From Thermomicrobiales bacterium (GTDB lineage Bacteria > Chloroflexota > Chloroflexia > Thermomicrobiales > UBA6265): a stretch of 64,000 bases of DNA. The notes under the pieces were generated by a model that was given only the letters and a program-made list of their open reading frames with translations, made no database searches and was not told the origin of the DNA. Location of the stretch: contig JAHBVL010000001.1 of NCBI GenBank assembly GCA_019637585.1, positions 496,001 through 560,000 of the forward strand, in the 5' to 3' direction. This document shows positions 1 to 64,000 of the stretch, in pieces (positions within the stretch are counted from its first letter, which is position 1; each line of letters starts with the position of its first letter). The position numbers were made by a program, and so were the translations under genes.

Positions 1-957
1 CTGGCGGACGCGCTTGTCGGTGAATGGCTCGCGCGTCACGTTGAACGCCAGAAAGTCCCAGATCGTCGATGGGGTGGTGAGCAGCTGAAGATCGGGATTC
101 GATTCGATCTGCGGGCCGAATTCCTGATTGGTTTGCATCATGTAGTGCAACGAACCGGTCTGCATCCCGGCAAGTGCCGTCGACTGCTCCGGAATGATCA
201 GCACTTCGATGCCGTCGAGATAGGCAGGGCCGTCGTAGTACTCCTCGTTGCGCTCGAGCACGACGCGGTCACCGCGGGTGTATGAGACGAACTTGAACGG
301 TCCGGTGCCGATCGAGGCGTTCAGGAAATCATCGCCTTCGGGGAGGTTCTGAATCGCCGTTGGGGAGATGATGGCCAGGTTGGAGCGCCGGAAGGCGCTC
401 AGCATCGGCGCGAATGGCGCCGACAGGTGGAGACGGATGGTGAGTGGATCGACGATCTCGATCTCGTCGATCAGCGCGAAGTCAGCGGCGCGGCTGGAGG
501 CTGTCGCCGGGTCGAGCACGCGCTCGATGTTGAACTTCACGGCTTCCGCATCGAAGGGTGTGCCGTCGTGGAAGGTCACGCCTTCCCGCAGGTGGAAAAC
601 GTAGGTCTGGGAATCGGGGTTCTCCCACGACTCGGCGAGATCGGGAATGACGTTGCGATCGGAATCGACATTGACCAGACCGTTGTAGGCCAGGTAGCCG
701 ATTCGGCCGGTCAGCAGTGAGGTGGTGACGTGTGAGTCGAAGGCCGGAGCAAAGGGCTCTTCCGACGTCGAGACGAGCAGGACGCCACCCGACTGGGGTT
801 CGTCCTGGGCGGCCGCAGACCGCAGACCGGCACCAGCGTTCGCGCCGACGATGCCGAGCGCCGTTGCGGCGGAGTAACCGATCAGGTTGCGACGGGTGAG
901 GCGATGATCGCGAAGCTCGATTTCAAGTCGCTCGAGTACTGCCTGACTGGGATTCAT
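1..957 (-). CDS. ABC transporter substrate-binding protein, family 5 (partial, N-terminal part)
   Basis: The reading frame starts at ATG 957-955 and runs off the left edge without a stop, giving 319 codons. An AGGAGGAG ribosome site lies about 8 bases upstream. The N-terminus carries a twin-arginine signal (RLTRRNLIGYSA, about residues 19-30) followed by a hydrophobic Ala/Gly stretch and an AAAQDE cleavage region, so export through Tat to the outer face of the membrane is likely. The mature part has hallmarks of the peptide/nickel binding-protein family, for example YVFHLREGVTFHDGTPFDA and the GTGPFKFV motif. This family delivers oligopeptides, dipeptides, opines or nickel to an ABC importer. 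The ligand cannot be told from this fragment. The permease and ATPase genes would lie further left. It is divergent from the GntR gene at 1196, which may control it. Confidence 0.9.
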   Translation of the reverse strand, partial: MNPSQAVLERLEIELRDHRLTRRNLIGYSAATALGIVGANAGAGLRSAAAQDEPQSGGVLLVSTSEEPFAPAFDSHVTTSLLTGRIGYLAYNGLVNVDSDRNVIPDLAESWENPDSQTYVFHLREGVTFHDGTPFDAEAVKFNIERVLDPATASSRAADFALIDEIEIVDPLTIRLHLSAPFAPMLSAFRRSNLAIISPTAIQNLPEGDDFLNASIGTGPFKFVSYTRGDRVVLERNEEYYDGPAYLDGIEVLIIPEQSTALAGMQTGSLHYMMQTNQEFGPQIESNPDLQLLTTPSTIWDFLAFNVTREPFTDKRVRQ

Positions 958-1043
958 CGAGGGGCTCCTCCTGCCGGTAGCCAATAGGCACGCACGACAC
1001 ATGTGGTTGCTTAGCCTGAACCTGTCCGGATTTGTACATGGTG

Positions 1044-1077
1044 ATGCATTGCATGTCAAGTTTCACATGTAGCATGT
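1044..1077. promoter_or_regulatory. Candidate operator region between divergent SBP and GntR genes
   Basis: Two short inverted repeats lie in the divergent intergenic region: ATGCATTGCAT at 1044-1054 and ACATG-TAG-CATGT at 1065-1077. Their position between the binding-protein gene and the GntR gene suits a regulator binding site. The family usually recognises short palindromes, but no match to a known consensus is claimed. Confidence 0.35.
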
Positions 1078-1195
1078 TACTCACTTGGAGAGTTCGGCGA
1101 AAAGTGGTACTAATCTGTCTCTTGGGTGAATGTGCTGCAAAGCCAATAGCTGCCTGTGCATGGACAACCTCTGGAAGTCCCTGGAGTGAGAATGC

Positions 1196-1930
1196 GTGAA
1201 TGAGCTGATCGGGCATCCAAAGACGAATCTCACTCCATCACCGAGTGACGGCGTTGCGCCGCCAGCGGAGCGAAGCATGGGAAACGGAACGCAGCTGATC
1301 CGGCAGGAAAATCTGCACATTCAGGCCTACGAGTACATCAAGTCGGCCGTCATCGCCGGTGAGATCGAGCCGGACACGCTCTACTCCGTCCATCAGTTTG
1401 CGACGATCCTCGGGGTCTCCCGAACGCCGGTTCGGGAAGCGCTCCTGCTGCTCGTTCAGGAAGGGTTGCTCACGATGGACCGCAACCGTGGTTTCCGCAT
1501 CAGGCAGCTCACGGGTTCCGATTTGTCGGAGATCATCAGTCTGAGACGGATGCTGGAGATTCCGGCCGTCGAAACACTCGCCTCGATGACCCCAGCCCCC
1601 GTGACTGCTTTTGCCGAAGCCCGAATGCTGTACGACAAACTGCAGGAAGCCGCCGACAAGGGGGACTTTCTGCAATTCCTCTCGCTCGATCGCCGGTTCC
1701 ACCTGACACTGGTTGGTGCGCTGGGCAATAGCCGGCTGACTCGCCTGGTGGGTGAGCTTCGCGATCAAATGCAGCTTCCGGGCATTCGGCGATTGTCGAT
1801 CTCAGGAGAACTGCATACGCAGGGCCCGGAGCACCTGGCGTTGCTCACCGCAATTCAGGATGCCGATCCCGGCAGAGCCGCGGCGATCATGAAATCGCAT
1901 CTCGATCGAACTCAGGCCGACTGGGCGTAG
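1196..1930 (+). CDS. GntR family transcriptional regulator, FadR/FCD type
   Basis: This 244-residue protein has an N-terminal winged helix (about residues 40-105, with the typical GVSRTPVREALLLL recognition segment) and a C-terminal all-helical FCD ligand domain (about 110-235). It should be a cytosolic, metabolite-responsive repressor or activator. The chosen start is GTG 1196, with weak upstream GGAG; ATG 1277 would shorten the protein by 27 residues without touching the DNA-binding domain and is a real alternative. The gene is divergent from the peptide-type ABC binding-protein gene, and palindromes lie between them, so control of that transporter is a reasonable inference. The effector is unknown; FCD domains commonly bind carboxylic acids. 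Confidence 0.9.
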   Translation: MNELIGHPKTNLTPSPSDGVAPPAERSMGNGTQLIRQENLHIQAYEYIKSAVIAGEIEPDTLYSVHQFATILGVSRTPVREALLLLVQEGLLTMDRNRGFRIRQLTGSDLSEIISLRRMLEIPAVETLASMTPAPVTAFAEARMLYDKLQEAADKGDFLQFLSLDRRFHLTLVGALGNSRLTRLVGELRDQMQLPGIRRLSISGELHTQGPEHLALLTAIQDADPGRAAAIMKSHLDRTQADWA

Positions 1931-1941
1931 CGGTGGCATGG

Positions 1942-1962
1942 GGCCGGCGTTGTAGGCCGGCC
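1942..1962. terminator. Hairpin between convergent genes
   Basis: GGCCGGC and GCCGGCC arms flank a 7-base loop in the 36-bp gap between the convergent GntR and peptidase genes. It could terminate transcription from both sides. There is no clear T-run, so this is tentative. Confidence 0.4.
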
Positions 1963-1966
1963 TCGC

Positions 1967-3196
1967 TCACGTCCCCACGATCGCGGCGCGCGTTTCCGGC
2001 GCGGCGCCGCATGCTGTCTGGATGGTGATCAGACCCGAGACAACCGATTCGGGAATGGTGACCAGCCAGAACACGTCGCCGGTTCCGTCGGCGAAGCTCG
2101 AGCGCTCGACGAGTGGGGTGTGCGATCCGGGATCGTTGATGTCGAGGGTGCAGACCGATGCGGGCTGGGCGATGCCGGTGACCACGATTTGCTCGCCAAT
2201 CGAGACACTGACCGGCGCCGAAACTACCTCGATCGGACTCGGCTGCTCGACTGGGCCGTCGATGAAGTCGTCCATGATGGCGCCGTTATAGGGTTGGTCC
2301 CAGCCGGCAATGTAGGCGGTCATCTCGTCGGAGAATGCCGCGGGAGTGGCGCCGAAGAGACTGCTGAACGTGGCATCGGCGGAGTAGCCGTTGCGCAGCA
2401 TCGTGTAGTAGATGCTCAGCGTGTTGAGCGGTTTTCCATCCATCAGGCGGGCGACTGCCGCATGGGAGAGGGCGTAGACGTCACCGTCGAAACCCTGGAA
2501 ATCGCCCCAGGCGCGGATTTGTTCGACCGGTACATGTTCCATATAGATCGCTGACACTGCCGTATCGAAGGCAATCAGGTCGGCATGATCGATGACGCCG
2601 ATCTGGTCGAGCAGGGCGTAGCAGAGGTACTCCGCCACTCCCTCTTCAAACCATGCCGGGGACTCGTTGTCGTTGAATCCCACCATCGACGACTGATAGA
2701 CATGTGTGAACTCGTGGACGATGGTGGCGATCCGCTCGGCCGGCAGCGACTGCTTCCAGGCAGGTGAACCGGTCAGGACAACAATTTGCCGGCCATTCCA
2801 ATAGGCCAGCAGCCCCGGGGAATCGGGCTCGCCGCCGGCTCGAACCCGCACCTGAAAGGGCTGATCGAAAATGGCGCCGATCTGCGTCTCGAAGAACTTC
2901 TCGGCCAGAATAAGTCCCTCGACGACAAAGTCCGCGTCCTGGCTATCGACCCCATCCTCGATGGCAAAGCTCATCGATGGCGACTGCGCGACAGCCACTG
3001 GTGCAGGGAGGAACACCACCGTTGTGGCGAGTGCCAGAGCGAGCAGCGCCAGTCGCCGCAGCGTCAAACCGGCGCTCCTTGCCGGGTTGTTGGTCCTCAG
3101 CCCGGCAGAGAATGATCCGTAGCGTCGCCATTTATGGCGACTTCTCAGGGAAGCGCCCGCAAGGGTCTTGCACCAGAGTTCGAGGAAAGCAATCAC
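1967..3196 (-). CDS. Secreted HExxH metallopeptidase-like protein (peptidase MA type), copy 1
   Basis: The 409-residue protein has a hydrophobic export signal ending near APVAVAQ (about residues 45-70) and a zinc-peptidase motif IVHEFTHVYQ, with a downstream acidic residue in AWFEEGVAEYL that fits the third gluzincin ligand. This is the arrangement of the peptidase MA / DUF-type extracellular metallopeptidases. The C-terminal 90 or so residues look like a beta-rich domain and contain a Cys pair. The gene starts at GTG 3196, 3 bp after the stop of the upstream paralog at 3200, so the two are probably co-translated. The long N-terminal extension before the signal means a later start is possible. 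Substrate unknown. Confidence 0.75.
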   Translation of the reverse strand: MIAFLELWCKTLAGASLRSRHKWRRYGSFSAGLRTNNPARSAGLTLRRLALLALALATTVVFLPAPVAVAQSPSMSFAIEDGVDSQDADFVVEGLILAEKFFETQIGAIFDQPFQVRVRAGGEPDSPGLLAYWNGRQIVVLTGSPAWKQSLPAERIATIVHEFTHVYQSSMVGFNDNESPAWFEEGVAEYLCYALLDQIGVIDHADLIAFDTAVSAIYMEHVPVEQIRAWGDFQGFDGDVYALSHAAVARLMDGKPLNTLSIYYTMLRNGYSADATFSSLFGATPAAFSDEMTAYIAGWDQPYNGAIMDDFIDGPVEQPSPIEVVSAPVSVSIGEQIVVTGIAQPASVCTLDINDPGSHTPLVERSSFADGTGDVFWLVTIPESVVSGLITIQTACGAAPETRAAIVGT

Positions 3197-3199
3197 GCG

Positions 3200-4327
3200 T
3201 TATCCAGTCAGTACGGCAACTCGCTCCACCGGTTCGCCTCCACACGCCATGTCGATGGAAATGAGTGTACCGGGCGCTCCATCTGGAACAGTAACGAACC
3301 AGTAGACGTCTCCGGTTCCATCGGCGAAGGTCGTTCGTTCAACGAGGGTCTCGCCAGTGACTGCATCGACGAAGCTGACTGCGCAAACGCTGGCCGGCAA
3401 CGCGGTCCCCTCGACGATCACCTGCTCGCCGCCAACGAGATGAACGGGGATGTTGGTCGGCCGAAACTGGGTCACGCGCTCGATCGGGTCGAAAACGAGA
3501 ATGTCGTCGGAGATGTTGGAGCTCATGGTCAATGTTGCCAGCTCCTGTTCCATTCGCGCGTAGTGTTCGCCCGGTGTGAAACCGAAGGCAAGGGTGAATG
3601 CTGTATCGAACGACTGCCCCGCGCCCATCAGGGTGTAGATCGTGCTGATCGGCGAGAGATCGGTGGTATCGGGAAAGAGCGCGGCCACGGCGAAGTAGGA
3701 AAGGGGATAGACCGCGCCCTCCGATTGCTGATAGGTTCGCCAGTCTTCCAGTTCGGAGAGTGATTCGTCGGGTGGCGCCAGTGCGAGAATTGTGCCCCAG
3801 TAGTCCTCCAGCTCCGATTGTCGAATCACCCCCCATTCGCTCATGGCCACGGCGCTGAGGAACTCGGCGACGCCTTCATCGAACCATGCTGGCGAATCGA
3901 AATTGTGCTCCCGGAGCAGGAGGAACTGATAAAAGTGGGTGTATTCGTGAACGATCACCGCGTATCGCTCGGCGGGCGATGTCTGCGTCCAGCCGTCCGA
4001 TCCGGTGAAAACGGTGATGCGGTCTTCGTCGGTCACAGCGATCCGGCCGGGAGTGGTTCCGTCGGCGGTGGGCAGCACGGTCACATGCAGCGGCATCGAG
4101 ATATCGGCGCCAAGGCGGTTGACGAAGAAATCCTGCGCCAGCCGGATCCCTTCGATGGCGAATCCGGCGTCGTGCTCGGCGACCCCTGGATCGATGGTGA
4201 AGGTCGGTTCGACAACCTGCGCGGAAGCGCCCTGAGCCACACCGCTCAGGATGAGCAGCAACGTGGTGACGGCAACCACACAGCGTCGCCGCCAGAATGC
4301 AAGCGCGGAATTGTTGGGGAATGTCAT
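3200..4327 (-). CDS. Secreted HExxH metallopeptidase-like protein (peptidase MA type), copy 2
   Basis: The 375-residue product has a clean signal peptide (hydrophobic core about residues 16-35, ending near GASAQ) and the zinc motif IVHEYTHFYQ, followed by AWFDEGVAEFL with the likely third ligand. It is a diverged paralog of the downstream gene at 1967-3196: both share the pattern of signal, HExxH, a region around YPLSYFAVAALF, and a C-terminal beta domain with a similar Cys-containing ending (FADGTGDV is common to both). Tandem duplication followed by divergence is the simplest explanation. The enzyme should act outside the membrane. No inhibitor, substrate or processing partner is evident nearby. 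Confidence 0.78.
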   Translation of the reverse strand: MTFPNNSALAFWRRRCVVAVTTLLLILSGVAQGASAQVVEPTFTIDPGVAEHDAGFAIEGIRLAQDFFVNRLGADISMPLHVTVLPTADGTTPGRIAVTDEDRITVFTGSDGWTQTSPAERYAVIVHEYTHFYQFLLLREHNFDSPAWFDEGVAEFLSAVAMSEWGVIRQSELEDYWGTILALAPPDESLSELEDWRTYQQSEGAVYPLSYFAVAALFPDTTDLSPISTIYTLMGAGQSFDTAFTLAFGFTPGEHYARMEQELATLTMSSNISDDILVFDPIERVTQFRPTNIPVHLVGGEQVIVEGTALPASVCAVSFVDAVTGETLVERTTFADGTGDVYWFVTVPDGAPGTLISIDMACGGEPVERVAVLTG

Positions 4328-4442
4328 GAGGATAGGGCGATCCTGTCCGTGGTGCGGAAGCGACGCTGCAACGAAGGCTTCGGACGCCGGTTCTCAAGCG
4401 GAACAGGCGGTCCATCGAAGCCACATGGATTGTACTTAACGA

Positions 4443-4504
4443 GGCGGAGAGGCGGAGAGGCGGAGAGGCGGAGAGGCGGAGAGGCGGAGAGGCGGAGAGG
4501 CGGA
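4443..4504. repeat. 8-bp tandem repeat (GGCGGAGA)n
   Basis: Seven perfect copies of GGCGGAGA and a partial eighth lie upstream of the peptidase pair. Because the unit is 8 bp, copy-number slippage would alter spacing between any promoter at about 4500-4560 and the gene starting at 4327. The tract produces meaningless repetitive peptides in all frames. Confidence 0.9.
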
Positions 4505-4529
4505 CGTGGCACCGATTCCAAACCAACGT

Positions 4530-4554
4530 GGAACGCGGCCCTGGGCCGCGTTCC
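4530..4554. terminator. Hairpin downstream of the dimethylformamidase-like gene
   Basis: A perfect 11-bp stem (GGAACGCGGCC / GGCCGCGTTCC) with a CTG loop lies just beyond the stop of the minus-strand gene ending at 4610. It is a good terminator stem, though the T-run after it is poor. Confidence 0.5.
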
Positions 4555-4609
4555 TAATCACTTCCCGATATAGTCCTCGGCCCTGGGCCAGCGCCGGAGG
4601 TCTCTACGC

Positions 4610-6232
4610 TTAGTCGAGGAAGCGGCGCAGGACGTTGTTCGTGATCTGTGAGATCGCTGGGTCGACGAGCACGGATGCGGGCCAGGTGATCGAGCCGACG
4701 GAGAAGACCGCACCGCCCGACTCGGTGTCGAAGGTGACGATTTCCGCGCCGCCATCATCCGGGTTGAGACCCTTGGCCAGCAGAACGGTGTTCGGTGGTG
4801 AGGATGGGCTCATCTTGTCCGTTTCATGACCCGACGCGCCGCCATGACACCGCAGATGCAACGACTCCCGGCCAAAGATGTCGCCATCGGCGAGTCCTGT
4901 TCCTTCGAAAACCCAGTGATCGGCTTTGATCGCCCGGTATGGCGCGCCGGTCATGATGCCGGTTTCGGTGGTGGCCAATCCGGTCAGTGTTGCTTCGGCT
5001 TCGTATGAGCGATGCATGCGCGAGTCGAAGACATTTCCATCCTCATCGACATACCCCAGCGTGCCGGACGCGCCCCGATCCGACCCCAGGAAGGTTCGGA
5101 AGTGCAATGTGGCGTCGTCGAGGAACTCGACTTCGCAGTTGAGGCCATTGCCGCCCAGGTACATGAACTTGCCGCCTCGTTCGTAGACCCACGTTTTGAT
5201 ATTGGCAAGCATCTGCCGCGACCAATACTCCGGGTGCGCGGAGATGAGCACCACTTTGTAGGCATCGAGATCGAGCGCGCCGGTGTGCAGGTGGTGCTCG
5301 GCGTAGACATCATGGGCATACCCTTCGCGTTCCAGCCAGGCGAGCTGCCGCCACTCGGCCGGGGCGAGCGAGGAATCGAGGCGCCCGCCAAGCAGATCGG
5401 TCACCTCGTCATGCTCGGCGACGTGACATCCCAGTTCCGGCCGCTCGAAGGAAAGCGGCGGGTACGCATCGTCAGGGTGCCGCCATTCGCCAAATGCGCC
5501 GGTCGGGTCATAGCGCAACAGGTCGAGCCGGGCATTGACCGTCGGGCTCGATTGCAGACCAGCGGAATTGATGTAGTTACTTCGTCCTCCGAAGTTGTTG
5601 TAGGCGTTCCAGTTATTGGTCGCCAGGACCACGGCGATATCCGCCCGCGGTTTGTCCGGCGCCACGACCCAGGGGAAGGAAAAGAAACGAGTCGCCGTCT
5701 TGGCATGCAGGTAGTAGAGACCGGGTCGCTCCGGACCGGTGACGAACTGGGTCTGGTGCGGATTGGTGTAGCCGATCTGGTTCCATTTGATGCCGGTCTG
5801 GGTGTAGTCGCCATCGGGTGTGATCTGCATGACCGCCCGGGGGCCATGCTCGTCGAAAACGCCAAGGTAGCGGATGAATTCCTTCTTCAATCCGTAGCGC
5901 CAGAGGGAAAGCTGATAGGGCTCGACCGAATGCACCCGAAACTCCGACTTCTCGCCGGTTTGCACCCACTTCGGCCAGACATAGCCGAGCAGGGAATCGG
6001 AGAGCAACCGGAACTGATATGGCTCATCGAGCGGCAGGGTGAGCTTGACCGATTTGGAACCGAATCCGGATTTGACCAGCGTCACCCGGTAGTCGCCGGC
6101 CGGAACATCGGCATGCACCGCACCGCGAGCGGTCGAGTGGGTCGCGACCACGGTTTGGCCATCCTGATCGAGCTCGATAGCGCAATCGGCGATGGCAATG
6201 TAGTTCTCGTCCGAGACATACCCGATGAGCAT
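4610..6232 (-). CDS. N,N-dimethylformamidase beta-subunit-like protein
   Basis: The 540-residue protein matches the large-subunit family of N,N-dimethylformamidase. The N-terminal about 100 residues form a beta-sandwich-like domain. A long C-terminal catalytic-type region follows, with motifs such as VLATNNWNAYNNFGGRS, HPEYWSRQM and YLGGNGLNCEV, typical of this family. Such enzymes hydrolyse C-N bonds in small amides; many genomic members have unknown substrates, so DMF itself should not be assumed. The start is ATG 6232, set by an AAGGAGTG ribosome site; the frame is open further upstream but that extension is not credible. No small alpha subunit is seen next to it. Confidence 0.75.
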   Translation of the reverse strand: MLIGYVSDENYIAIADCAIELDQDGQTVVATHSTARGAVHADVPAGDYRVTLVKSGFGSKSVKLTLPLDEPYQFRLLSDSLLGYVWPKWVQTGEKSEFRVHSVEPYQLSLWRYGLKKEFIRYLGVFDEHGPRAVMQITPDGDYTQTGIKWNQIGYTNPHQTQFVTGPERPGLYYLHAKTATRFFSFPWVVAPDKPRADIAVVLATNNWNAYNNFGGRSNYINSAGLQSSPTVNARLDLLRYDPTGAFGEWRHPDDAYPPLSFERPELGCHVAEHDEVTDLLGGRLDSSLAPAEWRQLAWLEREGYAHDVYAEHHLHTGALDLDAYKVVLISAHPEYWSRQMLANIKTWVYERGGKFMYLGGNGLNCEVEFLDDATLHFRTFLGSDRGASGTLGYVDEDGNVFDSRMHRSYEAEATLTGLATTETGIMTGAPYRAIKADHWVFEGTGLADGDIFGRESLHLRCHGGASGHETDKMSPSSPPNTVLLAKGLNPDDGGAEIVTFDTESGGAVFSVGSITWPASVLVDPAISQITNNVLRRFLD

Positions 6233-6417
6233 GGTGAAAAGGCACTCCTTGTGGTCGCGGCGAACAGCACTGTCGGCATCATAATGGCAGAACGCCGAAC
6301 GCACGCGACCGCCTGAATGGAGTGGCCATGGAGCAGTCGTGGAGGAGCCGTACCTGCCGCGACATCGCGTTCCCTCACCCGTTTGCGGCGGCTTCGATCG
6401 CTTGACGCTGCCTGTTC

Positions 6418-6870
6418 CTACGACTCGGAAAAGGGCTCGGTCGCGGACTGGAACGGGATTGCGACGCGGTTCCAACCGTTGATCGCGATCACCACCAGCG
6501 TCAGGTCGCACAAACCCTTCTCGCCAAAGGCATCACGGGCGGCAATGAAGACTTCTTCGGGCACACCGCCATGCTCGAGCGTAGTTACGGCCTCCGTCCA
6601 TGCCAGCGCCGCTTGCTCGCGCGGGGTGAACCAGTCTGTCTCCCGCCAGGCGCTCAACACCGCCAGGCGGTCGACCCGCTCTCCGTCCGCCAGCCCTTCG
6701 CGGGTGTGCAACGCCATACAGTAGGCGCATCCATTGATCTGGGAGGCTCGCATCTTGATCAAGTGGATCAATCGGGGTTCCAGATCGGTCGATTCGATGT
6801 ATTCCTCCAACCCCAGCATCTGCTGGTACAACCCCTGCATTGCGCCACGATCGGAAATGCGAGTGTTCAT
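6418..6870 (-). CDS. Carboxymuconolactone decarboxylase / AhpD-like protein
   Basis: The 150-residue protein is an all-helical CMD-family member. It carries the redox motif of the AhpD branch, CAYCMALH (Cys-x-x-Cys-x-x-x-His, about residues 46-53), so it probably acts as a cytosolic peroxidase or thiol-disulfide protein rather than as a true decarboxylase. Start ATG 6870 follows AGGAGCGG; a frame extension to 6912 lacks a ribosome site. It is divergent from the DinB-like gene at 6986, and the two probably share the regulatory region 6871-6985. Confidence 0.85.
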   Translation of the reverse strand: MNTRISDRGAMQGLYQQMLGLEEYIESTDLEPRLIHLIKMRASQINGCAYCMALHTREGLADGERVDRLAVLSAWRETDWFTPREQAALAWTEAVTTLEHGGVPEEVFIAARDAFGEKGLCDLTLVVIAINGWNRVAIPFQSATEPFSES

Positions 6871-6985
6871 GGGATGCCGCTCCTGACACAGACCATGCGC
6901 CGCATTGCGCACTCAACCAGTACTCTCCACTGCGACAGGATATCTCGCGTGGACGACGCGACTGCACGATGAAAGGGAGTTCTCG

Positions 6986-7492
6986 ATGAACAGCACCTCC
7001 ACAAGCCAATGGCTCGAGCTGATCGGACATGGAGCCTGGGCGGATGAGCAACTGCTCGACGCGGCTGCCCGCCTTTCCGCAGAGGACCTTCAGACAGCGA
7101 TAGGACCCGGGGGGTATGGCTCGCTATTTGAAACGCTCGTACATATCCATGACGCCCAAAAGTTCTGGTTCGACCGGGCCAGGGGGAAGCCACTCGAGGA
7201 GCATCCGGTGATCGCGAGTCTCGACGAGCTCCGCAGCGCCGCCAGCGTCCAGTTCGCCCAGTTGAGCGCCTACGTCACATCACTCGACGATGAAGCCCTG
7301 GATGAGGTGGTCGAATACCGTTCACACGACGGGTTTTCGGGCGCTCTCGCCCGCCGCCACATGCTTCTCCATCAGGCGCTCCATGCGCAGCAGCACCGGG
7401 GTGAGGTCGCTCTCGCCCTCACTCGCGCCGGTCGTTCGCCCGGCGAAATCGATTTTGACGTCTATCTGTGGGGGAAGAGTCGCGAGGGCTAG
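6986..7492 (+). CDS. DinB-family four-helix protein
   Basis: The 168-residue protein shows the DinB/YfiT pattern: a first histidine in VHIHDAQKFW and a C-terminal cluster in LHQALHAQQHRGE that supplies the other metal ligands. Family members are metal-binding helical bundles; several transfer thiols such as bacillithiol or mycothiol, while many have no known reaction. The start is ATG 6986, preceded by AAGGGAG. The name DinB here is a family label and does not imply the damage-inducible polymerase. A second, distant DinB-like gene is at 49817. Confidence 0.85.
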   Translation: MNSTSTSQWLELIGHGAWADEQLLDAAARLSAEDLQTAIGPGGYGSLFETLVHIHDAQKFWFDRARGKPLEEHPVIASLDELRSAASVQFAQLSAYVTSLDDEALDEVVEYRSHDGFSGALARRHMLLHQALHAQQHRGEVALALTRAGRSPGEIDFDVYLWGKSREG

Positions 7493-7508
7493 GTCATTTC
7501 CTATCTCC

Positions 7509-7784
7509 CTACTCAACCTCTCGCAACAGCGTCTCTACGGCCCCGAGTCGTTCCCGCAGTTCGCGGACTCCTTCGGAAAGCTCCGCCAGCCGGTTTGCCG
7601 ATACTTGCTGCGCGGCTGTCGCGTCGGCGATCGCCTGCCGATACTGAGCCATGAGCTCCGTTTCCTTGTCGGCCGAGATCTTGATCTGGGCGGTATTGAA
7701 CACCTGCCAGATGACCGCGAAAACGATGATCGTCACCATGGCCACCCCAGCCACCGCAACAGCGTCGAAATAACCTTCCATCAT
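7509..7784 (-). CDS. Small membrane-anchored coiled-coil protein, partner of ArsR-type regulator
   Basis: This 91-residue protein has one transmembrane helix (about residues 12-29) followed by a charged, heptad-like helix (about 38-90) rich in Glu, Arg, Ala and Leu, which should form a cytosolic or external coiled coil. No enzymatic motif is present. Its start overlaps the stop of the ArsR-type gene by 4 bp (7781-7784), so the two are translationally coupled and likely respond to the same signal. Function unknown. Confidence 0.75.
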   Translation of the reverse strand: MMEGYFDAVAVAGVAMVTIIVFAVIWQVFNTAQIKISADKETELMAQYRQAIADATAAQQVSANRLAELSEGVRELRERLGAVETLLREVE

Positions 7785-8122
7785 TCGTCCTCCTTCTTCT
7801 CGCTCAACGTCCGGGCCGCCCGTGCAATCGACTCAGGGGACAGCTCCAGAACAAATGGCGTGACCTCGAAATAGCGCATCGCTTTGCCGTCGTTGGACAG
7901 TTCCAGCACGCTGCTGACAACCCCCGCTGCTTCGAGCTTCTGCAGGTGCAGATGCAGGAGTGGCCGGCTCATCCTCAGATCGCGCGCCAGCTGACTCACA
8001 TAGTTCCGGCCGTTCGCGAGCGAAGCGACGATGCGAACGCGCTGTGGGTTCGACAGCGCATCGAGCAGCTTCACCAGCTCGTCCCCAGTCAATTCGGCTC
8101 GTGTGTCAGCGTGAACGTCCAT
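7781..8122 (-). CDS. ArsR-like winged-helix transcriptional regulator
   Basis: The 113-residue protein contains a winged helix: LLDALSNPQRVRIVASL, then a recognition helix around QLARDLRMSRPLLHLHLQKL and a beta wing. It has no ArsR-type metal-binding cysteines, so the signal is probably not a soft metal. The start ATG (8122-8120) is the most upstream possible in this frame, because a stop lies just before it. It falls within the left arm of a perfect palindrome (8121-8144) that is the obvious autoregulatory operator. It is coupled to the membrane coiled-coil gene downstream. Confidence 0.85.
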   Translation of the reverse strand: MDVHADTRAELTGDELVKLLDALSNPQRVRIVASLANGRNYVSQLARDLRMSRPLLHLHLQKLEAAGVVSSVLELSNDGKAMRYFEVTPFVLELSPESIARAARTLSEKKEDE

Positions 8123-8144
8123 ATGTCAGAATATCCTGACATAT
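8121..8144. promoter_or_regulatory. Palindromic operator overlapping the start codon of the ArsR-type gene
   Basis: The arms ATATGTCAG (8121-8129) and CTGACATAT (8136-8144) are perfect complements around a 6-base centre. The ATG of the regulator gene lies at 8122-8120, at the operator's edge, leaving no room for a normal leader between operator and start. Either transcription starts within the palindrome and the mRNA is nearly leaderless, or the repressor blocks elongation. Confidence 0.75.
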
Positions 8145-8344
8145 GTCATACCCGAATGTCAAGGCGAATACCGTCAGGCCTTCTCAGCAACGCTCCCCTC
8201 CCGAAATCCCACATCCATTCCCGTTGCTCGCCCTGCGCCTTTGCCCTTTGCCTTTTGCCGTTTGCCCGTTTCCCCCCTTTGTCACGTTTTCGCTCGATTC
8301 GCAACTAAGATTGCAGATGAATCGCTGAAAACGGAACATGGATC

Positions 8345-8962
8345 ATGTGTGCTCAGGCGCCAGCCAATCAACCACCGAGCCACTCGGGTCCCCCGGGGCA
8401 CGCGGACAGCTCCGCCCCGGGCGGCGGCTCGCCTGCTGATCCGGCTCACTTCGAGCGGTTGTTCGATCGCTATTGGGACGCCGTCTTCCGATACTGCTAC
8501 GTGCGGTTGAGCGACTGGCATCTCGCCGAGGACACCGCCAGCCAGACCTTTCTGCACGCCCTGGCCGGGTTTCCATCGTTCAGGGGAGGCGCAGACGAGA
8601 TGGCTTTCCGCTGCTGGCTCTTTGCCATCGCCCGCACCACCGTGGCCGGCGTACACCGGGGAGCGTATCGGCAGCAATCCACCGCATTGGATCAGGCTGC
8701 CGGATTGGCCGATCCCGGATTCTCGCTTGAAGAACTCACCATCATTGCCGAGCGGCAAGAGCGATTGCGCGGTCTGCTTGATGCACTGCCACCCCTCCAG
8801 CAAGAGATGATCGAGCTTCGATCGGCTGGGTTGAGCGCTGCCGAAATCGGCGTCGTGCTCGGCAAGTCCGAGGCCGCCGTACGCCAGGCTCAGTCGCGCC
8901 TGATCAGATCGCTGCGAGCCGAGTTCACGGAATCAGACGCGTATCAGGATCTCCGTTCATGA
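8345..8962 (+). CDS. ECF-type RNA polymerase sigma factor
   Basis: The 205-residue protein contains sigma region 2 (FERLFDRYWDAVFRYCYVRL, about 36-55, and the promoter-melting segment around FRCWLFAIARTTV) and sigma region 4 (LPPLQQEMIELRSAGLSAAE, about 150-195, with the helix-turn-helix GKSEAAVRQAQSRLIRSL). The first about 30 residues are Pro/Gly/Ser-rich and probably disordered. It overlaps the next gene by 4 bp (ATGA at 8959-8962), which is the common layout for an ECF sigma factor and its regulator. The low-complexity stretch at 8228-8280 upstream has no clear promoter. Confidence 0.9.
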   Translation: MCAQAPANQPPSHSGPPGHADSSAPGGGSPADPAHFERLFDRYWDAVFRYCYVRLSDWHLAEDTASQTFLHALAGFPSFRGGADEMAFRCWLFAIARTTVAGVHRGAYRQQSTALDQAAGLADPGFSLEELTIIAERQERLRGLLDALPPLQQEMIELRSAGLSAAEIGVVLGKSEAAVRQAQSRLIRSLRAEFTESDAYQDLRS

Positions 8963-10317
8963 CCGATCACTTCGACCAAACCGTCAACCGATTCTGGGAC
9001 GACCTCGCCGCGGCCCGCTATCCGACGGTAGAGATCGAACCAGAGAGCGCCCGAACGATCGCGGGGCTCCACTCCCTCTTCCCGGCGTCCTTGCCGGTCT
9101 CGGCTCGCGAGCGAGCCCGGCAGCGCGTGTTTCAGTCTTCCGCTCTACCTCAGGAGAACACAATGACTGCCATTTCGATTCCGGTTTCGTGTCCCGCGCC
9201 GAACGGGACCAGGGCGACGGCTGTGCCAGCGCCGCCATTGCCGCATCGCCCCCGACACCAGCCCCGCTTCATCGCATTCTCGATAGCAGCGGTCGTGCTG
9301 TTGCTGCTCGCCGGCATCGGCGCCTACCTGGCGCTCGTTCCGGAACACGATCGCCTCTTCGGCGGCGGGGACAACAATCACGTGATTCCAGCCGCGCAAC
9401 CGGCATTCGACCCCACAGACGTCTCCGTCATCTGGGAAACGGGTGGAACCGTTGACCATCCGCTTGAGTGGCCAGTCGCGGTGGCGATTGCTCCCGACGG
9501 CAACGTCTATGTCGCCAATGCTTCCGCCAGCACCATTGAGGTTTTTTCACCAGCCGGCGAGCACCTGGAGTCCTGGGGTGAGGCAGGCGAAGGACCGGGC
9601 CAGTTTGCCTTTTCCTATGGAGTCTTCACGCTGGCCGACCTCGAGTTCGATAGTGACGGCAATCTTTTCGTCTTCGACTCGCTCAACGGTCGCATTCAGA
9701 AATTCGCTCCCGACCATACGTTCATCCTCGAATGGGGAACGTACGAGGTCGACGCCGACGCCCCAGGTGAGTTCGATCTGGTCATGGGCGGCGTGGATAG
9801 CGATCTGGGACTGGTGTATGCCTCCGATCGAACCGGCCGGATCCAGGTATTCGACCTTGATGGCAACTATCAGTACCAGTGGGGTTCGACCGGCATCGGC
9901 CCCGGTGAGTTCACCTACCCATGGGATGTCGATGTCGTCGACGGACGGGTCTTCATCGTCGATGAGGGTTCGATTTACGAAATTCCCAAGGGGGACCCCC
10001 GCGTGCAGGAGTTCGACTCCTCTGGCGCATTGATCGAGGGACAGGGAGCGCTGGGAAGCTTCTTCTCCGACTTCAGCTCGACCACCCACTTCATCGAATT
10101 CGACCCGACCGGCAGGCTCTTTGTGGCCGACTATGAAGCGCGTGCCGTTCGCATCGCATCGGAAGACGGCCGGCTGATCGACAGCCTGATCAACCTGCCG
10201 GGAGGACTGTCGCTCGCCGGCCCAAGCGGTATGGCCTTCGACGACGAAGGCAATCTCTATCTCGTCGATGACCTCACCAATCTCCTGATCAAGGTGGCCA
10301 TTCCGCCAGGCGAATAG
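8959..10317 (+). CDS. Membrane NHL-repeat beta-propeller protein, candidate anti-sigma/sensor
   Basis: The 452-residue protein has a cytosolic N-terminal part (about 1-100), one transmembrane helix (about 102-125), and an external propeller of NHL-type repeats (for example VAIAPDGNVYVANASAST, GNLFVFDSLNGRIQKF and GLVYASDRTGRIQVFD). Coupled 4-bp overlap with the sigma gene and this topology suggest a membrane anchor that holds the sigma factor and senses something outside. No zinc anti-sigma motif is present, so this is inference. An internal ATG at 9163 has a strong AGGAG site and is in frame, so a shorter form lacking the first 68 residues may also be made. Confidence 0.75.
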   Translation: MTDHFDQTVNRFWDDLAAARYPTVEIEPESARTIAGLHSLFPASLPVSARERARQRVFQSSALPQENTMTAISIPVSCPAPNGTRATAVPAPPLPHRPRHQPRFIAFSIAAVVLLLLAGIGAYLALVPEHDRLFGGGDNNHVIPAAQPAFDPTDVSVIWETGGTVDHPLEWPVAVAIAPDGNVYVANASASTIEVFSPAGEHLESWGEAGEGPGQFAFSYGVFTLADLEFDSDGNLFVFDSLNGRIQKFAPDHTFILEWGTYEVDADAPGEFDLVMGGVDSDLGLVYASDRTGRIQVFDLDGNYQYQWGSTGIGPGEFTYPWDVDVVDGRVFIVDEGSIYEIPKGDPRVQEFDSSGALIEGQGALGSFFSDFSSTTHFIEFDPTGRLFVADYEARAVRIASEDGRLIDSLINLPGGLSLAGPSGMAFDDEGNLYLVDDLTNLLIKVAIPPGE

Positions 10318-10415
10318 CGCAACACATCCGAGCCTTCTTCTCCGTTGTCAGCGGGGAAGAAGGCGCGTCAGGGAAAACGGAACGACGCGGTTGCAGCGAC
10401 GCGCGACATGATGAT

Positions 10416-10515
10416 GTAGCGGCGACGCCTGCGTTGCGGGGCGCAACCGAAGGGCTGTATGGGACCAGACGCACTTTTTCTCACAGAAATGGGCAACGCA
10501 GGCGTTGCCGCTACA
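10416..10515. repeat. Inverted pair of REP-like elements (GTAG family 1)
   Basis: A GTAG-headed hairpin sequence at 10416-10437 faces a near-identical inverted copy at 10494-10515. Each half is GTAG, one base, then an 8-bp-arm hairpin (GGCAACGC / GCGTTGCC in the intact right half). The same pair recurs at 30325-30423, and a single worn copy at 11470-11494. This matches the architecture of REP/BIME elements moved by RAYT transposases. Confidence 0.75.
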
Positions 10516-10540
10516 CCGTTCGCCCAGTGCCTATTGCCTA

Positions 10541-10651
10541 GTGGCCGACGTCGACCATCAGCGTATTCAGGTTTTCGATACCGAGGGCAACTTCCTGACC
10601 ATGTTTGGAAGCGTGGGCACCGGTCTGGATGGCTTCGTTTTGATGGAAGGG
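10541..10651 (+). pseudogene. NHL-repeat gene fragment
   Basis: Translation in one frame gives an isolated NHL repeat (VADVDHQRIQVFDTEGNFL, then a phase typical of the next blade: MFGSVGTGLDGF). It has no start, no stop linked to the motif, and no neighbours in frame. It lies 220 bp after the intact NHL-propeller gene and right after the REP-like pair. It is best read as the remnant of a second propeller gene that has been largely deleted. Confidence 0.6.
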
Positions 10652-10724
10652 AACTTCGGTAGGACAAGGCGCCGATCCAGCCGCGATTGCCCGGTCAATA
10701 CCTGGCTTGTCCAAGGTCGAATCG

Positions 10725-11273
10725 TCAGATCTGGAAAATACGGTGGAGCTCGATTCCGAAACCAGGCAGCACGTCCTGGCCGTCGAGTGTCGCCGATCCA
10801 TGAAGCACCTGAGGCTCCGCCCCCGGTTTGTGGACGGTGACGGTGCGGCGTTCCGGGTCGACCCACCAGACAAGCCGCACAACCGCTTGCGCGTAGAGCT
10901 CCTGCTTCTTCTGCATATCGGAGCGCGCATCGGTCGGGGAAATCACCTCAACGGCCAGGTCAGGTGGGATGGGGAAAAACCCTCGCTCGGGCACGCCAGC
11001 GGGCAGTCGTTCTCGGCGGATGAATCCCACATCTGGCGCCACGACCGTGTAGGGATCGCGGTTCAGGATGTAACCAGCATCGGCGTTCGTGACGAAGCCA
11101 AGCCCGTGAGCATCGACGTGCATCATGACCGAGGTGAGGATTCGTGCCCCGATGACTCCCGGCCTCGCGCTGGATGGTGACACTTCCTGAAGCACCCCTT
11201 CGATCAACTCGAATCGGCCGTCGATGCCCATCTCCAGGAACTCTTCCGCTGTAATCAGATGTGTCGTGGTCAT
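10725..11273 (-). CDS. Uma2 family endonuclease (DUF820)
   Basis: The 182-residue protein is a Uma2/DUF820 member with the PD-(D/E)xK-like core: TAEEFLEM at the start, FELIEGVLQEVSPSS, VAPDVGFIRRERLP with the metal-binding Asp, and LAVEVISPTDARSDMQKK with the Glu and Lys positions. Its start is ATG 11273. Such genes are amplified in Cyanobacteria and Chloroflexota and are suspected to be mobile or nuclease-like; the true role is unknown. The frame continues upstream to 11384, but that part is not like the family. Confidence 0.9.
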   Translation of the reverse strand: MTTTHLITAEEFLEMGIDGRFELIEGVLQEVSPSSARPGVIGARILTSVMMHVDAHGLGFVTNADAGYILNRDPYTVVAPDVGFIRRERLPAGVPERGFFPIPPDLAVEVISPTDARSDMQKKQELYAQAVVRLVWWVDPERRTVTVHKPGAEPQVLHGSATLDGQDVLPGFGIELHRIFQI

Positions 11274-11469
11274 AAAGCGGTTCCTCGAGGGTGAGATAGT
11301 CCGTCCCGATGGTACCACTCCGTCGTCCCTTCCCTTGCGCACAAGGCAGGTGATCGACCCCTGAGGGAGGCATCCGTTTCTCATCCCTCAGACCAGGAAA
11401 GTCACATCCCTGCGAGTTCCATCTGGCGATGACGTTCAGTAGCGGACGCCTGTCCCGCTGCCCTGCTGT

Positions 11470-11494
11470 CAACAAACGTAGGCGTCGCCGCTGC
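11470..11494 (-). repeat. Degenerate single REP-like element (family 1)
   Basis: Read on the minus strand this gives GCAGCGGCGACGCC followed by TACGTTTG, a worn version of the left half of the pair at 10416. The GTAG head is changed to GCAG and the hairpin is broken, so it is probably no longer mobile. Confidence 0.45.
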
Positions 11495-11612
11495 GCCTTG
11501 TCCACTGTGGCGGCTTTCTATCTGTCTGACCGGTGAGAAACCCCGGCGTGTCGACAACCGAGGCGATTGCGCTGGACAGCGCACCCGACCCGGGCGATGC
11601 GGCGGGCCGCTT

Positions 11613-12041
11613 TCAGACCGGGATGACGGCCAGGGCTTCGGAGCCGCCATAGACGGATGCGGCTGGGATGCGGCGATCGAAGGTCGCCAGCTTCCCGCCA
11701 TAGTGCGCTGCCAGACCGAGGAGATAGACATCGGTGATCTGCCGGTGTGTGACTATCGTGCCGGGGCGCAAGAGGTCCCGCAGGCTCACTGATTCGGACC
11801 AGAAGTGGTGGCTCGAGGTCGCGCAGGAACGCCTCAATATAGCCACCATCAAGGCGGGATCTTTCAGGGATCCTGGATAGCTGGCGGCGCTGGTGATCCG
11901 GACGAAGCCATTCTCGGTGAGAGCGCAGGTGGCCCATCCCTCTCTACCAACCGTGTCAAACCAGCGGTGCGCCGCGTTGCTGAACGCATGGTTGGCGTCG
12001 TGCATCGCCAGCAGCACGTTGACATCGAGTAGGTAGACCAT
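11613..12041 (-). CDS. PIN-domain ribonuclease toxin (VapC family)
   Basis: The 142-residue protein is a PIN-domain protein with the usual acidic positions: Asp in MVYLLDVNVLLAM, Glu in ALTENGFVRI, and Asp residues in QITDVYLLGLA and LATFDRRIPA. It should be a metal-dependent RNase held in check by the antitoxin encoded just upstream. Start ATG (12041-12039) overlaps the antitoxin stop by one base (TAATG), so expression is coupled. This is the TA group whose PIN toxins contain the TNRVKP/TENGFVRI-like segment. Confidence 0.88.
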   Translation of the reverse strand: MVYLLDVNVLLAMHDANHAFSNAAHRWFDTVGREGWATCALTENGFVRITSAASYPGSLKDPALMVAILRRSCATSSHHFWSESVSLRDLLRPGTIVTHRQITDVYLLGLAAHYGGKLATFDRRIPAASVYGGSEALAVIPV

Positions 12042-12268
12042 TAGGGAAGTTCGTCGCGCAGCTCGTTGACCATCTCCATCGTCACCACGACGGATGAGTC
12101 ACGTATCGGAAGTTGAGGAAAGCCATTGCGCTCAGGTAGGTCAAGTGGCGACGCGAGGCTCTCCCGCACCAGATCGGAGAGCACCTTCCCGGTCGATTGA
12201 TTCCGCTCCCGCGCCATCTCTTTGGCAGCGAAGAGGATGTCTTCGTCGATGTCGAGTGTCGTGCGCAT
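12041..12268 (-). CDS. Antitoxin of PIN-domain module (ribbon-helix-helix type)
   Basis: The 75-residue protein begins MRTTLDIDEDILFAAKEMAR, the classic N-terminus of a ribbon-helix-helix antitoxin, followed by an acidic, toxin-binding tail. The start ATG 12268 is preceded by AAGGAGCG; longer frames up to 12415 lack such a site. It should bind and silence the PIN toxin at 11613-12041 and repress its own promoter. Confidence 0.85.
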   Translation of the reverse strand: MRTTLDIDEDILFAAKEMARERNQSTGKVLSDLVRESLASPLDLPERNGFPQLPIRDSSVVVTMEMVNELRDELP

Positions 12269-12469
12269 CCTTCGCGCTCCTTCCTTAATAGACGAACATG
12301 AGAGAAATGATGCGACCGCATCATTTGGGTGATGCATGCGCATCACACCATGGTACCGCATTGAGCTGTCCGTGGTCATTCCCAGGCAGCAGACCGCAGC
12401 CCACCCCGCCACCAAGGCGCGGACGAGCGGCGTTTTGCCGATGCAACAGCTTCTTCCGAAGAAACGCGT

Positions 12470-13648
12470 CTACCAGTCGCCCACCGATCCATCGCTGTAG
12501 AACGAGCGCTGCAGCAGTTCCTGTTGGAACGGGTGTTTGCGGACCTCGTCCTCATTGATCTCGATGCCGAGACCCGGTTTCTCGTTGGGAAGGACGATCC
12601 GGCCTTCCTTTTGAACCGTATAGCCTTCCTGAACGACATCCTGCCGCCAGGGAACATCTTCCGTCACTGTTTCGCAGATGATGTAACTCGGTTGGGAGAA
12701 CCCGAACTCGAGGCTGGCGGCCGTGCTGACCGGGCCCTGGGGATTGTGTGGGGCCAGCGCGATACGATGCGCTTCGGCAAGCGCGGCAATCCGGCGAGCC
12801 TCGGTCAGTCCGCCGCAATGGGTGATGTCCAGCTGACAAATCTCGCAACCGCGGACATCGAAGAGAGCTTTGAACTGGGCGAGGTGGGTCATGCGCTCGC
12901 CGGTGGCCACCGGCGTCGTCAGACTGGCGTTGATGTGAGCCAACCCTTCGAGGGATTCCGGCCAGCAGGGCTCTTCGAAGAAGTAGAGATTGAACTGTTC
13001 CAGCGCCTGGCCGAACTTGAGACCCATCGCGGGTGAAGGGCGGGCATGACAATCGACCATGATGTCGATGTCATCGCCGACCGCGTCGCGCATGGCGGCG
13101 ACATTGTTGACCGCCCATTGCACTGGCCGGTTGCCTTCGATAGGCATGGTTTCCGGCACAGCCATCGATTTGAAGGCGGTATAGCCGTTCTCCACGGCAG
13201 CCTGGGCGAGTTCGCCGAATCGCTTGCTGTCGTCGCGGCCGGTTTCATAAAAGTCTTCCAGTTTGCCGCCGCCCAGGTGGGCATATGTGCGGACGTGATC
13301 GCGGACCGGCCCGCCCCAGAGTTTGTGGCAAGGCATCCCGGCGACCTTGCCCTTGATGTCCCAGAGGGCGAGATCGATACCGGCGATGGCCGTGGCCCGG
13401 ACAATGCCGTTTCCATGCCAGAAGTGCTGGCGATACATCATCTGCCAGAGATGCTCGATCCTGGATGGGTCTTCGCCGATCAACAACTGGCTCAGATCCT
13501 CGATCGATCCGACGACCCCGCGAGTGTGCCATTCCAGCGTGGCCTCACCCCAGCCGACCAATCCCGGTTGATCGGTGGTGATCTTGACGAAAATCCAGTT
13601 GCGCATCCGCGCATTGCAGACGAGGGTTTCGATCTTTTCGATTTTCAC
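12470..13648 (-). CDS. Enolase-superfamily dehydratase, D-galactonate dehydratase-like
   Basis: The 392-residue protein is a mandelate racemase/muconate lactonizing family member. The N-terminal capping domain is followed by a TIM barrel with metal ligands in VDCHAR, FFEEPCW and ATGERM and the catalytic His in [11 protein letters not shown]. These positions, and the ending [12 protein letters not shown], follow the D-galactonate dehydratase pattern, so dehydration of an aldonic sugar acid to its 2-keto-3-deoxy form is the best guess. Start GTG 13648 follows AAGGAG at normal spacing. It lies on the same strand as the sugar ABC transporter at 14468-17823, separated only by a toxin-antitoxin module, so uptake and breakdown of a sugar or sugar acid may be linked. 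Confidence 0.85.
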
Positions 13649-13750
13649 AGCGTACTCTCCTTCTGCTTCATCGTATCGCGTTTGCCGTGGGGTCGTGGGA
13701 TACCTACGACTACGATTCGAGTCACATCGCGGAGCGGAGTTCTGGCCAGT

Positions 13751-13769
13751 TATAATCTAGATTGTCTAG
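13751..13769 (+). promoter_or_regulatory. -10 box and operator of the Phd/VapC module
   Basis: A perfect TATAAT (13751-13756) is directly followed by the inverted repeat CTAGA-TTG-TCTAG (13757-13769), about 35 bp before the antitoxin start. No good -35 is visible. Toxin-antitoxin modules usually repress their own promoter through such a site. Confidence 0.55.
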
Positions 13770-13804
13770 CCAATATGGCCTCCGGTTGAAAGGATGGTCC
13801 GCCC

Positions 13805-14044
13805 ATGGAATGGCAACTGGCCGAAGCGAAAAACAAGTTCAGTGAAGTCGTCACCCGGGCGTTACATGAAGGACCGCAGCGGGTACGGCGGCGCGATGGT
13901 GTGGTTGTGATTGTCTCCGAGGAAGAGTACCTGAGACTCGCCGGCAAGCCGATGACGTTGAAGGACTACCTGTTGAATGCACCCGACTTCACGGGCGTCG
14001 ATCTGGAGCGGGATCAGAGCCCCATGCGTGATGTCGACCTGTGA
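13805..14044 (+). CDS. Phd/YefM-type antitoxin
   Basis: The 79-residue protein starts with the Phd/YefM pattern (WQLAEAKNKFSEVVTRAL, then RVRRRDGVVVIVSEEEYLRL), a DNA-binding dimer fold, with a flexible C-terminal tail that would wrap around the toxin. It overlaps the PIN toxin gene by 4 bp (GTGA, 14041-14044). A TATAAT box and palindrome sit upstream. Confidence 0.9.
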   Translation: MEWQLAEAKNKFSEVVTRALHEGPQRVRRRDGVVVIVSEEEYLRLAGKPMTLKDYLLNAPDFTGVDLERDQSPMRDVDL

Positions 14045-14463
14045 GCTTCTTGCTCGATACGAACGTCGTCTCCGAACTCGCACGGCCAGCGCCCGATGGG
14101 CGAGTGGTTGAGTATGTCGAAGGGATCGACCCGGGCGATATCTTTCTGAGCGCGATCACGATTGGCGAGTTGGCGCGCGGCGTGTCGTTGCTCCCGGACG
14201 GTCGGCGAAAGGCATCGCTCGGAGCCTGGGTGACAGGGCTGGAGCTTCAATTTCAGACGCGAATTCTGCCAGTCGATCGCGAGGTGGCTCGGTTCTGGGG
14301 AGAACTGACAGCCCGCGCCCAGCAACGGGGCGTCGTGATCTCCACCGCCGACGGGTTGATCGCCGCAACAGCGGTGCACCACGGTCTACGCATCGTGACC
14401 CGCAACACCCGCCATTTCGAGGCGAGTGGCGTGGCAGTTATCAACCCCTGGGCGGGGAGCTGA
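14041..14463 (+). CDS. PIN-domain ribonuclease toxin (VapC family)
   Basis: The 140-residue protein has all the PIN landmarks: FLLDTNVVSEL with the first Asp, ITIGELARGV with the Glu, and STADGLIAATA plus IVTRNTRHF with the C-terminal acidic and polar positions. It is a close match to FitB/VapC-type toxins and should cleave RNA when free of its Phd-type antitoxin. Its GTG start lies inside the antitoxin stop. The pair is inserted between the galactonate-dehydratase-like gene and the ABC permeases, on the opposite strand. Confidence 0.92.
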   Translation: MSFLLDTNVVSELARPAPDGRVVEYVEGIDPGDIFLSAITIGELARGVSLLPDGRRKASLGAWVTGLELQFQTRILPVDREVARFWGELTARAQQRGVVISTADGLIAATAVHHGLRIVTRNTRHFEASGVAVINPWAGS

Positions 14464-14467
14464 CGTC

Positions 14468-15358
14468 TTAGCCCTTCAGCGCTCCAACCGTCAACCCCTT
14501 GGTGATCTGGCGCTGCAGGAAGAAGAAGATGATCAAGACCGGCACCATGGTCAATGTCATGCCGGCGAAGATCCCCACCCACCTGCCGGAATAGACGGCT
14601 TGTTGGTCGAGATAGGTGAGACCGAGGGTGACGGTGTACTCCGACCGATCCCGGATGAAGAGGAGTGCGTAGAAGAACTCGTTCCACCAGGTCAGAAAAT
14701 TGAGGATGAGCAGTGAGGCAATACCCGGCTTGGCCAGGGGCAGCATGATCTGCCAGAAGGTGCGGAGCGGCGACGCGCCATCGATGGCCGCGGCCTCCTC
14801 CAGCTCGAAGGGCAGCGTTTTGTAGAACCCGGTCATGACGAACGTATTAAATGAAACGCCGCCTACCGAATAGAGCACGATCAGAATCATGTAGACATTG
14901 ACCCAGTCGAACCGCTGCCGGAGATCCTCGACGATGGAGAAGAGCGGAATCGCGGTCAGCGGGTACGGAATCATGATGCCCAGCAGGAAGAACATCAGGA
15001 GCGGATGACTGAGCTTGAACGGAATCCGGGCGATCGGCCACGCGGCGAAGCAGGCCAGTGTCACGCTGCCGATCGTGCCCATGGTGGTCACGATCAGACT
15101 GTTGAGAAACATCCGTCCGACGCCAGTTTCCCACGCTTCCCGCCAGTTCGACCAATGCAGCGTATCCGGCAGATGCCAGGGCGGAAACATCAGGATATCG
15201 GTATTCGACTTGAGCGATGTCAGCACCACCCATCCGAAAATGACGATGGTGAAGAGGCAGTAGATGGCCAGCACGACATAGATTGCCGTGAACTTGAATG
15301 TGCCAGGCGGCACAGTGTGTCCCTTCACAGGGGTCGGAGATCCCGAGGAAGCAGCCAT
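14468..15358 (-). CDS. Carbohydrate ABC transporter permease (MalG-like)
   Basis: The 296-residue protein has six predicted membrane helices and the EAA loop (EEAAAIDGASPLRTFWQIML, about residues 198-217) that docks onto the ATPase. It resembles MalG/LacG-type inner-membrane permeases (CUT1 family). The last helices end in the usual RQITKGLTVGALKG tail. It follows the MalF-like gene by 46 bp in the same direction. The ATP-binding subunit is absent here, as is common when one shared ATPase serves several sugar transporters. Confidence 0.93.
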   Translation of the reverse strand: MAASSGSPTPVKGHTVPPGTFKFTAIYVVLAIYCLFTIVIFGWVVLTSLKSNTDILMFPPWHLPDTLHWSNWREAWETGVGRMFLNSLIVTTMGTIGSVTLACFAAWPIARIPFKLSHPLLMFFLLGIMIPYPLTAIPLFSIVEDLRQRFDWVNVYMILIVLYSVGGVSFNTFVMTGFYKTLPFELEEAAAIDGASPLRTFWQIMLPLAKPGIASLLILNFLTWWNEFFYALLFIRDRSEYTVTLGLTYLDQQAVYSGRWVGIFAGMTLTMVPVLIIFFFLQRQITKGLTVGALKG

Positions 15359-15404
15359 CGATCAGGTTCTCCAGGTTTCCAAGGCTGAATCTGCCCTGAT
15401 CATC

Positions 15405-16298
15405 TCAATACTCCACCGTTTCCCGCATGGTGATCCGGTTGACCATCAGACTGAGCAGGAAGATGGCGCCCAGCATTGCCGTGGCCAGCGCCGACCCATA
15501 CGCCCATTTGAAGTCGTTGAACGCGATGCGATAGACGTATGTGACCATCACATCGGTGGAACCCAAAGGCCCACCGACCGCGACGGGTCCCGTCATGACA
15601 AAAATGAAGGTGAATGCCTGCAGCGCCTGGATGATCCAGAGCACCAGCAGAATCCGCAACACCTCCCAGAGCAGGGGAATGGTGACGGTGCGGAAGACTT
15701 GCCAATCGCCGGCGCCGTCCAGTTTTGCCGCGTCCGGAAGATCGGGTGGGATGCGGTCCATCCCGGCGGAAATGAGCAGAATCCAGGTGCCGACGCCATG
15801 CCAGACCGACGCCACGATGATGGCCGTCAGAGCCCAGCGTGGACTGCCAAGCCAGGGAACGGCGAAATGCTCCAGCCCGATTCGCTCCAGAAAGGGATTG
15901 AGGAGACCCTGCGAGGGGTTGTAGATCCATTTCCAGATCAGACCAGCCACGCTGGCCGCAATGACCACCGGCGCCAGGATGATGAAGGAAAAGAATCGTT
16001 TGCCTCGCAATGGCTGTTGGAGCGCCCAGGCAATGGCCATCGCGGGCACAAAAAGGAGCAGCCCACCGATGAAGGTGAGGCGGATCGAGTTCTCGACGGC
16101 ATTGTGGAAGTTGCCATCCTTGAGCAGAACGTTGTAGTTCTTCAATCCGACCCAAACCTTGGGGTTGCCGTGTCCCTGCCAGTTGGTGAAGCTGTAGTAG
16201 ATCGTGAGCGCCAGCGGCACAAACATCACGAGCGTGTACAGAATCAGCTGCGGCAGAACAAAAGGCAGGATCAGTCGGCGCCTGGCCTGCTGGAACAC
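15405..16298 (-). CDS. Carbohydrate ABC transporter permease (MalF/UgpA-like)
   Basis: The 297-residue protein shows the CUT1 permease pattern: an N-terminal helix (about 10-30), further membrane helices, and the EAA loop (DAAKLDGAGDWQVFRTVTIP, about 188-207). With the MalG-like protein it forms the membrane channel. A hairpin (16324-16348) separates it from the upstream binding-protein gene, which probably lowers permease expression relative to the binding protein. Confidence 0.93.
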   Translation of the reverse strand: MFQQARRRLILPFVLPQLILYTLVMFVPLALTIYYSFTNWQGHGNPKVWVGLKNYNVLLKDGNFHNAVENSIRLTFIGGLLLFVPAMAIAWALQQPLRGKRFFSFIILAPVVIAASVAGLIWKWIYNPSQGLLNPFLERIGLEHFAVPWLGSPRWALTAIIVASVWHGVGTWILLISAGMDRIPPDLPDAAKLDGAGDWQVFRTVTIPLLWEVLRILLVLWIIQALQAFTFIFVMTGPVAVGGPLGSTDVMVTYVYRIAFNDFKWAYGSALATAMLGAIFLLSLMVNRITMRETVEY

Positions 16299-16323
16299 CC
16301 GGGGCTCCTAGCCTGAGGGAAAA

Positions 16324-16348
16324 GCGGGAGCGGCATTGCCGCTCCCGC
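16324..16348 (-). terminator. Attenuating hairpin between binding protein and permease genes
   Basis: GCGGGAGCGGC and its perfect complement flank a 3-base ATT loop; on the minus strand the stem is followed by TTTTCCC. The position right after the binding-protein stop (16369) and before the permease start (16298) is classic for partial termination or 3'-end protection in sugar ABC operons. Confidence 0.75.
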
Positions 16349-16368
16349 GTTGCGAATGGTTCCGGCGA

Positions 16369-17823
16369 CTACGCGCCGGCGTCCCGAACCTGGCGGTACT
16401 CGTCCATATTGGCGTCGATCATCTCGATCATCCCCTCGGGAGTCGTCGCACCGAGGAAGAGCGCCTGCACCGGCTGATACCAGGCCGCCCAGAGCGCGGT
16501 GTCCCAGTGAATGCCGTAGTAGTAGATGATCGTTTCGTTTTCCGCCGATTGCTCGACAGCGACATCCAGACCCGCGGGACTCGTTGGCGGAGCGACACCC
16601 TTTACCGCTGGGATGAAGGACAACTCGGAAGCTCCTCGTTCCTGGGTTGCGGGATCAGTCCAGCGACGGACATACTCAACCGCCAATGGCACGTTGACTT
16701 CGTGGCTTGTCGACTTCTCAGGATTCGCGACCGACCAGATCGCCGCTGTGCCGAACATCGCGCTCTGATTGCCCGCGCCGCCCTCATACTGAGGAAAATC
16801 GAACACACCCATGCGGTAGTCCTCGGGAATCACATCCTTCATCTCAGAAGACAACCATGTCCCCATATGAATCATGGCGGCTTTGCCCTGGAAGAAGAGC
16901 GCTTGCGCCGTCGTGAAGTCGGCTCCCTCAAACCCTTCCATGAACCAGCCGTTCTCCGGCAGCTTGGCGATCTCTTGCGCGGCGAGCAGGAACCCAGGAT
17001 CATCGGCCACGCGGGCGTCGCCATACACGACGGCTTCCACGCCCTCCCGGCCGACGATGCGCTGCGTCATCCGGTCCCACCAGTGGCCGCAGTAGACGTC
17101 GGTCGGCCCAGAAACGCAGACCGGCTTCATTCCCGTGTCGCCGCTCACCGCATCGATTGCCGCGCAGACATCAAGGAACTCGGCCCACGTAGTGGGCGGT
17201 GTAAGTCCCAGTTCCTCGAACGCTGTCACGTTGTAGTGCATGAGCATGAGGGTCATCTCGTAGGGGATGCCCCACCAGGCGCCGGGCGTCGCCGAATCGG
17301 CTCGCGTGTCGATAGCGAACGACCTGGCGCTCTCGGTGAAGGTGTCGGCCCAGATCTCTCCCGACTCAGTCGTTTCTTCGGTGTACGGCGTCAGATCGAG
17401 AATGAAGCCGTTGTTCGGCCAGTCCCAGGTGGGAGGCGCCTGATTGCTCCAGCGTCCGGTGTCGACATCGAGCGGATCGCCATTTTGCCAACGGAGCGCC
17501 CGAGCGGAGTCGGAAGCCGTGTTGGCGAAGGTGTACTTGACTTCGGTACCCGGGAAATCGGCTTCGAGCGAATCGCCGATCGCCTGGGCATGCTTGAACC
17601 AGGGGTGCGGATCTTCCTGAAGCACGCCGACTTCGATCGGTCCGCCGGTGATCTCTTCCTGCGCGGCCAGGTGTGGCGCGCTGTAACCGGTCATCGAAAT
17701 ACCGCCGAGCAGCGCGGCGCCACCGCCGGCAGCACCGAACTTCAGTGCGTCGCGCCGGGTGAGTCCGTGATTCCGGAGAAACCCTGGATCGGTGAGATGA
17801 CTGCCACGTCGAGCGTCGTTCAC
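16369..17823 (-). CDS. Carbohydrate ABC transporter substrate-binding protein with Tat signal
   Basis: The 484-residue protein belongs to the family 1 (MalE/UgpB-like) binding proteins. The start is GTG 17823, because a perfect AGGAGGT lies 5 bases before it; the frame extends upstream to 17895 but without a site. A twin-arginine signal (GLTRRDALKFGAAGGG) directs folded export. The mature chain has the expected features: an early IEVGVLQEDPHPWFKHAQ, an extracellular ligand lobe with several Trp residues, and QALFFQGKAAMIHMGTWL, typical of this family. It delivers a sugar or sugar derivative to the permeases encoded downstream. The exact ligand is unknown; the nearby galactonate-dehydratase-like gene hints at an acidic sugar. 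Confidence 0.92.
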   Translation of the reverse strand: MNDARRGSHLTDPGFLRNHGLTRRDALKFGAAGGGAALLGGISMTGYSAPHLAAQEEITGGPIEVGVLQEDPHPWFKHAQAIGDSLEADFPGTEVKYTFANTASDSARALRWQNGDPLDVDTGRWSNQAPPTWDWPNNGFILDLTPYTEETTESGEIWADTFTESARSFAIDTRADSATPGAWWGIPYEMTLMLMHYNVTAFEELGLTPPTTWAEFLDVCAAIDAVSGDTGMKPVCVSGPTDVYCGHWWDRMTQRIVGREGVEAVVYGDARVADDPGFLLAAQEIAKLPENGWFMEGFEGADFTTAQALFFQGKAAMIHMGTWLSSEMKDVIPEDYRMGVFDFPQYEGGAGNQSAMFGTAAIWSVANPEKSTSHEVNVPLAVEYVRRWTDPATQERGASELSFIPAVKGVAPPTSPAGLDVAVEQSAENETIIYYYGIHWDTALWAAWYQPVQALFLGATTPEGMIEMIDANMDEYRQVRDAGA

Positions 17824-18004
17824 GTCGTACCTCCTATGCATTGCGCGTAGACCCGCCCCCGCCCTGTGGCGGACGCCGAACGGAACCCTGGACACGTCCG
17901 CAGATGGGTGGATGAGCAGCGCTATCCCAGATCATGCCGAACGTGTGCCTGTCGGAACCTTACCGTATTGGTGGTTGGTGTCAAGCGAGGAGAGGCCCAA
18001 GTTC

Positions 18005-18033
18005 TTGACTGCGCTGTCGATGGTAAATAGAAT
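18005..18033 (+). promoter_or_regulatory. Predicted sigma-70 promoter upstream of the solo-repeat element
   Basis: TTGACT (18005-18010) and TAGAAT (18028-18033) are separated by exactly 17 bases, each with one mismatch to consensus. No gene starts nearby. The first structured thing downstream is the inverted-repeat element with the solitary CRISPR repeat at 18309-18463, so this promoter could produce a non-coding RNA or a long cas leader. The stretch 17824-18308 otherwise holds no convincing gene. Confidence 0.55.
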
Positions 18034-18308
18034 CTTCGTTAATTCTACCTGTCTGTGTTGTACATAAGTGAGGAGGCATTGTGTTTCGAGACACCTTCAC
18101 ACAACGACGTCTCGCCGTGAGTCGAGAGAACTGGCATGATCGGGTCGCCATCGAGATGGTCGAAACAACATTGGAGCGCCGCTGGGAGTGCAATGCCGAT
18201 GGTTCCGACCCTGGGACAGGCAATCGGCAGTCGCCAGATCTCTACTGCGATCAAGGCGACGAAGAAACTGGATGAGTTCCGACGCAAGAACGGGGAGCCG
18301 TCGAGGCA

Positions 18309-18463
18309 TCTCAGACGAGAGTCATCAACAACGCGTCGCTCCCTGACTCCGGTCAGGGAGAGGATTGAAACATTCTGCCTGTGTGCGTTGATCTCCGTAG
18401 CAGGACCAAAAACAACCCCCAATGGAGGCTCCTCCAGGTGTTGTTGATGACTCTCGTCTGAGA
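18309..18463 (+). ncRNA. Candidate structured RNA element: long hairpin enclosing a solo CRISPR repeat
   Basis: Bases 18309-18334 and 18438-18463 are complementary over 26 positions with a single G-T wobble (the outer 23, up to 18331 and from 18441, are perfect). The enclosed segment begins exactly with a full copy of the array repeat (18335-18371) and continues with 66 nt that hold a second small hairpin (TGGAGG-CT-CCTCCA, 18423-18436). A transcript would fold into a long stem whose loop displays the repeat hairpin. It ends 3 bp before the -35 box of the cas promoter. Possible identities: an autoregulatory leader cut or bound by Cas5c, a crRNA-like regulator, or a MITE-like insertion with terminal inverted repeats. 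No transcript evidence is available. Confidence 0.5.
18335..18371 (+). CRISPR. Solitary CRISPR repeat upstream of cas3
   Basis: All 37 bases are identical to the major repeat type of the array at 26329-28026, in the same orientation as the cas genes. No second repeat is found at the expected distance of about 34-38 bp, so it is not a minimal array. Its perfect conservation, 8 kb away from the array, suggests either recent origin or selection. Confidence 0.92.
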
Positions 18464-18466
18464 CGC

Positions 18467-18495
18467 TTGACAGTGAAGAACATGCGTTCTATTAT
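18467..18495 (+). promoter_or_regulatory. Predicted sigma-70 promoter of the cas operon
   Basis: A perfect TTGACA (18467-18472), 17-base spacer and TATTAT (18490-18495) give one of the strongest promoter matches in the window. Transcription would start near 18502, shortly before the cas3 start at 18538. The right arm of the long inverted repeat ends at 18463, so anything binding there could block the promoter. Confidence 0.75.
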
Positions 18496-18537
18496 CTTTC
18501 ACAAGTGAATTCCACATATGAAGCAGGTAGACGGGGA

Positions 18538-20781
18538 ATGTTGTACGCACACACTCCTAACGGCGACGGTCCATGGCACGATCTGGACGAACATCTGCTA
18601 GCCGTGGCTGAGTTGGCGTCACAATATGCGGGAGCATTTGGGGCGGGCGGGCTAGGTCGAATTGCGGGACTGCTGCACGACCTGGGCAAGGCCTCTCCAG
18701 ATTTCCAGGACTATCTCAAGCGCTCCAACGCAGAACCGAAAAAGCGGTTCCAATCAGTTGATCACAAGGGTGCTGGCGCTGTCGCTTCGGCAAAGCTCTT
18801 TCAGCCTCTGTCGATGCTCATTCAAGGTCACCATGGCGGACTTCCTGACGCCGGGGATTGGAAGTCATGGATGGCCGAGCGGTCGGTGAGTCCCTATCGA
18901 GAGCTGGTAGAGGCGGCCAATCTCCATGCGGACCGTCATGCCCTTCCCCGTCCGGTTCTCGATGACACTGATCTGCTGGTGATACAAAAACTCGGAACAA
19001 CGCCAGTCGATTTCGAGATGTTTCTCCGGATGCTTTTCTCTGCACTCGTCGACGCAGATCACACGGACACTGAACGCTATCGGAATCCACGGGATGCCGC
19101 TCACCGTCGAACACCACCGGAGCTCGTCCAGTTCGATGAGATGCTCACGGCGAACCAGGCTGAGAAATCTGGACTATCGGACAGTCCGGTGAACCTGATT
19201 CGCCATGAGGTGTATCTCTCAGCACTTGCGGCAGCCGAGCTTCCCCCGGGACTCTTCAAACTCACCGTTCCAACAGGTGGAGGCAAGACTCGAAGTAGCC
19301 TCGCGTTCGCATTGCGACACGCTGTCCGGCATGAACTGCGCCGGGTCATTGTGGTCTCGCCATACTTGACGATCACCGATCAAACCGCTGACGAGTACCG
19401 GTCGATTCTGGGCGACGGCGTCGTTCTCGAACACCATGGCGACGCCGCTCGACACGACGACTCCGAAGGCGCCTCGACTCCAGAGGCCGAGTGGCGACGG
19501 GTCTCCTCGCAGAATTGGGATGCCTCGATCGTGGTCACCACTGCCGTTCAATTCTTCGAGAGCCTCTTCAGCAACCGGACGACCAGGTGCCGGAAGTTGC
19601 ACCGCATCGTGAAGAGCGTGGTCATCATCGACGAACCCCAGACACTGCCGACACAGCTTTTGGAATCAATGGCGGATGGGATCCGTCAGCTCGTTACCCT
19701 TTACGGCACGACGGTTCTTCTGTGCTCAGCCACACAACCGGCGCTGGATGAGCTGTCCAAACGAACCGGGTTACCGGCGGCCCATGAGATCGCACCAGAG
19801 CCGTCACGGCTGTTTCGTGACCTCGAGAGAGTGACATTCGATTGGCCAGACTCAGAACAGACATCAAGCTGGGACGAAATAGCGGAGAATCTGCGAAAAG
19901 AGCATCAAGTGCTCTGTATCGTCAACTCTCGACCGAACGCCCTGTCACTCTTGGAAGCGCTGAACGACGCAGAAAACCTGCATCTCAGTACCCTCCTTTG
20001 CCCTGCACATCGGAGAGATGTGCTTCAAGTGATTCATCGCCGAATCAACGCTGGATTACCCTGCCGGGTCGTCAGCACACAAGTCGTTGAGGCCGGTGTT
20101 GACCTCGATTTCCCCAGTGTTTATCGGGCAATCGGCCCACTGGACCGAATTGTCCAGGCCGCAGGACGATGTAATCGGGAAGGGAAACTGCACAGGGGTG
20201 CTGTAACGGTGTTTGAGCCTGTAGAAGGATCCCTTCCTACTGGTGCATACAAGACCGCGACCGAACAAACAAAGATCGAGCTCGCTCGCGGGTCGGTTGA
20301 TCCACACGATCCGGCGACATTCGAGCGATACTTCCGGTCTGTGTACAACAAGGTTTCATTGGATCAGAAGGCAATACAGGACGCTCGCGCGGCGCTTGAG
20401 TTCGAGACGGTCAACGACAAGTTCCGCATGATCCCTGACGACTCTGTATCGGTCATTGTCAGGTATCAGGGGCTACGCCCCGACGAGTTGAATGAGGAGC
20501 CCGATGTCGACCACGCCGCCATACGCGAAAGTCTTGTTACTCAGCTTAAGAAGTCAATTCGGTACGGTTCCGGACACCTGCCGCGGGATGTTGTCCGCAG
20601 GCTTCAGCCGTACATGGTCAGCATGAGGCGCGGTTTTGTCGAGCGCCGGGGTTCCGCTGATTCCGGACTGGTTCATCTGGGAGGAGATATCTGGGAGTGG
20701 GAAGGAGGCTATCACCCGATTTTAGGAATAGGGCGAATGGATGCGGCCGCGTGGGATGCTGCCGATCTCGTCATTTCATGA
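18538..20781 (+). CDS. cas3: CRISPR-associated nuclease-helicase Cas3 (type I-C)
   Basis: The 747-residue protein has an N-terminal HD nuclease domain (H19, the H47-D48 pair in GLLHDLGKASPDF, and the HHGGLPD motif) fused to a superfamily 2 helicase: Walker A VPTGGGKT (about residues 244-251), DEPQ box IIDEPQTLP (about 365), LCSATQPAL, and motif VI QAAGRCNREG. Cas3 is recruited by DNA-bound Cascade to unwind and degrade the target. I prefer ATG 18538, preceded by AGGT/GGGGA and matching the usual N-terminus; a GTG at 18505 would add 11 residues and be almost leaderless. It is first in a seven-gene cas operon; the cas5c ribosome site abuts its stop. Confidence 0.97.
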   Translation: MLYAHTPNGDGPWHDLDEHLLAVAELASQYAGAFGAGGLGRIAGLLHDLGKASPDFQDYLKRSNAEPKKRFQSVDHKGAGAVASAKLFQPLSMLIQGHHGGLPDAGDWKSWMAERSVSPYRELVEAANLHADRHALPRPVLDDTDLLVIQKLGTTPVDFEMFLRMLFSALVDADHTDTERYRNPRDAAHRRTPPELVQFDEMLTANQAEKSGLSDSPVNLIRHEVYLSALAAAELPPGLFKLTVPTGGGKTRSSLAFALRHAVRHELRRVIVVSPYLTITDQTADEYRSILGDGVVLEHHGDAARHDDSEGASTPEAEWRRVSSQNWDASIVVTTAVQFFESLFSNRTTRCRKLHRIVKSVVIIDEPQTLPTQLLESMADGIRQLVTLYGTTVLLCSATQPALDELSKRTGLPAAHEIAPEPSRLFRDLERVTFDWPDSEQTSSWDEIAENLRKEHQVLCIVNSRPNALSLLEALNDAENLHLSTLLCPAHRRDVLQVIHRRINAGLPCRVVSTQVVEAGVDLDFPSVYRAIGPLDRIVQAAGRCNREGKLHRGAVTVFEPVEGSLPTGAYKTATEQTKIELARGSVDPHDPATFERYFRSVYNKVSLDQKAIQDARAALEFETVNDKFRMIPDDSVSVIVRYQGLRPDELNEEPDVDHAAIRESLVTQLKKSIRYGSGHLPRDVVRRLQPYMVSMRRGFVERRGSADSGLVHLGGDIWEWEGGYHPILGIGRMDAAAWDAADLVIS

Positions 20782-20793
20782 AAGGAGCTGGCC

Positions 20794-21423
20794 GTGAGCT
20801 ACGACGCTCCGGTTGCCGTCAAGGTTTGGGGAAAGTACGCCTGCTTCACACGACCCGAAATGAAAGCCGAGCGGGTCAGTTATCCCGTGATGACGCCCAC
20901 CGCCGCGCGAGGCGTGCTCGAGTCGATCTACTGGAAGCCCGAGTTTCAGTGGATAGTCGATGAAATCTGGATGTTGAAGGATGTCGACTTCGTGTCCATC
21001 AAGCGAAACGAGGTCTCGAATGTGGCGTCTGAACGCTCCGCCAGGAACTGGGCAGTCTCAGGTGGCGGATATGTCGCAGCCGAGGACCGGACGCAGCGTC
21101 ATACGCTCGCTCTGCAGAATGTCGCCTATGTTGTACGAGGTCGGCCGGTGCCGCGCATTTCCGGGGTCGATGAAGCCAAGTTTCGGGATCAGTTTCGGAG
21201 GCGAGTACGCACCGGCCGATGCTTTCAGCAACCGTTTCTCGGCTGCCGTGAGTTCGTCGCCTTCTTTGAGGAACCATCCGACGAGGATCGCCCGCTGAAT
21301 GTGACCGGCTCGATCGGTCGGATGCTCCTGGATTTCGATCGGACTGGCACATCGGTCAAACCAGTCTTCTTCGATGCGTGGCTGCAGGATGGCGTCCTGT
21401 CCGTTCCCATGAGCGAGGCGTAA
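20794..21423 (+). CDS. cas5c: Cas5c (Cas5d) repeat-processing endoribonuclease
   Basis: The 209-residue protein is the type I-C Cas5, which in this subtype replaces Cas6: it cuts pre-crRNA at the base of the repeat hairpin and then stays in Cascade holding the 5' handle. Visible features are the N-terminal RAMP strand (VAVKVWGKYACFTRPE), the PTAARGVLESIYWKPE helix with Y46, and the RTQRHTLALQNVAYVV segment (R102-H103 a candidate for the catalytic basic pair described in other Cas5d proteins). Start GTG 20794 follows AAAGGAG. A solo repeat in the cas leader region would be a possible substrate for it. Confidence 0.95.
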   Translation: MSYDAPVAVKVWGKYACFTRPEMKAERVSYPVMTPTAARGVLESIYWKPEFQWIVDEIWMLKDVDFVSIKRNEVSNVASERSARNWAVSGGGYVAAEDRTQRHTLALQNVAYVVRGRPVPRISGVDEAKFRDQFRRRVRTGRCFQQPFLGCREFVAFFEEPSDEDRPLNVTGSIGRMLLDFDRTGTSVKPVFFDAWLQDGVLSVPMSEA

Positions 21424-21424
21424 G

Positions 21425-23158
21425 ATGTTCCTGCAACAGCTGGTTGACTATGCAGATCGGGAGCTCTCCCTCCCGCCACCAATGTACCAATGGCAGCCGA
21501 TTCGCTACGTCATCGAACTCGACGCTACGGGCCAATATCTCGGGTTCTCGGATAGCCGTGATCCCGGTGACAAGTCGACCGATCGAGGCGTGCCAAGGCT
21601 GGCGCCTCACGTCAAACGATCGTCAGGCATTCGTCCGAAACTGCTGGCAGACACCGGCGAATACGCCCTTGGCGCCGCGGCGGAGGAGAGCAAGCCGGAA
21701 CGCGTGGCATCACAACATGCGGCTTTTCTGGCCCAGCTCGAGAGTGCTCGCGAAATGCTCGATGACAACGATATCGAAGCTGTCATCACTTTCCTCAAAT
21801 CTCCCCGGAAAGAGTCCCTTGTACAGGAAGGGGGACTCGATCCGAAAGCTCAGCTCACGTTCGTTGTCGACGGACGCTGGCTTATTGATAAGCCCACGGT
21901 TCAACGTGCATGGCAGGTTCTTTCCGGCGAACGCGCATCGGGCGGACCAGAAATGACCTGCATCATCTGCGGTGTCGATCAACCTGTGCTCGATCGACAC
22001 CCACTCAAGATCAAGGGCATTCGCGAAGGGCAATCGGCAGGGACCGATCTCATATCCGCCAATGCGCCGGCTTTCGAATCGTACGGATTGAAGAACTCAC
22101 TGATAGCCCCGACATGTCAGAGCTGTGCAGAGAAGTACGGAAATGCACTGAATGCTCTGTTGGCCAGTCCGCGCACACATCTGCATTCAGCTGGTGTCGA
22201 GTACATCTTCTGGACGAGATCGGCAAGTGCGGGTTTCAATCCGGCGGCTTTGCTCTCCGATCCGTCGCCCGAAGAAGTACGCAATCTCTACGAAGCGCCC
22301 GACAAAGCACGCACCGCGACGACCAACATCGACTCGGATCGATTCTATGCCGCCGCTCTGGGCGCCAGTGGAAGCCGGGCGGCCCTGCTCAGTTGGATCG
22401 ACGCAAGTGTGGAAGAGGTGCGGCAAAGCCTCATCGACTGGTTCGCTATGCAGAGCTTCGTTGACTCCAATGGCGATCCGGGGAAGGCACTCGGCGCGTG
22501 GCAGATCGCTGGCGCTACGGTACGTGATCCCCGAAAAGAGAAGCCGGTTCCTGCGATATCGGCAGCATTGTTGCAGACGGCATTTACCGGCGTGCCGCTG
22601 CCCCAACAACTTCTCGATCTCTGCGTTCGCCGGAACCGGGCAGAACAGGGGGTCAAGAGGCAGAGGGCAGTCGCAATCAAGCTGGTTCTTTGTTCACGGC
22701 AACCAAGCGCAAGGGAGGAGTGGAAAGCGATGAGCGAACTAAGTCCGACGAACTTCGATCCTGCATATCTCTGTGGCAGGCTCCTGGCAGTGCTCGAGTC
22801 GATCCAGAAAAGGGCTCTGAACAACCCGAACGCCACAATCGTCGACCGCTACTACGGTTCGGCATCATCTGCTCCTGCTTCTGTGTTCGGGACGCTCCTT
22901 CATGGTGCGCAACCACACCTCTCGAAGATGGCGAAAAACGAGCGGAGTCGGGGAGCATCTATTGCGTTGAATCGACGACTGGAGGATGTCCTCGAGCACT
23001 TGCATGAATTCCCAGTCACGTTGACGCTGCAGGAGCAGGGACTCTTCGCGCTCGGCTATTACCACCAGCGCGCGGAAGACCGGCGAGGCGCCCGCGAGCG
23101 TGGCGAAGCCGCGGCGGAAACAGAAGAGACGTTGCCTGATGAAACGCCAGACGCGTAG
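21425..23158 (+). CDS. cas8c: Cas8c (Csd1) large subunit of type I-C Cascade
   Basis: The 577-residue protein is the PAM-recognising large subunit. It has the Csd1 N-terminus (FLQQLVDYADREL), a zinc-finger-like pair of Cys motifs (CIIC near residue 179 and CQSC about 60 residues later), and a helical C-terminal part. The gene starts one base after the cas5c stop. The last quarter contains an in-frame ribosome site and ATG (22730) that should produce the small subunit Cas11c separately. Length is close to usual for the family. The 84-bp gap after it before cas7c has no evident promoter. Confidence 0.95.
   Translation: MFLQQLVDYADRELSLPPPMYQWQPIRYVIELDATGQYLGFSDSRDPGDKSTDRGVPRLAPHVKRSSGIRPKLLADTGEYALGAAAEESKPERVASQHAAFLAQLESAREMLDDNDIEAVITFLKSPRKESLVQEGGLDPKAQLTFVVDGRWLIDKPTVQRAWQVLSGERASGGPEMTCIICGVDQPVLDRHPLKIKGIREGQSAGTDLISANAPAFESYGLKNSLIAPTCQSCAEKYGNALNALLASPRTHLHSAGVEYIFWTRSASAGFNPAALLSDPSPEEVRNLYEAPDKARTATTNIDSDRFYAAALGASGSRAALLSWIDASVEEVRQSLIDWFAMQSFVDSNGDPGKALGAWQIAGATVRDPRKEKPVPAISAALLQTAFTGVPLPQQLLDLCVRRNRAEQGVKRQRAVAIKLVLCSRQPSAREEWKAMSELSPTNFDPAYLCGRLLAVLESIQKRALNNPNATIVDRYYGSASSAPASVFGTLLHGAQPHLSKMAKNERSRGASIALNRRLEDVLEHLHEFPVTLTLQEQGLFALGYYHQRAEDRRGARERGEAAAETEETLPDETPDA
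22730..23158 (+). CDS. cas11c: Cas11c small subunit, internal translation product of cas8c
   Basis: Inside cas8c and in the same frame, AGGGAGGAG (about 22712-22720) precedes ATG 22730 by 9 bases. The resulting 142-residue product (beginning MSELSPTNFDPAYLCGRLLA) is helical and of the right size. Type I-C systems are known to make Cas11 from an internal start in cas8c, where copies line the Cascade belly and stabilise the DNA. The strong site well within a coding region supports that here. Confidence 0.8.
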   Translation: MSELSPTNFDPAYLCGRLLAVLESIQKRALNNPNATIVDRYYGSASSAPASVFGTLLHGAQPHLSKMAKNERSRGASIALNRRLEDVLEHLHEFPVTLTLQEQGLFALGYYHQRAEDRRGARERGEAAAETEETLPDETPDA

Positions 23159-23242
23159 CCAGAGCGAAAATTGCGAACTTGCCAGAGTCTGATTGACCGT
23201 CACATGTCGAGTCATTCGATAACCTGAAAAGGAGTCAAGAGA

Positions 23243-24160
23243 ATGTCCGTTTCCACAGCGATCGCACCACATCTCGATGCGCAGCGACGTCAGGATGCTG
23301 TTCTGATCTTCGACGTGTCCGACGGCAATCCAAATGGAGATCCCGATGCCGGCAACTTGCCACGCGTCGATCCGGAGACCATGCAAGGGCTGGTTACCGA
23401 TGTTGCGATCAAACGCAAGATTCGCGATTGGGTGGATGCGACCCGAGGCACGTCGGAGCGGTTCAAGATCTACGTTCAGGGGCAGGAGTCACTCAACAGC
23501 ATGCACCAGCGCGCCTACTCCGCGCTGGGTCTCACCTCAAAAGGAACGAAGCAGAACAGAGGAGATGTCGACCAGGCGAGAGCCTGGATGTGTGAAAACT
23601 TTTTCGATATTCGAACATTCGGTGCAGTGATGAGCACGGGAGTAAACGCAGGTCAAGTTCGTGGTCCCGTTCAGATCACATTTGCCCGGAGCTTCGACCC
23701 TATCACGCCGCTCGACCTGTCGATCACACGAATTGCCATCACCAAAACGGAGGACATGGGATTTGCTGAGGGTGATGACGATGGGCGCGGCGGGAAGCGA
23801 ACAGAAATGGGTCGTAAGTCGTTCGTTCCATACGGTTTGTATCGGGCGCATCTGTTCGTCAACCCGGCCTTTGGCGAGCAAACCGGATTCGACAACGATG
23901 ATCTTGCGGTGATCTGGGAGGCGCTGGAAAGGATGTGGGATCTGGATCGTTCCGCCTCTCGCGGAATGATGGCTTGTCGTGGTCTTCTGGTGTTCAGTCA
24001 CGACCACAAGCTTGGCAACGCGCCGGCCCACAAGCTCTTTGACCGCGTACACATCGAGAGAGCGAGCGATGTGGCCGCTCCCAGATCATTTGCCGATTAC
24101 TCGATCGTCGTGGACGAGAGCGAACTGCCCGATGGCGTTACGCTGACCCGCCTCGTGTAG
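23243..24160 (+). CDS. cas7c: Cas7c (Csd2) backbone subunit of type I-C Cascade
   Basis: The 305-residue protein forms the crRNA-binding filament of Cascade. Motifs typical of Csd2 include the N-terminal DAVLIFDVSDGNPNGDPDAG, LPRVDPETMQGLVTDVAIKR, FFDIRTFGAVMSTG and the glycine-rich VRGPVQITFARS. The start ATG 23243 has AAAGGAG upstream. The lower part of the region between cas8c and cas7c is the only sizeable gap in the operon. Family identity is clear; length is standard. Confidence 0.97.
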   Translation: MSVSTAIAPHLDAQRRQDAVLIFDVSDGNPNGDPDAGNLPRVDPETMQGLVTDVAIKRKIRDWVDATRGTSERFKIYVQGQESLNSMHQRAYSALGLTSKGTKQNRGDVDQARAWMCENFFDIRTFGAVMSTGVNAGQVRGPVQITFARSFDPITPLDLSITRIAITKTEDMGFAEGDDDGRGGKRTEMGRKSFVPYGLYRAHLFVNPAFGEQTGFDNDDLAVIWEALERMWDLDRSASRGMMACRGLLVFSHDHKLGNAPAHKLFDRVHIERASDVAAPRSFADYSIVVDESELPDGVTLTRLV

Positions 24161-24162
24161 AC

Positions 24163-24828
24163 ATGGACGGTCGGCAGCCTCGGCCACAAGCATCTTGGGC
24201 GGACGACGATCTGGTGATGATCTCCGCGCTGGAGCATTGGAGTTATTGCCCGCGCCAGTGCGGACTGATCCATATCGAGTCGACATTCGACGAGAACCTG
24301 TACACCTTGCGCGGGCGGCGGCTGCACGAGCGCGTCCACGAACCGGGTGCTGATTGGGAAGACGGTGTGCGACGGGTGCGCGGCATGCCGCTCTTCTCCG
24401 TCTATCTCGGGCTTACGGGCAAAGCCGATCTCATCGAATTTCATGGTGAAACGCCCTATCCCGTGGAGTACAAGTCCGGATCAACGCGGGAGAGGCGCCA
24501 CGAGGCGTTGCAGCTTTGCGCGCAGGCGCTCTGTCTCGAAGAGATGCTGGGTGTCGCCGTGCCCGCCGGGGCGATTTTCGCCCAGGGATCGCGCAGACGG
24601 TCTGAGATCGCGTTCGACGACGAACTTCGGGCGCGCGTTCCGGCTGCTGTTGCGGAGGTTCGAACGATGTTGGGTGGAACGACGCTGCCTGCCGCGGCCA
24701 ACGACTCCCGGTGTCCGCGTTGCTCGTTGTTCGATGCCTGCCTGCCGGGTGTCGTCGATCAGGATGCCCGCATTCGCGGGTTTTTCGGCGAGCTTTTTCA
24801 TCCGGCCGCCGGGGACGATGCGCTGTGA
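24163..24828 (+). CDS. cas4: Cas4 exonuclease for spacer acquisition
   Basis: The 221-residue protein has the four iron-sulfur cysteines: YCPRQC near residue 29 and CPRCSLFDAC near the C-terminus. It also has the RecB-like nuclease core, with Asp in GLTGKADLIEF and Glu/Lys in VEYKSG. Cas4 trims pre-spacers and selects those with the right PAM before integration by Cas1-Cas2. It starts 2 bp after cas7c and overlaps the cas1 start (GTGA, 24825-24828), so it is tightly coupled. Confidence 0.96.
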   Translation: MDGRQPRPQASWADDDLVMISALEHWSYCPRQCGLIHIESTFDENLYTLRGRRLHERVHEPGADWEDGVRRVRGMPLFSVYLGLTGKADLIEFHGETPYPVEYKSGSTRERRHEALQLCAQALCLEEMLGVAVPAGAIFAQGSRRRSEIAFDDELRARVPAAVAEVRTMLGGTTLPAAANDSRCPRCSLFDACLPGVVDQDARIRGFFGELFHPAAGDDAL

Positions 24829-25856
24829 GAGAGCTGCTGAACACCCTCTATGTCACCACGCCATACGCCTATCTTCATCTGGAGAACGATACGGTGCGGG
24901 TGGAGGTCGACCGGGAACTGAAGTTGCGCGCACCCCTCATGCACATCGGTTCGATCGTCGTTTTCGGCGACACGCTGATATCCCCGGCATTGATTGCCCG
25001 TTGCGCCGAGGACAAGCGCTCGATTGTCTTCCTGAGCCACAACGGCCGGTTCGTCGCCCGGGTCGAAGGGCCGGTCGGGGGCAACGTCCTGCTGCGGCGG
25101 GCGCAGCATCTGGCATTGAGCGACTACGATCGCCGGCTCAGCATTGCGCGGAATATCCTGGCCGGAAAACTCCGCAACAGCCGTCATGTCATTCTGCGCG
25201 CTGCTCGGGACACGCCCGATGCTGACGAAAGTCGCCGGTTGCGCGAAGCGGCCAGCTGGATCGACGACATTCTCCGCCGGTTGCCGGAACGAGTCGATCT
25301 GGACATGCTGCGTGGGGATGAGGGCGAAGCGGGGCGGGAGTATTTTTCCGTTTTCCCAATGATGATTCGGGGCGACCGCACCACCTTCGGCATGGCGGGG
25401 AGATCGCGACGGCCTCCGCTCGATCGCACCAATGCACTTCTCTCCTTCCTTTATACGTTGCTGCGCGCCGACTGCAATGCAGCCCTGGAAGGTGTCGGAC
25501 TCGACCCACAGGTGGGATTCCTGCATGCACTTCGGCCAGGACGACCAGCCCTGGCGCTCGATCTGATGGAGGAGTTGCGTCCAATTCTGGCCGATCGCCT
25601 GGCGCTGACGCTGATCAATCTCAAACAGTTGCAGGCAGACGACTTCGATGTGCACGACGGCGGTGCGGTCTATCTCAATGACCGCGGCCGCAAGACTGTG
25701 ATCGTCGCCTATCAGAAGCGCAAGGAAGACGAAGTCGACCATCGGGTGGTGGGGAAGAAGGTTCCACTGGGATTGGTGCCTCATCTCCAGGCGCGCCTTC
25801 TGGCCAGGCATCTTCGCGACGATCTGCGACACTATCTTCCCTTCCTGATGCGATGA
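24825..25856 (+). CDS. cas1: Cas1 spacer integrase
   Basis: The 343-residue protein is the integrase of the adaptation complex. The C-terminal helical domain carries the metal triad: Glu in NAALEGVGLDP, His in VGFLHALRPGR, and acidic residues in ALDLMEELRP. The N-terminal beta domain starts LLNTLYVTTPYAYLHLENDT, typical for type I-C. The correct start is GTG 24825, overlapping the cas4 stop; the open frame continues upstream to 24711 inside cas4, which is not real coding. Confidence 0.97.
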   Translation: MRELLNTLYVTTPYAYLHLENDTVRVEVDRELKLRAPLMHIGSIVVFGDTLISPALIARCAEDKRSIVFLSHNGRFVARVEGPVGGNVLLRRAQHLALSDYDRRLSIARNILAGKLRNSRHVILRAARDTPDADESRRLREAASWIDDILRRLPERVDLDMLRGDEGEAGREYFSVFPMMIRGDRTTFGMAGRSRRPPLDRTNALLSFLYTLLRADCNAALEGVGLDPQVGFLHALRPGRPALALDLMEELRPILADRLALTLINLKQLQADDFDVHDGGAVYLNDRGRKTVIVAYQKRKEDEVDHRVVGKKVPLGLVPHLQARLLARHLRDDLRHYLPFLMR

Positions 25857-25866
25857 GGGAATAGCG

Positions 25867-26163
25867 ATGCGCTGGGAAATCCTGGTGACCTACGACGTCA
25901 ACACGGAAACGAAAGCGGGACGCCGACGGTTGCGCAAAGTCGCGGCGATCTGCTCCGGATTCGGTCAGCGCGTTCAACTCTCGGTTTTCGAATGCAGGGT
26001 GACCCAGGCGCAGTATGAGGCGCTGGAAGCGCGGCTCCTTCAGGTCATCGACCCGGCCGAAGACCGGCTGCGGCTCTACCGGCTGCCGGCCGACCGGGAG
26101 AAATTCGTCCGCATTCATGGCATTCCGCTCGACCATGATATCCGCGAGCCGCTGATCGTCTAA
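25867..26163 (+). CDS. cas2: Cas2 adaptation protein
   Basis: The 98-residue protein has the ferredoxin-like Cas2 fold: first strand MRWEILVTYDVNTE with the conserved Asp, QRVQLSVFEC, and LRLYRLPADR. It forms the dimeric core of the Cas1-Cas2 integrase. It is the last gene of the operon; the leader begins immediately after its stop. Confidence 0.97.
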   Translation: MRWEILVTYDVNTETKAGRRRLRKVAAICSGFGQRVQLSVFECRVTQAQYEALEARLLQVIDPAEDRLRLYRLPADREKFVRIHGIPLDHDIREPLIV

Positions 26164-26328
26164 TCGTTGCGCGAACCGCCAGCACCCGCCACAATGCCGC
26201 CAGGTTCGCGAAAATCAATGCCCAATATCTCGGTAAAACAGCGTGAAAGCGAGCCTCCCCATTCACCTGGGCGCCAGCGAATGGGGAAAACGTGCGCGAA
26301 AGGAGGCATGTTTCGAGGAAATGGCGCC
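26164..26328 (+). promoter_or_regulatory. CRISPR leader
   Basis: This 165-bp segment separates cas2 from the first repeat and lacks a gene. It contains two inverted repeats: CGCGAACC / GGTTCGCG (26170-26177 and 26203-26210) and CCCCATTC / GAATGGGG (26257-26264 and 26279-26286). The second is 42 bp from the first repeat and could help position the Cas1-Cas2 integrase. New spacers should enter at 26329. Confidence 0.75.
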
Positions 26329-28026
26329 GTCGCTCCCTGACTCCGGTCAGGGAGAGGATTGAAACCGATTTTCGGAATTGTGTCAAGCAACACTACAACT
26401 GTCGCTCCCTGACTCCGGTCAGGGAGAGGATTGAAACGCCTGTTGAGCGAGAAATCGTCTTGCGCGCGTTGGTACGTCGCTCCCTGACTCCGGTCAGGGA
26501 GAGGATTGAAACAGGTTGTGGACAGCGCCAGTATGACGCCTGTCTATCCCGTCGCTCCCTGACTCCGGTCAGGGAGAGGATTGAAACAGGTAGTCAGAAT
26601 AACGTCAATTATGTGGACCAACGGTCGCTCCCTGACTCCGGTCAGGGAGAGGATTGAAACACCCAATCATGAGCCGTCGAAAAATCGAGGGGGTCGTCGC
26701 TCCCTGACTCCGGTCAGGGAGAGGATTGAAACGCTCCAACCCAGTCCGCAGATACTCCTCTGCTTTGGTCGCTCCCTGACTCCGGTCAGGGAGAGGATTG
26801 AAACTGTCTCGTCGTCAAATCCCACGCGCGCTATCACCGTCGCTCCCTGACTCCGGTCAGGGAGAGGATTGAAACCTTTCTGTGACCGTCTCCGAGCAAT
26901 CGGGGGCGGTGTCGCTCCCTGACTCCGGTCAGGGAGAGGATTGAAACATCGGAGTAGATCACCGTAATCTCCGGTGCAATCCGGTCGCTCCCTGACTCCG
27001 GTCAGGGAGAGGATTGAAACGTTTCGCCGCCGAGACCAACTGGCGACGCCAGCACGTCGCTCCCTGGCTTCGGTCAGGGAGAGGATTGAAACCGCCCACA
27101 TCTGTCGCGTCTCGATGCTCTGATCTCGTCGCTCCCTGGCTTCGGTCAGGGAGAGGATTGAAACCGGCCGAATCCGCCAGTTCGGAAGCGCTCGACTTCG
27201 TCGCTCCCTGGCTTCGGTCAGGGAGAGGATTGAAACGAGATGGATGCGCTAGTTAGGGCTCAGACCATTGGTCGCTCCCTGGCTTCGGTCAGGGAGAGGA
27301 TTGAAACTCGTACGCAACACTCGCTCCCGCCGGGGAGCGCCAAGTCGCTCCCTGGCTTCGGTCAGGGAGAGGATTGAAACGAACACGGGAGTGACGTCGA
27401 GTCCGGTGAATTCCTGTCGCTCCCTGGCTTCGGTCAGGGAGAGGATTGAAACCCCGGACTGGTGGAGCGGGCAACTGGGCTCTATTTGTCGCTCCCTGGC
27501 TTCGGTCAGGGAGAGGATTGAAACCAGTTGCGTGGAATCAAGAGCGCCATACTTGGCAATCGTCGCTCCCTGGCTTCGGTCAGGGAGAGGATTGAAACAG
27601 GGCAAGTACCACCACGTTTCAGGGACGGCGGCTGAGTCGCTCCCTGACTCCGGTCAGGGAGAGGATTGAAACAGCACCACCCGCGGGCCGATTGGCTCAA
27701 CCGGCTGTCGCTCCCTGACTCCGGTCAGGGAGAGGATTGAAACCTGGATTCTTCGCCTGCCCATCTGGTGAACGATGCCGGTCGCTCCCTGACTCCGGTC
27801 AGGGAGAGGATTGAAACGACCAATCGTCCAGCTCACCCTTGCCGCAGCTGGTCGGTCGCTCCCTGACTCCGGTCAGGGAGAGGATTGAAACGACCAATCG
27901 TCCAGCTCACCCTTGCCGCAGCTGGTCGGTCGCTCCCTGACTCCGGTCAGGGAGAGGATTGAAACGGTTGCTGGCTCGTGATTCCCAGGAAGATCATCAC
28001 GGTCGCTCCCTGGCTTCGGTCAGGGA
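26329..28026 (+). CRISPR. Type I-C CRISPR array: 23 full repeats plus a truncated 24th, 23 spacers
   Basis: Repeats are 37 bp, start GTCGCTCCCTG and end GGATTGAAAC, and fold into a 9-bp stem (CTCCCTGAC/GTCAGGGAG) with a 4-base loop. Spacers are 34-38 bp. Repeats 1-10 and 19-23 have A-C at the two variable sites (loop TCCG); repeats 11-18 and the truncated last one have G-T (loop TTCG). Spacers 21 (27818-27854) and 22 (27892-27928) are identical. The final copy (28002-28026) lacks its last 12 bases, as expected for the leader-distal end. Orientation matches the cas genes and the leader lies at the cas2 side, so spacer 1 is the youngest. Confidence 0.98.
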
Positions 28027-28078
28027 CCGGGCAGCGCGCGGCATCTGTGGCCGGCGCGAGAGGTGGTATTGAAGAGGG

Positions 28079-28882
28079 CTAGCGCGTTCGGGCCATGTAC
28101 AACAACGTCACGATCGCGCGCGTCACGCGTCCATCGAATTGCGTATCGATTAAGTCGTGAATCGCGTCGAGCAATTTGGAACGCACGTCCGGTTCGAGGA
28201 CTTGATAGGGAGAAAACGAGCTCAGGTAGCGCGTGTATCCATCAGCGTCGAATCGATGTTCCCACGCATACTGCCGTTCCGTGACAGCACCGAACAATCC
28301 CGACTCTTCGAGAAGTGCGCTCGACGGTCGCCGCGCGCCATCTCCGGATTCCGCGCCATTCGTTTCCGTCGCAAGGTGAGGTGCGTATCGCTCGTAGATC
28401 GGTGCACACGCTTCGAGGAACGCGCGATCGACATTCGACATCGGCCGGCGGTTCCACCACAGCGCCACCGCCCTGTCCTTCTTCAGCGCCGCGGCGACGC
28501 GAGACAAACCGACATCCGGGTCGATCCAGTGAAACGAGCTGGCCGCGATCGCCAGATCGTAGCTGCTATCGGGAAGGTCGACCGCTTCGAAGGAACCGAC
28601 CGTGATCGATGCGTTCGGATATGCCGCCAGATTCCGCTGCCAGACGGCAGCCAGCTCGCTGCCCAGCTCGATCGCGTCGATTCGGTAGCCACGCTGCGCA
28701 AATGGCAGCGTCGCATGCCCGGTTCCCGGCCCGATCTCGAGTATGCGTCCCCCGGCGGGAATTCCAGACAGCGCCACCACGTCATCGAAGAGCTCGTCCG
28801 GGTAGCCGGGTCTGGCACCGTCGTAGAGCGTCGCAATGGCATCGAATGTTTGCTTCCGCCGGTTCCGTTCCTGCTGCTCCAT
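28079..28882 (-). CDS. Class I SAM-dependent methyltransferase
   Basis: The 267-residue cytosolic protein has the SAM-binding motif I ILEIGPGTGHATLPFA (about residues 46-61), the acidic post-I residue in IDAIELGSELA, and motif IV around YDLAIAASSFHWIDPDV, which places it with methyltransferase type 11 (UbiE/TrmR-like) small-molecule enzymes. The substrate is not evident. It is convergent with the CRISPR array and has no operon partner; its stop is 53 bp from the truncated terminal repeat. Confidence 0.9.
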   Translation of the reverse strand: MEQQERNRRKQTFDAIATLYDGARPGYPDELFDDVVALSGIPAGGRILEIGPGTGHATLPFAQRGYRIDAIELGSELAAVWQRNLAAYPNASITVGSFEAVDLPDSSYDLAIAASSFHWIDPDVGLSRVAAALKKDRAVALWWNRRPMSNVDRAFLEACAPIYERYAPHLATETNGAESGDGARRPSSALLEESGLFGAVTERQYAWEHRFDADGYTRYLSSFSPYQVLEPDVRSKLLDAIHDLIDTQFDGRVTRAIVTLLYMARTR

Positions 28883-29126
28883 ACAACCTCCGTCCAGATC
28901 CCACCGACGGTTCGGCCGATCGACTTCACCCGTTCGCCACTCTCAGAACCAGCATCAGGCCAAGCCCAGAACGCGTCAAGCAGCCTGCCCAACTGTTCAG
29001 CTTGTCTCAGGCCGACAAAGACTCGATCCGGGTGATCGTTCTTCCCTGAGACAAGCATCCCCCACTTCGGCCCCCCAACCATCGTATGGTAGAGGCGTTT
29101 ATCCGAAGCTCGTCCGGATCGCTCCC

Positions 29127-29999
29127 ATGGTGACGTCTGGCCCGGTCATTCTGTTCTACAACTCGATGTGGACGTCGACCCTGGAAATTGTCGAACCGGG
29201 CAGCTGCCGGGTGTCGACCGATCGCCGGGATCTCGCCGTGGCAGATGCCGTCGTATTTCATTTGCCGACGATGCTCGAGGCGTTCCCGGAGAAGCATCCG
29301 GGCCAGATCTGGGTCGCCTGGACATTGGAGAGCGATGTCAACTACCCCCGTCAGCGCGATCCCCAGTTCATGGCCCAGTTCGATCTGCGCATGAGCTATC
29401 ACCTCGATGCCGACGTGCCGACGCCATACATCGGGAGTCGCGCGGAAGTCGAGCAGTCATTGCGCAGACCGCCGTCGGAGAAGCACGGTCTCGCGACGAT
29501 GTTCGTTTCGAGCCCGCTGAACCGGAGCAAACGGATCGACCTGGCCAGAGAGCTGATGCTGTACCTCGACATCCATTCGTACGGCAAGCGCCACAACAAT
29601 CGCCACATCCCCCAACCGGACCTCGGGCGAGAAACCAAACTCGCAGTGCTGGCCGGGTACAAATTCGATCTCTCCTTCGAGAATGCGATCGACCGCGATT
29701 ATGTCACTGAGAAATTCTACGATCCGCTGCTCGCTGGAAGTGTGCCGGTCTACCTGGGAGCGCCGAATGTCGATCAGTTCACGCCGGGCGAGCATTGTTT
29801 CATCAACGCCGCCGATTTCGCCAATGGCAAGGAGCTGGCGGAGTACCTCCTTCATCTCGACGCCGATGACAACGCCTATGCCAAGTACTTCACCTGGAAA
29901 GCGGGACCATTTCGGCCAGAATTTCTCGATTTGCTCGCCAGAACAGAGGAAAGCGCGCTCGATCGATTGTGCCGAATGGTTTGTGATCGGAAACAGTAG
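29127..29999 (+). CDS. Glycosyltransferase family 10 (alpha-1,3-fucosyltransferase-like)
   Basis: The 290-residue protein has the GT10 signature near residues 180-220: FDLSFENAIDRDYVTEKFYD followed by PLLAGSVPVYLGAPN, which binds GDP-fucose. The upstream part (VAWTLESDVNYPRQRDPQFM, then DLRMSYHLDADVP) also follows the family. It probably adds fucose to a surface glycan. I chose ATG 29127; the long open frame upstream (to 28836) overlaps the methyltransferase and is not coding. No other glycan genes are adjacent, which is unusual for a GT10. Confidence 0.85.
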   Translation: MVTSGPVILFYNSMWTSTLEIVEPGSCRVSTDRRDLAVADAVVFHLPTMLEAFPEKHPGQIWVAWTLESDVNYPRQRDPQFMAQFDLRMSYHLDADVPTPYIGSRAEVEQSLRRPPSEKHGLATMFVSSPLNRSKRIDLARELMLYLDIHSYGKRHNNRHIPQPDLGRETKLAVLAGYKFDLSFENAIDRDYVTEKFYDPLLAGSVPVYLGAPNVDQFTPGEHCFINAADFANGKELAEYLLHLDADDNAYAKYFTWKAGPFRPEFLDLLARTEESALDRLCRMVCDRKQ

Positions 30000-30165
30000 C
30001 TCGAGATATCACGTAGAACCCGGCCCTGTGCCGGCGGACGCTGCCGCGCACAACGCAACCACTGACGCATCGGCGCAATCAACGCGGTTCCGCCCAATCG
30101 CACCGCCGCAGGGCCGGGATCTACATCAAGGGAAAGCAGGCGCCGGAGAGTGCGAATGTGACCGG

Positions 30166-30216
30166 CTAGCTGGGCTCGCTCTCCGGTTCGATGTGAATCA
30201 CTTTTCGTTCGGCTAT
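30166..30216 (-). pseudogene. Remnant of an antitoxin gene N-terminus
   Basis: On the minus strand, AAAGGAG is followed by ATA (instead of ATG) and codons for AERKVIHIEPESEPS, then a TAG stop at 30168-30166. The intact antitoxin at 35744-36019 begins MAERKPIHIEPESD after AAGGAG. The start has mutated and the reading frame is cut short, so this is a dead relic of a related module, with the toxin gene gone. Confidence 0.65.
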
Positions 30217-30324
30217 GGTGACTCTCCTTTCTCCGTAGACTAGCGCGCAAGTGTGTCCTCCATGCCTTCTGCCTGCGACTGCACATCGGAACACAGTTGC
30301 GGCCTCCGCGTTTGTCGCCTGCCT

Positions 30325-30423
30325 GTAGCGGCAACGCCTGCGTTGCCTTTCCCGTGGGAAACGACGTTTTCGCTCCCGAGCATGACAGCACGAAGCACCA
30401 GGCAACGCAGGCGTTGCCGCTAC
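30325..30423. repeat. Inverted pair of REP-like elements (GTAG family 1), intact copy
   Basis: The 23-bp arms at 30325-30347 and 30401-30423 are perfect complements. Each begins GTAG-C and contains the hairpin GGCAACGC-CT-GCGTTGCC. It is a second copy of the element at 10416-10515 (overall length 99 versus 100 bp), with a different central sequence. The rest of the 30000-30469 interval holds an antitoxin remnant and no gene. Confidence 0.85.
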
Positions 30424-30469
30424 GACTTGCCGCTTCTGGCTATGACAGGGTTCGCGATGAACCAACCCG

Positions 30470-30497
30470 TGCTATGATCCCGGAAACGTTTCCGGGA
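30470..30497 (+). promoter_or_regulatory. Extended -10 promoter with LacI-type operator
   Basis: TG-C-TATGAT (30470-30478) forms an extended -10 element, and a perfect 20-bp palindrome, TCCCGGAAAC and its complement, covers 30478-30497 with the LacI-family centre AAACGTTT. The operator overlaps the expected transcription start, so the LacI-type protein made from 30518 should repress its own operon. Confidence 0.8.
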
Positions 30498-30517
30498 ACG
30501 GTTGCGGCGGAGCAAGT

Positions 30518-31522
30518 ATGCCGACGACGATCAAGGATGTCGCCAGAGAAGCCGGTGTGTCGGTCACTACGGCGCATCGGGCGCTGAATGGCAAAAGCGA
30601 GCTGGGCGCGGAGAAGCGAGAGCGGGTGCTGGAAGCGGCCCGGAAGCTGAACTATGTTCCCAGCGCCGCTGCCCGGACATTGGTTTCCGGCCGATCCCGC
30701 ACCCTCGGCATGATCGTGACCAACAACGCCAGCCCGGTTTACGCCGATATCGTTCGGGGTGTCGAAGCGGTGGCCAGGGATGCCGGCTACGGTCTCCTGC
30801 TCTGCAATTCGGACGACGACCAGTCGCGTGCGCTCGAATGTCTGGAGATATTGCGGGCCAAACAGGTCGACGGTGTGTTGATCACACCGGTGCAAAGCGA
30901 CCGCCGGGATATCGACTACCTGCGCAATTCGCACATTCCCTATGTCCTCCTGCTCCGGCACTTCGACGACCCGGCCGACGACAGGGTGATCATCGACAAC
31001 GAAGCGGCCGCGCATGGCGCATCCCGGTATCTGCTTGAGCTTGGCCACCAGCAGGTCGGTTGCATTGCCGGACCGCAGGAAACGTCGAGCGGACGAGCGC
31101 GGCTGTCGGGATTTCAGCGAGCCGTGCGAGAAGGGGGCGATCGCGTTCGCGCGGACTTCGTCACAGGGCAGGCGTTCACCGTGGAGGGCGGGTATCAGGG
31201 GGCAATCGCGTTGCTCTCCGGAGATGTCCGACCGACCGCTATCGTGGCGGCCAACGATCTGCAGGCCGTGGGGGTGATAAAAGCGGCTCGCGAGCGGGGA
31301 TTGAAAGTCCCGGATGATCTGGCGCTGGTCGGTGGGGACAACATCGAGCTGGCGGAGTTTCTCGATCCACCATTGACGACCTTCCACCAACCCGCCCTGG
31401 CCATTGGGCGTCGAGGCGCCGAGATCCTGCTCGATCGCCTTGATGGGGATGAGCGTCCGCCCCACCATGTCACATTCGTGCCCGATCTCATCGTGCGGGC
31501 ATCGTCAGGAGGACCAGTGTGA
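30518..31522 (+). CDS. LacI family transcriptional regulator of the hydantoinase operon
   Basis: The 334-residue protein has the LacI helix-turn-helix (TTIKDVAREAGVSVTTAHRA, about 3-22), the hinge helix (SAAARTLVSG), and the periplasmic-binding-like effector domain starting at RTLGMIVTNNASPVYADI. Start ATG 30518 has GGAG at 7 bases. A 20-bp operator lies just upstream, so it is autoregulated. Its stop overlaps the start of the hydantoinase B gene (GTGA), so it must control that pathway directly. The effector is probably an intermediate of the cyclic-amide breakdown, but this is inference. Confidence 0.93.
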   Translation: MPTTIKDVAREAGVSVTTAHRALNGKSELGAEKRERVLEAARKLNYVPSAAARTLVSGRSRTLGMIVTNNASPVYADIVRGVEAVARDAGYGLLLCNSDDDQSRALECLEILRAKQVDGVLITPVQSDRRDIDYLRNSHIPYVLLLRHFDDPADDRVIIDNEAAAHGASRYLLELGHQQVGCIAGPQETSSGRARLSGFQRAVREGGDRVRADFVTGQAFTVEGGYQGAIALLSGDVRPTAIVAANDLQAVGVIKAARERGLKVPDDLALVGGDNIELAEFLDPPLTTFHQPALAIGRRGAEILLDRLDGDERPPHHVTFVPDLIVRASSGGPV

Positions 31523-33246
31523 GCGCAACCGGCGTCGATCCCATCACCTTCGAGGTCGTGCGCAACGCGCTGACCGAAGTGACCGAAATGATGTCGCTGG
31601 CGCTGCGACGCAGCGCCTATTCCACCAATATCAAAACCCGGGCAGATTTCTCCTGCGCGGTTTTCGACGAGCATCTCAATCCTGTCGCCCAGTCCTTCTC
31701 TCAGGCCAATCATCTCGGCACGCTGGTCGAAATGGTGCCGATCATGGTCGCCGAGTACGGTGAAGACAATCTACGCCCTGGCGACGTCCTCCTCGGCAAC
31801 GACCCCTACCGGGGCGGCGCGCATCTCAACGACATCCTGGTGCTTTCGCCGGTCTTTTTCGGAGAGGATCGCATCGGCTGGGTGGCCAACCTGGCTCACC
31901 ATGTCGATGTCGGCGGCGGAGCGCCGGTCAGTATCGGCGCGTTCCGGGAGGTCTATCAGGAAGGGGTGGTCATTCCGCCGGTGAAACTGGTGTCGGCAGG
32001 GGAGATCGTGCCAGACGTTTTCTCGCTGGTGCTGTCGCAGGTTCGCGCCCGCAGGGAAACCGCCGGCGACTTCCGGGCCCAGCTGGCGGCCAACATCACC
32101 GGCGCGCAGCGATTTCAGGCACTCGCCGAACGATACGGGGTCGAGGAGATTCGCGCCTATATCGCTGAACTGATCGCCTATACCGACCGGCGCACAACGG
32201 CGGAGATCGCTCGTCTCCCGCATGGCGTCTATTCGGCGGAAGGACTGCTCGATACCGACGGTTTCACCGACGATCCGGTGACGCTGGCAGCAACGATCAC
32301 CATCGACGATGCCGGCGTTCATTTCGACATGGCCGGCAGCGACCCGCAACGCCGGGCGCCGGTCAACTCGACCCATTCGCAGACCTTTTCCTGTTGCGCC
32401 TATGTGTTGAAGTGCCTGATCGACCCGGATATCCCGGTCAATGCCGGCTTCTACCGGCATGTCAGGATGACTGCGCCGCTGGGCACAGTGGTCAATGCCA
32501 AACACCCGGGTCCGGTCGTGGGCGGATGGGAAACGAATTCTCGTCTGACCGATGTCATGCTCAAAGCGCTGGCGCCTGCCCTCCCCGAACTCGTTCCTGC
32601 CGGCACCAAAGGGATGATCTGCCACGCCGGTTTTGGCGGCACCGATCCACGCAGCGGCGAGTTCTACTGCTTCCTGGAAACGCTGGCCGGCGGCTATGGC
32701 GGGCGGCAGGGACTCGATGGGCCGGATGCGGTCCAGGCCCACGGACAGAACACCGAGAATGCGCCAGTCGAGGAAACGGAGCTGAACTATCCGGTCCGGA
32801 TTCTTCGTTACGAGCTGGTCGACGATTCCGAAGGAGCCGGTCAGTGGCGGGGCGGGCTCGGGTTACGTCGCGACTATCACTTTCCCGATCACGCTGCGTC
32901 GTTCACGGTTCTTTCCGACCGGGACAAATGGGGGCCGCACGGTCTCTTCGGCGGATTAGCCGGTGAGCGGGCGTCGTACATTCTCAATCCGAACGGCGAA
33001 GCACACCGGCTGGGGTCCAAAGCGACCGTCGAGCTGCAAAGCGGCGACGTCGTTCGCTATGAGACATGCGGCGGCGGTGGATACGGTCCACCTGAGGAGC
33101 GCGATCCGGGGCTGGTGCTGAGAGATGTGCGAGAAGGCAAAGTGAGCAAAGAGCGGGCGGAGGAGACCTACCGGGTCGCCATCAACACACCGGACTGGAC
33201 GATCGATGACGCAGCTACAGCGGCGCTGCGAGGAGAGCGGGCATGA
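31519..33246 (+). CDS. hyuB: Hydantoinase B / oxoprolinase family protein
   Basis: The 575-residue protein is the B subunit of the ATP-dependent N-methylhydantoinase / 5-oxoprolinase / acetone-carboxylase superfamily. Motifs include DPITFEVVRNALTEVTEMM at the start, GDVLLGNDPYRGGAHLNDIL, and the C-terminal GGGGYGPPEERDP. With HyuA it opens cyclic amides such as hydantoins or 5-oxoproline with ATP. The GTG start overlaps the LacI stop; its own stop overlaps the HyuA start (ATGA, 33243-33246). The B gene preceding the A gene is one of the orders seen for this pair. Confidence 0.93.
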   Translation: MSATGVDPITFEVVRNALTEVTEMMSLALRRSAYSTNIKTRADFSCAVFDEHLNPVAQSFSQANHLGTLVEMVPIMVAEYGEDNLRPGDVLLGNDPYRGGAHLNDILVLSPVFFGEDRIGWVANLAHHVDVGGGAPVSIGAFREVYQEGVVIPPVKLVSAGEIVPDVFSLVLSQVRARRETAGDFRAQLAANITGAQRFQALAERYGVEEIRAYIAELIAYTDRRTTAEIARLPHGVYSAEGLLDTDGFTDDPVTLAATITIDDAGVHFDMAGSDPQRRAPVNSTHSQTFSCCAYVLKCLIDPDIPVNAGFYRHVRMTAPLGTVVNAKHPGPVVGGWETNSRLTDVMLKALAPALPELVPAGTKGMICHAGFGGTDPRSGEFYCFLETLAGGYGGRQGLDGPDAVQAHGQNTENAPVEETELNYPVRILRYELVDDSEGAGQWRGGLGLRRDYHFPDHAASFTVLSDRDKWGPHGLFGGLAGERASYILNPNGEAHRLGSKATVELQSGDVVRYETCGGGGYGPPEERDPGLVLRDVREGKVSKERAEETYRVAINTPDWTIDDAATAALRGERA

Positions 33247-35336
33247 CGCAGTACCGGCTGGGCATCGACACCGGCGGCACCTTTACCGACGCGACCCTCA
33301 TCGACGAATCGACCGGGAAAGTGTCGATCGCCAAAGTGCCGTCGACGCCGGCCGACCCGGCGATCGGTTTTCTCAATGCGATCCGGCGGATCACCGCCGA
33401 ACAGCATGTCGACGCTGAAGCGATCACCTATGTGGTGCATGGCACGACGGTGGCCACCAACGCGGTAATCGAAGGCAACGTCGCGGAAACCGGCTTTCTG
33501 ACCACCGAGGGTTTTCGGGACATGCTGGAGATCGCCCGGCAGATCCGGCCGTCACTCTACGATCTGCGATTCGAGAAATTGCGACCGCTGGTGCCGCGAA
33601 ACCGGTCGCTCGGCGTTCCGGAACGGCTTGCAGCAGACGGTTCGGTTCTCCAGGCACTCGACGAAAGCGCACTGGTCGCTGCTGCACAGCGTCTGCGCGA
33701 GGAAGGCGTCGAATCGATCGCGCTCTGTTTTCTTCATTCATACGGCAATCCCGTACATGAACGGCGTGCCGGAGCGATCCTGGCCGAAGTCTTCCCCGAA
33801 GCGATGATTTCCCTCTCTTCTGACGTGGCCCCGGAGTTCCGTGAGTACTTCCGGGCCAGCACCACGGTGATCAATGCCGCGGTCCGCCCCGTGGTCGCTC
33901 GCTATCTCGGGCGAATCGAGGAAGAGCTCCGGGGTGCCGGATTCGACGCCGAGCTCCTGGTCATGCAGAGCAGCGGCGGGGTGTTCACCTTCGAAGCGGC
34001 CAGCGAAAAGCCGGTCTTCATGGTCGAATCGGGACCGGCCGCCGGGGTAATGGCGGCCACCTGGCTGGGCGAATCGCTCGGATTCAGCAATGTTCTTTCC
34101 TTTGATATGGGAGGCACCACGGCGAAAGCCGGATTGGTGCAAAACGGACGACCGGTGATCTCGCGCGACTACGAGGTCGGCGCCATGGCCCAACCGGGCG
34201 GCACCAAAGCGCGCGGCTACCCCATTCGCACACCCGTGATCGATCTGGTGGAGATCGGCGCCGGCGGTGGCAGCATCGCCTGGGTCGATTCCGGAGGTGG
34301 GTTGCGGGTTGGGCCGCGGAGTGCCGGAGCCGACCCCGGACCGGCGAGCTACGGACAGGGCGGCACCGAACCAACCATCACCGACGCCAATCTGGTGCTT
34401 GGCCGGATCGATCCCGGCTACTTCCTCGGGGGCGAGGTTCCCCTCGATCTGGAAAAAGCACAACATGCTATCCAAACCCGCTGTGCCGGTCCGCTGGGGC
34501 TCGACCTCCACGTCGCGGCGAACGGAATTCTGGACATCGCCAACGCGGCGATGTCGCACGCGCTGCGGCTGGTATCGGTGCAACGGGGCATCGATCCTCG
34601 CGATTTCGTGCTGGTCGGGTTCGGAGGAGCGGGACCATTGCATGCCAATGAGCTGGCTCGCGATGCCGGCATCGGTACGACCCTGATCCCGATGAGCCCG
34701 GGCACAACCTCCGCGCTCGGTTTGCTGGTCACCGATCTGCAGCACGATTTTCCCGCGACGGTTGGTCGGAAGACGGACGGTGTCGATCCAGCGGAACTGG
34801 AGCAGACATTCCAGGACCTGGCGGCGAAAGGCAGAGCGGCGCTCAGCCGGGATGGCGTAGCGAATGAGGCTGCCCGGCTCGAGCAACTTGCCGACATGCG
34901 CTACGCCGGCCAGAGTTTCGAGCTGCCGGTGACAGTTTCCGGAGGCGTCTTCAATGAGAGTGTCCTGCGGGAGCTCGTCGACCGATTCCACGCCGCTCAT
35001 CTGCAGGCGTATGGTTTCAACGCTCCCGCCGAACCGGTCGAGATCGTCAATGTACGCGTCACCGCCATCGGCACGATCGGGAAACCATCGCTGGCCAGAT
35101 TGACAACGCCTCCAGCCAGCGCTCAACCGAAAGGAGAGCGACCGGTCTGGTTCGCCCAAACCGGCGGCTTCTCACCGACCCCGATCTACGACCGCTATAC
35201 GATCGGCGAGGGAGCGATTCTGACCGGTCCGGCGATTGTCGAAGAGATCGATTCCACAACCGTCATTCTGCCGGGGTACGCGGCTCGGGTCGATGCGTAT
35301 GGGAACTTGATGATAGCGCAAGGCGAACGCCAGTGA
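33243..35336 (+). CDS. hyuA: Hydantoinase A / oxoprolinase family protein
   Basis: The 697-residue protein is the ATP-binding A subunit. It starts with the actin-like phosphate motif LGIDTGGTFTDATLID, followed by YVVHGTTVATNAVIEG, then the second ASKHA phosphate motif SFDMGGTTAKAGLV. The C-terminal part contains GFGGAGPLHANELARD. Coupled to HyuB by a 4-bp overlap, it forms the cytosolic heteromeric enzyme. Real substrates of this family vary widely (hydantoins, 5-oxoproline, acetone, acetophenone), so the label is only to family level. Confidence 0.93.
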   Translation: MTQYRLGIDTGGTFTDATLIDESTGKVSIAKVPSTPADPAIGFLNAIRRITAEQHVDAEAITYVVHGTTVATNAVIEGNVAETGFLTTEGFRDMLEIARQIRPSLYDLRFEKLRPLVPRNRSLGVPERLAADGSVLQALDESALVAAAQRLREEGVESIALCFLHSYGNPVHERRAGAILAEVFPEAMISLSSDVAPEFREYFRASTTVINAAVRPVVARYLGRIEEELRGAGFDAELLVMQSSGGVFTFEAASEKPVFMVESGPAAGVMAATWLGESLGFSNVLSFDMGGTTAKAGLVQNGRPVISRDYEVGAMAQPGGTKARGYPIRTPVIDLVEIGAGGGSIAWVDSGGGLRVGPRSAGADPGPASYGQGGTEPTITDANLVLGRIDPGYFLGGEVPLDLEKAQHAIQTRCAGPLGLDLHVAANGILDIANAAMSHALRLVSVQRGIDPRDFVLVGFGGAGPLHANELARDAGIGTTLIPMSPGTTSALGLLVTDLQHDFPATVGRKTDGVDPAELEQTFQDLAAKGRAALSRDGVANEAARLEQLADMRYAGQSFELPVTVSGGVFNESVLRELVDRFHAAHLQAYGFNAPAEPVEIVNVRVTAIGTIGKPSLARLTTPPASAQPKGERPVWFAQTGGFSPTPIYDRYTIGEGAILTGPAIVEEIDSTTVILPGYAARVDAYGNLMIAQGERQ

Positions 35337-35350
35337 GTTACGCTCACTGG

Positions 35351-35743
35351 TCAGTAGATGGTCAGACCGGGAACGTCCCGATAGTCAGCGAGATTGCGGG
35401 TAAGCAGGATCAGGTTGTGCTCAATCGCCGTCGCGGCGATCATGAGATCAAGCGAGCGATCGCGAATCCGTCGCCCGTCGCCGAGCAATTGATGTCGAAG
35501 TCGCGCGCACGTGCGCGCGGTCGTCTCAGTGAACGGCAACACACCCATTCTCGCCGTGATGGTGGCATGCCGGCGTTCGCTCAATGCGGGATTCGATGCA
35601 CGCAGAACCCCCTGATAGGTCTCCATATACGTGACGATGCTCAGCGAGACGCCGAGGGGAACCAAGCCATCGACCAGTTGAATCGCTTCGCGAGCTCCCT
35701 CGAGATAGCTCACAAGAATGTCGCTGTCGATGAGATATCGCAT
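35351..35743 (-). CDS. PIN-domain ribonuclease toxin (VapC family)
   Basis: The 130-residue protein has the PIN acidic residues in YLIDSDILVSYLEG, SIVTYMETYQGVL, and RSLDLMIAATAIEHNL with LLTRNLADY. It ends 15 bp from the convergent HyuA gene. Its antitoxin gene lies immediately upstream (35744-36019), with the toxin start directly abutting the antitoxin stop. Confidence 0.88.
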   Translation of the reverse strand: MRYLIDSDILVSYLEGAREAIQLVDGLVPLGVSLSIVTYMETYQGVLRASNPALSERRHATITARMGVLPFTETTARTCARLRHQLLGDGRRIRDRSLDLMIAATAIEHNLILLTRNLADYRDVPGLTIY

Positions 35744-36019
35744 CTACTCGGAGGCCCATTTGCGCGGCGCCTGACTCCGTTGTTCCAGGATTTCGCGTTT
35801 GAACGCCCCGGTGTCGACTCCTTCGTAGAGTCCGATACCATTATGAAGCGCTTCGAGAACCTTTTCAGGGTCGTAATCTGCGAACGGCTCGGGAACTCGT
35901 CGCTCGATTCGGTATTCCACTCCTCCAGACTCGACAGACACCGGCTCGTCTCGGACAAGACGGAGCAATTTGGCAGTATCGCTTTCGGGTTCAATGTGAA
36001 TCGGTTTTCGTTCGGCCAT
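35744..36019 (-). CDS. Antitoxin of PIN-domain module
   Basis: The 91-residue protein begins MAERKPIHIEPESD, the N-terminus seen in antitoxins of this kind; the rest is charged and would wrap the toxin. AAGGAG precedes ATG 36019 by 6 bases. The frame is open far upstream, antisense to the hydrolase gene, but that is a GC-skew artefact. A dead copy of the same N-terminus is found at 30166-30216. Confidence 0.8.
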   Translation of the reverse strand: MAERKPIHIEPESDTAKLLRLVRDEPVSVESGGVEYRIERRVPEPFADYDPEKVLEALHNGIGLYEGVDTGAFKREILEQRSQAPRKWASE

Positions 36020-36217
36020 GGTTTGCTCCTTGTGTGCAGCGGCAAGCGTACACGGAACACAGTGGAAAAACCGGGTGACCGCAGGCTTCGCAAGCTCAAA
36101 CCTGCGGCTAAGCAGTACGAAGCTCCTCCGGAGCTGGAATTGGAGTCCGGGAAGTCCTGCTGACCATTTCCCATTCCCTTTTTCCCATTTTCCGTTTCCT
36201 AGACTTGGAGGCTCCTG

Positions 36218-38224
36218 ATGCAGATTCCTGAAACCCGTCCCGCCGAATACGGCATGGTGATTGCCAAAGACGTCATGGTCCCGATGCGGGATGGCGTCCG
36301 TCTCGCCGCCGACATCTACTACCCGGCGATCGACGGCGAACGAGTCGAGGGCCCTCTCCCGACCATCCTGGCCCGCACTTCCTACGACAAATCCAACATC
36401 TGGCTCTGGGTCGAACCGGTCGCCAATTTCTTCACGCCGCGTGGCTATGTCTTCGTCGTGCAGGACCTGCGGGGGCGCTACAAATCGGAAGGAAAAGGAC
36501 AGTACTTCCACGTCGCCAATCCGCTCGACGGCAAGGATGGTTACGACACCATCGAGTGGATCGCCGAGCAAGGGTGGTCGAATGGGAAGGTGGGGATGTG
36601 CGGATCGTCGCACGGGGCGATGACCCAAACGACCGCCGCCCTCGAAAACCCTCCCCACCTTGCGGCGATCTGGCCCGATGTCGGGCCGATTCGCAACTAC
36701 TTCCACCATATGCGCGAAGGTGGCGCCATGCAACTGCACATGTTCGGCGCGCAGTTCCTGCACGCTTTCGAAGCGCAAGAGTTGCAGGGGGACCCTGTCT
36801 CCAAACTGGCGTTCGAGCGAGAAATGGCTCGCTTGCGCGACTGGGTTTGGCAGACGCCATTCAAGAAAGACCTGACGCCACTCTCCAAAGTGCCTGGTCT
36901 CGAGCAAACCCTCTTCAACTACTACACCCGCGGCGCCTACGACGACTGGTGGGGCGCCGACTTCAACGACTACCAGCGCTATTTCGATCGCCACGCCGAT
37001 GTGGCAGGCACGTTCAGCTCCGGCTGGTACGACCCCTACACTGTCGCCGCGGCCGACCACTTTCACGCCATGAACGAGAAAAACGAAACGCCCCAGAAGC
37101 TCATTCTCGGCCCATGGACCCACGAAACGATGCGCGACGACCGGACCTGGGCGGCGGATGTCGACATGGGAGCCGAATCGAGCATCGGCTATCACGGTTA
37201 CAACGCGTTGCGGTTGCAGTTCTTCGACCGCTTCCTCCTCGGTGTCGAAAATGGCTGGGAAGACCGGCCGACCGTGATGATCTTCATCATGGGCGGCGGC
37301 GATGGACGTAAATCGATCAAGGGCAAAATGAACCATGGCGGCTACTGGCGTGCCGAAGAGGAATGGCCCCTTTCTCGTGCTGTGCCGACCACTTTGTATT
37401 TACGATCTAATGGTAACTTGACCGCCGAGCAACCGGGCGCCTTCGATTCCGGCGCTCCCTGGACCGCCGGGCCGACCGATGTCGACCACGCTGTCAACGG
37501 GGTGGCGCCTCCACCCACGGTGCAGCCGGACGGTCCGCGCACCTTCACCTTCGATCCCGCTCATCCGGTGCCGACGATCTCGGCGAACGTCACCGGCTTT
37601 TTCGAACTGGTGCCGGTGGGAGATCACCTCGACGAGGCCTTCCGCCATGTTGTGCCCTGGCGAGCGCGGATGAAGAGCATCGTCAATCCGGGCGCCACCC
37701 ATCAGCGAGAGGCCGAGGGAATCGTCGGCGCGCGCGAACCTTATCCGTTGCTCGCGCACCGGCCCGATGTACTCGTCTTCCAGACCGAACCATTGGAGGG
37801 CCCGATCGAAGTTACGGGGCAGGTGACCATCCACCTCTGGGTCTCCTCGTCAGCGGTCGATACCGACTTCACCGCCAAACTGATCGACGTCCACCCCGCC
37901 AATCCGGACTATCCGGAGGGGTATCACATGAACATCTGCGACTCGATCATCCGCTGCCGCTATCGCGAGAGCTTCGAGTACGAAGTAATGATGGAGCCCG
38001 GTGAGGTCTATCCAGTGACCATCACCCTGCCGCCGACCAGCAACCGCTTCATGCCCGGTCACCGCATCCGGGTCGACATCTCCAGCAGCAACTTCCCCCG
38101 CTTCGACCTCAACCCCAACACTGGCGAACCCATGGGCCGGCATACCCACACGGTGGTCGCGCAGAACACGGTCTGGTGTGATGCGGAGCGGGCGTCGCGG
38201 ATGGTGTTGCCGGTGATTCCGTAG
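36218..38224 (+). CDS. CocE/NonD family (X-Pro dipeptidyl-peptidase type) hydrolase
   Basis: The 668-residue protein is an alpha/beta hydrolase of the S15/CocE group: the N-terminal domain (VMVPMRDGVRLAADIYYP) has the nucleophile elbow CGSSHGAM (Ser about residue 130), with the lid and a C-terminal jelly-roll domain (TGQVTIHLWVSSSAVDTDFT, RIRVDISSSNFPRFDLNPNT) that shapes the active site. The family cleaves esters or acyl-amides, including cocaine esters and glutaryl-7-ACA; the substrate here is unknown. There is no signal peptide. It is divergent from the PIN module at 35744-36019. Confidence 0.9.
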   Translation: MQIPETRPAEYGMVIAKDVMVPMRDGVRLAADIYYPAIDGERVEGPLPTILARTSYDKSNIWLWVEPVANFFTPRGYVFVVQDLRGRYKSEGKGQYFHVANPLDGKDGYDTIEWIAEQGWSNGKVGMCGSSHGAMTQTTAALENPPHLAAIWPDVGPIRNYFHHMREGGAMQLHMFGAQFLHAFEAQELQGDPVSKLAFEREMARLRDWVWQTPFKKDLTPLSKVPGLEQTLFNYYTRGAYDDWWGADFNDYQRYFDRHADVAGTFSSGWYDPYTVAAADHFHAMNEKNETPQKLILGPWTHETMRDDRTWAADVDMGAESSIGYHGYNALRLQFFDRFLLGVENGWEDRPTVMIFIMGGGDGRKSIKGKMNHGGYWRAEEEWPLSRAVPTTLYLRSNGNLTAEQPGAFDSGAPWTAGPTDVDHAVNGVAPPPTVQPDGPRTFTFDPAHPVPTISANVTGFFELVPVGDHLDEAFRHVVPWRARMKSIVNPGATHQREAEGIVGAREPYPLLAHRPDVLVFQTEPLEGPIEVTGQVTIHLWVSSSAVDTDFTAKLIDVHPANPDYPEGYHMNICDSIIRCRYRESFEYEVMMEPGEVYPVTITLPPTSNRFMPGHRIRVDISSSNFPRFDLNPNTGEPMGRHTHTVVAQNTVWCDAERASRMVLPVIP

Positions 38225-38268
38225 GCAAATGGCAATAGGCAAAGGGCAAAAGTGAGACCGATCGTGGT

Positions 38269-38505
38269 TTAGATTGGCGTCGCCCACTTGCTCGTCGTAC
38301 GGTCGAACTCGACCGCGGCATCCAAGTCAGCGGCAGTGAGGTTGGGGTAGTCCTCGAGGATTTCCTCTCGCGGCACGCCCGCCTCGATCCAATCCATCAC
38401 CAGATCGACGGCAATGCGGGTGCCCCGGATGATGGGCTTGCCGCCGAGAACTTCCGGATTTCGCGTGATGCGTTGTGAGAACTCTGACGTTGCTTCCATG
38501 CTCAT
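38269..38505 (-). CDS. DUF433 domain protein (VapB-like antitoxin family)
   Basis: The 78-residue protein contains the DUF433 pattern: RITRNPEVLGGKPIIRGTRI, followed by LVMDWIEAGVPREEILEDYP and LTAADLDAAVEF. It is a small winged-helix DNA-binding domain common in antitoxins. It has no adjacent PIN toxin gene, so it is either an orphan or acts as a stand-alone regulator. It lies between the CocE-type hydrolase and the LuxR-type ATPase. Confidence 0.85.
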   Translation of the reverse strand: MSMEATSEFSQRITRNPEVLGGKPIIRGTRIAVDLVMDWIEAGVPREEILEDYPNLTAADLDAAVEFDRTTSKWATPI

Positions 38506-38652
38506 TCTTTCCAGAACGGAATATGTCCCAATGTACGACGTCGTCCGTGTGAGTTGGCCGGAATCAGCGCGAAGTGCTCAATCTGGAACAAGCTACACTG
38601 CAACCTTCTGGAAACCGCGATGAAACGAGCACGCTGAATACCGAAAAGCGCG

Positions 38653-40974
38653 GTGCTGACGTTGCACTCTGGACGACCGGTCGACCGACTTGCGACCCCA
38701 GGAGGTCCACGTTCCTGGCGCTCTCCGATTGGCAGAGATGCGGAGATCGCCTCGCTGGCCGCGCTGATTCTCGATCCAGCGGTTTCTCTGGTCACGGTGA
38801 CCGGTCCGGGCGGGGTCGGCAAGACAACCCTCGCCGCGCACGTTTCCCGTCTGGTCGAAGCGTCGTTTCCCGGCGGGGTCGATGTCGTGCCGCTGGCGCA
38901 GGTCGCCGAAACCGGGTATCTCTTTCACGCGATTGCCCAACGACTCGACATTCGGGAAACCGGCCAAACTGCTGTTGGAGACCAGCTGATCGAACGCTTC
39001 CGCGAACGGCCAGCCTTGCTCGTGCTCGACACATTCGAGCATCTCCTCGACGAGGCTCCGGAAGTCGCCTGGCTGGTGGCAGCCTGTCCGGAATTGACCT
39101 GCCTGATCACCAGTCGTTCGCCGCTCCGTTTGCGTGAGGAGCGCGAATTTCCCCTCAAGCCGCTCCTGCTTTCGGGTGAGAGCACCGATGCAGCGGTCTC
39201 CCTCTTCGAGGAGCGGGCAAAGGCGGTCGCTCCCGCATTCACGTTGACACCAGAGAATGCCGGCGATGTCGCGGCGATCTGCCGGCGACTGGACGGGCTG
39301 CCTCTGGCGATCGAGCTGGCTGCGGCACGCATTCGCCACCTTCCACCGGGGGTCATGTTGAGAAAGCTCGACGATCCTCTCTCACTTCTGGCGAGCGGCG
39401 CCCGCGATGCTCCCGACCGGCAACGGACGATGCGCGGCACGATCGCCTGGTCGTACGACCTGCTCGACCCTGAAGCCCAGCGGCTCTTTCGCCTGCTGTC
39501 GGTCTTTCGCGGATCGTTCGCGCTCGATGCCGTCGAGGCCATGGCGGAGGATCTGCCGGCAACAGATGTGCTCGAAACGCTTTCCGTTCTCCTCGACCAC
39601 AGCCTGGTCGAACTGGCGGGAGCGGGGGCGGAGGCTCGGTACCGGTTGCTCGATACGGTTCGTGAGTTTGGTCTTGAGCTCCTGGATCAAGCGGATGAGC
39701 GACTCGCAACGCAAGAGAAGCACGCCATCTGGTTTCGGGATCTGGCGGAACGCTCGGCCACATTCTGGTGGGGACCGGATCACTTCGAGTGGCTGGAGCG
39801 CATCGAGCGCGATATCGACAATCTCCGACAGGCGTTGTCCTGGTTCGAATCGTCCGGCGACATCGAGTCGGCCGCCCGGCTGGCGACCGCCATGTACGGC
39901 ATCTGGCGCGTGCATGGACCTGTCAGCGAGGGATGGAGCCGGAGCCAGCGGATTGTGTCGATGAGCGAGAGTCTGCCGGAAGCGATCCGGGCGAAACTAC
40001 ATCTCTGTCTCGCTGGGCTGGAATGGGTCTTTGCCGAGCAATCCTCTTCCAGCCTCGATCAGATGGGATATCAGCTGGCCATCAAATCGGGTGACGACGA
40101 CGCGATTGCATTCGCACTTGTCTACCGGGGCGCCACGTCGGAAACCACAGGCGAGTTGGATCGGGCGCAAGCGGCGCTCTGGGAGTTGGTCGAGATGGGG
40201 CGAACCGCTCTCCCGGGACAATTCGCCTATCAATGGATGGCAGCTGGTCTCGAACACCTGGCCTCGATAGAACGCGATCTGGGGAATATTGAGCAGGCAC
40301 GTGCACTGGCACGGGACGCGGTGGAGGTCGCGGCCGCTCGCGGCTTTGCCTGGGGATACCCGATGATCGTGGCCACCCTAGCGGACATCGAACGAATCGC
40401 TGGTTTGCGAAGCGCGGCAGCAGGGCACTTCCGCGAGGCGATCACCATCGTCTGGCCCCAGCGGCAGCCCCGGCATGCCGCGGCGATTCTGGCTGGCTAT
40501 GCCGCGCTGGCGGCTGACGAAGGATCGAGCGAAATCGCCGCCCGGCTGGCCGGCGCCGCGGACCGGCTGGTTCAATCCGATGGCGTCATTCTGCCTGCAT
40601 ACGTGCGGCGTGGGTACGCCGCGCTTCTGGAGCGCGCTCGAGCGGAATTGGGAGTTCAGGCGCTTGAGGAGAACCTCGACATCGGACGGTCCTGGTCGAG
40701 TGACGAGGCGCGCGACGCAGCGCTAGACTCGATGGCGACGCTGGATGCAACGATCTCGCGCCCGGCAAGGTCGCGTCTCTCGAACCCTCTCTCCTCACGG
40801 GAAACGGAAGTCCTGACGCTTGTCGTCGCCGGCAAAACCGATGCCGAAATCGCCGAGATGTTGTTCATCAGCCGGTCCACGGCCGGCGATCATGTGTCGA
40901 ACATTCTGGCCAAGTTCGACGTGCCGAACCGGGTGTCGGCGGCCGTCTTCGCGATTCGCAACGGTCTCGTCTGA
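38653..40974 (+). CDS. LuxR-type regulator with NTPase (NB-ARC/STAND-like) domain
   Basis: The 773-residue protein has an N-terminal STAND-class NTPase with the P-loop VTGPGGVGKTTLA (about residues 47-59), Walker B LLVLDTFEHL and the GLPLAIELAAARI motif. Helical repeats resembling tetratricopeptides follow (about 330-690), and a C-terminal LuxR/GerE helix-turn-helix closes it (LSSRETEVLTLVVAGKTDAE, then FISRSTAGDHVSNIL). Such proteins bind inducer and ATP, oligomerise, and activate transcription. The GTG start at 38653 gives a short leader before the P-loop. The target is unknown; a small gene of doubt (41107) and the aldo/keto reductase follow. Confidence 0.93.
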   Translation: MLTLHSGRPVDRLATPGGPRSWRSPIGRDAEIASLAALILDPAVSLVTVTGPGGVGKTTLAAHVSRLVEASFPGGVDVVPLAQVAETGYLFHAIAQRLDIRETGQTAVGDQLIERFRERPALLVLDTFEHLLDEAPEVAWLVAACPELTCLITSRSPLRLREEREFPLKPLLLSGESTDAAVSLFEERAKAVAPAFTLTPENAGDVAAICRRLDGLPLAIELAAARIRHLPPGVMLRKLDDPLSLLASGARDAPDRQRTMRGTIAWSYDLLDPEAQRLFRLLSVFRGSFALDAVEAMAEDLPATDVLETLSVLLDHSLVELAGAGAEARYRLLDTVREFGLELLDQADERLATQEKHAIWFRDLAERSATFWWGPDHFEWLERIERDIDNLRQALSWFESSGDIESAARLATAMYGIWRVHGPVSEGWSRSQRIVSMSESLPEAIRAKLHLCLAGLEWVFAEQSSSSLDQMGYQLAIKSGDDDAIAFALVYRGATSETTGELDRAQAALWELVEMGRTALPGQFAYQWMAAGLEHLASIERDLGNIEQARALARDAVEVAAARGFAWGYPMIVATLADIERIAGLRSAAAGHFREAITIVWPQRQPRHAAAILAGYAALAADEGSSEIAARLAGAADRLVQSDGVILPAYVRRGYAALLERARAELGVQALEENLDIGRSWSSDEARDAALDSMATLDATISRPARSRLSNPLSSRETEVLTLVVAGKTDAEIAEMLFISRSTAGDHVSNILAKFDVPNRVSAAVFAIRNGLV

Positions 40975-41106
40975 CCCCACCACTCACGAAGATTCGGGAG
41001 TTGTGCCCTCCCGAGAAATCCCGATCCTTCCCGATGCTCCTGGAGTTGCCGCGTCACATGCTGGTGTCAGTGGAATCTCAGCCAGTGACGACCAGGAGCA
41101 TCCCGA

Positions 41107-41372
41107 TGATCTTCGCGCCATATCGCAACGTTCTGGATCTCGCCCACGACGCCAACGGCTCAGATGACCGGCACCGACCGCAACTTGCCTGGGATGAAAT
41201 CGACTACGAACTCGGCGGCAAACGAGTCGAGCAACTCAACTTCCTGATTGGACTCGTGCTGCAACCTGTCTCCTGGCGGCGAGACAGTGGACGGCGAGAC
41301 TGGGGAACGACGCGGGAAGGCGAGCCGCCCCGCGCGGACGCCGAAGACTGCCCTCTCCGGGATGCGGGCTAG
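41107..41372 (+). CDS. Small hypothetical protein, uncertain
   Basis: An 88-codon frame starts at ATG 41107, with AGGAG at 7 bases. The first half (APYRNVLDLAHDANGSDD, then LAWDEIDYELGGKRVEQLNF) has reasonable composition, but the second half becomes charged and repetitive like non-coding frames. No family is recognised. It may be a translated short gene after the LuxR-type regulator, or nothing. Confidence 0.3.
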
Positions 41373-41419
41373 AGCCCTGAGTCGTGGATTGTGGGGCAGC
41401 AGCGGCCGTGCCGGCCATT

Positions 41420-42277
41420 TCAAACGAAGAGCGGCTCCATCGACCGCTCCTTCGCCAGCTGCTGCATGGCGAACTCCGACGGACGCTCGGTGAAGCGGCT
41501 CGCGGCATCGAGCACCTTCGGCAGCAGGGAGATGTCGGCAGCAGTGTTGAGGAAAACGCCCGGTTCGCCGAGCACCCAGTGAACCGCGAGATCGATGTCT
41601 TCCTGGGCCGTCAGCGGTTCGTACCAGGTGTTGCCGAATTGCTCGCGATCTCCCCACGGCGCAGCGGTGATCGACTTGATCGTCTGAATCGCGACATTGC
41701 GTTCGCGGCAGAGTGCGAAGAGCGCCTCGACATCGGCAGCGTACTGCGGGTTCTGCATCATCATCCACGAATACGGGAGGAGCACAGAATCGAACGGGAA
41801 TTGCTTGAGAGACTGGCGATGCATCTTGGCGACAGTCACGCCGTGTCCGGTGACGCCGATGAAACGGACCAGCCCTTCTTCGCAGGCGCGGACTGCAGCT
41901 TCGAGCGCACCGCCGGGACCAAGCGCCGTTGCCCATTCCGACTCGTCGACGAGGTTGTGGAGCTGGATCAAATCGATCTGGTCGGTGCGAAGCCGCTCGA
42001 GCGACCGGCGGATTTGATCGTACGCGGCGCCGCCTTCGCGCTCACCGGTCTTGGTGCCAAGAAAGAAGCGATCGCGCTCCTTTTCCATCCACGGACCGAG
42101 TCGGATTTCCGAATCGCCATAGCTGGCGGCGGTGTCGATGTGATTGACGCCGGCTTCGATGATCTGCTCCATCGTCCGGTCGGCATCGTTCTGACTGACG
42201 CTGCCAAACGCCGCCGCTCCGAAGATGATGCGCGTGCTGGTGTGGTTTGTGTTGCCGAACGCGTGGGTGGGGAGCAT
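41420..42277 (-). CDS. Aldo/keto reductase
   Basis: The 285-residue protein is an AKR barrel: [20 protein letters not shown] at the start, the catalytic Asp and Tyr in [16 protein letters not shown], Lys in FLGTKTGER, and His in DLIQLHNL. It reduces carbonyls with NADPH. It most resembles the short AKR group with a C-terminal helix rather than the larger sugar reductases. Monocistronic; the region between it and the next gene (42278-42455) has no gene. Confidence 0.9.
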
Positions 42278-42455
42278 GGCTGGTTCTCCTGATCAAGTGC
42301 CGATGACTCAGATCAATGGTAGCGCGACTCGGCGCCGGGGGAAGATTGAGACAAACGATCGAATCATCCGCGTGCGGCGACGCTGTTGTCGACGACCCAG
42401 CCGCTTATCGCCACATGCCGCCTGAAGCCGGGACCTCGAAGGCCAACGGCTTTCG

Positions 42456-42755
42456 CTATCCAGCAGCTTCGAGCGGCTCTCCGTCCTCGCCGCGATACCT
42501 CCGCCGCATCTCCTTCCCGGCAGCAGGGCCGGCGGTGAAGACGAAGCCGGAACCCCCAACCGGCTTGCCGGTTCTGCGGTTGACAAGTACCGGCTCGACC
42601 TCGTCGCCGGTTTCTTCATCGATCAGGATCATGCTGCGCGCTTCCGGCGCTCGCTGCTCGTTGTCCCAGGCGGCCAGCGCGACGATCACCGGACGCAGCG
42701 ACCGGCCAAAATCGGTCAGCAGGTATTCATAGCAGCTGAGCCTGCCGACGTGCAT
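42456..42755 (-). pseudogene. Truncated HxlR-type regulator gene
   Basis: The 99-residue frame encodes only the C-terminal part of an HxlR-family winged-helix regulator: YEYLLTDFGRSLRPVIVALA, AWDNEQRAPEA, then the extended tail with VNRRTGKPVGGSGFVFTAGP seen in this branch. The recognition helix and the preceding about 60 residues are missing; upstream sequence in all frames is unrelated. It lies directly beside the HepT/MntA module, whose insertion or a deletion has probably destroyed the gene. Without the DNA-binding part it cannot act as a normal regulator. Confidence 0.7.
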
Positions 42756-42801
42756 CGCAGCCGGTTTGGGGGTTGCGTGGCTCCCGCACGAGGCCGTTCA
42801 G

Positions 42802-43161
42802 CTACCGATTCCCACCGAGACCATGGCTGTCGAGAAGCGCGGAGACCCGTTTGTACAAGTCCGGCAGATCGAATTGGATAGTGTCCCAGATGATCTGGTG
42901 GTCGATCGAATCGTACTCATGCGCAATACGGTTTCGGAGTCCAACAACAACTGGCAACTCAGGAAGCACGTCGCGCAGGGAGGCATCGTCGTGTTCTGCG
43001 ACGTTCAGCGACTCGGCGACAATTTCGAATTGGCGCTCGACTGCTGATTGGAAATAGACATCGGAGCGATACTCGTCGAGCGATCTGTTAGCAGTGAACG
43101 CCAAGATGTGACCGATCGCCCGGTGAGCGTCATGCAGCCGCTTCGCGGTCCGGTGATTCAT
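42802..43161 (-). CDS. hepT: HEPN-domain toxin HepT (DUF86)
   Basis: The 119-residue protein is all-helical with the HEPN RNase motif in GLRNRIAHEYD (R-x4-6-H, about residues 74-83, with the following Tyr that the partner AMPylates in studied systems). Its start lies 32 bp inside the MntA gene, showing tight coupling. In characterised pairs HepT is an RNase or inhibitor blocked by di- or tri-AMPylation. Confidence 0.9.
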   Translation of the reverse strand: MNHRTAKRLHDAHRAIGHILAFTANRSLDEYRSDVYFQSAVERQFEIVAESLNVAEHDDASLRDVLPELPVVVGLRNRIAHEYDSIDHQIIWDTIQFDLPDLYKRVSALLDSHGLGGNR

Positions 43162-43456
43162 AGATCGTTCTTCGGCTTCGCTCCAGGCTGGCGCGGAAAT
43201 AGGGGTTCTCGATTGGCTGGTTCGTCAGGAGATCCACGGGTCTGTCAAAGAGTTTCTCGAGCTCTTCGGCGAAGGCCAGATAGCGCCGAGCGTAGCCCGG
43301 TGAGCGGTCGGCGAAATCAGCGATGAGATCGACGTCGCTCGACTCGGCGTCGAAGCCGCCGACGGCAGCTGATCCAAAGACCTCAAGCTTGCGAACACCG
43401 TAGCGCCGGCAAAGTTCGGCAATCTGGCTGGATTGTTCAACAATTGCTGCGAGCAT
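43130..43456 (-). CDS. mntA: MNT-domain nucleotidyltransferase antitoxin MntA
   Basis: The 108-residue protein has the minimal nucleotidyltransferase motif GSAAVGGFDAESSDVDLI (about residues 28-45; GS-x10-D-x-D), which binds ATP and two metals. It should AMPylate the HepT protein and neutralise it. I place the start at ATG 43456 with GAGG upstream; a GTG at 43471 would add 5 residues. Divergent from the flavin monooxygenase gene at 43619. Confidence 0.9.
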   Translation of the reverse strand: MLAAIVEQSSQIAELCRRYGVRKLEVFGSAAVGGFDAESSDVDLIADFADRSPGYARRYLAFAEELEKLFDRPVDLLTNQPIENPYFRASLERSRRTIYESPDREAAA

Positions 43457-43618
43457 GATAGACAACCTCACCCTTGAGAATACCTCATTGGTTCAGAACC
43501 ACTCCCACGCTTTCATGGCGACCATCGACGAACTCCGCTGGCAGGCAACATGCGTGTCAAAGTTGATAGAACAGGACGGCTAGGTATTCAGTCTTTGGAG
43601 ATAGGGGGGCAAGACTCC

Positions 43619-45073
43619 ATGACCGAACACGAGGTGGTCATCGCCGGAGGTGGGCCGACCGGGATGATGCTGGCCGCAGAGTTGGCGCTGGCCGGCATCG
43701 ACGTCGTCATCGTCGAGCGGCGCGAAACACAGGATCTCGCCGGGTCGCGGGCTGGAGGATTGCATGCCCGCACGATCGAGGTGCTCGATCAGCGCGGCAT
43801 CGCCGAACGCTTTCTCTCGGCGGGTACCATCGCCCAGGTCGCGGGGTTTGCCTGGATTCCGCTGGACATCAGCGATTTTCCCACCCGGCATCCATACGGT
43901 CTTGCACTCTGGCAGAAGGAGATCGAACGCCTGCTGGCCAGCTGGGTGGAGGAACTGCGCGTTCCGGTTGTGCGCGGTCGTGACGTGACCGGCTTCACAC
44001 AGGACGATGCGGGCGTCACGATTGAAATCTCTGCCGGTGCACCATTGCGCGCCGCCTACCTGGTCGGCTGCGATGGTGGCCGGAGTCTGGTTCGCAAAAC
44101 CGCCAGCATCGACTTTCCCGGTTGGGACGCCACAGCCAGCCACATCATCGCTGAGGTGGAGATGGCGGATGAACCGGAATGGGGTCTTCGCCGCGACGCC
44201 CACGGCATTCATTCCCTCATCAAAGCGGACGACGGCAAAACCGTGAAGGTGCTCGTCACCGAACGGCAACCCGGCCACGACGAGCCGACCCTGCGCGATC
44301 TTCGCTACGAACTCATCGCTGTTTACGGCACCGACTATGGCGTCCACAGCCCTGCCTGGATCTCCCGATTCACCGACACAAGCCGGCAAGCGGCGGCGTA
44401 TCGATCCGGTCGAATTCTGCTGGCCGGCGACGCCGCGCACGTGCACTACCCGACGGGCGGTCAGGGACTCAACATCGGTGTCCAAGATGCCGTGAACCTC
44501 GGCTGGAAACTCGCCCAGGTCGTTCGCGGCACATCACCCGAGACGCTTCTGGACACCTACCACACCGAGCGTCACCCGGTCGCCGCACGCGTGCTCCGCG
44601 ACACGATGGCCCAGGTCGCGCTCCTGCGTGTCGACGACCGCGTCGACGCCTTGCGCGAGGTCACCACTGAACTGCTTGCCACTGCCGGCGCCCGCCGGCA
44701 GCTGGCCGGGCGAATGTCCGGTCTGGAACTCCGCTACGACTTCGGCGACGGTCACCCCTTGCTTGGACGTCGCATGCCCGACCTCGATCTGCACACTGAG
44801 AACGGTCCGATGCGTGTCTACTCACTTTTGCATCGTGCCCGGCCGGTTTTCCTCGACTTCGGAAATCCGGGAGCGCTCGATATCACCCCGTGGTCCGAAC
44901 GCGTTCAGCACGTTCGAGCCAACTACGACGGTCTGTGGGAATTGCCGGTGATTGGAGAAGTCGCCGCCCCATCTGCAGTGCTGATCCGCCCCGACGGCTA
45001 CGTCGCCTGGGTCGGCGACGGATCCCATGCCGGTCCGCACGATACCCTCACCACATGGTTCGGCGCGCCCTGA
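43619..45073 (+). CDS. FAD-dependent aromatic monooxygenase, rifampicin-monooxygenase (Rox)-like
   Basis: The 484-residue cytosolic flavoprotein has the FAD-binding GGGPTGMMLAAELALAGIDV (about 9-28), the DG motif VGCDGGRSLVRK (about 159-170) and the GD motif ILLAGDAAHVHYPTGGQGLN (about 266-285). The C-terminal thioredoxin-like domain ends in VLIRPDGYVAWVGDGS. Several segments (RYDFGDGHPLLGRRMPD, HYPTGGQGLNIGVQDAVNLG) strongly recall Rox enzymes that hydroxylate rifamycins, but many other aromatic hydroxylases share them. The start ATG 43619 is chosen over an upstream frame start at 43550. About 10 kb away lies a split RPH-like pair, so an aromatic antibiotic is a possible shared substrate. 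Confidence 0.85.
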   Translation: MTEHEVVIAGGGPTGMMLAAELALAGIDVVIVERRETQDLAGSRAGGLHARTIEVLDQRGIAERFLSAGTIAQVAGFAWIPLDISDFPTRHPYGLALWQKEIERLLASWVEELRVPVVRGRDVTGFTQDDAGVTIEISAGAPLRAAYLVGCDGGRSLVRKTASIDFPGWDATASHIIAEVEMADEPEWGLRRDAHGIHSLIKADDGKTVKVLVTERQPGHDEPTLRDLRYELIAVYGTDYGVHSPAWISRFTDTSRQAAAYRSGRILLAGDAAHVHYPTGGQGLNIGVQDAVNLGWKLAQVVRGTSPETLLDTYHTERHPVAARVLRDTMAQVALLRVDDRVDALREVTTELLATAGARRQLAGRMSGLELRYDFGDGHPLLGRRMPDLDLHTENGPMRVYSLLHRARPVFLDFGNPGALDITPWSERVQHVRANYDGLWELPVIGEVAAPSAVLIRPDGYVAWVGDGSHAGPHDTLTTWFGAP

Positions 45074-45230
45074 CGCATCGGGCCGGCTCGGTCAGCGAAT
45101 GCATTCGAATCCGAAAGAGCATCGAGTCTGGACATTGTGACGGGCTTCATCAACAATAGACCTATTACAGTCCGGAACGACCTCTTTCGACCTGAGTGAA
45201 TCGAAAAGCGCACATGATTAAGAGCATCCA

Positions 45231-45542
45231 ATGACACAAACGATGAAGATCTCCGAGGTGAAGACTCATCTCAACGCCCTTGTCAATCGCGTCTACCGCG
45301 ATGAGACGCGCGTCCTCGTGGAGAAGAGCGGTATTCCCGTCGCTGCTCTCGTATCGACTGCGGACCTCGCCCGCCTTGACCGCCTCGATCGCGAGCGCGA
45401 CGAGCGGTTCAGCGTGCTCGACGAACTACAGGCTGCCTTTGCCGACGAGGACCCGGGGAGGACCGAGCGGGAAACCAATCGCATCACCTCCGAGATTCGG
45501 GCCGAGGGCCGCAGTAGCAGAGAAGCAACCATAGAACGATGA
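45231..45542 (+). CDS. Phd/YefM-type antitoxin
   Basis: The 103-residue protein starts MKISEVKTHLNALVNRVYRD with a Phd-like DNA-binding fold (VLVEKSGIPVAALVSTADLA) and a long, charged tail for toxin binding. It overlaps the PIN toxin gene by 4 bp (45539-45542). The 45074-45230 stretch before it has no other gene. Confidence 0.88.
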   Translation: MTQTMKISEVKTHLNALVNRVYRDETRVLVEKSGIPVAALVSTADLARLDRLDRERDERFSVLDELQAAFADEDPGRTERETNRITSEIRAEGRSSREATIER

Positions 45543-45985
45543 CTCGAGTCGTGCTCGACGCGAACGTTCTCGCTCCAGCGTTCGTCAATCCCACCGCGTC
45601 TGCCGGTCGGCTGTTGCGACTGTGGAGAATAGGCACGTTTTCGCTGGTAACGTCAGCGCCGATCCTAGCCGAGTTGCACCGTACGTACCAGGACGCCTAC
45701 TATGCCCGCCGGCTTTCTCCCGAGCTCATTGAGGCAGCCCTCGCGCTTCTCGAGTCTGAAGCGGTCACTGTAGAGATCAGCGTGCAAGTCCTGGGCGTGG
45801 CCTCCCACCCCGAAGACGATCTGGTTCTCGCCACTGCAGCTAGCGCGAACGCCGACTATCTCGGCACCCGCGACCGGCAACTTCTCAAACTGGGTTCTTT
45901 TCGGGGAACGCAGATCGTTCATCCAGCGGACCTGGCAAGAATCCTCGACTCTACGGAAGACGATCCCTACCGTCACCGTTCCTGA
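45539..45985 (+). CDS. PIN-domain toxin (VapC-like)
   Basis: The 148-residue protein shows PIN motifs: VVLDANVLAPAFVNP with the first Asp, SAPILAELHRTY with the Glu, and HPEDDLVLATA plus LGTRDRQLLKL with the C-terminal acids. It belongs to the PIN group often annotated as putative toxin PhoH-free PIN_3. Expressed from the antitoxin promoter through the overlap. Confidence 0.88.
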   Translation: MTRVVLDANVLAPAFVNPTASAGRLLRLWRIGTFSLVTSAPILAELHRTYQDAYYARRLSPELIEAALALLESEAVTVEISVQVLGVASHPEDDLVLATAASANADYLGTRDRQLLKLGSFRGTQIVHPADLARILDSTEDDPYRHRS

Positions 45986-46046
45986 TGCAACTGATGGGTG
46001 ACGAAGGTCGACGCCAGCGAGGTATTTGGCGACTGCAGGAACTACG

Positions 46047-47261
46047 ATGAAATCTCAAGACGCATACGACATCGTCATCGCCGGTGGTGGCATTGCCGGG
46101 TCGCTGTTTGCGGGAGTGATGGCCAGGGCGGGGGTTGGCGTCTTCCTTATAGAAAAGGAAGCGCGATTTCGCGACCGCATCCGCGGTGAGTCGATTTTTC
46201 CCTGGGGTGTGGCGGAGGTCATGCGTTTGGGGGTGCGGGAGGTGTTCGACCGGGCGGGAGCAGTGGAAATCGTCGGACTCCGCTCGTTCGAGGATCGCCA
46301 GCCGGCCGATCCCTACTACTGGGCTCCCGATTCGATCGACAGTCTTCCCATGCTCGGCTTCGAACACCCCCGGCTCCAGGAGGCCGCGATCGCATGGGCC
46401 GCCGAACAGGGCGCAACCGTTGCTCGCCCCGCCAAGGTGACCGATATCGATCGGGATGGTCAGCACCAGACCGCCCGGATCCAGTCCAGGGATGAGCAGA
46501 TGACGACGCGTGCCCGTCTGATCGTGGGAGCGGACGGAAAGACGGGCGCCAGCCGCCGCTGGACGGGCGGGTCGAGCCGATCCGACCCGAAACATCACCT
46601 GCTCGGGGGTGTGCTGGTCGGCGGTATCGATTGGCCGGAGCGATTCGTCGATATGGTCTCCAACCCCGGTCGGGTGAATTACTGGTTTCCCGTAAGCACG
46701 GATCGTACCCGCATCTTCCTCGCTCTCACACCCGAGCAGCACGCGGAAACGGCCATCGCTTCGTCGTTCGAGCGATTCATGGCGCTGGTTGGTGAGGAAG
46801 CGTCAGCAGATCGCTTTGCCATGGTCGAGCAAGCAGGGCCGCTTGGGTTTTTCCCCAATCAATGCACCTGGGCGACGCAGCTGGCCGGCCCCGGGGTGGT
46901 GCTGATCGGCGACGCCGCTGGGTCGCTCGATCCGACGCAGGGGCACGGCACCTCCCATTTGATGCGGGACATCCGGGTTCTCAGCGATATGCTCACAACC
47001 GAGTCGCATTGGCCGCGCGCGCTCGAGATCTATGCCCGGCAGCGACAGGAAACCTACGATGTGCTGCGGGCGTTCGATCGCTGGATGGTGGCGATGCGTC
47101 CGGCGACGGGGGACGAGGCTGCTCGTCTGAGAGAAGGACATCTGCGTGCCATCGATGCCGACCCGGCGCTGGGGGGCTGGCGGATGCTGTCGTCGCGAGG
47201 TCCGGACGGACTGCGAGCCGACGAAGCATCGCGGCGGCACTTTTTCGGTGACGCTCGTTGA
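46047..47261 (+). CDS. FAD-dependent oxidoreductase / monooxygenase
   Basis: The 404-residue protein has the N-terminal dinucleotide fold DIVIAGGGIAGSLFAGVMAR (about 7-26), the RGESIFPWGVAEVM segment seen in geranylgeranyl-reductase/halogenase-like flavoproteins, a DG motif (LIVGADGKTGASRR) and a GD motif (VVLIGDAAGSLDPTQGHGTS). It lacks a clear C-terminal substrate domain. ATG 46047 with AGGAA upstream is preferred over 46026. Substrate unknown; it lies between a PIN module and small non-coding hairpins. Confidence 0.85.
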   Translation: MKSQDAYDIVIAGGGIAGSLFAGVMARAGVGVFLIEKEARFRDRIRGESIFPWGVAEVMRLGVREVFDRAGAVEIVGLRSFEDRQPADPYYWAPDSIDSLPMLGFEHPRLQEAAIAWAAEQGATVARPAKVTDIDRDGQHQTARIQSRDEQMTTRARLIVGADGKTGASRRWTGGSSRSDPKHHLLGGVLVGGIDWPERFVDMVSNPGRVNYWFPVSTDRTRIFLALTPEQHAETAIASSFERFMALVGEEASADRFAMVEQAGPLGFFPNQCTWATQLAGPGVVLIGDAAGSLDPTQGHGTSHLMRDIRVLSDMLTTESHWPRALEIYARQRQETYDVLRAFDRWMVAMRPATGDEAARLREGHLRAIDADPALGGWRMLSSRGPDGLRADEASRRHFFGDAR

Positions 47262-47340
47262 ACGAGAAGAGGCGGAACGGCGAGAGAAACTCGAGGTTCC
47301 GCATCGCCGTTCCGCTTCGACGTCGCCGGACTCTCAGAGG

Positions 47341-47402
47341 CGACGATTCGGGGGCTCGCAAGCGCCCCTCCGAATACGCGCTCGCAAGTCCCCGAATCGT
47401 CG
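47341..47402. terminator. Inverted repeat after the FAD oxidoreductase gene
   Basis: CGACGATTCGGGG (47341-47353) and CCCCGAATCGTCG (47390-47402) are perfect 13-bp arms enclosing 36 bases. The interior contains a direct repeat of GCTCGCAAG. It may be a terminator or a mobile-element scar. Confidence 0.45.
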
Positions 47403-47564
47403 CTCCCGGGTCTGGTGAGGAGAGGATTGGCATCAGCCAAGCGCCGGCTCGTCCTGTTCCTCCACCCGCCAGACGGGCGACAACAGAGGGAAAAGCAAGA
47501 AGCGTGCCGGGGGTAAGAGCGGTGCATCTTACACAAGCAGGATGCGTGCGTTGTGCATAAAGAA

Positions 47565-47597
47565 CTTCCGGACGGTGTGGCTGACACCGTCCGGAAG
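47565..47597 (-). terminator. Strong terminator hairpin
   Basis: CTTCCGGACGGTGT and its perfect complement are separated by 5 bases, and on the minus strand the stem is followed by TTCTTTATG. It lies 29 bp beyond the stop of the small minus-strand gene at 47626, which makes it that gene's terminator. Confidence 0.75.
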
Positions 47598-47625
47598 CGA
47601 GGGAGAGGAGAAATGTGAGTTCAGC

Positions 47626-47811
47626 TTATTGCCACTCCGCGTCTTCCCAGCTGAAACCCTCTTCGAAGAGGGCGTTGGGCCGCGTGCTGAGAATGAGCGC
47701 GGGAGAGGCGGGCGCCGTTTCTGGTTTGGGCCAGACGACAAAAAGTGCAACCTTGTCCGAATCGATGGTTCGTGTTTCCAGTGCGCTGCTGGCTTCTGCT
47801 ACGGCAATCAT
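47626..47811 (-). CDS. Small protein of unknown function (61 aa)
   Basis: ATG 47811 has GAAGGGAC about 8 bases upstream and the frame ends 29 bp before a strong terminator hairpin, so this is likely a real gene. The product starts MIAVAEASSALETRTI, has a hydrophobic KVALFVVWP strand, a Pro/Ala-rich middle, and an acidic aromatic end (FEEGFSWEDAEWQ). No family is recognised. The size and distinct tail would fit a peptide precursor or small regulatory protein, but no processing enzyme is adjacent. A longer frame to 47877 lacks a ribosome site. Confidence 0.5.
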   Translation of the reverse strand: MIAVAEASSALETRTIDSDKVALFVVWPKPETAPASPALILSTRPNALFEEGFSWEDAEWQ

Positions 47812-48086
47812 CGTTGATAGTCCCTTCGTTTCATTAATGCGTATTCCATTCATTGCGACACAGGCCGTCGCCGCCAATCCGCTATTCGGTCAGACTGCGC
47901 ATGGCGCCCGCATGAGCGCTGCCTGGCCAGTGGCGATGTGCGGCTTCTTCTTACGTCCCGCACTTCACTGTCATCATCATAGGGTGCTGTGCGAGGTCCG
48001 CCATGTAGACAATCACGTATTTCCAGATGAGACTGGTCGATCATCATCTGTCAATGTGCGTACGTCACCTGAAGGGAAGTGCTGCA

Positions 48087-48671
48087 ATGAATGAGTATGT
48101 GGTGCCGGGACTCGACGGCCGCCCGAAGTGCCGCTGGTGCGCCGGCGATGAGCTCTACGAGCGATACCACGACGATGAATGGGGATTTCCCATTCACGAC
48201 GATCAAACGATGTTCGGTCTGCTGATGCTGGAGGGATTCCAGGCTGGACTCTCCTGGATCACGATTCTGCGCAAGCGCGAGAACTTCGCCAAGGCGTTCG
48301 ACAATTGGGATCCGGAGCGAATTGCCCGCTACGGTCCAGACGACATCGCCCGTTTGATGAACGACGCCGGCATCATCCGCAACCGGCTCAAGGTCGAAGG
48401 CGCGGTGAAAAACGCCAATGCCTATCTTCGCCTGCAACAGGAAGAAGGCTCGTTCAGCGACTATCTCTGGAGTTTCGTCGGAGGTGCGCCGATCGTGGTC
48501 CGGCCGAGGGACGAGAGCGATTTCCGGGCCACCAGTCCGGAATCAGACGCCATGTCCAAAGCGCTGAAGAAGCGCGGGTTCACCTTTGTGGGAAGCACGA
48601 TCTGCTACGCGCACATGCAATCGGCGGGGATGGTCGACGATCATCTGGTGGGTTGCTGGAGGACCGTGTGA
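48087..48671 (+). CDS. tag: DNA-3-methyladenine glycosylase I (Tag)
   Basis: The 194-residue protein is Tag: CRWCAGDELYERYHDDEWGF carries the first zinc ligands, GLSWITILRKRENF and NDAGIIRNRLKVEGAVKNA are family motifs, and the C-terminal DHLVGCW gives the last His and Cys. It removes 3-methyladenine from alkylated DNA. ATG 48087 has AAGGGAAG; the frame open from 48027 is not used. It overlaps the next gene (GTG 48668 within its end), so the two form an operon. Confidence 0.95.
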   Translation: MNEYVVPGLDGRPKCRWCAGDELYERYHDDEWGFPIHDDQTMFGLLMLEGFQAGLSWITILRKRENFAKAFDNWDPERIARYGPDDIARLMNDAGIIRNRLKVEGAVKNANAYLRLQQEEGSFSDYLWSFVGGAPIVVRPRDESDFRATSPESDAMSKALKKRGFTFVGSTICYAHMQSAGMVDDHLVGCWRTV

Positions 48672-49777
48672 GAAACGCCTGCATCGCCATCACCATCGAC
48701 GATCAGCAATGGTCGACGATCTATGGTCTCCATCACGTCTCCGCCGCGGCGGCTTTGCGCGATCTGGGAGTCGACAGCGTTGTCGTCCGGGCGCCATCAC
48801 CAGTGAGATCGGCCTCGAATCCGCGGGACGTTCTTGCCGACCGGCCATGGGTCGAATCACTTCAGAACGCCGGGCTTCGCGTCTTTGTGGCGATCGATCT
48901 GTTCGACGACCGAGCGCTGCTCGAGCGATTCCCCGACGCTCGCCCGGTCAATGCGCTGGGAGAGCAAAGCTGGGCGCCGCCACTCGATGGCGCCATCTGC
49001 CCCACCCACGACGGCGTGATCGAGCTCCTCTCTGCCCATGTCGCCACCCTCCTCGATGTCCTCGCTCCGGACGGCGTCACGCTCCGATCAGCCCACTTTC
49101 CCGGATTCTGGCCCGACTGGACCATCGAACCCGACTATCCCTTCTCGGGCGAAGACCAATGGTGCTTCTGCGATCGCTGCCGGGCCGCATTCGCCGCGGA
49201 TGCCGGGATCACCCTTTCCGGCGTCAGCATCGGCAGCGACGCTGCGGGGATTCTGGCGCTCCACCGGCAGCCCTGGCTGATCTGGCGGGCGCGGCGGTTG
49301 ACGCTGGCGATCGACCGGGTGTTGACCGCTTCCGGGGCGCGAAGCCGTGGAATCGAAACGATGCTGGCCACCCTCCCCTTCGTTGCGGCTGATTTCGGCG
49401 GCATCGATGTGCGGAGGACGATCGGCGGACAGGATCTGGCCATGCTGGCCGGCGCCATCGACACCTTCGAGCTGGTCACCGAAATGCAGGTGCTCAACCG
49501 GCATCCTGTCTGGCTTGGTCAGGTTGTGAGAGAAGCGATTCGTCAGCTACCGGGATCCCGATCGGTGCTCTGCGCGTTGCAGATCAGCCCTCACCATCAG
49601 GGACGCAATCGGGCCAGCCAGATCGACGTCGGCGATCTGTCGGTGACAGCCGATGCCATTCGTCAGGCGGGCGCCGACGGTCTGGTGCTCTCCAGCTGGA
49701 CTGATCTCCTCGCCGACCAATTTGCGGGCGGGCGCAAAACGGCGCTGGTGCGGGAAATCATTGCAGCCTGGTCCTGA
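48668..49777 (+). CDS. Glycosyl-hydrolase-like TIM-barrel protein with Cys-rich motif
   Basis: The 369-residue protein begins at GTG 48668 overlapping the Tag stop. It is rich in patterns of TIM-barrel glycosyl hydrolase-like proteins (LRSAHFPGFWPDWTIEPDYP with acidic ends, RTIGGQDLAMLAGAIDTFEL) and contains CFCDRCRAAFAADAGI, a metal-binding-like Cys cluster common in hypothetical sugar hydrolases of this kind. The active residues are not certain. Its coupling to a DNA repair gene is unusual and may reflect only overlap. Confidence 0.6.
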   Translation: MRNACIAITIDDQQWSTIYGLHHVSAAAALRDLGVDSVVVRAPSPVRSASNPRDVLADRPWVESLQNAGLRVFVAIDLFDDRALLERFPDARPVNALGEQSWAPPLDGAICPTHDGVIELLSAHVATLLDVLAPDGVTLRSAHFPGFWPDWTIEPDYPFSGEDQWCFCDRCRAAFAADAGITLSGVSIGSDAAGILALHRQPWLIWRARRLTLAIDRVLTASGARSRGIETMLATLPFVAADFGGIDVRRTIGGQDLAMLAGAIDTFELVTEMQVLNRHPVWLGQVVREAIRQLPGSRSVLCALQISPHHQGRNRASQIDVGDLSVTADAIRQAGADGLVLSSWTDLLADQFAGGRKTALVREIIAAWS

Positions 49778-49816
49778 CCAACACTGCCCGCATGTTTTCC
49801 CGTCGAGCAGCGGCGA

Positions 49817-50317
49817 TCAGGAAACGCCCCGATCCCGGACGACGGCAATCCCTTCGCGAATCTGACCCAGATGAAACATGCTGTGGGCCACCAGCCCAAC
49901 TGCGCCGCCGATGGTCTCTTCATTCCAGTCGTCAAATCCGGCTGCCAGCGATATGACCTCGTCATATGCGCGGCGCAGGCCGGCAATCAACGCCTGCCAT
50001 TCCGCATCATCCACTGCGCCGATCTGCCAGGAGCTGTTCCAATCGAGCTTCTTGTATTCGCCAGTGCGGACGGTATCCAGAATGGCGTCGATATAGAACC
50101 GGGTGTGATTCACCTGCGCCGCGATGTTCGTTCCATTCGACGAAACGGGAGCGGACGCTTCCGCGGCCGAAATGCCGTCCAGTGTGGCAAAGAAATGCTC
50201 GTCGGGATCGAGCATATACCCGTGGTGCTTCTCGAAACACTCTTCGAGTGCCAGTTTGAGCGTCGAACGGAGCGCATTGACGATCGACTCGACGGTGACG
50301 GGCGTTGTCGCGGACAT
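49817..50317 (-). CDS. DinB-like family protein
   Basis: The 166-residue protein is a four-helix bundle of the DinB superfamily with a His in VNHTRFYIDAIL and the final AHSMFHLGQIRE motif. ATG 50317 is preceded by AGGAG. Function unknown; some relatives are thiol-dependent transferases. It is not closely related to the protein at 6986-7492, judging by the motifs. Confidence 0.75.
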   Translation of the reverse strand: MSATTPVTVESIVNALRSTLKLALEECFEKHHGYMLDPDEHFFATLDGISAAEASAPVSSNGTNIAAQVNHTRFYIDAILDTVRTGEYKKLDWNSSWQIGAVDDAEWQALIAGLRRAYDEVISLAAGFDDWNEETIGGAVGLVAHSMFHLGQIREGIAVVRDRGVS

Positions 50318-50406
50318 GGAAAACTCCTCAGGTAAGCCGGCGCCGATGCCGGTGGAACCGGCATGGGTACAACGCCTGATCTACACCTGCTGTGAGAAGG
50401 AGCGTG

Positions 50407-50679
50407 CTATCCGGCCAATGCGACACCGCACCCAAACGCAACGCCATTCGACGCCGTCCATCGCTTCAGCGCGTCGAGGTCGTCGTCGTCGATCAGGAAG
50501 CGGGAGTCGCATGTGGGACAAACAACTGCGACGATGCAGTCGTTGCGGCTTTCGCACCATTCGATCAGATCGCCATAGGCATGGCATTCACCCTCGCAGA
50601 GGTGGCGAACGATCGATGCGAGTGCGGGCGACATCTCGGCCATGACCTCGCCATCGAGTGAAAGAGTTGGATTGGACAT
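50407..50679 (-). CDS. Small cysteine-containing protein of unknown function
   Basis: The 90-residue protein has seven Cys residues, including VCPTCDSRF, LCEGEC and WCESRNDC, which could bind zinc. Start ATG 50679 follows GGGGGAA. A single folded domain is plausible. No family is recognised; it stands alone in a short gap between the DinB-like and cupin genes. Confidence 0.5.
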   Translation of the reverse strand: MSNPTLSLDGEVMAEMSPALASIVRHLCEGECHAYGDLIEWCESRNDCIVAVVCPTCDSRFLIDDDDLDALKRWTASNGVAFGCGVALAG

Positions 50680-50883
50680 AGCGATTCCCCCCGTTCATCG
50701 CGGCGACGCAGATGCACATAACGGGGCGGAGGGAGAGGCTAAGCATACCTGCCAGGCGGACGGAGTTCAACCATCGATGCGTACCCCTCACCATGTATGG
50801 CACTTTCACGCCTGGCGTGAGAGTCGTCTTCCACACTGGTGGTACGCTCCATTCATCCATTCGGTGATCGTCGAGGGGTGGGC

Positions 50884-51279
50884 ATGCCGAAGCACACCGA
50901 ACTGTTCCAGACCAAACCACTCCCGGCCGAGGTCGACGCACTTGCGCCCGACACATCGGAAATTCGCGTGCTGCTCGCCACACAAACCGGCAGCATGGCG
51001 CACGGGACGTTGCCACCGGGAGGCGTCTCGCTCGCGGTCAGGCATCAGACGGTGGAGGAAATCTGGTACATCCTGGGCGGCGAGGCCGATATCTGGCGAA
51101 GACAGGGTGACCGCGAAGAGGTGATCCGGGCTCGGGCGGGAACATCGCTCACGATTCCGCTCGGTGTCGAGTTCCAGTTCAGAACAGTCGGCGAAGAGCC
51201 ATTCCGCTTTGTCATGGTCACCATGCCACCCTGGCCCGGAAACGACGAATGCGTCCTGGTGGAGGGCTTTTGGCGATGA
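50884..51279 (+). CDS. Cupin-domain protein
   Basis: The 131-residue protein is a single cupin: GGVSLAVRHQTVEEIWYILG holds the first motif with a His and Glu, and the second half around IPLGVEFQFRTV the second, with the usual final His replaced by Gln or absent. The start ATG 50884 has GAGGGG nearby. Its stop overlaps the start of the RAYT gene (ATGA at 51276-51279), so the two are co-transcribed, although the connection is likely accidental. Confidence 0.85.
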   Translation: MPKHTELFQTKPLPAEVDALAPDTSEIRVLLATQTGSMAHGTLPPGGVSLAVRHQTVEEIWYILGGEADIWRRQGDREEVIRARAGTSLTIPLGVEFQFRTVGEEPFRFVMVTMPPWPGNDECVLVEGFWR

Positions 51280-51812
51280 GTGTCTCGGACAAGCCGAAGC
51301 GGCGGAAATCGATTCGCTTGCCGGCTTTCGACTACTCTGGCAACGCCACATACTTCCTCACACTCTGCACTATCGATCGGTTGCCAATCTTTGGAGATGT
51401 GAGCGATGGCGCTATGGTACTCAGCCCCATTGGCGCCATGGCATGGGAGGAATTGGCCGATTCGGAGCTGATTCGACCAGAGATAGAGCTCCATCACTCT
51501 GTAGTGATGCCAAACCACGTTCATATCCTCCTGACGATCGCGCCAGTCGAGACACCGCCGGCTCAGACTGGACCTCCCATGCGCCATCGACCTCCGAAAT
51601 CACTTGGGTCATTCGTTGCCGGGTACAAATCTGCCGTTACGTCTCGAGTGAAGAAAGAAGTCGACGACTCTGCCTCGACGGTCTGGCAGCGAAACTACTA
51701 CGAACATGTCGTCAGAAATCCACAGTCCTTTGCCCGCATCTGGGAATACATTGAAAACAACCCTCTCCTCTGGGACCAGGATAGGGAGAATCCGATCAGT
51801 CACCGGCTGTAG
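51276..51812 (+). CDS. REP-associated tyrosine transposase (RAYT, Y1_Tnp / IS200-like)
   Basis: The 178-residue protein has the HUH motif HSVVMPNHVHILLT (His-x-His, about residues 69-82) and a downstream Tyr in the YYEHVVRNPQSFARIWEYIE helix, typical of RAYT proteins, which cut and join single-stranded DNA at REP sequences. It has the N-terminal RRKSIRLPAFDYSG and the YFLTLCT first strand. The stop codon TAG is at 51810-51812, which is part of the GTAG head of the adjoining REP pair. Domestication, rather than active jumping as an IS, is the usual state of this family. Confidence 0.92.
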   Translation: MSVSDKPKRRKSIRLPAFDYSGNATYFLTLCTIDRLPIFGDVSDGAMVLSPIGAMAWEELADSELIRPEIELHHSVVMPNHVHILLTIAPVETPPAQTGPPMRHRPPKSLGSFVAGYKSAVTSRVKKEVDDSASTVWQRNYYEHVVRNPQSFARIWEYIENNPLLWDQDRENPISHRL

Positions 51813-51902
51813 GGGCGCACGGCGTGCGCCAACCTTTCCCAGGCGGACGCTGCAACCGGATACGACCTCTCCCACGGAAGGGCGCACGCCGTGCGCCCCT
51901 AC
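51809..51902. repeat. Inverted pair of REP elements next to RAYT (GTAG family 2)
   Basis: The 22-bp arms at 51809-51830 and 51881-51902 are perfect complements, each starting GTAG-G and containing GGCGCACG-G-CGTGCGCC. The pair lies right against the RAYT gene and 11 bp before the promoter of the secreted protein. It is the expected substrate of that transposase, having the same GTAG-plus-hairpin plan as family 1 elsewhere in the window. Confidence 0.88.
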
Positions 51903-51912
51903 AGACCACGGC

Positions 51913-51968
51913 TTGACATCCCTTCACATTGCCGGTATATAGATAGCACTACTATGTAGTAGTGCTAT
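51913..51968 (+). promoter_or_regulatory. Promoter and 26-bp MarR operator
   Basis: TTGACA (51913-51918), 17-base spacer and TATATA (51936-51941) form a near-perfect sigma-70 promoter. It is directly followed by a perfect 26-bp palindrome (12-bp arms ATAGCACTACTA and TAGTAGTGCTAT, 51943-51968), which would cover the start of transcription. The MarR-type gene at the end of this operon is the obvious binder. Confidence 0.85.
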
Positions 51969-52000
51969 GAACTATAGCGATCCGACAAAGGAGGGATTCG

Positions 52001-52780
52001 GTGAACCAGTACCCGATTTCGATTCGACGATGGCTCGTGGCGATCGTCGCCAGCCTCGTCATCGCAGCAAGCGCGATGTCAGTCGCAAGCGGAGCGGCGG
52101 CCCAATCGCCGGTCCCGATCGAGGGAACACCCGATCTGGCCCTGATTGATGCCTCGGTCATCCATGTCGCCGACCTGGGCATTCTGGTCTTCTCGCAGAC
52201 AGTGGAAGGCACGGTGGGAGCCACCGTCCCCGAACCCGCTGGTCAGCTCGATGGCGCTCCCGTGCTGGCTCATGTCTTTCCGACCACGCTGTCGCCCACC
52301 GCGGTCGGATTCTCCGAGGTGGAGGGCATCCTGGCGCTCGTTGTCACGTCGCATCCCGATTTCGATGACACACCCCTTTGGGACGAAAATGTCGATGGCA
52401 ACTACGACAATGACGGGGTGGTCTACCATACCCATTGGGTCGTTCTCGGTCAGGATGACCGTGTACCAGGTGGTCTGGCCGTGATCGAATTCCATTCGAA
52501 TGGCGAAGCGGCAGTACTGCCGCCCACCGCACCCGGGATGCCGATGTACATGGACTCCCCCGGGTTTGCCGTTCGGCTCGATGGCAGCACGATGCAGGTC
52601 GTCGTCCCAGTCGACCGCGTCGGCAATCAGACTGAGTTCAACTTCGACGCGGTGACCTGCTATCTGGAGGTCAACACGACAGACATGGAACGGCCAATGC
52701 TCGGCGTCTATGCTGTCTATGCGGTTCTTTCGGGAGATTTGAGTCTGCCCTATAGTGTGAGTGATGACACAACCGCCTGA
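52001..52780 (+). CDS. Secreted protein of unknown function in MarR-controlled operon
   Basis: The 259-residue protein has a strong N-terminal signal peptide (WLVAIVASLVIAASAMSVAS, ending near GAAAQ) and no membrane helix after it, so it is exported. A central segment (HPDFDDTPLWDENVDGNYDN) is rich in Asp, Asn and Gly and may bind calcium. Beta-rich segments such as GLAVIEFHSNGEAAVLPPT follow. No family was recognised. It shares its 3' end with the MarR-type gene (20-bp overlap), so it is regulated by the palindrome upstream. Confidence 0.75.
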   Translation: MNQYPISIRRWLVAIVASLVIAASAMSVASGAAAQSPVPIEGTPDLALIDASVIHVADLGILVFSQTVEGTVGATVPEPAGQLDGAPVLAHVFPTTLSPTAVGFSEVEGILALVVTSHPDFDDTPLWDENVDGNYDNDGVVYHTHWVVLGQDDRVPGGLAVIEFHSNGEAAVLPPTAPGMPMYMDSPGFAVRLDGSTMQVVVPVDRVGNQTEFNFDAVTCYLEVNTTDMERPMLGVYAVYAVLSGDLSLPYSVSDDTTA

Positions 52781-53441
52781 ACCACCATCCGCCGCGGCGC
52801 TCGACGATGATGACGCCGTCCGTCAGCAATTGATCACCGGTCTGCTCAAGATCGGTCTGGCCACCCGGCATCGTGCCTGGCAAGGGGGAGAGGCGCTTGG
52901 CCTCTCCCCAACCCAGGGGCAAGTGCTGGTCCTGTTGCTCAGCCGGTCGGGCAAATCGACCCGGATCGGCGATATCGCGACCGAATTGGCGGTCTCCCAA
53001 CCGACAGCCAGTGTGACCATCCGCGCCCTCCTTGCGAAGGGACTGGTGGAACGCGTCACCGCGGTCGACGACAAGCGAGCGGTCGATCTCAGATTGACGC
53101 CATCTGGTCGCGATCTCGCCCGGCAGGCGCTGGGCTGGTCCGACTTCCTGCTCACGGCGGTCGACGACCTGGATGGAGCGGAGCAAGCCGTTTTTCAACG
53201 CTCGATCGTCAAGATGATCCGGGCGATGCAGCTGCGGGGAGAGATTCCGGTTTCCCGCATGTGTCCGACCTGCCGGTTCTTCCTGCCGAACGCCCATCCG
53301 CATTCGCCACAGCCGCATCACTGCGCCTTTGTCGATGCGCCTTTTGGCGACCGGCAGCTGCGCCTCGACTGCGCTGATTTTCAACCGGCCTCCGCCGAGA
53401 TAGCTGAAGATCGCTGGGTCCAGTTCGTCGCTGCTCGCTGA
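52764..53441 (+). CDS. MarR family transcriptional regulator with C-terminal Cys cluster
   Basis: The 225-residue protein has a MarR winged helix: LGLSPTQGQVLVLLLSRSGK, then IGDIATELAVSQPTASVTI as the recognition helix and DDKRAVDLRLTPSGRDLARQ as the wing. The C-terminal extension contains MCPTCRFFLPNAH, a His/Pro-rich part and HHCAFVDAPF, plus DCADF, a Cys/His cluster that could bind metal or sense redox stress. A perfect 26-bp palindrome lies ahead of the operon. I use ATG 52764; a GTG at 52761 is equally possible. Confidence 0.9.
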   Translation: MTQPPEPPSAAALDDDDAVRQQLITGLLKIGLATRHRAWQGGEALGLSPTQGQVLVLLLSRSGKSTRIGDIATELAVSQPTASVTIRALLAKGLVERVTAVDDKRAVDLRLTPSGRDLARQALGWSDFLLTAVDDLDGAEQAVFQRSIVKMIRAMQLRGEIPVSRMCPTCRFFLPNAHPHSPQPHHCAFVDAPFGDRQLRLDCADFQPASAEIAEDRWVQFVAAR

Positions 53442-53498
53442 CCGGCGATTCCGTCTAGAATCCGATCCGTGCTGCCAGGGACGAATCGAGGAAGCGAC

Positions 53499-54278
53499 AT
53501 GCCGGATACAACTCTTTTTCAGGAACTGACTCGAGAAGCGCTGAACGCCAGGGCCAGAGCGGGAGCAATCGTTGTGCTGCCCACCGGCGCCACCGAGCAG
53601 CATGGCCCACACTTGCCAGTTGGCACGGACACCTACGCCGTCGAGCACATCGTCCGCCGGGCCGCCGCCACAATCGCCGGCCAGGTGCCGGTTATCGTCG
53701 CCCCAACCGTACCGTTCGGATGTTCTCCCCATCATCTCCCGTTTGGCGGCACGCTGTCGTTCAGCACGAGCACCTATTACGCCCTGCTGACCGATCTGAT
53801 GGAATCGCTGATCACCGATGGTTTCACCCGGGCGATGATCGTCAATGGGCATGGCGGCAATCATGAGATCATCCAGCTGGTCGTTCGGGATCTGGCGCTG
53901 AAGCACCCGGTCAACCTGGCCGCCGCCTCCTACTGGCAGATGGCCGGGGCCGCTCTTCAGGAGATCAGCCAGGCGCCGGGAGGGCGCACACCTGGCCATG
54001 CCGGACACTTCGAAACGGCCGTGATCATGGCGCTTCAGCCCGACCTGGTCGTCGAGCCGCGCCCAGCTCGCACGGATGATCCGTCGGTGACCGACCCCGC
54101 CGAGCTGACCAGTCGCTTGCGTATCGAACGGCATGGGTCCTGGCAGCACTTCGACGGCTACACCGACAGTCCCGCCACCGCTTCAGCTGAGCTGGGCCAC
54201 CAATATGTCGATTCGGCCGTAGCAGCCGTAGCCGACGCCATCGTCCAATTCGATCGCCAGACGAGCGTTACCGTTTGA
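53499..54278 (+). CDS. Creatininase-family amidohydrolase, copy 1
   Basis: The 259-residue protein has the metal-binding residues of the creatininase family: LPTGATEQHGPHLPVGTDTY (Glu, His and Asp), IVNGHGGNHEIIQL (His) and AGHFETAVIM (Glu). Members are cyclic-amide or mycofactocin-type hydrolases; this one need not use creatinine. Start ATG 53499 follows GAGGAAG. It is a paralog in fold of the protein at 60246-61124. Confidence 0.9.
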   Translation: MPDTTLFQELTREALNARARAGAIVVLPTGATEQHGPHLPVGTDTYAVEHIVRRAAATIAGQVPVIVAPTVPFGCSPHHLPFGGTLSFSTSTYYALLTDLMESLITDGFTRAMIVNGHGGNHEIIQLVVRDLALKHPVNLAAASYWQMAGAALQEISQAPGGRTPGHAGHFETAVIMALQPDLVVEPRPARTDDPSVTDPAELTSRLRIERHGSWQHFDGYTDSPATASAELGHQYVDSAVAAVADAIVQFDRQTSVTV

Positions 54279-54291
54279 GAGAGTGATAGAG

Positions 54292-54316
54292 GAGCCGCCT
54301 CGATGCTCGGCGGCTC
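54292..54316 (+). terminator. Hairpin after the creatininase gene
   Basis: GAGCCGCC and GGCGGCTC pair around a 9-base loop 13 bp after the stop. A short TCTTG follows, so termination is likely but not perfect. Confidence 0.55.
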
Positions 54317-54370
54317 TCTTGCCACGATCCTCCACAGTTCATGCCTGACTTCAGTAGATACAGAGGCAGT

Positions 54371-54392
54371 ATCGTACCGTACATGGTACGAT
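54371..54392. promoter_or_regulatory. Palindromic operator before HigBA
   Basis: ATCGTACC and GGTACGAT flank six bases; the right arm ends 18 bp before the toxin start. The pair usually represses its own promoter through such a site, bound by the antitoxin's helix-turn-helix. Confidence 0.65.
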
Positions 54393-54410
54393 ATCGGCGT
54401 GGACGATCCG

Positions 54411-54749
54411 ATGAAGCGCTTGAGGATCACATTCTATCGAGGGCGGTCGGGCAATGAACCTGTCCGCGAATGGCTGCAGAGTCTGTCACGAGAGGACCGG
54501 CTCGAGATCGGGACCGACCTGAAAACGGTGGAGTTCGGGTGGCCGATCGGAATGCCAGTTTGTCGTCCGCTTGGGGATGGCCTTTGGGAAGTCCGTTCGA
54601 ACATTTCAAGCGGGCGAATCGCCCGAGTACTGTTCTGCATTGATGGCGGGCAGATGTATCTGCTATCGGGTTTCATCAAGAAGACACAGAAAACGCCAGA
54701 TAGCGAACTGAGCCTCGCGAGAACGCGTCAAAAGGAGGTACTTTCATGA
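54411..54749 (+). CDS. higB: HigB-like toxin (RelE superfamily)
   Basis: The 112-residue protein is a phage-derived Gp49/HigB-like RelE-fold protein: RITFYRGRSGNEPVREWLQS at the start, then CRPLGDGLWEVRSNISSGRI, ARVLFCIDGGQMYLLSGFIK and KKTQKTP near the end, all typical. It would cut mRNA on the ribosome. ATG 54411 is used; GTG 54399 is in frame. It overlaps the antitoxin gene by 4 bp, with the toxin first, which is the HigBA order. Confidence 0.92.
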   Translation: MKRLRITFYRGRSGNEPVREWLQSLSREDRLEIGTDLKTVEFGWPIGMPVCRPLGDGLWEVRSNISSGRIARVLFCIDGGQMYLLSGFIKKTQKTPDSELSLARTRQKEVLS

Positions 54750-55027
54750 CCAATCCTCACAACGGTTCCTCGCTGGATGATTTCCTGCACGAGTCCGGAA
54801 TTTATGAAGAAGCTACCAGCGTGGCGCTGGCAAGGGTGCTCGCTTGGCAAATCCGTCAACGCATGGATGAAGAGGGCTTGACCAACCAGGCCATGGCCGA
54901 CCGAATGGGCACAAGCCGCTCGCAACTCGACCGTCTCCTCAGACCCATGTCGGGAGGCGTAACCCTGGAAACACTGCATCGTGCTGCTCGGGCCGTCAAC
55001 CGGGAGTTGCAGATAAGCCTCGTGTAG
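54746..55027 (+). CDS. higA: HigA-like antitoxin (XRE family)
   Basis: The 93-residue protein has an XRE helix-turn-helix: RMDEEGLTNQAMADRMGTSR followed by SQLDRLLRPMSGGVTLETLH, and a C-terminal helix RAARAVNRELQISLV. It should bind the HigB toxin and the palindrome before the operon. Overlaps the toxin stop (ATGA). Confidence 0.92.
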   Translation: MTNPHNGSSLDDFLHESGIYEEATSVALARVLAWQIRQRMDEEGLTNQAMADRMGTSRSQLDRLLRPMSGGVTLETLHRAARAVNRELQISLV

Positions 55028-55067
55028 AGGAAGCTGGAAGACAACCTGTCGCCAGTGCAATCACTGC

Positions 55068-55454
55068 TTACGTTTCCTCCCGCTCCCGAAGATGTTCTGG
55101 CAACCCAGCTCTCATCTGCGACTCCATGAACTCCAGTCGTTGGCGATGAACCGCTAGAATCTGCGCGTGCTCGGTGCTCGGCTTCAGTGACGCTGAGGCT
55201 TCCCGCATCAGGTGAATCACCTCGGTCCATGCTTCCTCGACCGTGGGCCGTCGCACTCGCACCAGGAGCGAGGGATCGTTCGGCGACAGCAGATCATCCC
55301 CGGCAGCGAGTCCGTGCAGACGTCGGTAGATGAACTGATGCCACCCACCCGGGTGCTTTCGCGGTCCGGACTTGTACTGAGACATCATCCACCCCCACCG
55401 CTCGAGATCTGGCGGAAGCTGGAACATCGGAACAAACGTGGTGGGTTCGTGCAT
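55068..55454 (-). CDS. Hypothetical protein (128 aa)
   Basis: The start ATG 55454 is chosen because the extended frame up to 55595 is Arg/Ser-rich and unlike the rest. The protein has aromatic-rich segments (PDLERWGWMMSQYKSGPRKH, GGWHQFIYRRLHGLAAGDDL) and a helical, charged C-terminus (HRQRLEFMESQMRAGLPEH). No family is recognised. It is convergent with HigA and divergent from the dikinase pair. Confidence 0.5.
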   Translation of the reverse strand: MHEPTTFVPMFQLPPDLERWGWMMSQYKSGPRKHPGGWHQFIYRRLHGLAAGDDLLSPNDPSLLVRVRRPTVEEAWTEVIHLMREASASLKPSTEHAQILAVHRQRLEFMESQMRAGLPEHLREREET

Positions 55455-55646
55455 GGCTGAACGCCCCAGAAGTAATCGCTCGTGGTGACGCGACGGCGAT
55501 TCGCGTATGGCAGCCCCTGATCTGAATGCCAGGCCGCTCGCTCGGGAAAAATCGGTACATCTTCCTCTTGTAAAGTCTCCATTCCCTCCGCACAATGTTA
55601 CGAGTGTGTTAATTCATTGGATTTCTCTTCCGTTTGTCAGGTGTCT

Positions 55647-56591
55647 ATGTCCACCGCTCGTCTTCTCGTGCACCTTGACGGGACAGATCACTCCATCGAG
55701 CTGATTGGCGGCAAAGCGGCCAGCCTGAGCCGGCTGCGTTCGCTTGGCGCTCCGGTGCCTGCCGCGCTGGCCCTGACGACCAGTGCCTACCGGTTGTACG
55801 CGCACCGCATTGGCATACCCGAACGGTCGAGTCGTGTGGCTCTGGCCGAGCTGCCGGATATCAGGGCTGCGATCCTCGACGCTCCGATGCCGCCGGAGAT
55901 CGCATCTGCAATCGGCGAAGCAACTGGCGCTCTGGCCAGCACGGACTCGTCTTCCCTTTTGGCCGTCCGGTCATCGGCGACGACTGAGGATTCTCCTGAA
56001 TTCTCCTTTGCTGGTTTGCACGACACCACCCTGTCCGTTGTCGCCGACCCCTCGCGGCTGGAATCGGCGGTCAGGACCTGCTGGGCATCGCTCTGGAGTG
56101 AACGAAGTGTCGACTATCGCCGCCGCGGCGGCGCGGCGCTCGATAGCGCGGCGATGGCGGTTGTCGTTCAACAACTGGTGCGTTCCGACGTCTCGTTTGT
56201 CGCGTTCTCGGCCAACCCGGTCGATCACTGCGCCAGGCAGGTCGTCATCTCTTCCTCCTGGGGACTCGGCGAAACGATTGTCGCCGGACTCGTCGTTCCC
56301 GATCACATCCTGGTCGGCAATGACGGCGCGATCGAGACGTATCACATTGGCTCGAAACTGATGATGATCATCGCCGAGCCAGGCGGGGGCGTGCGTCAGG
56401 TTCCAGTCCCGCGCCAGCTCGCCAGCCGGCAATCACTGACCCGGGATCAGGCAACCTCCATTGGCGCCATGGTGCGTGATCTCGAACGGCGATTCGGTAC
56501 CCCTCTGGATATCGAAGGGGGTATCGCCGGCGGAGCAACATTCCTCTTTCAAGCCAGGCCGATCACGACCTGCCAGCACATGCTGTCCTGA
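55647..56591 (+). CDS. PEP synthase / RPH-type ATP-binding domain protein (split dikinase, part 1)
   Basis: The 314-residue protein is only the ATP-grasp domain of a PEP synthase or rifampicin phosphotransferase: ELIGGKAASLSRLRSLGAPV at the start, AVRSSATTEDSPEFSFAGLH, ISSSWGLGETIVAGLVVPD and the end FLFQARPIT. Its length equals the ATP domain (about 314 residues) of studied RPH enzymes. The missing substrate and swivelling His domains are encoded by the next gene, 63 bp downstream. It should bind ATP and transfer the beta-phosphate to the partner's His. Start ATG 55647. Confidence 0.82.
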   Translation: MSTARLLVHLDGTDHSIELIGGKAASLSRLRSLGAPVPAALALTTSAYRLYAHRIGIPERSSRVALAELPDIRAAILDAPMPPEIASAIGEATGALASTDSSSLLAVRSSATTEDSPEFSFAGLHDTTLSVVADPSRLESAVRTCWASLWSERSVDYRRRGGAALDSAAMAVVVQQLVRSDVSFVAFSANPVDHCARQVVISSSWGLGETIVAGLVVPDHILVGNDGAIETYHIGSKLMMIIAEPGGGVRQVPVPRQLASRQSLTRDQATSIGAMVRDLERRFGTPLDIEGGIAGGATFLFQARPITTCQHMLS

Positions 56592-56654
56592 TTCGGCGAA
56601 ACGACACCATCCCGTTGCGTTCAATTTGGCATCGCAGGAAAGTCGAGGAAAAGA

Positions 56655-58313
56655 ATGTCCACAGATCTTGCTGAGCGCCCATCTGCCGATTCGCGATATT
56701 TGCTCGATGACCCGGCCGACATGCACTTCACGTTCATGCTCGATCCGATGCATCATCCGCATGCGGTGTCACCACTGTACGAATCGGTGCATGGAGCGTT
56801 TTTCGGCAATGGCTTCGCCGCAGCTGCGCGGGAGCTCGATCTCCCGCTTGTGGGGTTCGACCGTCGCTACCGAAACCACTTTCAGTTCGACCGGGTCGTC
56901 CCGATCATTCCGGCGAGTGAGGCAGAGGCCCAGCGTCTGGCCGAGCTCACCGAAGCGTCAATGTCGCGTGAGCTCCAGGTTCTCGACGAGCGCTGGCGAA
57001 ACGAGCATGTACCCAGACTGCGCGACATCCTGGCCCGGTTGGAGGCCATCGGGAACGACCACGCCGACATCTCTCCCGACATCGTCGACGAGATCAACGC
57101 GCTCTACGAGGAGATGTGGACCATTCACTTCCGGATCGCCGCACCGATGCTGCTGGCGCTCCAGCTTTTCGACGAGTTCTACGTGGATCTCTTTGGACCA
57201 GAAGCCGACTCCCATCTCCTGACCAGCGGCAGAATGTCTCGCACGGTGCAGGCCGGCATTGCCCTCTCCGACCTCGCCTCGCGCGCGCAGCAGCTTGGAC
57301 TGGCCGACGCGTTCACCCTGCGCGAACCGGCGCTTGTGCTGTCCAGACTCGGCGAAACCGAAGCAGGGCAGCGCTTCAGGGCCGAGCTCGATGCGTATCT
57401 GGAGGAGTATGGCCTCCGGCAAGACCGCTTCGACTTTGTTGTTCCCTCCTGGCGAGAGAGCCCGGACACCGTGATCGTCACGATCGGGCACTACCTGGCA
57501 AACGGTCGCGACAATCGCGCCGAATTCGAGGATCGGGCGGCGAAAGCAGATGCCGCAGCCGCTGAAGCACGCCTGGCGCTGGCCGACTACCCAGAGCCGG
57601 TGCGGCAGCAGTTCGAAGCGTTGCTGGAACTGGGCCGCATGGCGTCATTTCTTCAAGAGGAACACAATGACTACATCGACCAGGGCGGAACGGCGGCGAT
57701 GCGGCTCGCGTACCTGCGCATCGGCCGGGAGCTCACCGCCTGGAACGCGATCGACAACCCAGAAGACATCTTCCTCCTCACTTACGGCGAAATTCAGGAT
57801 GCGCTCTCTGGTTCGTCGGTTGCCCTCAGGGAGATCGCTTCCGAGAGGGAGCTTTCATTCGACGCGGCGTTGGAGGCAACGCCACCTCCCTTCATTGGCG
57901 CTCCTCCATCTGGTCCGCCACCGTTGGACAACCCCTTCGCTCGCGGATGGGCACGGTTCTTCGGCACGCCGCCGGCGCCGAGCTCAAATCCGGATATCTT
58001 GCCGGGCGCCGCTGGATCGCGCGGCAGCGTGACTGCTCCGGCATTCGTCGCCCGCACACTCGAGGAGGCGACCGGCGTCCCACAGGGACACATTCTCGTT
58101 TCGATCACCACCACGCCTCCCTGGACGCCGCTCTTCGGTGTCGCCGCCGCGGTTGTCACCGAAACGGGCGGTCCACTCAGTCATTGCGCGATCGTGGCGC
58201 GGGAGTATGCGATTCCGGCGGTTGTCGGAGCGGCTGGGGCGACAACAGCGATCATCACCGGACAGATCATCACGGTTGATGGCACGACGGGGGTGGTACT
58301 CCTCAAGCCTTGA
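56655..58313 (+). CDS. PEP-utilising, RPH-like substrate and His-domain protein (split dikinase, part 2)
   Basis: The 552-residue protein has a helical central region (about 1-440), resembling the antibiotic-binding domain of RPH in length and helicity, and a C-terminal swivelling domain with the phospho-His motif VVTETGGPLSHCAIVAREYA, preceded by PPWTPLFG as in RPH. The pair would act together as an ATP-dependent phosphotransferase producing AMP and phosphate. Rifampicin is not proven as the substrate: PEP synthase-like activity on another compound is possible. Its stop overlaps the exporter start (TGATG at 58311-58315). Confidence 0.78.
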   Translation: MSTDLAERPSADSRYLLDDPADMHFTFMLDPMHHPHAVSPLYESVHGAFFGNGFAAAARELDLPLVGFDRRYRNHFQFDRVVPIIPASEAEAQRLAELTEASMSRELQVLDERWRNEHVPRLRDILARLEAIGNDHADISPDIVDEINALYEEMWTIHFRIAAPMLLALQLFDEFYVDLFGPEADSHLLTSGRMSRTVQAGIALSDLASRAQQLGLADAFTLREPALVLSRLGETEAGQRFRAELDAYLEEYGLRQDRFDFVVPSWRESPDTVIVTIGHYLANGRDNRAEFEDRAAKADAAAAEARLALADYPEPVRQQFEALLELGRMASFLQEEHNDYIDQGGTAAMRLAYLRIGRELTAWNAIDNPEDIFLLTYGEIQDALSGSSVALREIASERELSFDAALEATPPPFIGAPPSGPPPLDNPFARGWARFFGTPPAPSSNPDILPGAAGSRGSVTAPAFVARTLEEATGVPQGHILVSITTTPPWTPLFGVAAAVVTETGGPLSHCAIVAREYAIPAVVGAAGATTAIITGQIITVDGTTGVVLLKP

Positions 58314-59722
58314 TGCGCGAGAGACTGAACCGGAAGCTGGAATCACATCAGCGCGAGCAGTCCGGCGACGATGTCCATCATCGGCGAGGAATCATCGCGG
58401 CGGTTGCGTTGGGCACCACGCTGGCGCCGCTCAACTCCACGATGATCGCGGTTGCCTTGCCCAGTATTCAGCGCAATCTCGATGTATCCGTGTCGCAGAC
58501 TGCGTGGTTGGTAACGCTGTACCTCGTGGCGATGGCGGTCGGTCAACCGATCGGCGGCCGGATCGGCGATCTCTACGGTCGACGGCCGGTCTACCTCTTT
58601 GGCTTGCTCTGGTTCGCTGGCGCGTCGGCCGCGTGCGCATTTGCCCCGTCGCTCCCGCTGCTCATCCTCTTCCGAACACAGCAGGCGCTGGCCGGCGCCC
58701 TGTCGTTCCCCAACGGCGCGGCGATGGTTCGGGAAGCCATCCCGGCGGAACGGCGTGGTTCGGCCTTCGGCGCCATCGGCATGACAATCTCGCTGGCCGC
58801 GGCGATCGGACCACCACTGGGGGGAGCACTCGTCCACGCATTCGACTGGCAGGCCATATTCTGGGCGAACGTGCCAATCATCGCCATCGCTTTTCTGCTC
58901 AACTATCGCTACCTGCCGCGCCGGCATCGCGACGATCGGGCACGTCCTCCCTTTGACATCGCCGGATCGTTGCTCTTCGTCCTGACGCTCGGTGCGTTCA
59001 TCGCCATCCCGACGATGGTCCGGGCCGATCGCAATCTCGCTGCATTGGCGGCGATGCTCCTCTCAGCGGCTATGGGCGTGGGATTTGTTCTGCGGGAGCT
59101 GCGCATTGCCCATCCTGTCATCGATATGCGGTTCTTCTCCCAGCGGGCCTTCGCTGCTGCATGCGCATCGATCGCGATCAGCAATCTGGTGATGTACACA
59201 ACGTTGCTGGCACTGCCTCTCTTCATGGATCACCTGCGAGGCGACAACGAACAAACCGTCGGTCTGACCCTGATGGCACTCTCGGCACTGGCCGGGTTAT
59301 GGGGTGTGCTTGGCGGACGGATCACCGATGAGCGCGGCAAGTGGCTGCCGGCTGTTGCCGGTGCTGGTGTACTCGTGCTCGGCATCGCCGGGCTCGCGCT
59401 TGTGGTGTCGAACGAGGCACTCTGGCCGATCGCTCTGGCGCTGGCCATCATGGGTGTCGGCATCGGTTTGCAGGGAGCGCCGGTGCAGACCGCGGCGATC
59501 GAGGCCGCATCAGCCGCGCGATCGGGTTCGGCGGCAGGTGTCTTTTCCACGAGTCGCTATATCGGCAGCGTGATCGGCGCGACCATTCTGGCAATGGTCT
59601 TCGTCAGCGATCCCCAACCGGGTGATACCCGGACATTCCAGTGGCTCTTCGCCGGATTGGCCCTGGTTGCGGTGATTGGCATCGCCATCAATTCCCAGGT
59701 CGCCGCCAGAGAGGCATCGTAG
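58313..59722 (+). CDS. Multidrug exporter, MFS DHA2 (EmrB/QacA-like) family
   Basis: The 469-residue integral membrane protein has about 14 predicted helices and DHA2 motifs: LAPLNSTMIAVALPSIQRNL, the motif A loop GGRIGDLYGRRPVYLFGLLW, and the motif C-like MTISLAAAIGPPLGGALV. The ATG at 58313 overlaps the stop of the split dikinase gene, so the three genes form one operon: phosphotransferase pair plus exporter, a layout fitting drug inactivation and efflux. The N-terminal 25 residues are charged and cytosolic. Confidence 0.92.
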   Translation: MRERLNRKLESHQREQSGDDVHHRRGIIAAVALGTTLAPLNSTMIAVALPSIQRNLDVSVSQTAWLVTLYLVAMAVGQPIGGRIGDLYGRRPVYLFGLLWFAGASAACAFAPSLPLLILFRTQQALAGALSFPNGAAMVREAIPAERRGSAFGAIGMTISLAAAIGPPLGGALVHAFDWQAIFWANVPIIAIAFLLNYRYLPRRHRDDRARPPFDIAGSLLFVLTLGAFIAIPTMVRADRNLAALAAMLLSAAMGVGFVLRELRIAHPVIDMRFFSQRAFAAACASIAISNLVMYTTLLALPLFMDHLRGDNEQTVGLTLMALSALAGLWGVLGGRITDERGKWLPAVAGAGVLVLGIAGLALVVSNEALWPIALALAIMGVGIGLQGAPVQTAAIEAASAARSGSAAGVFSTSRYIGSVIGATILAMVFVSDPQPGDTRTFQWLFAGLALVAVIGIAINSQVAAREAS

Positions 59723-59733
59723 ACGGCCCGCCT

Positions 59734-59817
59734 GTAGCAACGCCGGCCATCGCAAATTCACGGCATCTGGAGGAACTCCGGCCTGAGGATCGGAGGCCGA
59801 CCTGCGGGCGCCGCTAC
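59734..59817. repeat. Possible decayed GTAG-headed REP-like pair between convergent genes
   Basis: A GTAG-C at 59734 and its inverse (GCTAC ending at 59817) bracket an 84-bp region with an internal hairpin (CTCCG / CGGAG). The two halves are only partly alike. It lies between the ends of the MFS and cupin genes and overlaps the last 4 bases of the cupin gene. Confidence 0.35.
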
Positions 59818-60170
59818 TCCTGATCGCCAGAGCCGGAAATCCACGAAATGGTCAGCAAAAACGCCCCATCCTCGATGGCCCGGACCGCGTGACGGATACC
59901 GCCGGCGAGTGATGCCAGGCGACCTGCCGGCAGTTCGATCGCGCCTTCTTCAGTCGTCAGAACGAAACGGCCCGTCAATGCCTGGACGGTGATTGGACCG
60001 TCGACCGCATGTTCGTGCGCCTCGGTGCCTGCGGTCATCGTGATCAGCACGACCCGCAGGGTTGGGGTCTTGACCAGGATTTCCGATCGACGGCCCGATG
60101 GATTCTCGACCGCGTACCGGGCGATCTCGTCGTGAAGATCGACGGTCCGCATGATGTCTGGCTGGGACAT
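59814..60170 (-). CDS. Cupin-domain protein
   Basis: The 118-residue protein is a small cupin: VVLITMTAGTEAHEHAVDGP holds the first metal site (His, Glu and His), TVQALTGRFVLTTEEGAIEL the second strand region and LAGGIRHAVRAIED the last His. The AAAGGATG ribosome site favours ATG 60170 over ATG 60179. It follows the creatininase-family gene (60246) in one operon. Confidence 0.85.
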   Translation of the reverse strand: MSQPDIMRTVDLHDEIARYAVENPSGRRSEILVKTPTLRVVLITMTAGTEAHEHAVDGPITVQALTGRFVLTTEEGAIELPAGRLASLAGGIRHAVRAIEDGAFLLTISWISGSGDQE

Positions 60171-60245
60171 AGCGCTCATCCTTTCTGTTGGCGTGTGGAC
60201 CGCCAACATATCCCAATCGTCGCTCGATCCCGAACTCCGGTGGCG

Positions 60246-61124
60246 TCAGGAAAAGCGGAATGGCAGCGGAAACGCCGGTTCCACTGCGTGCATGTCGACG
60301 CGCTCCGGATCGGGTCGCGACCGGAACCACCGCACCAGATCGACCATTTCCTCTGCCGCTCTGGTGAACACGCGCTCGCCCTTGTCGTCAGTCGCCAGCT
60401 CAGGGTTGCCCATCGAACCGGTCGGCGTGGTCTGCGAGGTCCACTGCACTATCGCGGCCGGACCGGAGGCCAGGGTCAGGTCGATCTTCTGCCATTTGGC
60501 GCTGCCGGGTTCGGAGAGGAACGCGTGGGGCGCTCCCTGGATCCTGTCCCGCCGGACGTTGTCGCCATCGACATGCATGTACATCGACGTTTCCAGCTCG
60601 CAGGCATGCGCACAGCCTCCCGGACCGGAGGTGCGGACTTCGGTGTTCCAGTAGTCGGCGATCAACTGCCACCAGGAAATGGTCAGGCACTGGGCGGAGG
60701 TCGTCAGATTGATCTGGCGTCCGGCCTGCTCGACCAGGTGATAGTTCGAGCCGTGACCATTGATCATGATGATCCGCTCGAACCCGTGATAGGCGACCGA
60801 TGTGCCGATATCGATCAGCGTGTTGACGAAGGTCGAAGGCTGAATCGAGATCGTGCCCGGAAAATCCATCACATGGTGGCAGTAGCCATAGCTGACCGGC
60901 GGCATGACCAGCATGTCGGCCGGAGACTGGGCGCCCGCAGCCTGGCAGACCGAGGTCACCAGCTTAGCATCGACATCAATCGGCAGATGGTGCCCATGTT
61001 GCTCGATCGCGGCGACCGGCAACACGACGACCTTCTTCTGCGCGACGGCCTCGTTGATCTCCGGCCAGGTGAGCATTTCGTAGCGGTGCTGGTTGCGAAC
61101 GAAATCGGAATCGACCGTGCTCAT
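60246..61124 (-). CDS. Creatininase-family amidohydrolase, copy 2
   Basis: The 292-residue protein has the family metal sites: LPVAAIEQHGHHLPIDVDAK, IMINGHGSNYHLVEQA and HACELETSMYM. ATG 61124 is preceded by GGAGG at good spacing. It differs from the copy at 53499 by about 30 residues and by its motifs, so it is a diverged paralog. It lies between the ceramidase-like gene upstream and the cupin downstream. Confidence 0.9.
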   Translation of the reverse strand: MSTVDSDFVRNQHRYEMLTWPEINEAVAQKKVVVLPVAAIEQHGHHLPIDVDAKLVTSVCQAAGAQSPADMLVMPPVSYGYCHHVMDFPGTISIQPSTFVNTLIDIGTSVAYHGFERIIMINGHGSNYHLVEQAGRQINLTTSAQCLTISWWQLIADYWNTEVRTSGPGGCAHACELETSMYMHVDGDNVRRDRIQGAPHAFLSEPGSAKWQKIDLTLASGPAAIVQWTSQTTPTGSMGNPELATDDKGERVFTRAAEEMVDLVRWFRSRPDPERVDMHAVEPAFPLPFRFS

Positions 61125-61181
61125 CAAGAATCCTCCATCGTGGATTGGTTCGTTGCCGGGTGATTTTTCCCTCACCCCCGG

Positions 61182-61207
61182 CCCCTCTCCCGACCGCGGG
61201 AGAGGGG
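61182..61207 (-). repeat. Hairpin repeat between ceramidase- and creatininase-like genes
   Basis: CCCCTCTCCC and GGGAGAGGGG pair around a 6-base GACCGC loop inside a longer CTCACCCCCGGCCCC-type stretch. Sequences like this are common interspersed repeats in many bacteria and might serve as a terminator or RNA stabiliser. Confidence 0.6.
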
Positions 61208-61238
61208 AGAGTGTCAAACCCCTCTCCGCCTCTTCACC

Positions 61239-62630
61239 TTAGATCTCGTTCAACAACGCCACACCGGCCTCGACCAGGGCCGCCGCCGCTTCCGGAGCAT
61301 ATGGCGTGGTATCGACCTCGTATCCATGATTTGGATACTCGGACGCGATTGGAATATAGGCCGACCAGGAGCCCGCGTATCCGCCGAACCAGGTGTGCTC
61401 GAACGGGGATCGCGCTTTCACTTCCAGGCCGATTTCCACGAAGGGCTCACCCTGCGACATGACCAGCGCGATATCCCCGATCATCAGCGCGGTGACATCC
61501 AGCGAGATCTCCTTCTTGCCGCCGTAGGTCTCCGCTCGCCAGTGCGCCATGTTCGACCGCTTGACGACGAATGTCGCCAGAGCGATCTCTTCGTCAGATG
61601 CATTGTCGGCTTTCAGCTCGTCCAGAATGGCCTGGGCGTCTGCTACCGCCTTTTCCATCTCCCACATCGGCGGTTGTTCCTGCACCGGCAGGGAGACCGG
61701 CCGGACGATCAACTGCACCTTCGGATCGGGCGCCTCGATGGAGACCTTCTTCCAGGTCGCCAGTGGGGCGCCAGACTCCCAGATGCGCTCGTGCACCCGC
61801 TCGACCGCCGGGACATCGAGACCGAGATAGACCTCTGCCGCCGTGCAGCCTACCCGCTGGCCGATCCGGCGAACGACGCCGACGTCATCGGTAAAGCCAT
61901 CGAACCCGGGACCGACATTGCCGCAGCAACCCTGCAGGAAGAGGCAGGTCGCACCGGTCAGCGCTTCGACGGTCGCCTTGGTGTGGCCGGGCCAGTCGGG
62001 GCCAACCAGCTTGTTGGTCGGTCCCATCGTGGTCGGGTGCATGGTGTATCCGACAATTGCCGCCAAGGGATCGCCATCAGCCGTATCGATCCGGACCACC
62101 AACACCTCGGGATCGATCGTGCCTTCGCCGTTGGCGCCGGTGACCGGACGGCCATCGGGCGCTGTTTCCCGCCGGTTGACGGCTACATGACTCGTTCCCG
62201 ACCCCGCATTCACCGCCGCCGGCTGCAAGGTGTCCATCGCGATCCGCACCGCACCGGCCGCATAGGCGCCGAGCATGGCGAAATAGCCATCCAGCTCAGC
62301 CTGCCCCTGCTTCGACCAGTTCCAGGCGCTGGGAGGCGGCCCGGCGTGGTTGTGGGTCAGGGTGGTCAGCACCATCGATGGATCGATTCCGGCCACCGCC
62401 GCGGCGGCGTTGCGAATCGCCGCATCTTCTTCCGGCGTGACGACCACGATGTCCAGATCGAGCCAGACGACTCGCGTCTCGCCATCGTCCAATACCAGAG
62501 CGGTCGCATAGAGCGGCCATTCGATACCGTCGGCAAAGACATGCACCTGCGCTCCCCAGCTGGCGTGCGGCATCGTCAGCGGAGGAGTGATATCGACCCT
62601 GCCAACACCAGCCTGGAATACGTTTGTCAT
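61239..62630 (-). CDS. Neutral/alkaline ceramidase-like protein, copy 1
   Basis: The 463-residue protein fits the N-terminal domain family of neutral/alkaline non-lysosomal ceramidases: VGRVDITPPLTMPHASWGAQ at the start, metal ligand-like TLTHNHAGPPPSAWN, and VGYTMHPTTMGPTNKLVGPD. Without the C-terminal immunoglobulin-like domain it may act on other amides. No signal peptide is visible, so it is probably cytosolic. A second, closely related gene lies next to it (62890). Start ATG 62630. Confidence 0.85.
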   Translation of the reverse strand: MTNVFQAGVGRVDITPPLTMPHASWGAQVHVFADGIEWPLYATALVLDDGETRVVWLDLDIVVVTPEEDAAIRNAAAAVAGIDPSMVLTTLTHNHAGPPPSAWNWSKQGQAELDGYFAMLGAYAAGAVRIAMDTLQPAAVNAGSGTSHVAVNRRETAPDGRPVTGANGEGTIDPEVLVVRIDTADGDPLAAIVGYTMHPTTMGPTNKLVGPDWPGHTKATVEALTGATCLFLQGCCGNVGPGFDGFTDDVGVVRRIGQRVGCTAAEVYLGLDVPAVERVHERIWESGAPLATWKKVSIEAPDPKVQLIVRPVSLPVQEQPPMWEMEKAVADAQAILDELKADNASDEEIALATFVVKRSNMAHWRAETYGGKKEISLDVTALMIGDIALVMSQGEPFVEIGLEVKARSPFEHTWFGGYAGSWSAYIPIASEYPNHGYEVDTTPYAPEAAAALVEAGVALLNEI

Positions 62631-62760
62631 CGAATTTCCTTTCTTACGAATTGATAGCGGCCGACTTTGTTGTCATTCTGAACGAAGTGAAGAATCTCGT
62701 CGTCTTCTACCATGACCGTCGTCTCCCTGGAAACTGCTGCGGCAGGAGTTCCTTCGCTTC

Positions 62761-62848
62761 GCTCAGGATGACGGTGATTTTCATGCCGCGCTGTTGCCGG
62801 CGTCCGGCATGTTGGCTCAGGATGATGGTGCTTTTTCATGCCGCGCTG
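62761..62848. repeat. Imperfect direct repeat between the ceramidase-like genes
   Basis: A 33-bp segment at 62761-62793 recurs with a few changes as 34 bp at 62815-62848. Both are flanked by GC-rich palindromic bits, in a 250-bp gap (62640-62889) resembling widespread TTCGCTTCGCTCAGGATGA-type interspersed repeats. No gene is seen in it. Confidence 0.6.
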
Positions 62849-62889
62849 GAGTTGGAGACCGGCATGCTGCCTTGGGCTGACCATCGTGT

Positions 62890-64000
62890 TCAACATGTGA
62901 AGCGACGACGTTCCGCGATTCCTTCGAGCAACCGGACGCTCTCGTCGACCAGGATTCCCGCCGCTTCAGGGGCGAATGGGGTGGTATCGACTTCATATCC
63001 GCCTTTCGGGTACTCACCGGCGGTCGGGATGTAGGCCAGCCATGGACCGGTGTATCCGCCAAACCACGTTCCGGGAAGGGGCGACCGGGACTTGACCGCC
63101 AGGGCGATCTCGACGAATGGCTCCCCTTGTGTGCCGGCCAGCGCGATGTCTCCCACCATCAGCACCTGGACAGTGGTCGCCGTATGCGTTTTCCCGCCAA
63201 AGCGCTCTGCTCGCTGATGAGCCATGTTCGACCGTTTGACGACGAAGGTGGCGAGCGCGATCTCCTCATCGGGCGCTCCGGCAGCTTTGAGCGCTTCGAA
63301 ATGGGCTTCGGCACTCTCGACCAGCTTCGCCGTTTCCTCGAGCGAGGGTTGTTCGATCAATGGCAAGTCGACCGTCTTGGATAGGAGCTGGATTCTGGGG
63401 GTGCCTGCGTCACGCGGGACTTTCTTCCATGTACTCAGTGGCGCTCCCGACTCCCAGACACGTTCGTGCACGCGATCGACCGCCGGAACGTCGAGACCGT
63501 GGTAGACCTCCGCGGCCACGCATCCAACCCGCTTGCCGATCGTGCGAACGACGTTCAGGTCATCGGTGTAGCCGTCGAAGCCTGGCCCGACATTGCCGGC
63601 ACAACCCTGCACGATCAGGCAAGTGGCGCCCGTCAGCTCCTCGACCGTCGCCCGGGTGTGACCGGGCCAGTCGGGGCTGACCTGCTTGTTCGTGGGACCG
63701 AGCGTGGTCGGATGCATGGTGTAGCCGACGATCGCCGCAAGCGGGCTGCCGTCCTCACCGTCGATGCGCACAACCAGGACTTCGGGGTCGATCGGACCGT
63801 CTGCGTTCGAGCCGGTAACCGGCCGGCCGGAGGGCGCCACTTCTCGCCTGTTCACGGCGACCCGGCTCTCGCCAGAACCGGCATTGAGCACGGCGGGCCG
63901 GAGATTGGCCATCGCCGCGCGAGTCGCTCCCGCCGCCTGGTGAGGAAGTGCTTCGAAATAGGCGTCCCAGGCGGACTGCCCCTGACCCGACCAGTTCCAG
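62890..64000 (-). CDS. Neutral/alkaline ceramidase-like protein, copy 2 (partial)
   Basis: The frame runs from the right edge of the window (WNWSGQGQSAWDAYFEALPH) to the stop at 62890, so the N-terminus is missing. It is a tandem paralog of the 61239-62630 protein: VGYTMHPTTLGPTNKQVSPD and HERVWESGAPLSTWKKV are near-identical to its segments. The clear similarity, tandem layout and common strand indicate gene duplication. Confidence 0.85.
   Translation of the reverse strand, partial: WNWSGQGQSAWDAYFEALPHQAAGATRAAMANLRPAVLNAGSGESRVAVNRREVAPSGRPVTGSNADGPIDPEVLVVRIDGEDGSPLAAIVGYTMHPTTLGPTNKQVSPDWPGHTRATVEELTGATCLIVQGCAGNVGPGFDGYTDDLNVVRTIGKRVGCVAAEVYHGLDVPAVDRVHERVWESGAPLSTWKKVPRDAGTPRIQLLSKTVDLPLIEQPSLEETAKLVESAEAHFEALKAAGAPDEEIALATFVVKRSNMAHQRAERFGGKTHTATTVQVLMVGDIALAGTQGEPFVEIALAVKSRSPLPGTWFGGYTGPWLAYIPTAGEYPKGGYEVDTTPFAPEAAGILVDESVRLLEGIAERRRFTC

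Follow-up and report, generated by a model that had tools for sequence, protein, structure and literature searches.

The window analysed here, a 64,000-nucleotide stretch of a contig from a Thermomicrobiales bacterium of the Chloroflexota, carries on its forward strand a gene for an ECF sigma factor that overlaps a downstream gene for a membrane protein. The features of this locus are as follows:

8280..8302 (+), putative autoregulatory ECF promoter block TGTCACGTTTT-N9-CGC, common to the window and its paralog
8345..8962 (+), ECF sigma factor of 205 aa with regions 2 and 4, BldN-like by best matches (Pfam, NCBIfam, PDB profile)
8959..8962 (+), ATGA, overlap of the sigma stop and the partner start (translational coupling), read from the sequence
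8959..10317 (+), single-pass membrane protein of 452 aa with a cytosolic head and an outer NHL propeller, proposed anti-sigma factor
8959..9144 (+), head, about residues 1-62, of a three-helix Chloroflexota head family (alignment A5, profile match of 53.7 bits to a profile of which the window protein is itself a row)
9102..9117 (+), near-palindrome GGCTCGCGAGCGAGCC within residues 43-57 (codon comparison with the paralog)
9152..9165 (+), internal Shine-Dalgarno sequence (SD) and in-frame ATG, possible start of a 384-aa headless form (sequence, recoding tests)
9262..9336 (+), membrane helix, residues 102-126 (AlphaFold2 helix, hydropathy)
9424..10299 (+), outer NHL beta propeller, residues about 156-447 (Pfam, AlphaFold2, Foldseek)
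10329..10367 (+), strong hairpin 11 nt past the partner stop codon, with no T run (inverted repeat)

The predicted product of 8345-8962 is an ECF sigma factor (sigma-70 group IV) made up of the sigma2 and sigma4 domains only. Region 2 scored 29.4 bits against a Pfam cut-off of 24 and region 4 scored 32.8 against 25.7; Sigma70_r2, Sigma70_r4_2 and Sigma70_r4 were above cut-off, and no further Pfam domain exceeded its own. The NCBIfam model TIGR02952 gave 95 bits, under its cut-off of 206, and the nearest solved relatives in profile searches of the PDB were the ECF factor 9isn_F (2.2e-29) and the ECF chain 6dxo_A (1.3e-27), the latter belonging to an entry that we take to be BldN-RsbN. The four-base overlap with the partner gene described in the initial annotation is present as ATGA at 8959-8962, and the partner start was placed 3-19 nt before the sigma stop in 30 head loci having a sigma stop, under a picking rule that favours overlap. 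The strong hairpin after the partner stop suggests that the transcription unit is probably two genes long: the RNA fold of 10310-10385 reached -30.6 kcal/mol (z -3.17), and the hairpin, which was not among the results of a simple terminator scan, likely marks the end of the two-gene transcript. Scans for tRNA and tmRNA in window positions 1-20000, and for Rfam families at gathering scores in positions 6000-14000, gave no matches.

The DNA beyond this hairpin has features of its own. An inverted-repeat element occurs in two copies (10415-10515 and 30325-30423), with ends GCAACGCAGGCGTTGCCGCTAC and about 55 nt between the arms; shuffled sequences gave no match to it, and it looks like a small mobile or REP-type repeat. 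Downstream of the operon, a remnant NHL blade, RIQVFDTEGNFLTMFGSVGTGLDGF, was found at about 10535-10660 on the forward strand (NHL profile E 5e-6); it may be what is left of a propeller gene that decayed next to the repeat. On the reverse strand, at 11613-12415, two small adjacent ORFs have by eye the look of a PIN-domain toxin and its antitoxin.

In the partner protein, the cytosolic part of about 100 residues, the single membrane helix and the outer NHL propeller that had been read from its translation were all found. Basic residues precede the membrane helix and acidic residues follow it, which suggests that the N-terminus is inside. The placement of the propeller outside the cell was supported. 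By its repeats (Pfam E 3.6e-15) and its predicted fold, the outer part is an NHL propeller: the AlphaFold2 model had a pLDDT of at least 75 over most of residues 151-450, weaker around 311-410, and its best Foldseek match was the NHL region of Thin (6xg7, TMt 0.85). In the head, AlphaFold2 placed helices at residues 4-17, 28-36 and 47-60 at low confidence, with a pLDDT of about 45 and 58 in two models of three sequences each.

The initial annotation had seen no known anti-sigma motif in the partner, and the profile searches agree with it. Pfam and NCBIfam searched at E 1 returned no anti-sigma family for this protein, none exceeded its curated cut-off in 32 heads, and the head profile run against the PDB found, up to E 10, no chain called an anti-sigma factor. 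Scattered weak matches of the head in Pfam, NCBIfam and the PDB were read as chance, and a tblastn search of plasmids with partner residues 1-139 gave no match. The head family has no Pfam or NCBIfam name, and among the open-licence papers listed no title or abstract opening names such a head; this apparently undescribed head would be the unusual part of the pair.

A second sigma-NHL pair was identified in the same genome (3.94 Mb, 33 contigs), with the sigma gene at L007:3746-4387 and the partner extending to 5717, the two overlapping by 8 bases. The partners of the two pairs are 54% identical over nearly their full length, head included, and the sigma factors 42%. Within residues 43-57, 12 of 12 shared codons are identical between the paralogs, 10 of them contiguous (permutation p 0.029), and the near-palindrome lying there occurs in exact form in this genome in the two paralogs only. 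Two further pairs were found in the relative G005 (L021, L028). A three-row protein profile (A1) matched at E 1e-50 in 4 of 61 genomes of the order, which indicates that the NHL version is not common in the order.

The head, whose consensus over the first ~65 residues is RYWDAL...LDPALA.TVRR.HAL...F..RL...L, was also searched for on its own. Among 158 genomes of the class, a four-head profile (A3) matched in 20, at no fewer than 36 places. A 32-row profile (A5) matched in 26 of the 61 order genomes, at 64 or more places, and in 27 of a sample of 400 genomes from the phylum, at 39 or more; these counts are lower bounds, with at most 36 candidates scored per genome for A3 in the class, 97 for A5 in the order and 14 for A5 in the phylum. 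The union amounts to at least 93 places in Chloroflexota. The protein of the window has the defining traits of the family, namely a head profile match, a membrane helix after about 100 residues and an upstream ECF sigma gene, a match that holds by construction since the window is one of the four profile seeds.

Apart from those four seeds, the head places were selected by head sequence and not by neighbourhood. An ECF sigma gene was found directly upstream on the same strand in 84 of the 90 head loci examined, a locus being counted as linked when the sigma stop lay between -20 and +149 nt relative to the head match; three weak sigma-less head matches (L155, L159, L160) were left out of the 90 and would make the figure 84 of 93, and L290, which lies at a contig edge and had been retrieved for a different purpose, was left out of the linkage counts. 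All seven head loci found in the window's own genome are sigma-linked. As for the unlinked loci, L129 has a sigma match in the same open frame as the head, L231 and L156 are situated at the ends of contigs, the head matches of L294 and L302 are weak, and L144 is the one clear orphan, a head with no sigma gene in ~650 nt upstream. The sigma factor and the membrane protein form a conserved pair, and relatives with separated genes, which the initial annotation had named as evidence against its reading, are not the rule. The head proteins at L144:699-3536 (+) and L156:146-3001 (+), both with no visible upstream sigma gene, have similar outer parts; in L156 only 145 nt lie between the head ORF and the contig end.

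Propellers that lack the head behave differently: an adjacent sigma match was found at 0 of 78 headless NHL loci (six of which have <700 nt before the match), and among 80 loci picked by propeller similarity two carry heads, with a sigma gene adjacent to those two only. From the sigma side, a sigma profile (A4) run at E 1e-45 on 32 family genomes matched in 19 of these, at 58 places, of which 35 were already in the head set. The loci of the 23 new places, together with one extra gene on L348, gave 24 further sigma genes; a membrane-helix ORF follows 22 of these, and a head-profile match at E 0.01 or better follows only 10, so more diverged heads may exist.

The outer parts of 30 other head proteins were examined with Pfam (E 0.01 or E 0.001, by batch), and the following domains were assigned:

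L130, L132, L142, L153 and L225, PQQ propellers
L131, NHL
L144, LVIVD repeats
L151:2741-5143 (-), sortase (E 2.4e-15)
L230, L232, L237 and L239, Rieske [2Fe-2S], directly behind an ECF sigma gene
L224, cupredoxin; also L223, under cut-off
L233, Big_5 (Ig-like)
L133, L138, L139 and L145, cupin, at or under cut-off

In 11 of the 30 proteins scanned, no Pfam domain was found in the outer part. NHL repeats are present in at least 5 of the 90 head loci (the window, L007, L021, L028 and L131), and L153 has NHL/SGL-like matches beside PQQ. The head and the membrane helix are constant and the outer domain varies, which suggests a modular set. The four Rieske head proteins are possible redox-sensing anti-sigma factors, and in L151 an enzyme, the sortase, would be the outer part of a presumed anti-sigma factor.

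Several known systems resemble the pair in part. Passages of PMC8103513 and PMC7406223 describe RsbN of Streptomyces as a membrane-anchored anti-sigma factor with three helices contacting the sigma factor. In this class III arrangement, helices 1 and 2 lie on sigma4 and helix 3 on sigma2, followed by the membrane anchor; for the window protein, low-confidence models give three helices, and a membrane helix is present. The sigma factor of the window adds to the likeness by its profile match to the ECF chain 6dxo_A, whereas the head profile matches no solved anti-sigma chain and the heads described here carry large and varied outer domains. By class, the three-helix RsbN type would be the closest to the head; the sequence tests gave no link between the two, however, and the head was not filed there. 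In RsdA of Mycobacterium, a short helical segment in the cytosol precedes a single membrane helix, and one of the 32 heads matched its sigma-D binding region (PF16751) at E 0.059, below the gathering score. A link to RsdA was not supported, PF16751 being over cut-off in 0 of 61 order genomes, a null result of unproven sensitivity since 0 of 14 control genomes matched either.

The class I and zinc anti-sigma factors (RseA, RsiW, ChrR type) share the gene order and, presumably, the role; they have four helices and, in the zinc type, HX3CX2C, in contrast to the three helices (low confidence) and the lack of HX3CX2C in the window head. A class I anti-sigma domain, including the zinc type, was accordingly set aside, with no Pfam or NCBIfam match and no Cys in residues 1-77. 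PknD of Mycobacterium tuberculosis has one membrane helix and an NHL propeller, its structure 1rwi being matched by the window propeller at 2e-7, but it carries a kinase inside where the window protein has the proposed sigma-binding head. ECF57-type sigma factors, described in part of PMC8999054 as having WD40-like C-terminal extensions, also tie an ECF sigma factor to a propeller-type repeat, but there the repeats are in the sigma factor itself and here they are in a separate membrane protein. In the open-licence literature searched, no paper was found on NHL-repeat anti-sigma factors, on ECF factors of Thermomicrobia, or joining an ECF or anti-sigma factor with internal translation and a truncated form.

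The two proteins also vary together. Over 84 pairs, sigma and head similarities correlated with r 0.52, and within-genome partner swaps gave r 0.30 +/- 0.06, with 0 of 2000 reaching the observed value. This co-variation is consistent with contact between sigma factor and head, short of proof, and joint descent of neighbouring genes contributes to it.

A motif of two blocks, CGTAACaYTT-N12/13-CGTTTAC, precedes many sigma genes of the family. It was significant at 26 of the 33 loci with strong heads in a two-fold cross-validation against shuffles, for which the starting motif had been read by eye from those same sequences. In a separate sigma set of 25 rows, in which one gene is present twice, 17 rows also had it, as did 17 of the 49 loci with weak heads. 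At the window, however, the family motif was not significant (p 0.21), nor was it at L021 (p 0.30). A strict form, GTAACACTT-N12-14-CGTTYAC, had one match in 32 genomes (G015:C412, L354) and 0 in the window's own genome, and this sole match lies upstream of a family sigma gene that had not gone into the motif, 76 nt from the part of the gene that was matched. The putative promoter block at 8280-8302 was defined separately: the pattern TGTCACGTTTTN{8,11}CGC, derived from the same two sites that it recovers, has exactly two matches in the 3.94 Mb genome, upstream of both sigma-NHL operons, and GTCACGTTTT agrees by eye with the family -35 sequence GTAACACTTT at 7 of 10 positions. Since the block is shared, both pairs may answer to each other's sigma factor. 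A loose promoter pattern allowing two mismatches gave 62 matches against 32 for a reversed control and was set aside, and a sigma-70 promoter scan of 8000-10700 found 0. Among ECF sigma factors, autoregulation from a promoter with AAC at -35 and CGT at -10 is frequent but not universal. AAC/CGT boxes, anti-sigma co-transcription and autoregulation are named in part of PMC8103513 as hallmarks of the first ECF factors studied, with about 55% autoregulated.

At the level of sequence, the sigma linkage, the architecture shared across the family and the ECF-type promoter before most of its strong members are thus established. The linkage in 84 of 90 head loci against 0 of 78 headless NHL loci, the second pair and its relatives, the co-variation and the promoter motif together point to the two genes being, very probably, those of an ECF sigma factor and of the cognate membrane anti-sigma factor, the N-terminal ~100 residues likely holding the sigma-binding part. 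The description of the NHL protein as standing in place of a classical anti-sigma factor was overstated: this protein itself looks like the anti-sigma factor, its head being found again across Chloroflexota in front of many other outer domains. Gene overlaps are frequent in bacteria, and the ATGA could on that ground be taken for ordinary gene packing between chance neighbours, the NHL protein having nothing to do with the sigma factor; the same contrast between head loci and headless NHL loci contradicts this, and we regard it as extremely improbable. A membrane protein that senses and acts on the sigma factor in another way, as an activator, a scaffold to a receptor or a folding aid, and not as an inhibitor, is another alternative. 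An activator or scaffold role would produce the same genomic pattern, linkage, co-variation and a shared promoter cannot separate inhibition from activation, and the membrane protein has no recognised anti-sigma domain. Nevertheless, a short helical cytosolic head, one membrane helix, an outer domain and a downstream gene are the layout of a membrane anti-sigma pair, and co-transcription and autoregulation are among the hallmarks given in that part of PMC8103513; a role other than inhibition appears quite improbable to us.

If the membrane protein is the anti-sigma factor, its three-helix cytosolic head would bind the sigma factor and keep it from RNA polymerase at the membrane, and the outer NHL propeller would bind a ligand or an envelope partner. 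A signal would then loosen or destroy the head, and the freed sigma factor would transcribe its own operon in a positive feedback, and perhaps also that of the paralog, which has the same promoter block. Chloroflexota would have joined this head, as a module, to many outer sensor domains. In the least certain step of this scheme, translation from the internal start at 9163 may also supply a headless protein, a competitor for the signal that does not hold the sigma factor.

The elements of that start are present: AGGAG at 9152-9156 and the in-frame ATG at 9163-9165, spaced by N6 and lying just behind helix 3. The site is kept in the L007 paralog as GAGGAGAACACGATG, just behind the run of identical codons, and a strong SD with an in-frame ATG occurs at this position in several other members. 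Its frequency was compared with synonymous recodings in two tests that have most operons in common and include related operons, which do not count as independent. Over 106 operons, the stretch from 35 residues after the sigma stop to the membrane helix had 42 SD-bearing sites among 124 in-frame ATGs, against 29.0 expected (z 4.2), and 22 strong SDs against 13.2 (z 3.7). The outer domains of these operons had SD-bearing ATGs at 20 of 314 against 25.9 expected, and the sigma genes had any SD at 28 of 267 against 19.1 (z 2.8) and strong SDs at 6 against 4.9. When whole regions were recoded, in 78 of the 106 operons, strong in-frame SD-ATGs between head and helix numbered 14 against 8.8 expected, with 1 in 200 recodings as high, and out of frame 0 against 2.2; in the outer domain, the figures were 0 against 2.7 in frame and 1 against 2.6 out of frame. 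A first, smaller test was weak (18 of 42 ATGs with an SD against 13.1 expected). The SD-ATG excess between head and membrane helix is real, though modest and weakened by shared descent. In RNA folds, the internal start of the paralog is predicted to be paired (L007:4506-4596, CGTGTTC with GAACACG); near-identical pairing is possible by eye at window 9085-9175, but the predicted fold there differs.

The second form proposed in the initial annotation gained more support than had been expected, with a real site and an enrichment of in-frame sites behind it; the amino-acid sequence, however, accounts for about two thirds of this signal. A headless form from 9163 is plausible; that the start is in use, giving a headless membrane sensor that competes for signal or oligomer partners, we hold to be possible and somewhat doubtful. 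Its conservation in the paralog behind the identical-codon run (p 0.029) and the excess of SD-bearing in-frame ATGs in the head-to-helix region, unlike the outer domains, argue for use, whereas 29 of the 42 SD-bearing ATGs are expected from amino acids alone (WEDLM, QENTM), the sigma genes also show the any-SD excess, though not for strong SDs, many members, L021 among them, have no internal SD-ATG, and the RNA folds around the internal start are unremarkable (z -1.2 and -1.4). We give about even chances to the SD-like sites being no starts, but ribosome pauses that aid membrane insertion or a by-product of the conserved helix-3 motif, since the WE[DE][LI]M that ends helix 3 yields GGGAGGA...ATG by itself. 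SD-like pauses are reported from E. coli membrane proteins in part of Fluman et al. (PMC4359368); its passage on long N-termini, which covers codons 16-36 only and is silent on a site near codon 65 as here, gives no raised pausing at those codons when at least 80 residues precede the first membrane helix (n = 16). Moreover, strong SDs between head and helix precede in-frame ATGs (14) and no out-of-frame ATGs (0), and a pause would not need the frame.

In the broadest form of the proposal, one undescribed three-helix anti-sigma head would serve throughout the Chloroflexota as the shared connector between dozens of ECF sigma factors and outer sensors of unrelated kinds (propellers, the redox domains Rieske and cupredoxin, sortase), and many such genes would also make a headless sensor from a second start at the border of head and linker, tuning or ending the response; taken as a whole, we consider this proposal unlikely. 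If the second start is true, one gene would give both an inhibitor and a sensor-only competitor. In the searched Chloroflexota genomes, many ECF sigma factors are followed by a partner with a head that Pfam and NCBIfam do not name. With a single head profile, the likely anti-sigma partner can be picked out, its inner and outer sides can be told apart, and a promoter to seek is suggested. Consequently, unannotated signalling pairs become testable, including those whose outer part is a redox domain (Rieske, cupredoxin) or an enzyme (sortase).

Follow-up and report, generated by a model that had tools for sequence, protein, structure and literature searches.

The closest described counterparts of the locus reported here are CreTA modules, in which a crRNA-like RNA, CreA, acts on the promoter of a toxin. 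In the two archaeal type I-B examples, from Halobacterium hubeiense and Haloarcula hispanica, CreA pairs with the toxin promoter through guide nucleotides 1-5 and 7-11. All ten of these bases proved necessary in H. hubeiense, where positions 6 and 12 are dispensable and creTA sits immediately upstream of cas under a single, autorepressed promoter, PcreTA (PMC8501985). In a bacterial type I-F system, CreA pairs along the first 20 nucleotides of its guide except at positions 6, 11, and 18 (PMC10097628). Two related arrangements are CreR, in which the guide of a standalone repeat shows partial complementarity to a promoter of the CRISPR locus, generally without a toxin gene, and CrePA, in which the toxin is a protein (PMC12737573). 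Solitary repeats also occur in viruses as Racrs, which have neither guide function nor cas linkage (PMC10651486). The CreTA literature that we examined treats types I-B and I-F, and we found no I-C case of the CreA type described in it. The principle itself is established, since standalone-repeat guides have reportedly been surveyed across type I systems by Shmakov et al. in 2023, possibly with I-C cases among them.

The locus lies in a window of 64,000 nucleotides (the whole stretch of DNA analyzed), and all of its features are on the plus strand unless stated otherwise. NCBIfam and PADLOC profiles identify a complete I-C operon encoding Cas3, Cas5c, Cas8c, Cas7/Csd2, Cas4, Cas1c, and Cas2. 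It begins with cas3 at 18538-20781 (PADLOC Cas3c, E = 1e-194; ATG start, with an alternative GTG at 18505) and continues with the Cascade genes cas5c, cas8c, and cas7 at 20794-24160 (TIGR01876, TIGR01863, and TIGR02589, all above cut-off), followed by cas4, cas1c, and cas2 at 24163-26163 (NCBIfam). The CRISPR array at 26329-27965 contains 23 full repeats. Its repeat variants, GACTCC and GGCTTC, are arranged in blocks, a truncated repeat near 28003 marks its end, and identical spacers, GACCAATCGTCCAGCTCACCCTTGCCGCAGCTGGTCG, follow positions 27781 and 27855 (window 27781-27965). Elsewhere in the window, a perfect 8-bp tandem repeat, GAGGCGGA, occurs eight times in succession at 4441-4504.

An intact I-C repeat of 37 nt stands alone at 18335-18371, upstream of cas3 and in the same orientation as the array repeats. 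It is identical to 15 array copies and differs from the other eight by two mismatches; nowhere else in the 3.94-Mb assembly does a copy occur outside the array. The solo repeat matches Rfam CRISPR-DR9 (E = 4e-6; 35.3 bits, under the 45-bit gathering score) and its hairpin folds at -19.8 kcal/mol; the last 11 nucleotides, AGGATTGAAAC, would form the predicted crRNA 5′ handle. It begins exactly where the left arm of an inverted repeat ends. The arms, at 18309-18334 and 18438-18463, form a 26-bp stem that contains a single G-T wobble; repeat search sets them in a slightly different register (18306-18332 and 18440-18466; 27 nt, 96% complementary). RNA folding of 18296-18475 yields -93.7 kcal/mol (z = -9.4), with none of 200 shuffles equally stable, and the start of the right arm has an alternative local pairing at about 18407-18448. 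The stem may be a by-product of inverted duplication. Between repeat and right arm lie a spacer-like guide, ATTCTGCCTGTGTGCGTTGATCTCCGTAGCAGGAC (18372-18406), and a weak small hairpin, TGGAGGCTCCTCCA (18423-18436), which is a candidate degenerate second repeat or 3′-end structure. Its likeness to the repeat was assessed by eye and is unconvincing, and 3′ of the guide there is neither a clear second repeat nor a good terminator.

Two σ70-like promoters flank this element, where 0.4 would be expected from the consensus scan. P1 (TTGACT-17-TAGAAT, 18005-18033, 10/12) lies upstream of it, and the cas promoter P2 (TTGACA-17-TATTAT, 18467-18495, 11/12) lies between the right arm and cas3. Perfect repeat, enclosing stem, small hairpin, and both promoters had all been described in an earlier note made from the sequence alone, and each was recovered here at the same position. 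The stretch AGGAGGCATTGTGTTTCGAG (18071-18090), in the predicted 5′ part of the transcript from P1, also resembles AGGAGGCATGTTTCGAG (26301-26317), with which the CRISPR leader ends, 11 nt ahead of the first array repeat: 17 of 17 nucleotides agree around a 3-nt insertion, a score reached by 17 of 2000 Markov shuffles. P1 may be leader-derived.

Because a repeat followed by unique sequence has the form of a crRNA gene, we searched for matches to the guide bases. On both strands of the 64-kb window and at lengths from 14 to 25, the guide matches best at 18042-18060, a partial protospacer in which 16 of 19 positions are identical to guide nucleotides 1-19. The match starts at guide position 1 and would pair at nucleotides 1-5, 7-11, 13-14, and 16-19, with mismatches at 6, 12, and 15; a full 35-nt protospacer would span 18042-18076. 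The target starts 8 nt past the -10 box of P1, at the predicted transcription start, which makes P1 the predicted target promoter. When the 16 contact positions of guide nucleotides 1-19 are scored (6, 12, and 18 left out), the pair reaches 15/16, against a maximum of 14 in 3000 Markov-randomized intergenic regions and of 12 for the 23 array spacers compared with the same P1 region. The seed pattern ATTCTNCCTGTNTGNGTTG has exact matches in the 3.9-Mb genome only at the guide itself and at the 18042 target. As the similarity starts at the repeat/guide junction and stops short of the repeat, a simple duplication is excluded.

The triplet 5′ of the target is TTA, whereas the I-C PAM is TTC. A search of INPHARED found no protospacers of the array spacers from which a PAM could be defined for this system, and a search of IMG/VR found none for five array spacers and none for the guide. 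Two other pairings were considered and rejected. Direct pairing of the guide with P2 yields no match above background. In the other, the left arm would be a guide and the right arm its protospacer, with a minus-strand TTC adjoining the right arm over the -35 element of P2; the left arm, however, has neither a repeat nor a handle in front of it, and its PAM-proximal bases align only with a gap.

The locus thus has the core common to the described repressor guides, that is, a repeat outside the array in the cas locus and a guide whose nucleotides 1-5 and 7-11 pair with a promoter region. Like the archaeal CreTA systems (I-B; PMC8501985), it places an ectopic repeat and guide beside cas and directs the guide to an upstream promoter on the same transcript. 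It differs from them in being a I-C system with Cas5c, in its intact repeat (theirs are degenerated), in showing no evident second repeat, in its TTA flank in place of TTC, in the lack of a recognized tiny ORF with rare codons, and in its 26-bp enclosing stem. The CreTA of Acinetobacter WCHA45 (I-F; PMC10097628) is similar in being bacterial and in pairing over the first 20 nucleotides except at scattered positions; it differs in its two repeats, I-F PAM, location in the cas3-csy1 gap, and conserved mini-ORF toxin. With CreR the locus shares a standalone repeat whose guide is in part complementary to a promoter of the CRISPR locus, but the guide here addresses P1 and not the promoter adjacent to cas3. 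With CrePA it shares a protein-coding candidate between target promoter and guide, although the candidate here contains no KilA-N or other recognized domain (PMC12737573).

We consider it likely that a CreA/CreR-type regulatory RNA, with the solo repeat as its 5′ unit, lets Cascade repress P1, and not P2. The anatomy of the element, the guide-target match, and its uniqueness are observed, and from them we infer the following course. A guide precursor would be transcribed from P1, or from a weak internal start, and cut by Cas5c at the repeat hairpin. I-C Cascade carrying the handle AGGATTGAAAC and the guide (ATTCTGCC...) would then pair with the first transcribed bases of P1 and block initiation. 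As long as Cascade is intact, P1 would repress itself in this way; loss or inhibition of Cascade, or its occupation by array crRNAs, would release the promoter. P1 would likely give rise to the product of a 64-aa ORF (a toxin or signal), to the guide, and to read-through transcripts of cas.

Two features of the pairing argue for this course. The mismatches at positions 6 and 12 reproduce the CreA rule, which supports a guide of the CreA type. The length of the match, 16-19 bp, would fit binding without cutting, since interference by a Xanthomonas I-C system required a match of at least 27 bp (PMC8406640); the short pairing should therefore keep Cas3 from cleaving the chromosome, and the guide probably silences P1 rather than directs cutting. 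The strength of the match relative to its controls also counts in favor, as do the ectopic repeats and guides before I-C cas3 in G439, G276, and G318, described below. Against it stand the non-consensus TTA flank, the lack of a convincing second repeat and of a good terminator, and the absence of the element from close relatives. The repeat is also undegenerated, in contrast to known creA genes, and P1 would itself need to produce the guide that represses it.

In a transcript from P1, repeat, guide, and small hairpin would all lie within the 26-bp stem. Its most plausible role, by analogy with the stems of pre-rRNA, would be as a stalk for RNase III processing or as an insulator of the element from the cas mRNA. 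To our knowledge, no crRNA-like RNA matures by means of a 26-bp double-stranded stalk.

These results bear on how the element could act on cas. The earlier note, referring to CreR, had proposed a regulatory RNA or operator-like element that would let Cas5c or Cascade adjust cas expression. The guide match supports a crRNA-like RNA, for which CreR is the right family, with P1 as its target in place of the cas promoter. We found nothing to support the inverted repeat as an operator, nor an action of Cas5c on the cas mRNA; the repeat is upstream of P2 and so is absent from any cas mRNA that starts there. Because the guide addresses P1 and misses P2, regulation of cas could at most be indirect, through P1 read-through.

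Downstream of P1, a Shine-Dalgarno-like AGGAGG (18071-18076) precedes a candidate ORF of 64 amino acids with a GTG start (18081-18275), located between P1 and the guide. Its codon score of 0.20 bits/codon resembles that of genes (0.28 ± 0.14; wrong frames, -0.23 ± 0.30), but its reverse frames also score high (0.16-0.17 bits/codon). Profile searches assign the ORF to no family, a homologue search gave only weak and partial matches, and a single-sequence model predicts a β hairpin with a disordered tail at low confidence (pTM 0.38). The ORF may encode a candidate toxin or yield no product at all. Within it, 30 bp at 18134-18163 share 90% identity with a segment of a gene from another genome (G012, L008), where the matching minus-strand frame contains VDHLDGDAIKL; the minus strand of the window reads FDHLDGDPIM. 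This stretch is possibly a gene remnant antisense to the ORF, or a chance resemblance.

A stronger version of repression at P1 would make the locus a CreTA or CrePA module proper, in which a toxin, either the 64-aa ORF or a small toxic RNA, is expressed from P1, the guide is the antitoxin, and cells that lose Cascade are poisoned. The order of promoter, ORF with a good AGGAGG, guide, and cas is that of H. hubeiense creTA, a protein-toxin version exists in CrePA (PMC12737573), and the coding score is compatible with a gene. Given that the ORF is an orphan, that its model is of low confidence, and that its score is compatible with chance too, we regard this version as possible but tentative. Quite unlikely is the full combination of a I-C addiction module in which Cascade and an intact-repeat guide repress a new 64-aa toxin and the precursor is excised by the 26-bp stalk.

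We surveyed the sequence upstream of I-C-type cas3 genes in the class, in the phylum, and in 80 GTDB loci. The 155-bp element itself is not conserved: a DNA search of 32 genomes of the family found no whole copy, and no close relative keeps it upstream of its I-C cas3. Such poor conservation is expected for a CreTA, whose modules are poorly conserved in sequence (PMC8501985). An initial scan of genome contigs with a single Cas3 gave nothing, and most surveyed I-C cas3 loci lack an ectopic repeat, but three other Chloroflexota carry one. In the search next to I-C operons that the earlier note had suggested, what recurs in the phylum is thus an ectopic repeat ahead of cas3 and not the element as a whole.

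One of the three, G439, belongs to another Chloroflexota family. Its ectopic repeat, with the handle GAGGATTGAAAT, lies 0.36 kb before a I-C cas3, and its guide, CATTACGGTATCTGTTC, would pair at nucleotides 1-5, 7-11, and 13-17 with a site that starts 6 nt past the -10 box of a promoter-like sequence before cas3 (TTCACA-17-TATACT; target flank CTC). This guide-target match is unequalled in 2000 shuffled regions and among the 61 array spacers of G439; the promoter is a consensus match only, in a region with no more such matches than its shuffles. The same scan found no guide-target pair in G317, the nearest I-C relative of G439 found (66% identical). Two further degenerate repeats occur in G439 about 490 and 420 nt before cas3 (L180 5464-6300), and a hairpin with a T-run comes after its guide. 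From its sequence, G439 is another I-C candidate for a CreR-like guide, with the promoter-like site before cas3 as the putative target.

The other two genomes, G276 (L179 5748-5930) and G318 (L072 5330-5440), represent two genera of one family and carry homologous ectopic repeats before I-C cas3, 77% identical over the element, with similar guides (TCTGCCCTTGCTCTCC and CTTGCCCTTGTTCTTC). Roughly one spacer length beyond the guide of G318 lies a repeat-like hairpin. Neither genome contains a match to the guide pattern except the guides themselves. No stem like the 26-bp one encloses the elements of G276 or G439, and 11-bp inverted arms in G318 are probably due to chance, being missing from the homologue in G276. 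An occurrence of GTTGAAAC 145 nt before cas3 in locus L039 was also taken as chance; it is not found in L023 despite a similar upstream region. In L102, a Neisseriales MAG, a long imperfect inverted repeat with arms of 40 and 27 nt lies upstream of cas3 (9381-9865); no CRISPR repeat accompanies the 40-nt inverted repeat near a GTTGAAAC. At the level of sequence, ectopic I-C guides before cas3 recur, and two distant loci share a predicted pairing rule and a similar geometry.

The G439 guide, aimed as it is at a promoter before I-C cas3, lends weight to a toxin-free alternative in which P1 serves cas as a second, more distal promoter whose read-through is lowered by the guide, as in CreR-type autoregulation of cas; the general lack of a toxin gene in CreR agrees with this (PMC12737573). 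A guide directed at the promoter of the cas operon is what G439 has and the window has not: here the guide matches P1 only, about 0.5 kb from cas3 and with P2 in between, and we hold cas autoregulation by this route to be a no more than tentative possibility. The locus might instead be the remnant of a minimal CRISPR, a self-derived spacer now functionless, with repeat and match decaying. One intact repeat with no second copy, the lack of conservation in relatives, and the non-consensus PAM would agree with decay; yet within nucleotides 1-14 only the non-contact positions 6 and 12 are mismatched, the repeat is preserved at 37 of 37 positions, and the target lies at a start site both here and in G439. 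We find such a remnant rather doubtful.

A decoy repeat of the Racr type, an RNA anti-CRISPR that titrates Cas5c or Cas7, would account for a solitary intact I-C repeat, and phage I-C Racrs exist (PMC10651486), but these are viral and have no cas association, whereas this element lies directly upstream of a complete host cas operon and its guide has a target, which makes a decoy very improbable. Least credible of all is a MITE that carries the repeat by chance, suggested by the 26-27 bp inverted arms around a unit of 160 bp and named in the earlier note among the findings that would refute its reading: neither arm has another copy in the whole genome at up to 3 mismatches, no target-site duplication is seen at the arm ends, and the uniqueness of the arms argues that the element is not a MITE.

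Repression of P1 by a Cascade-bound guide, the reading we favor, would extend a known mode of control to another processing system. The repressor guides of types I-B and I-F are made by Cas6 (PMC8501985, PMC10097628), whereas cutting in I-C is by Cas5c. Together, the locus in the window and G439 suggest that I-C systems of Chloroflexota use repressor guides too, with the target just past the -10 box and with free positions 6 and 12 common to both. The enclosing stem was found in no other such element in the comparisons made here. Guide, target, and compensating changes are all given by the sequence, so that the claim is directly testable.
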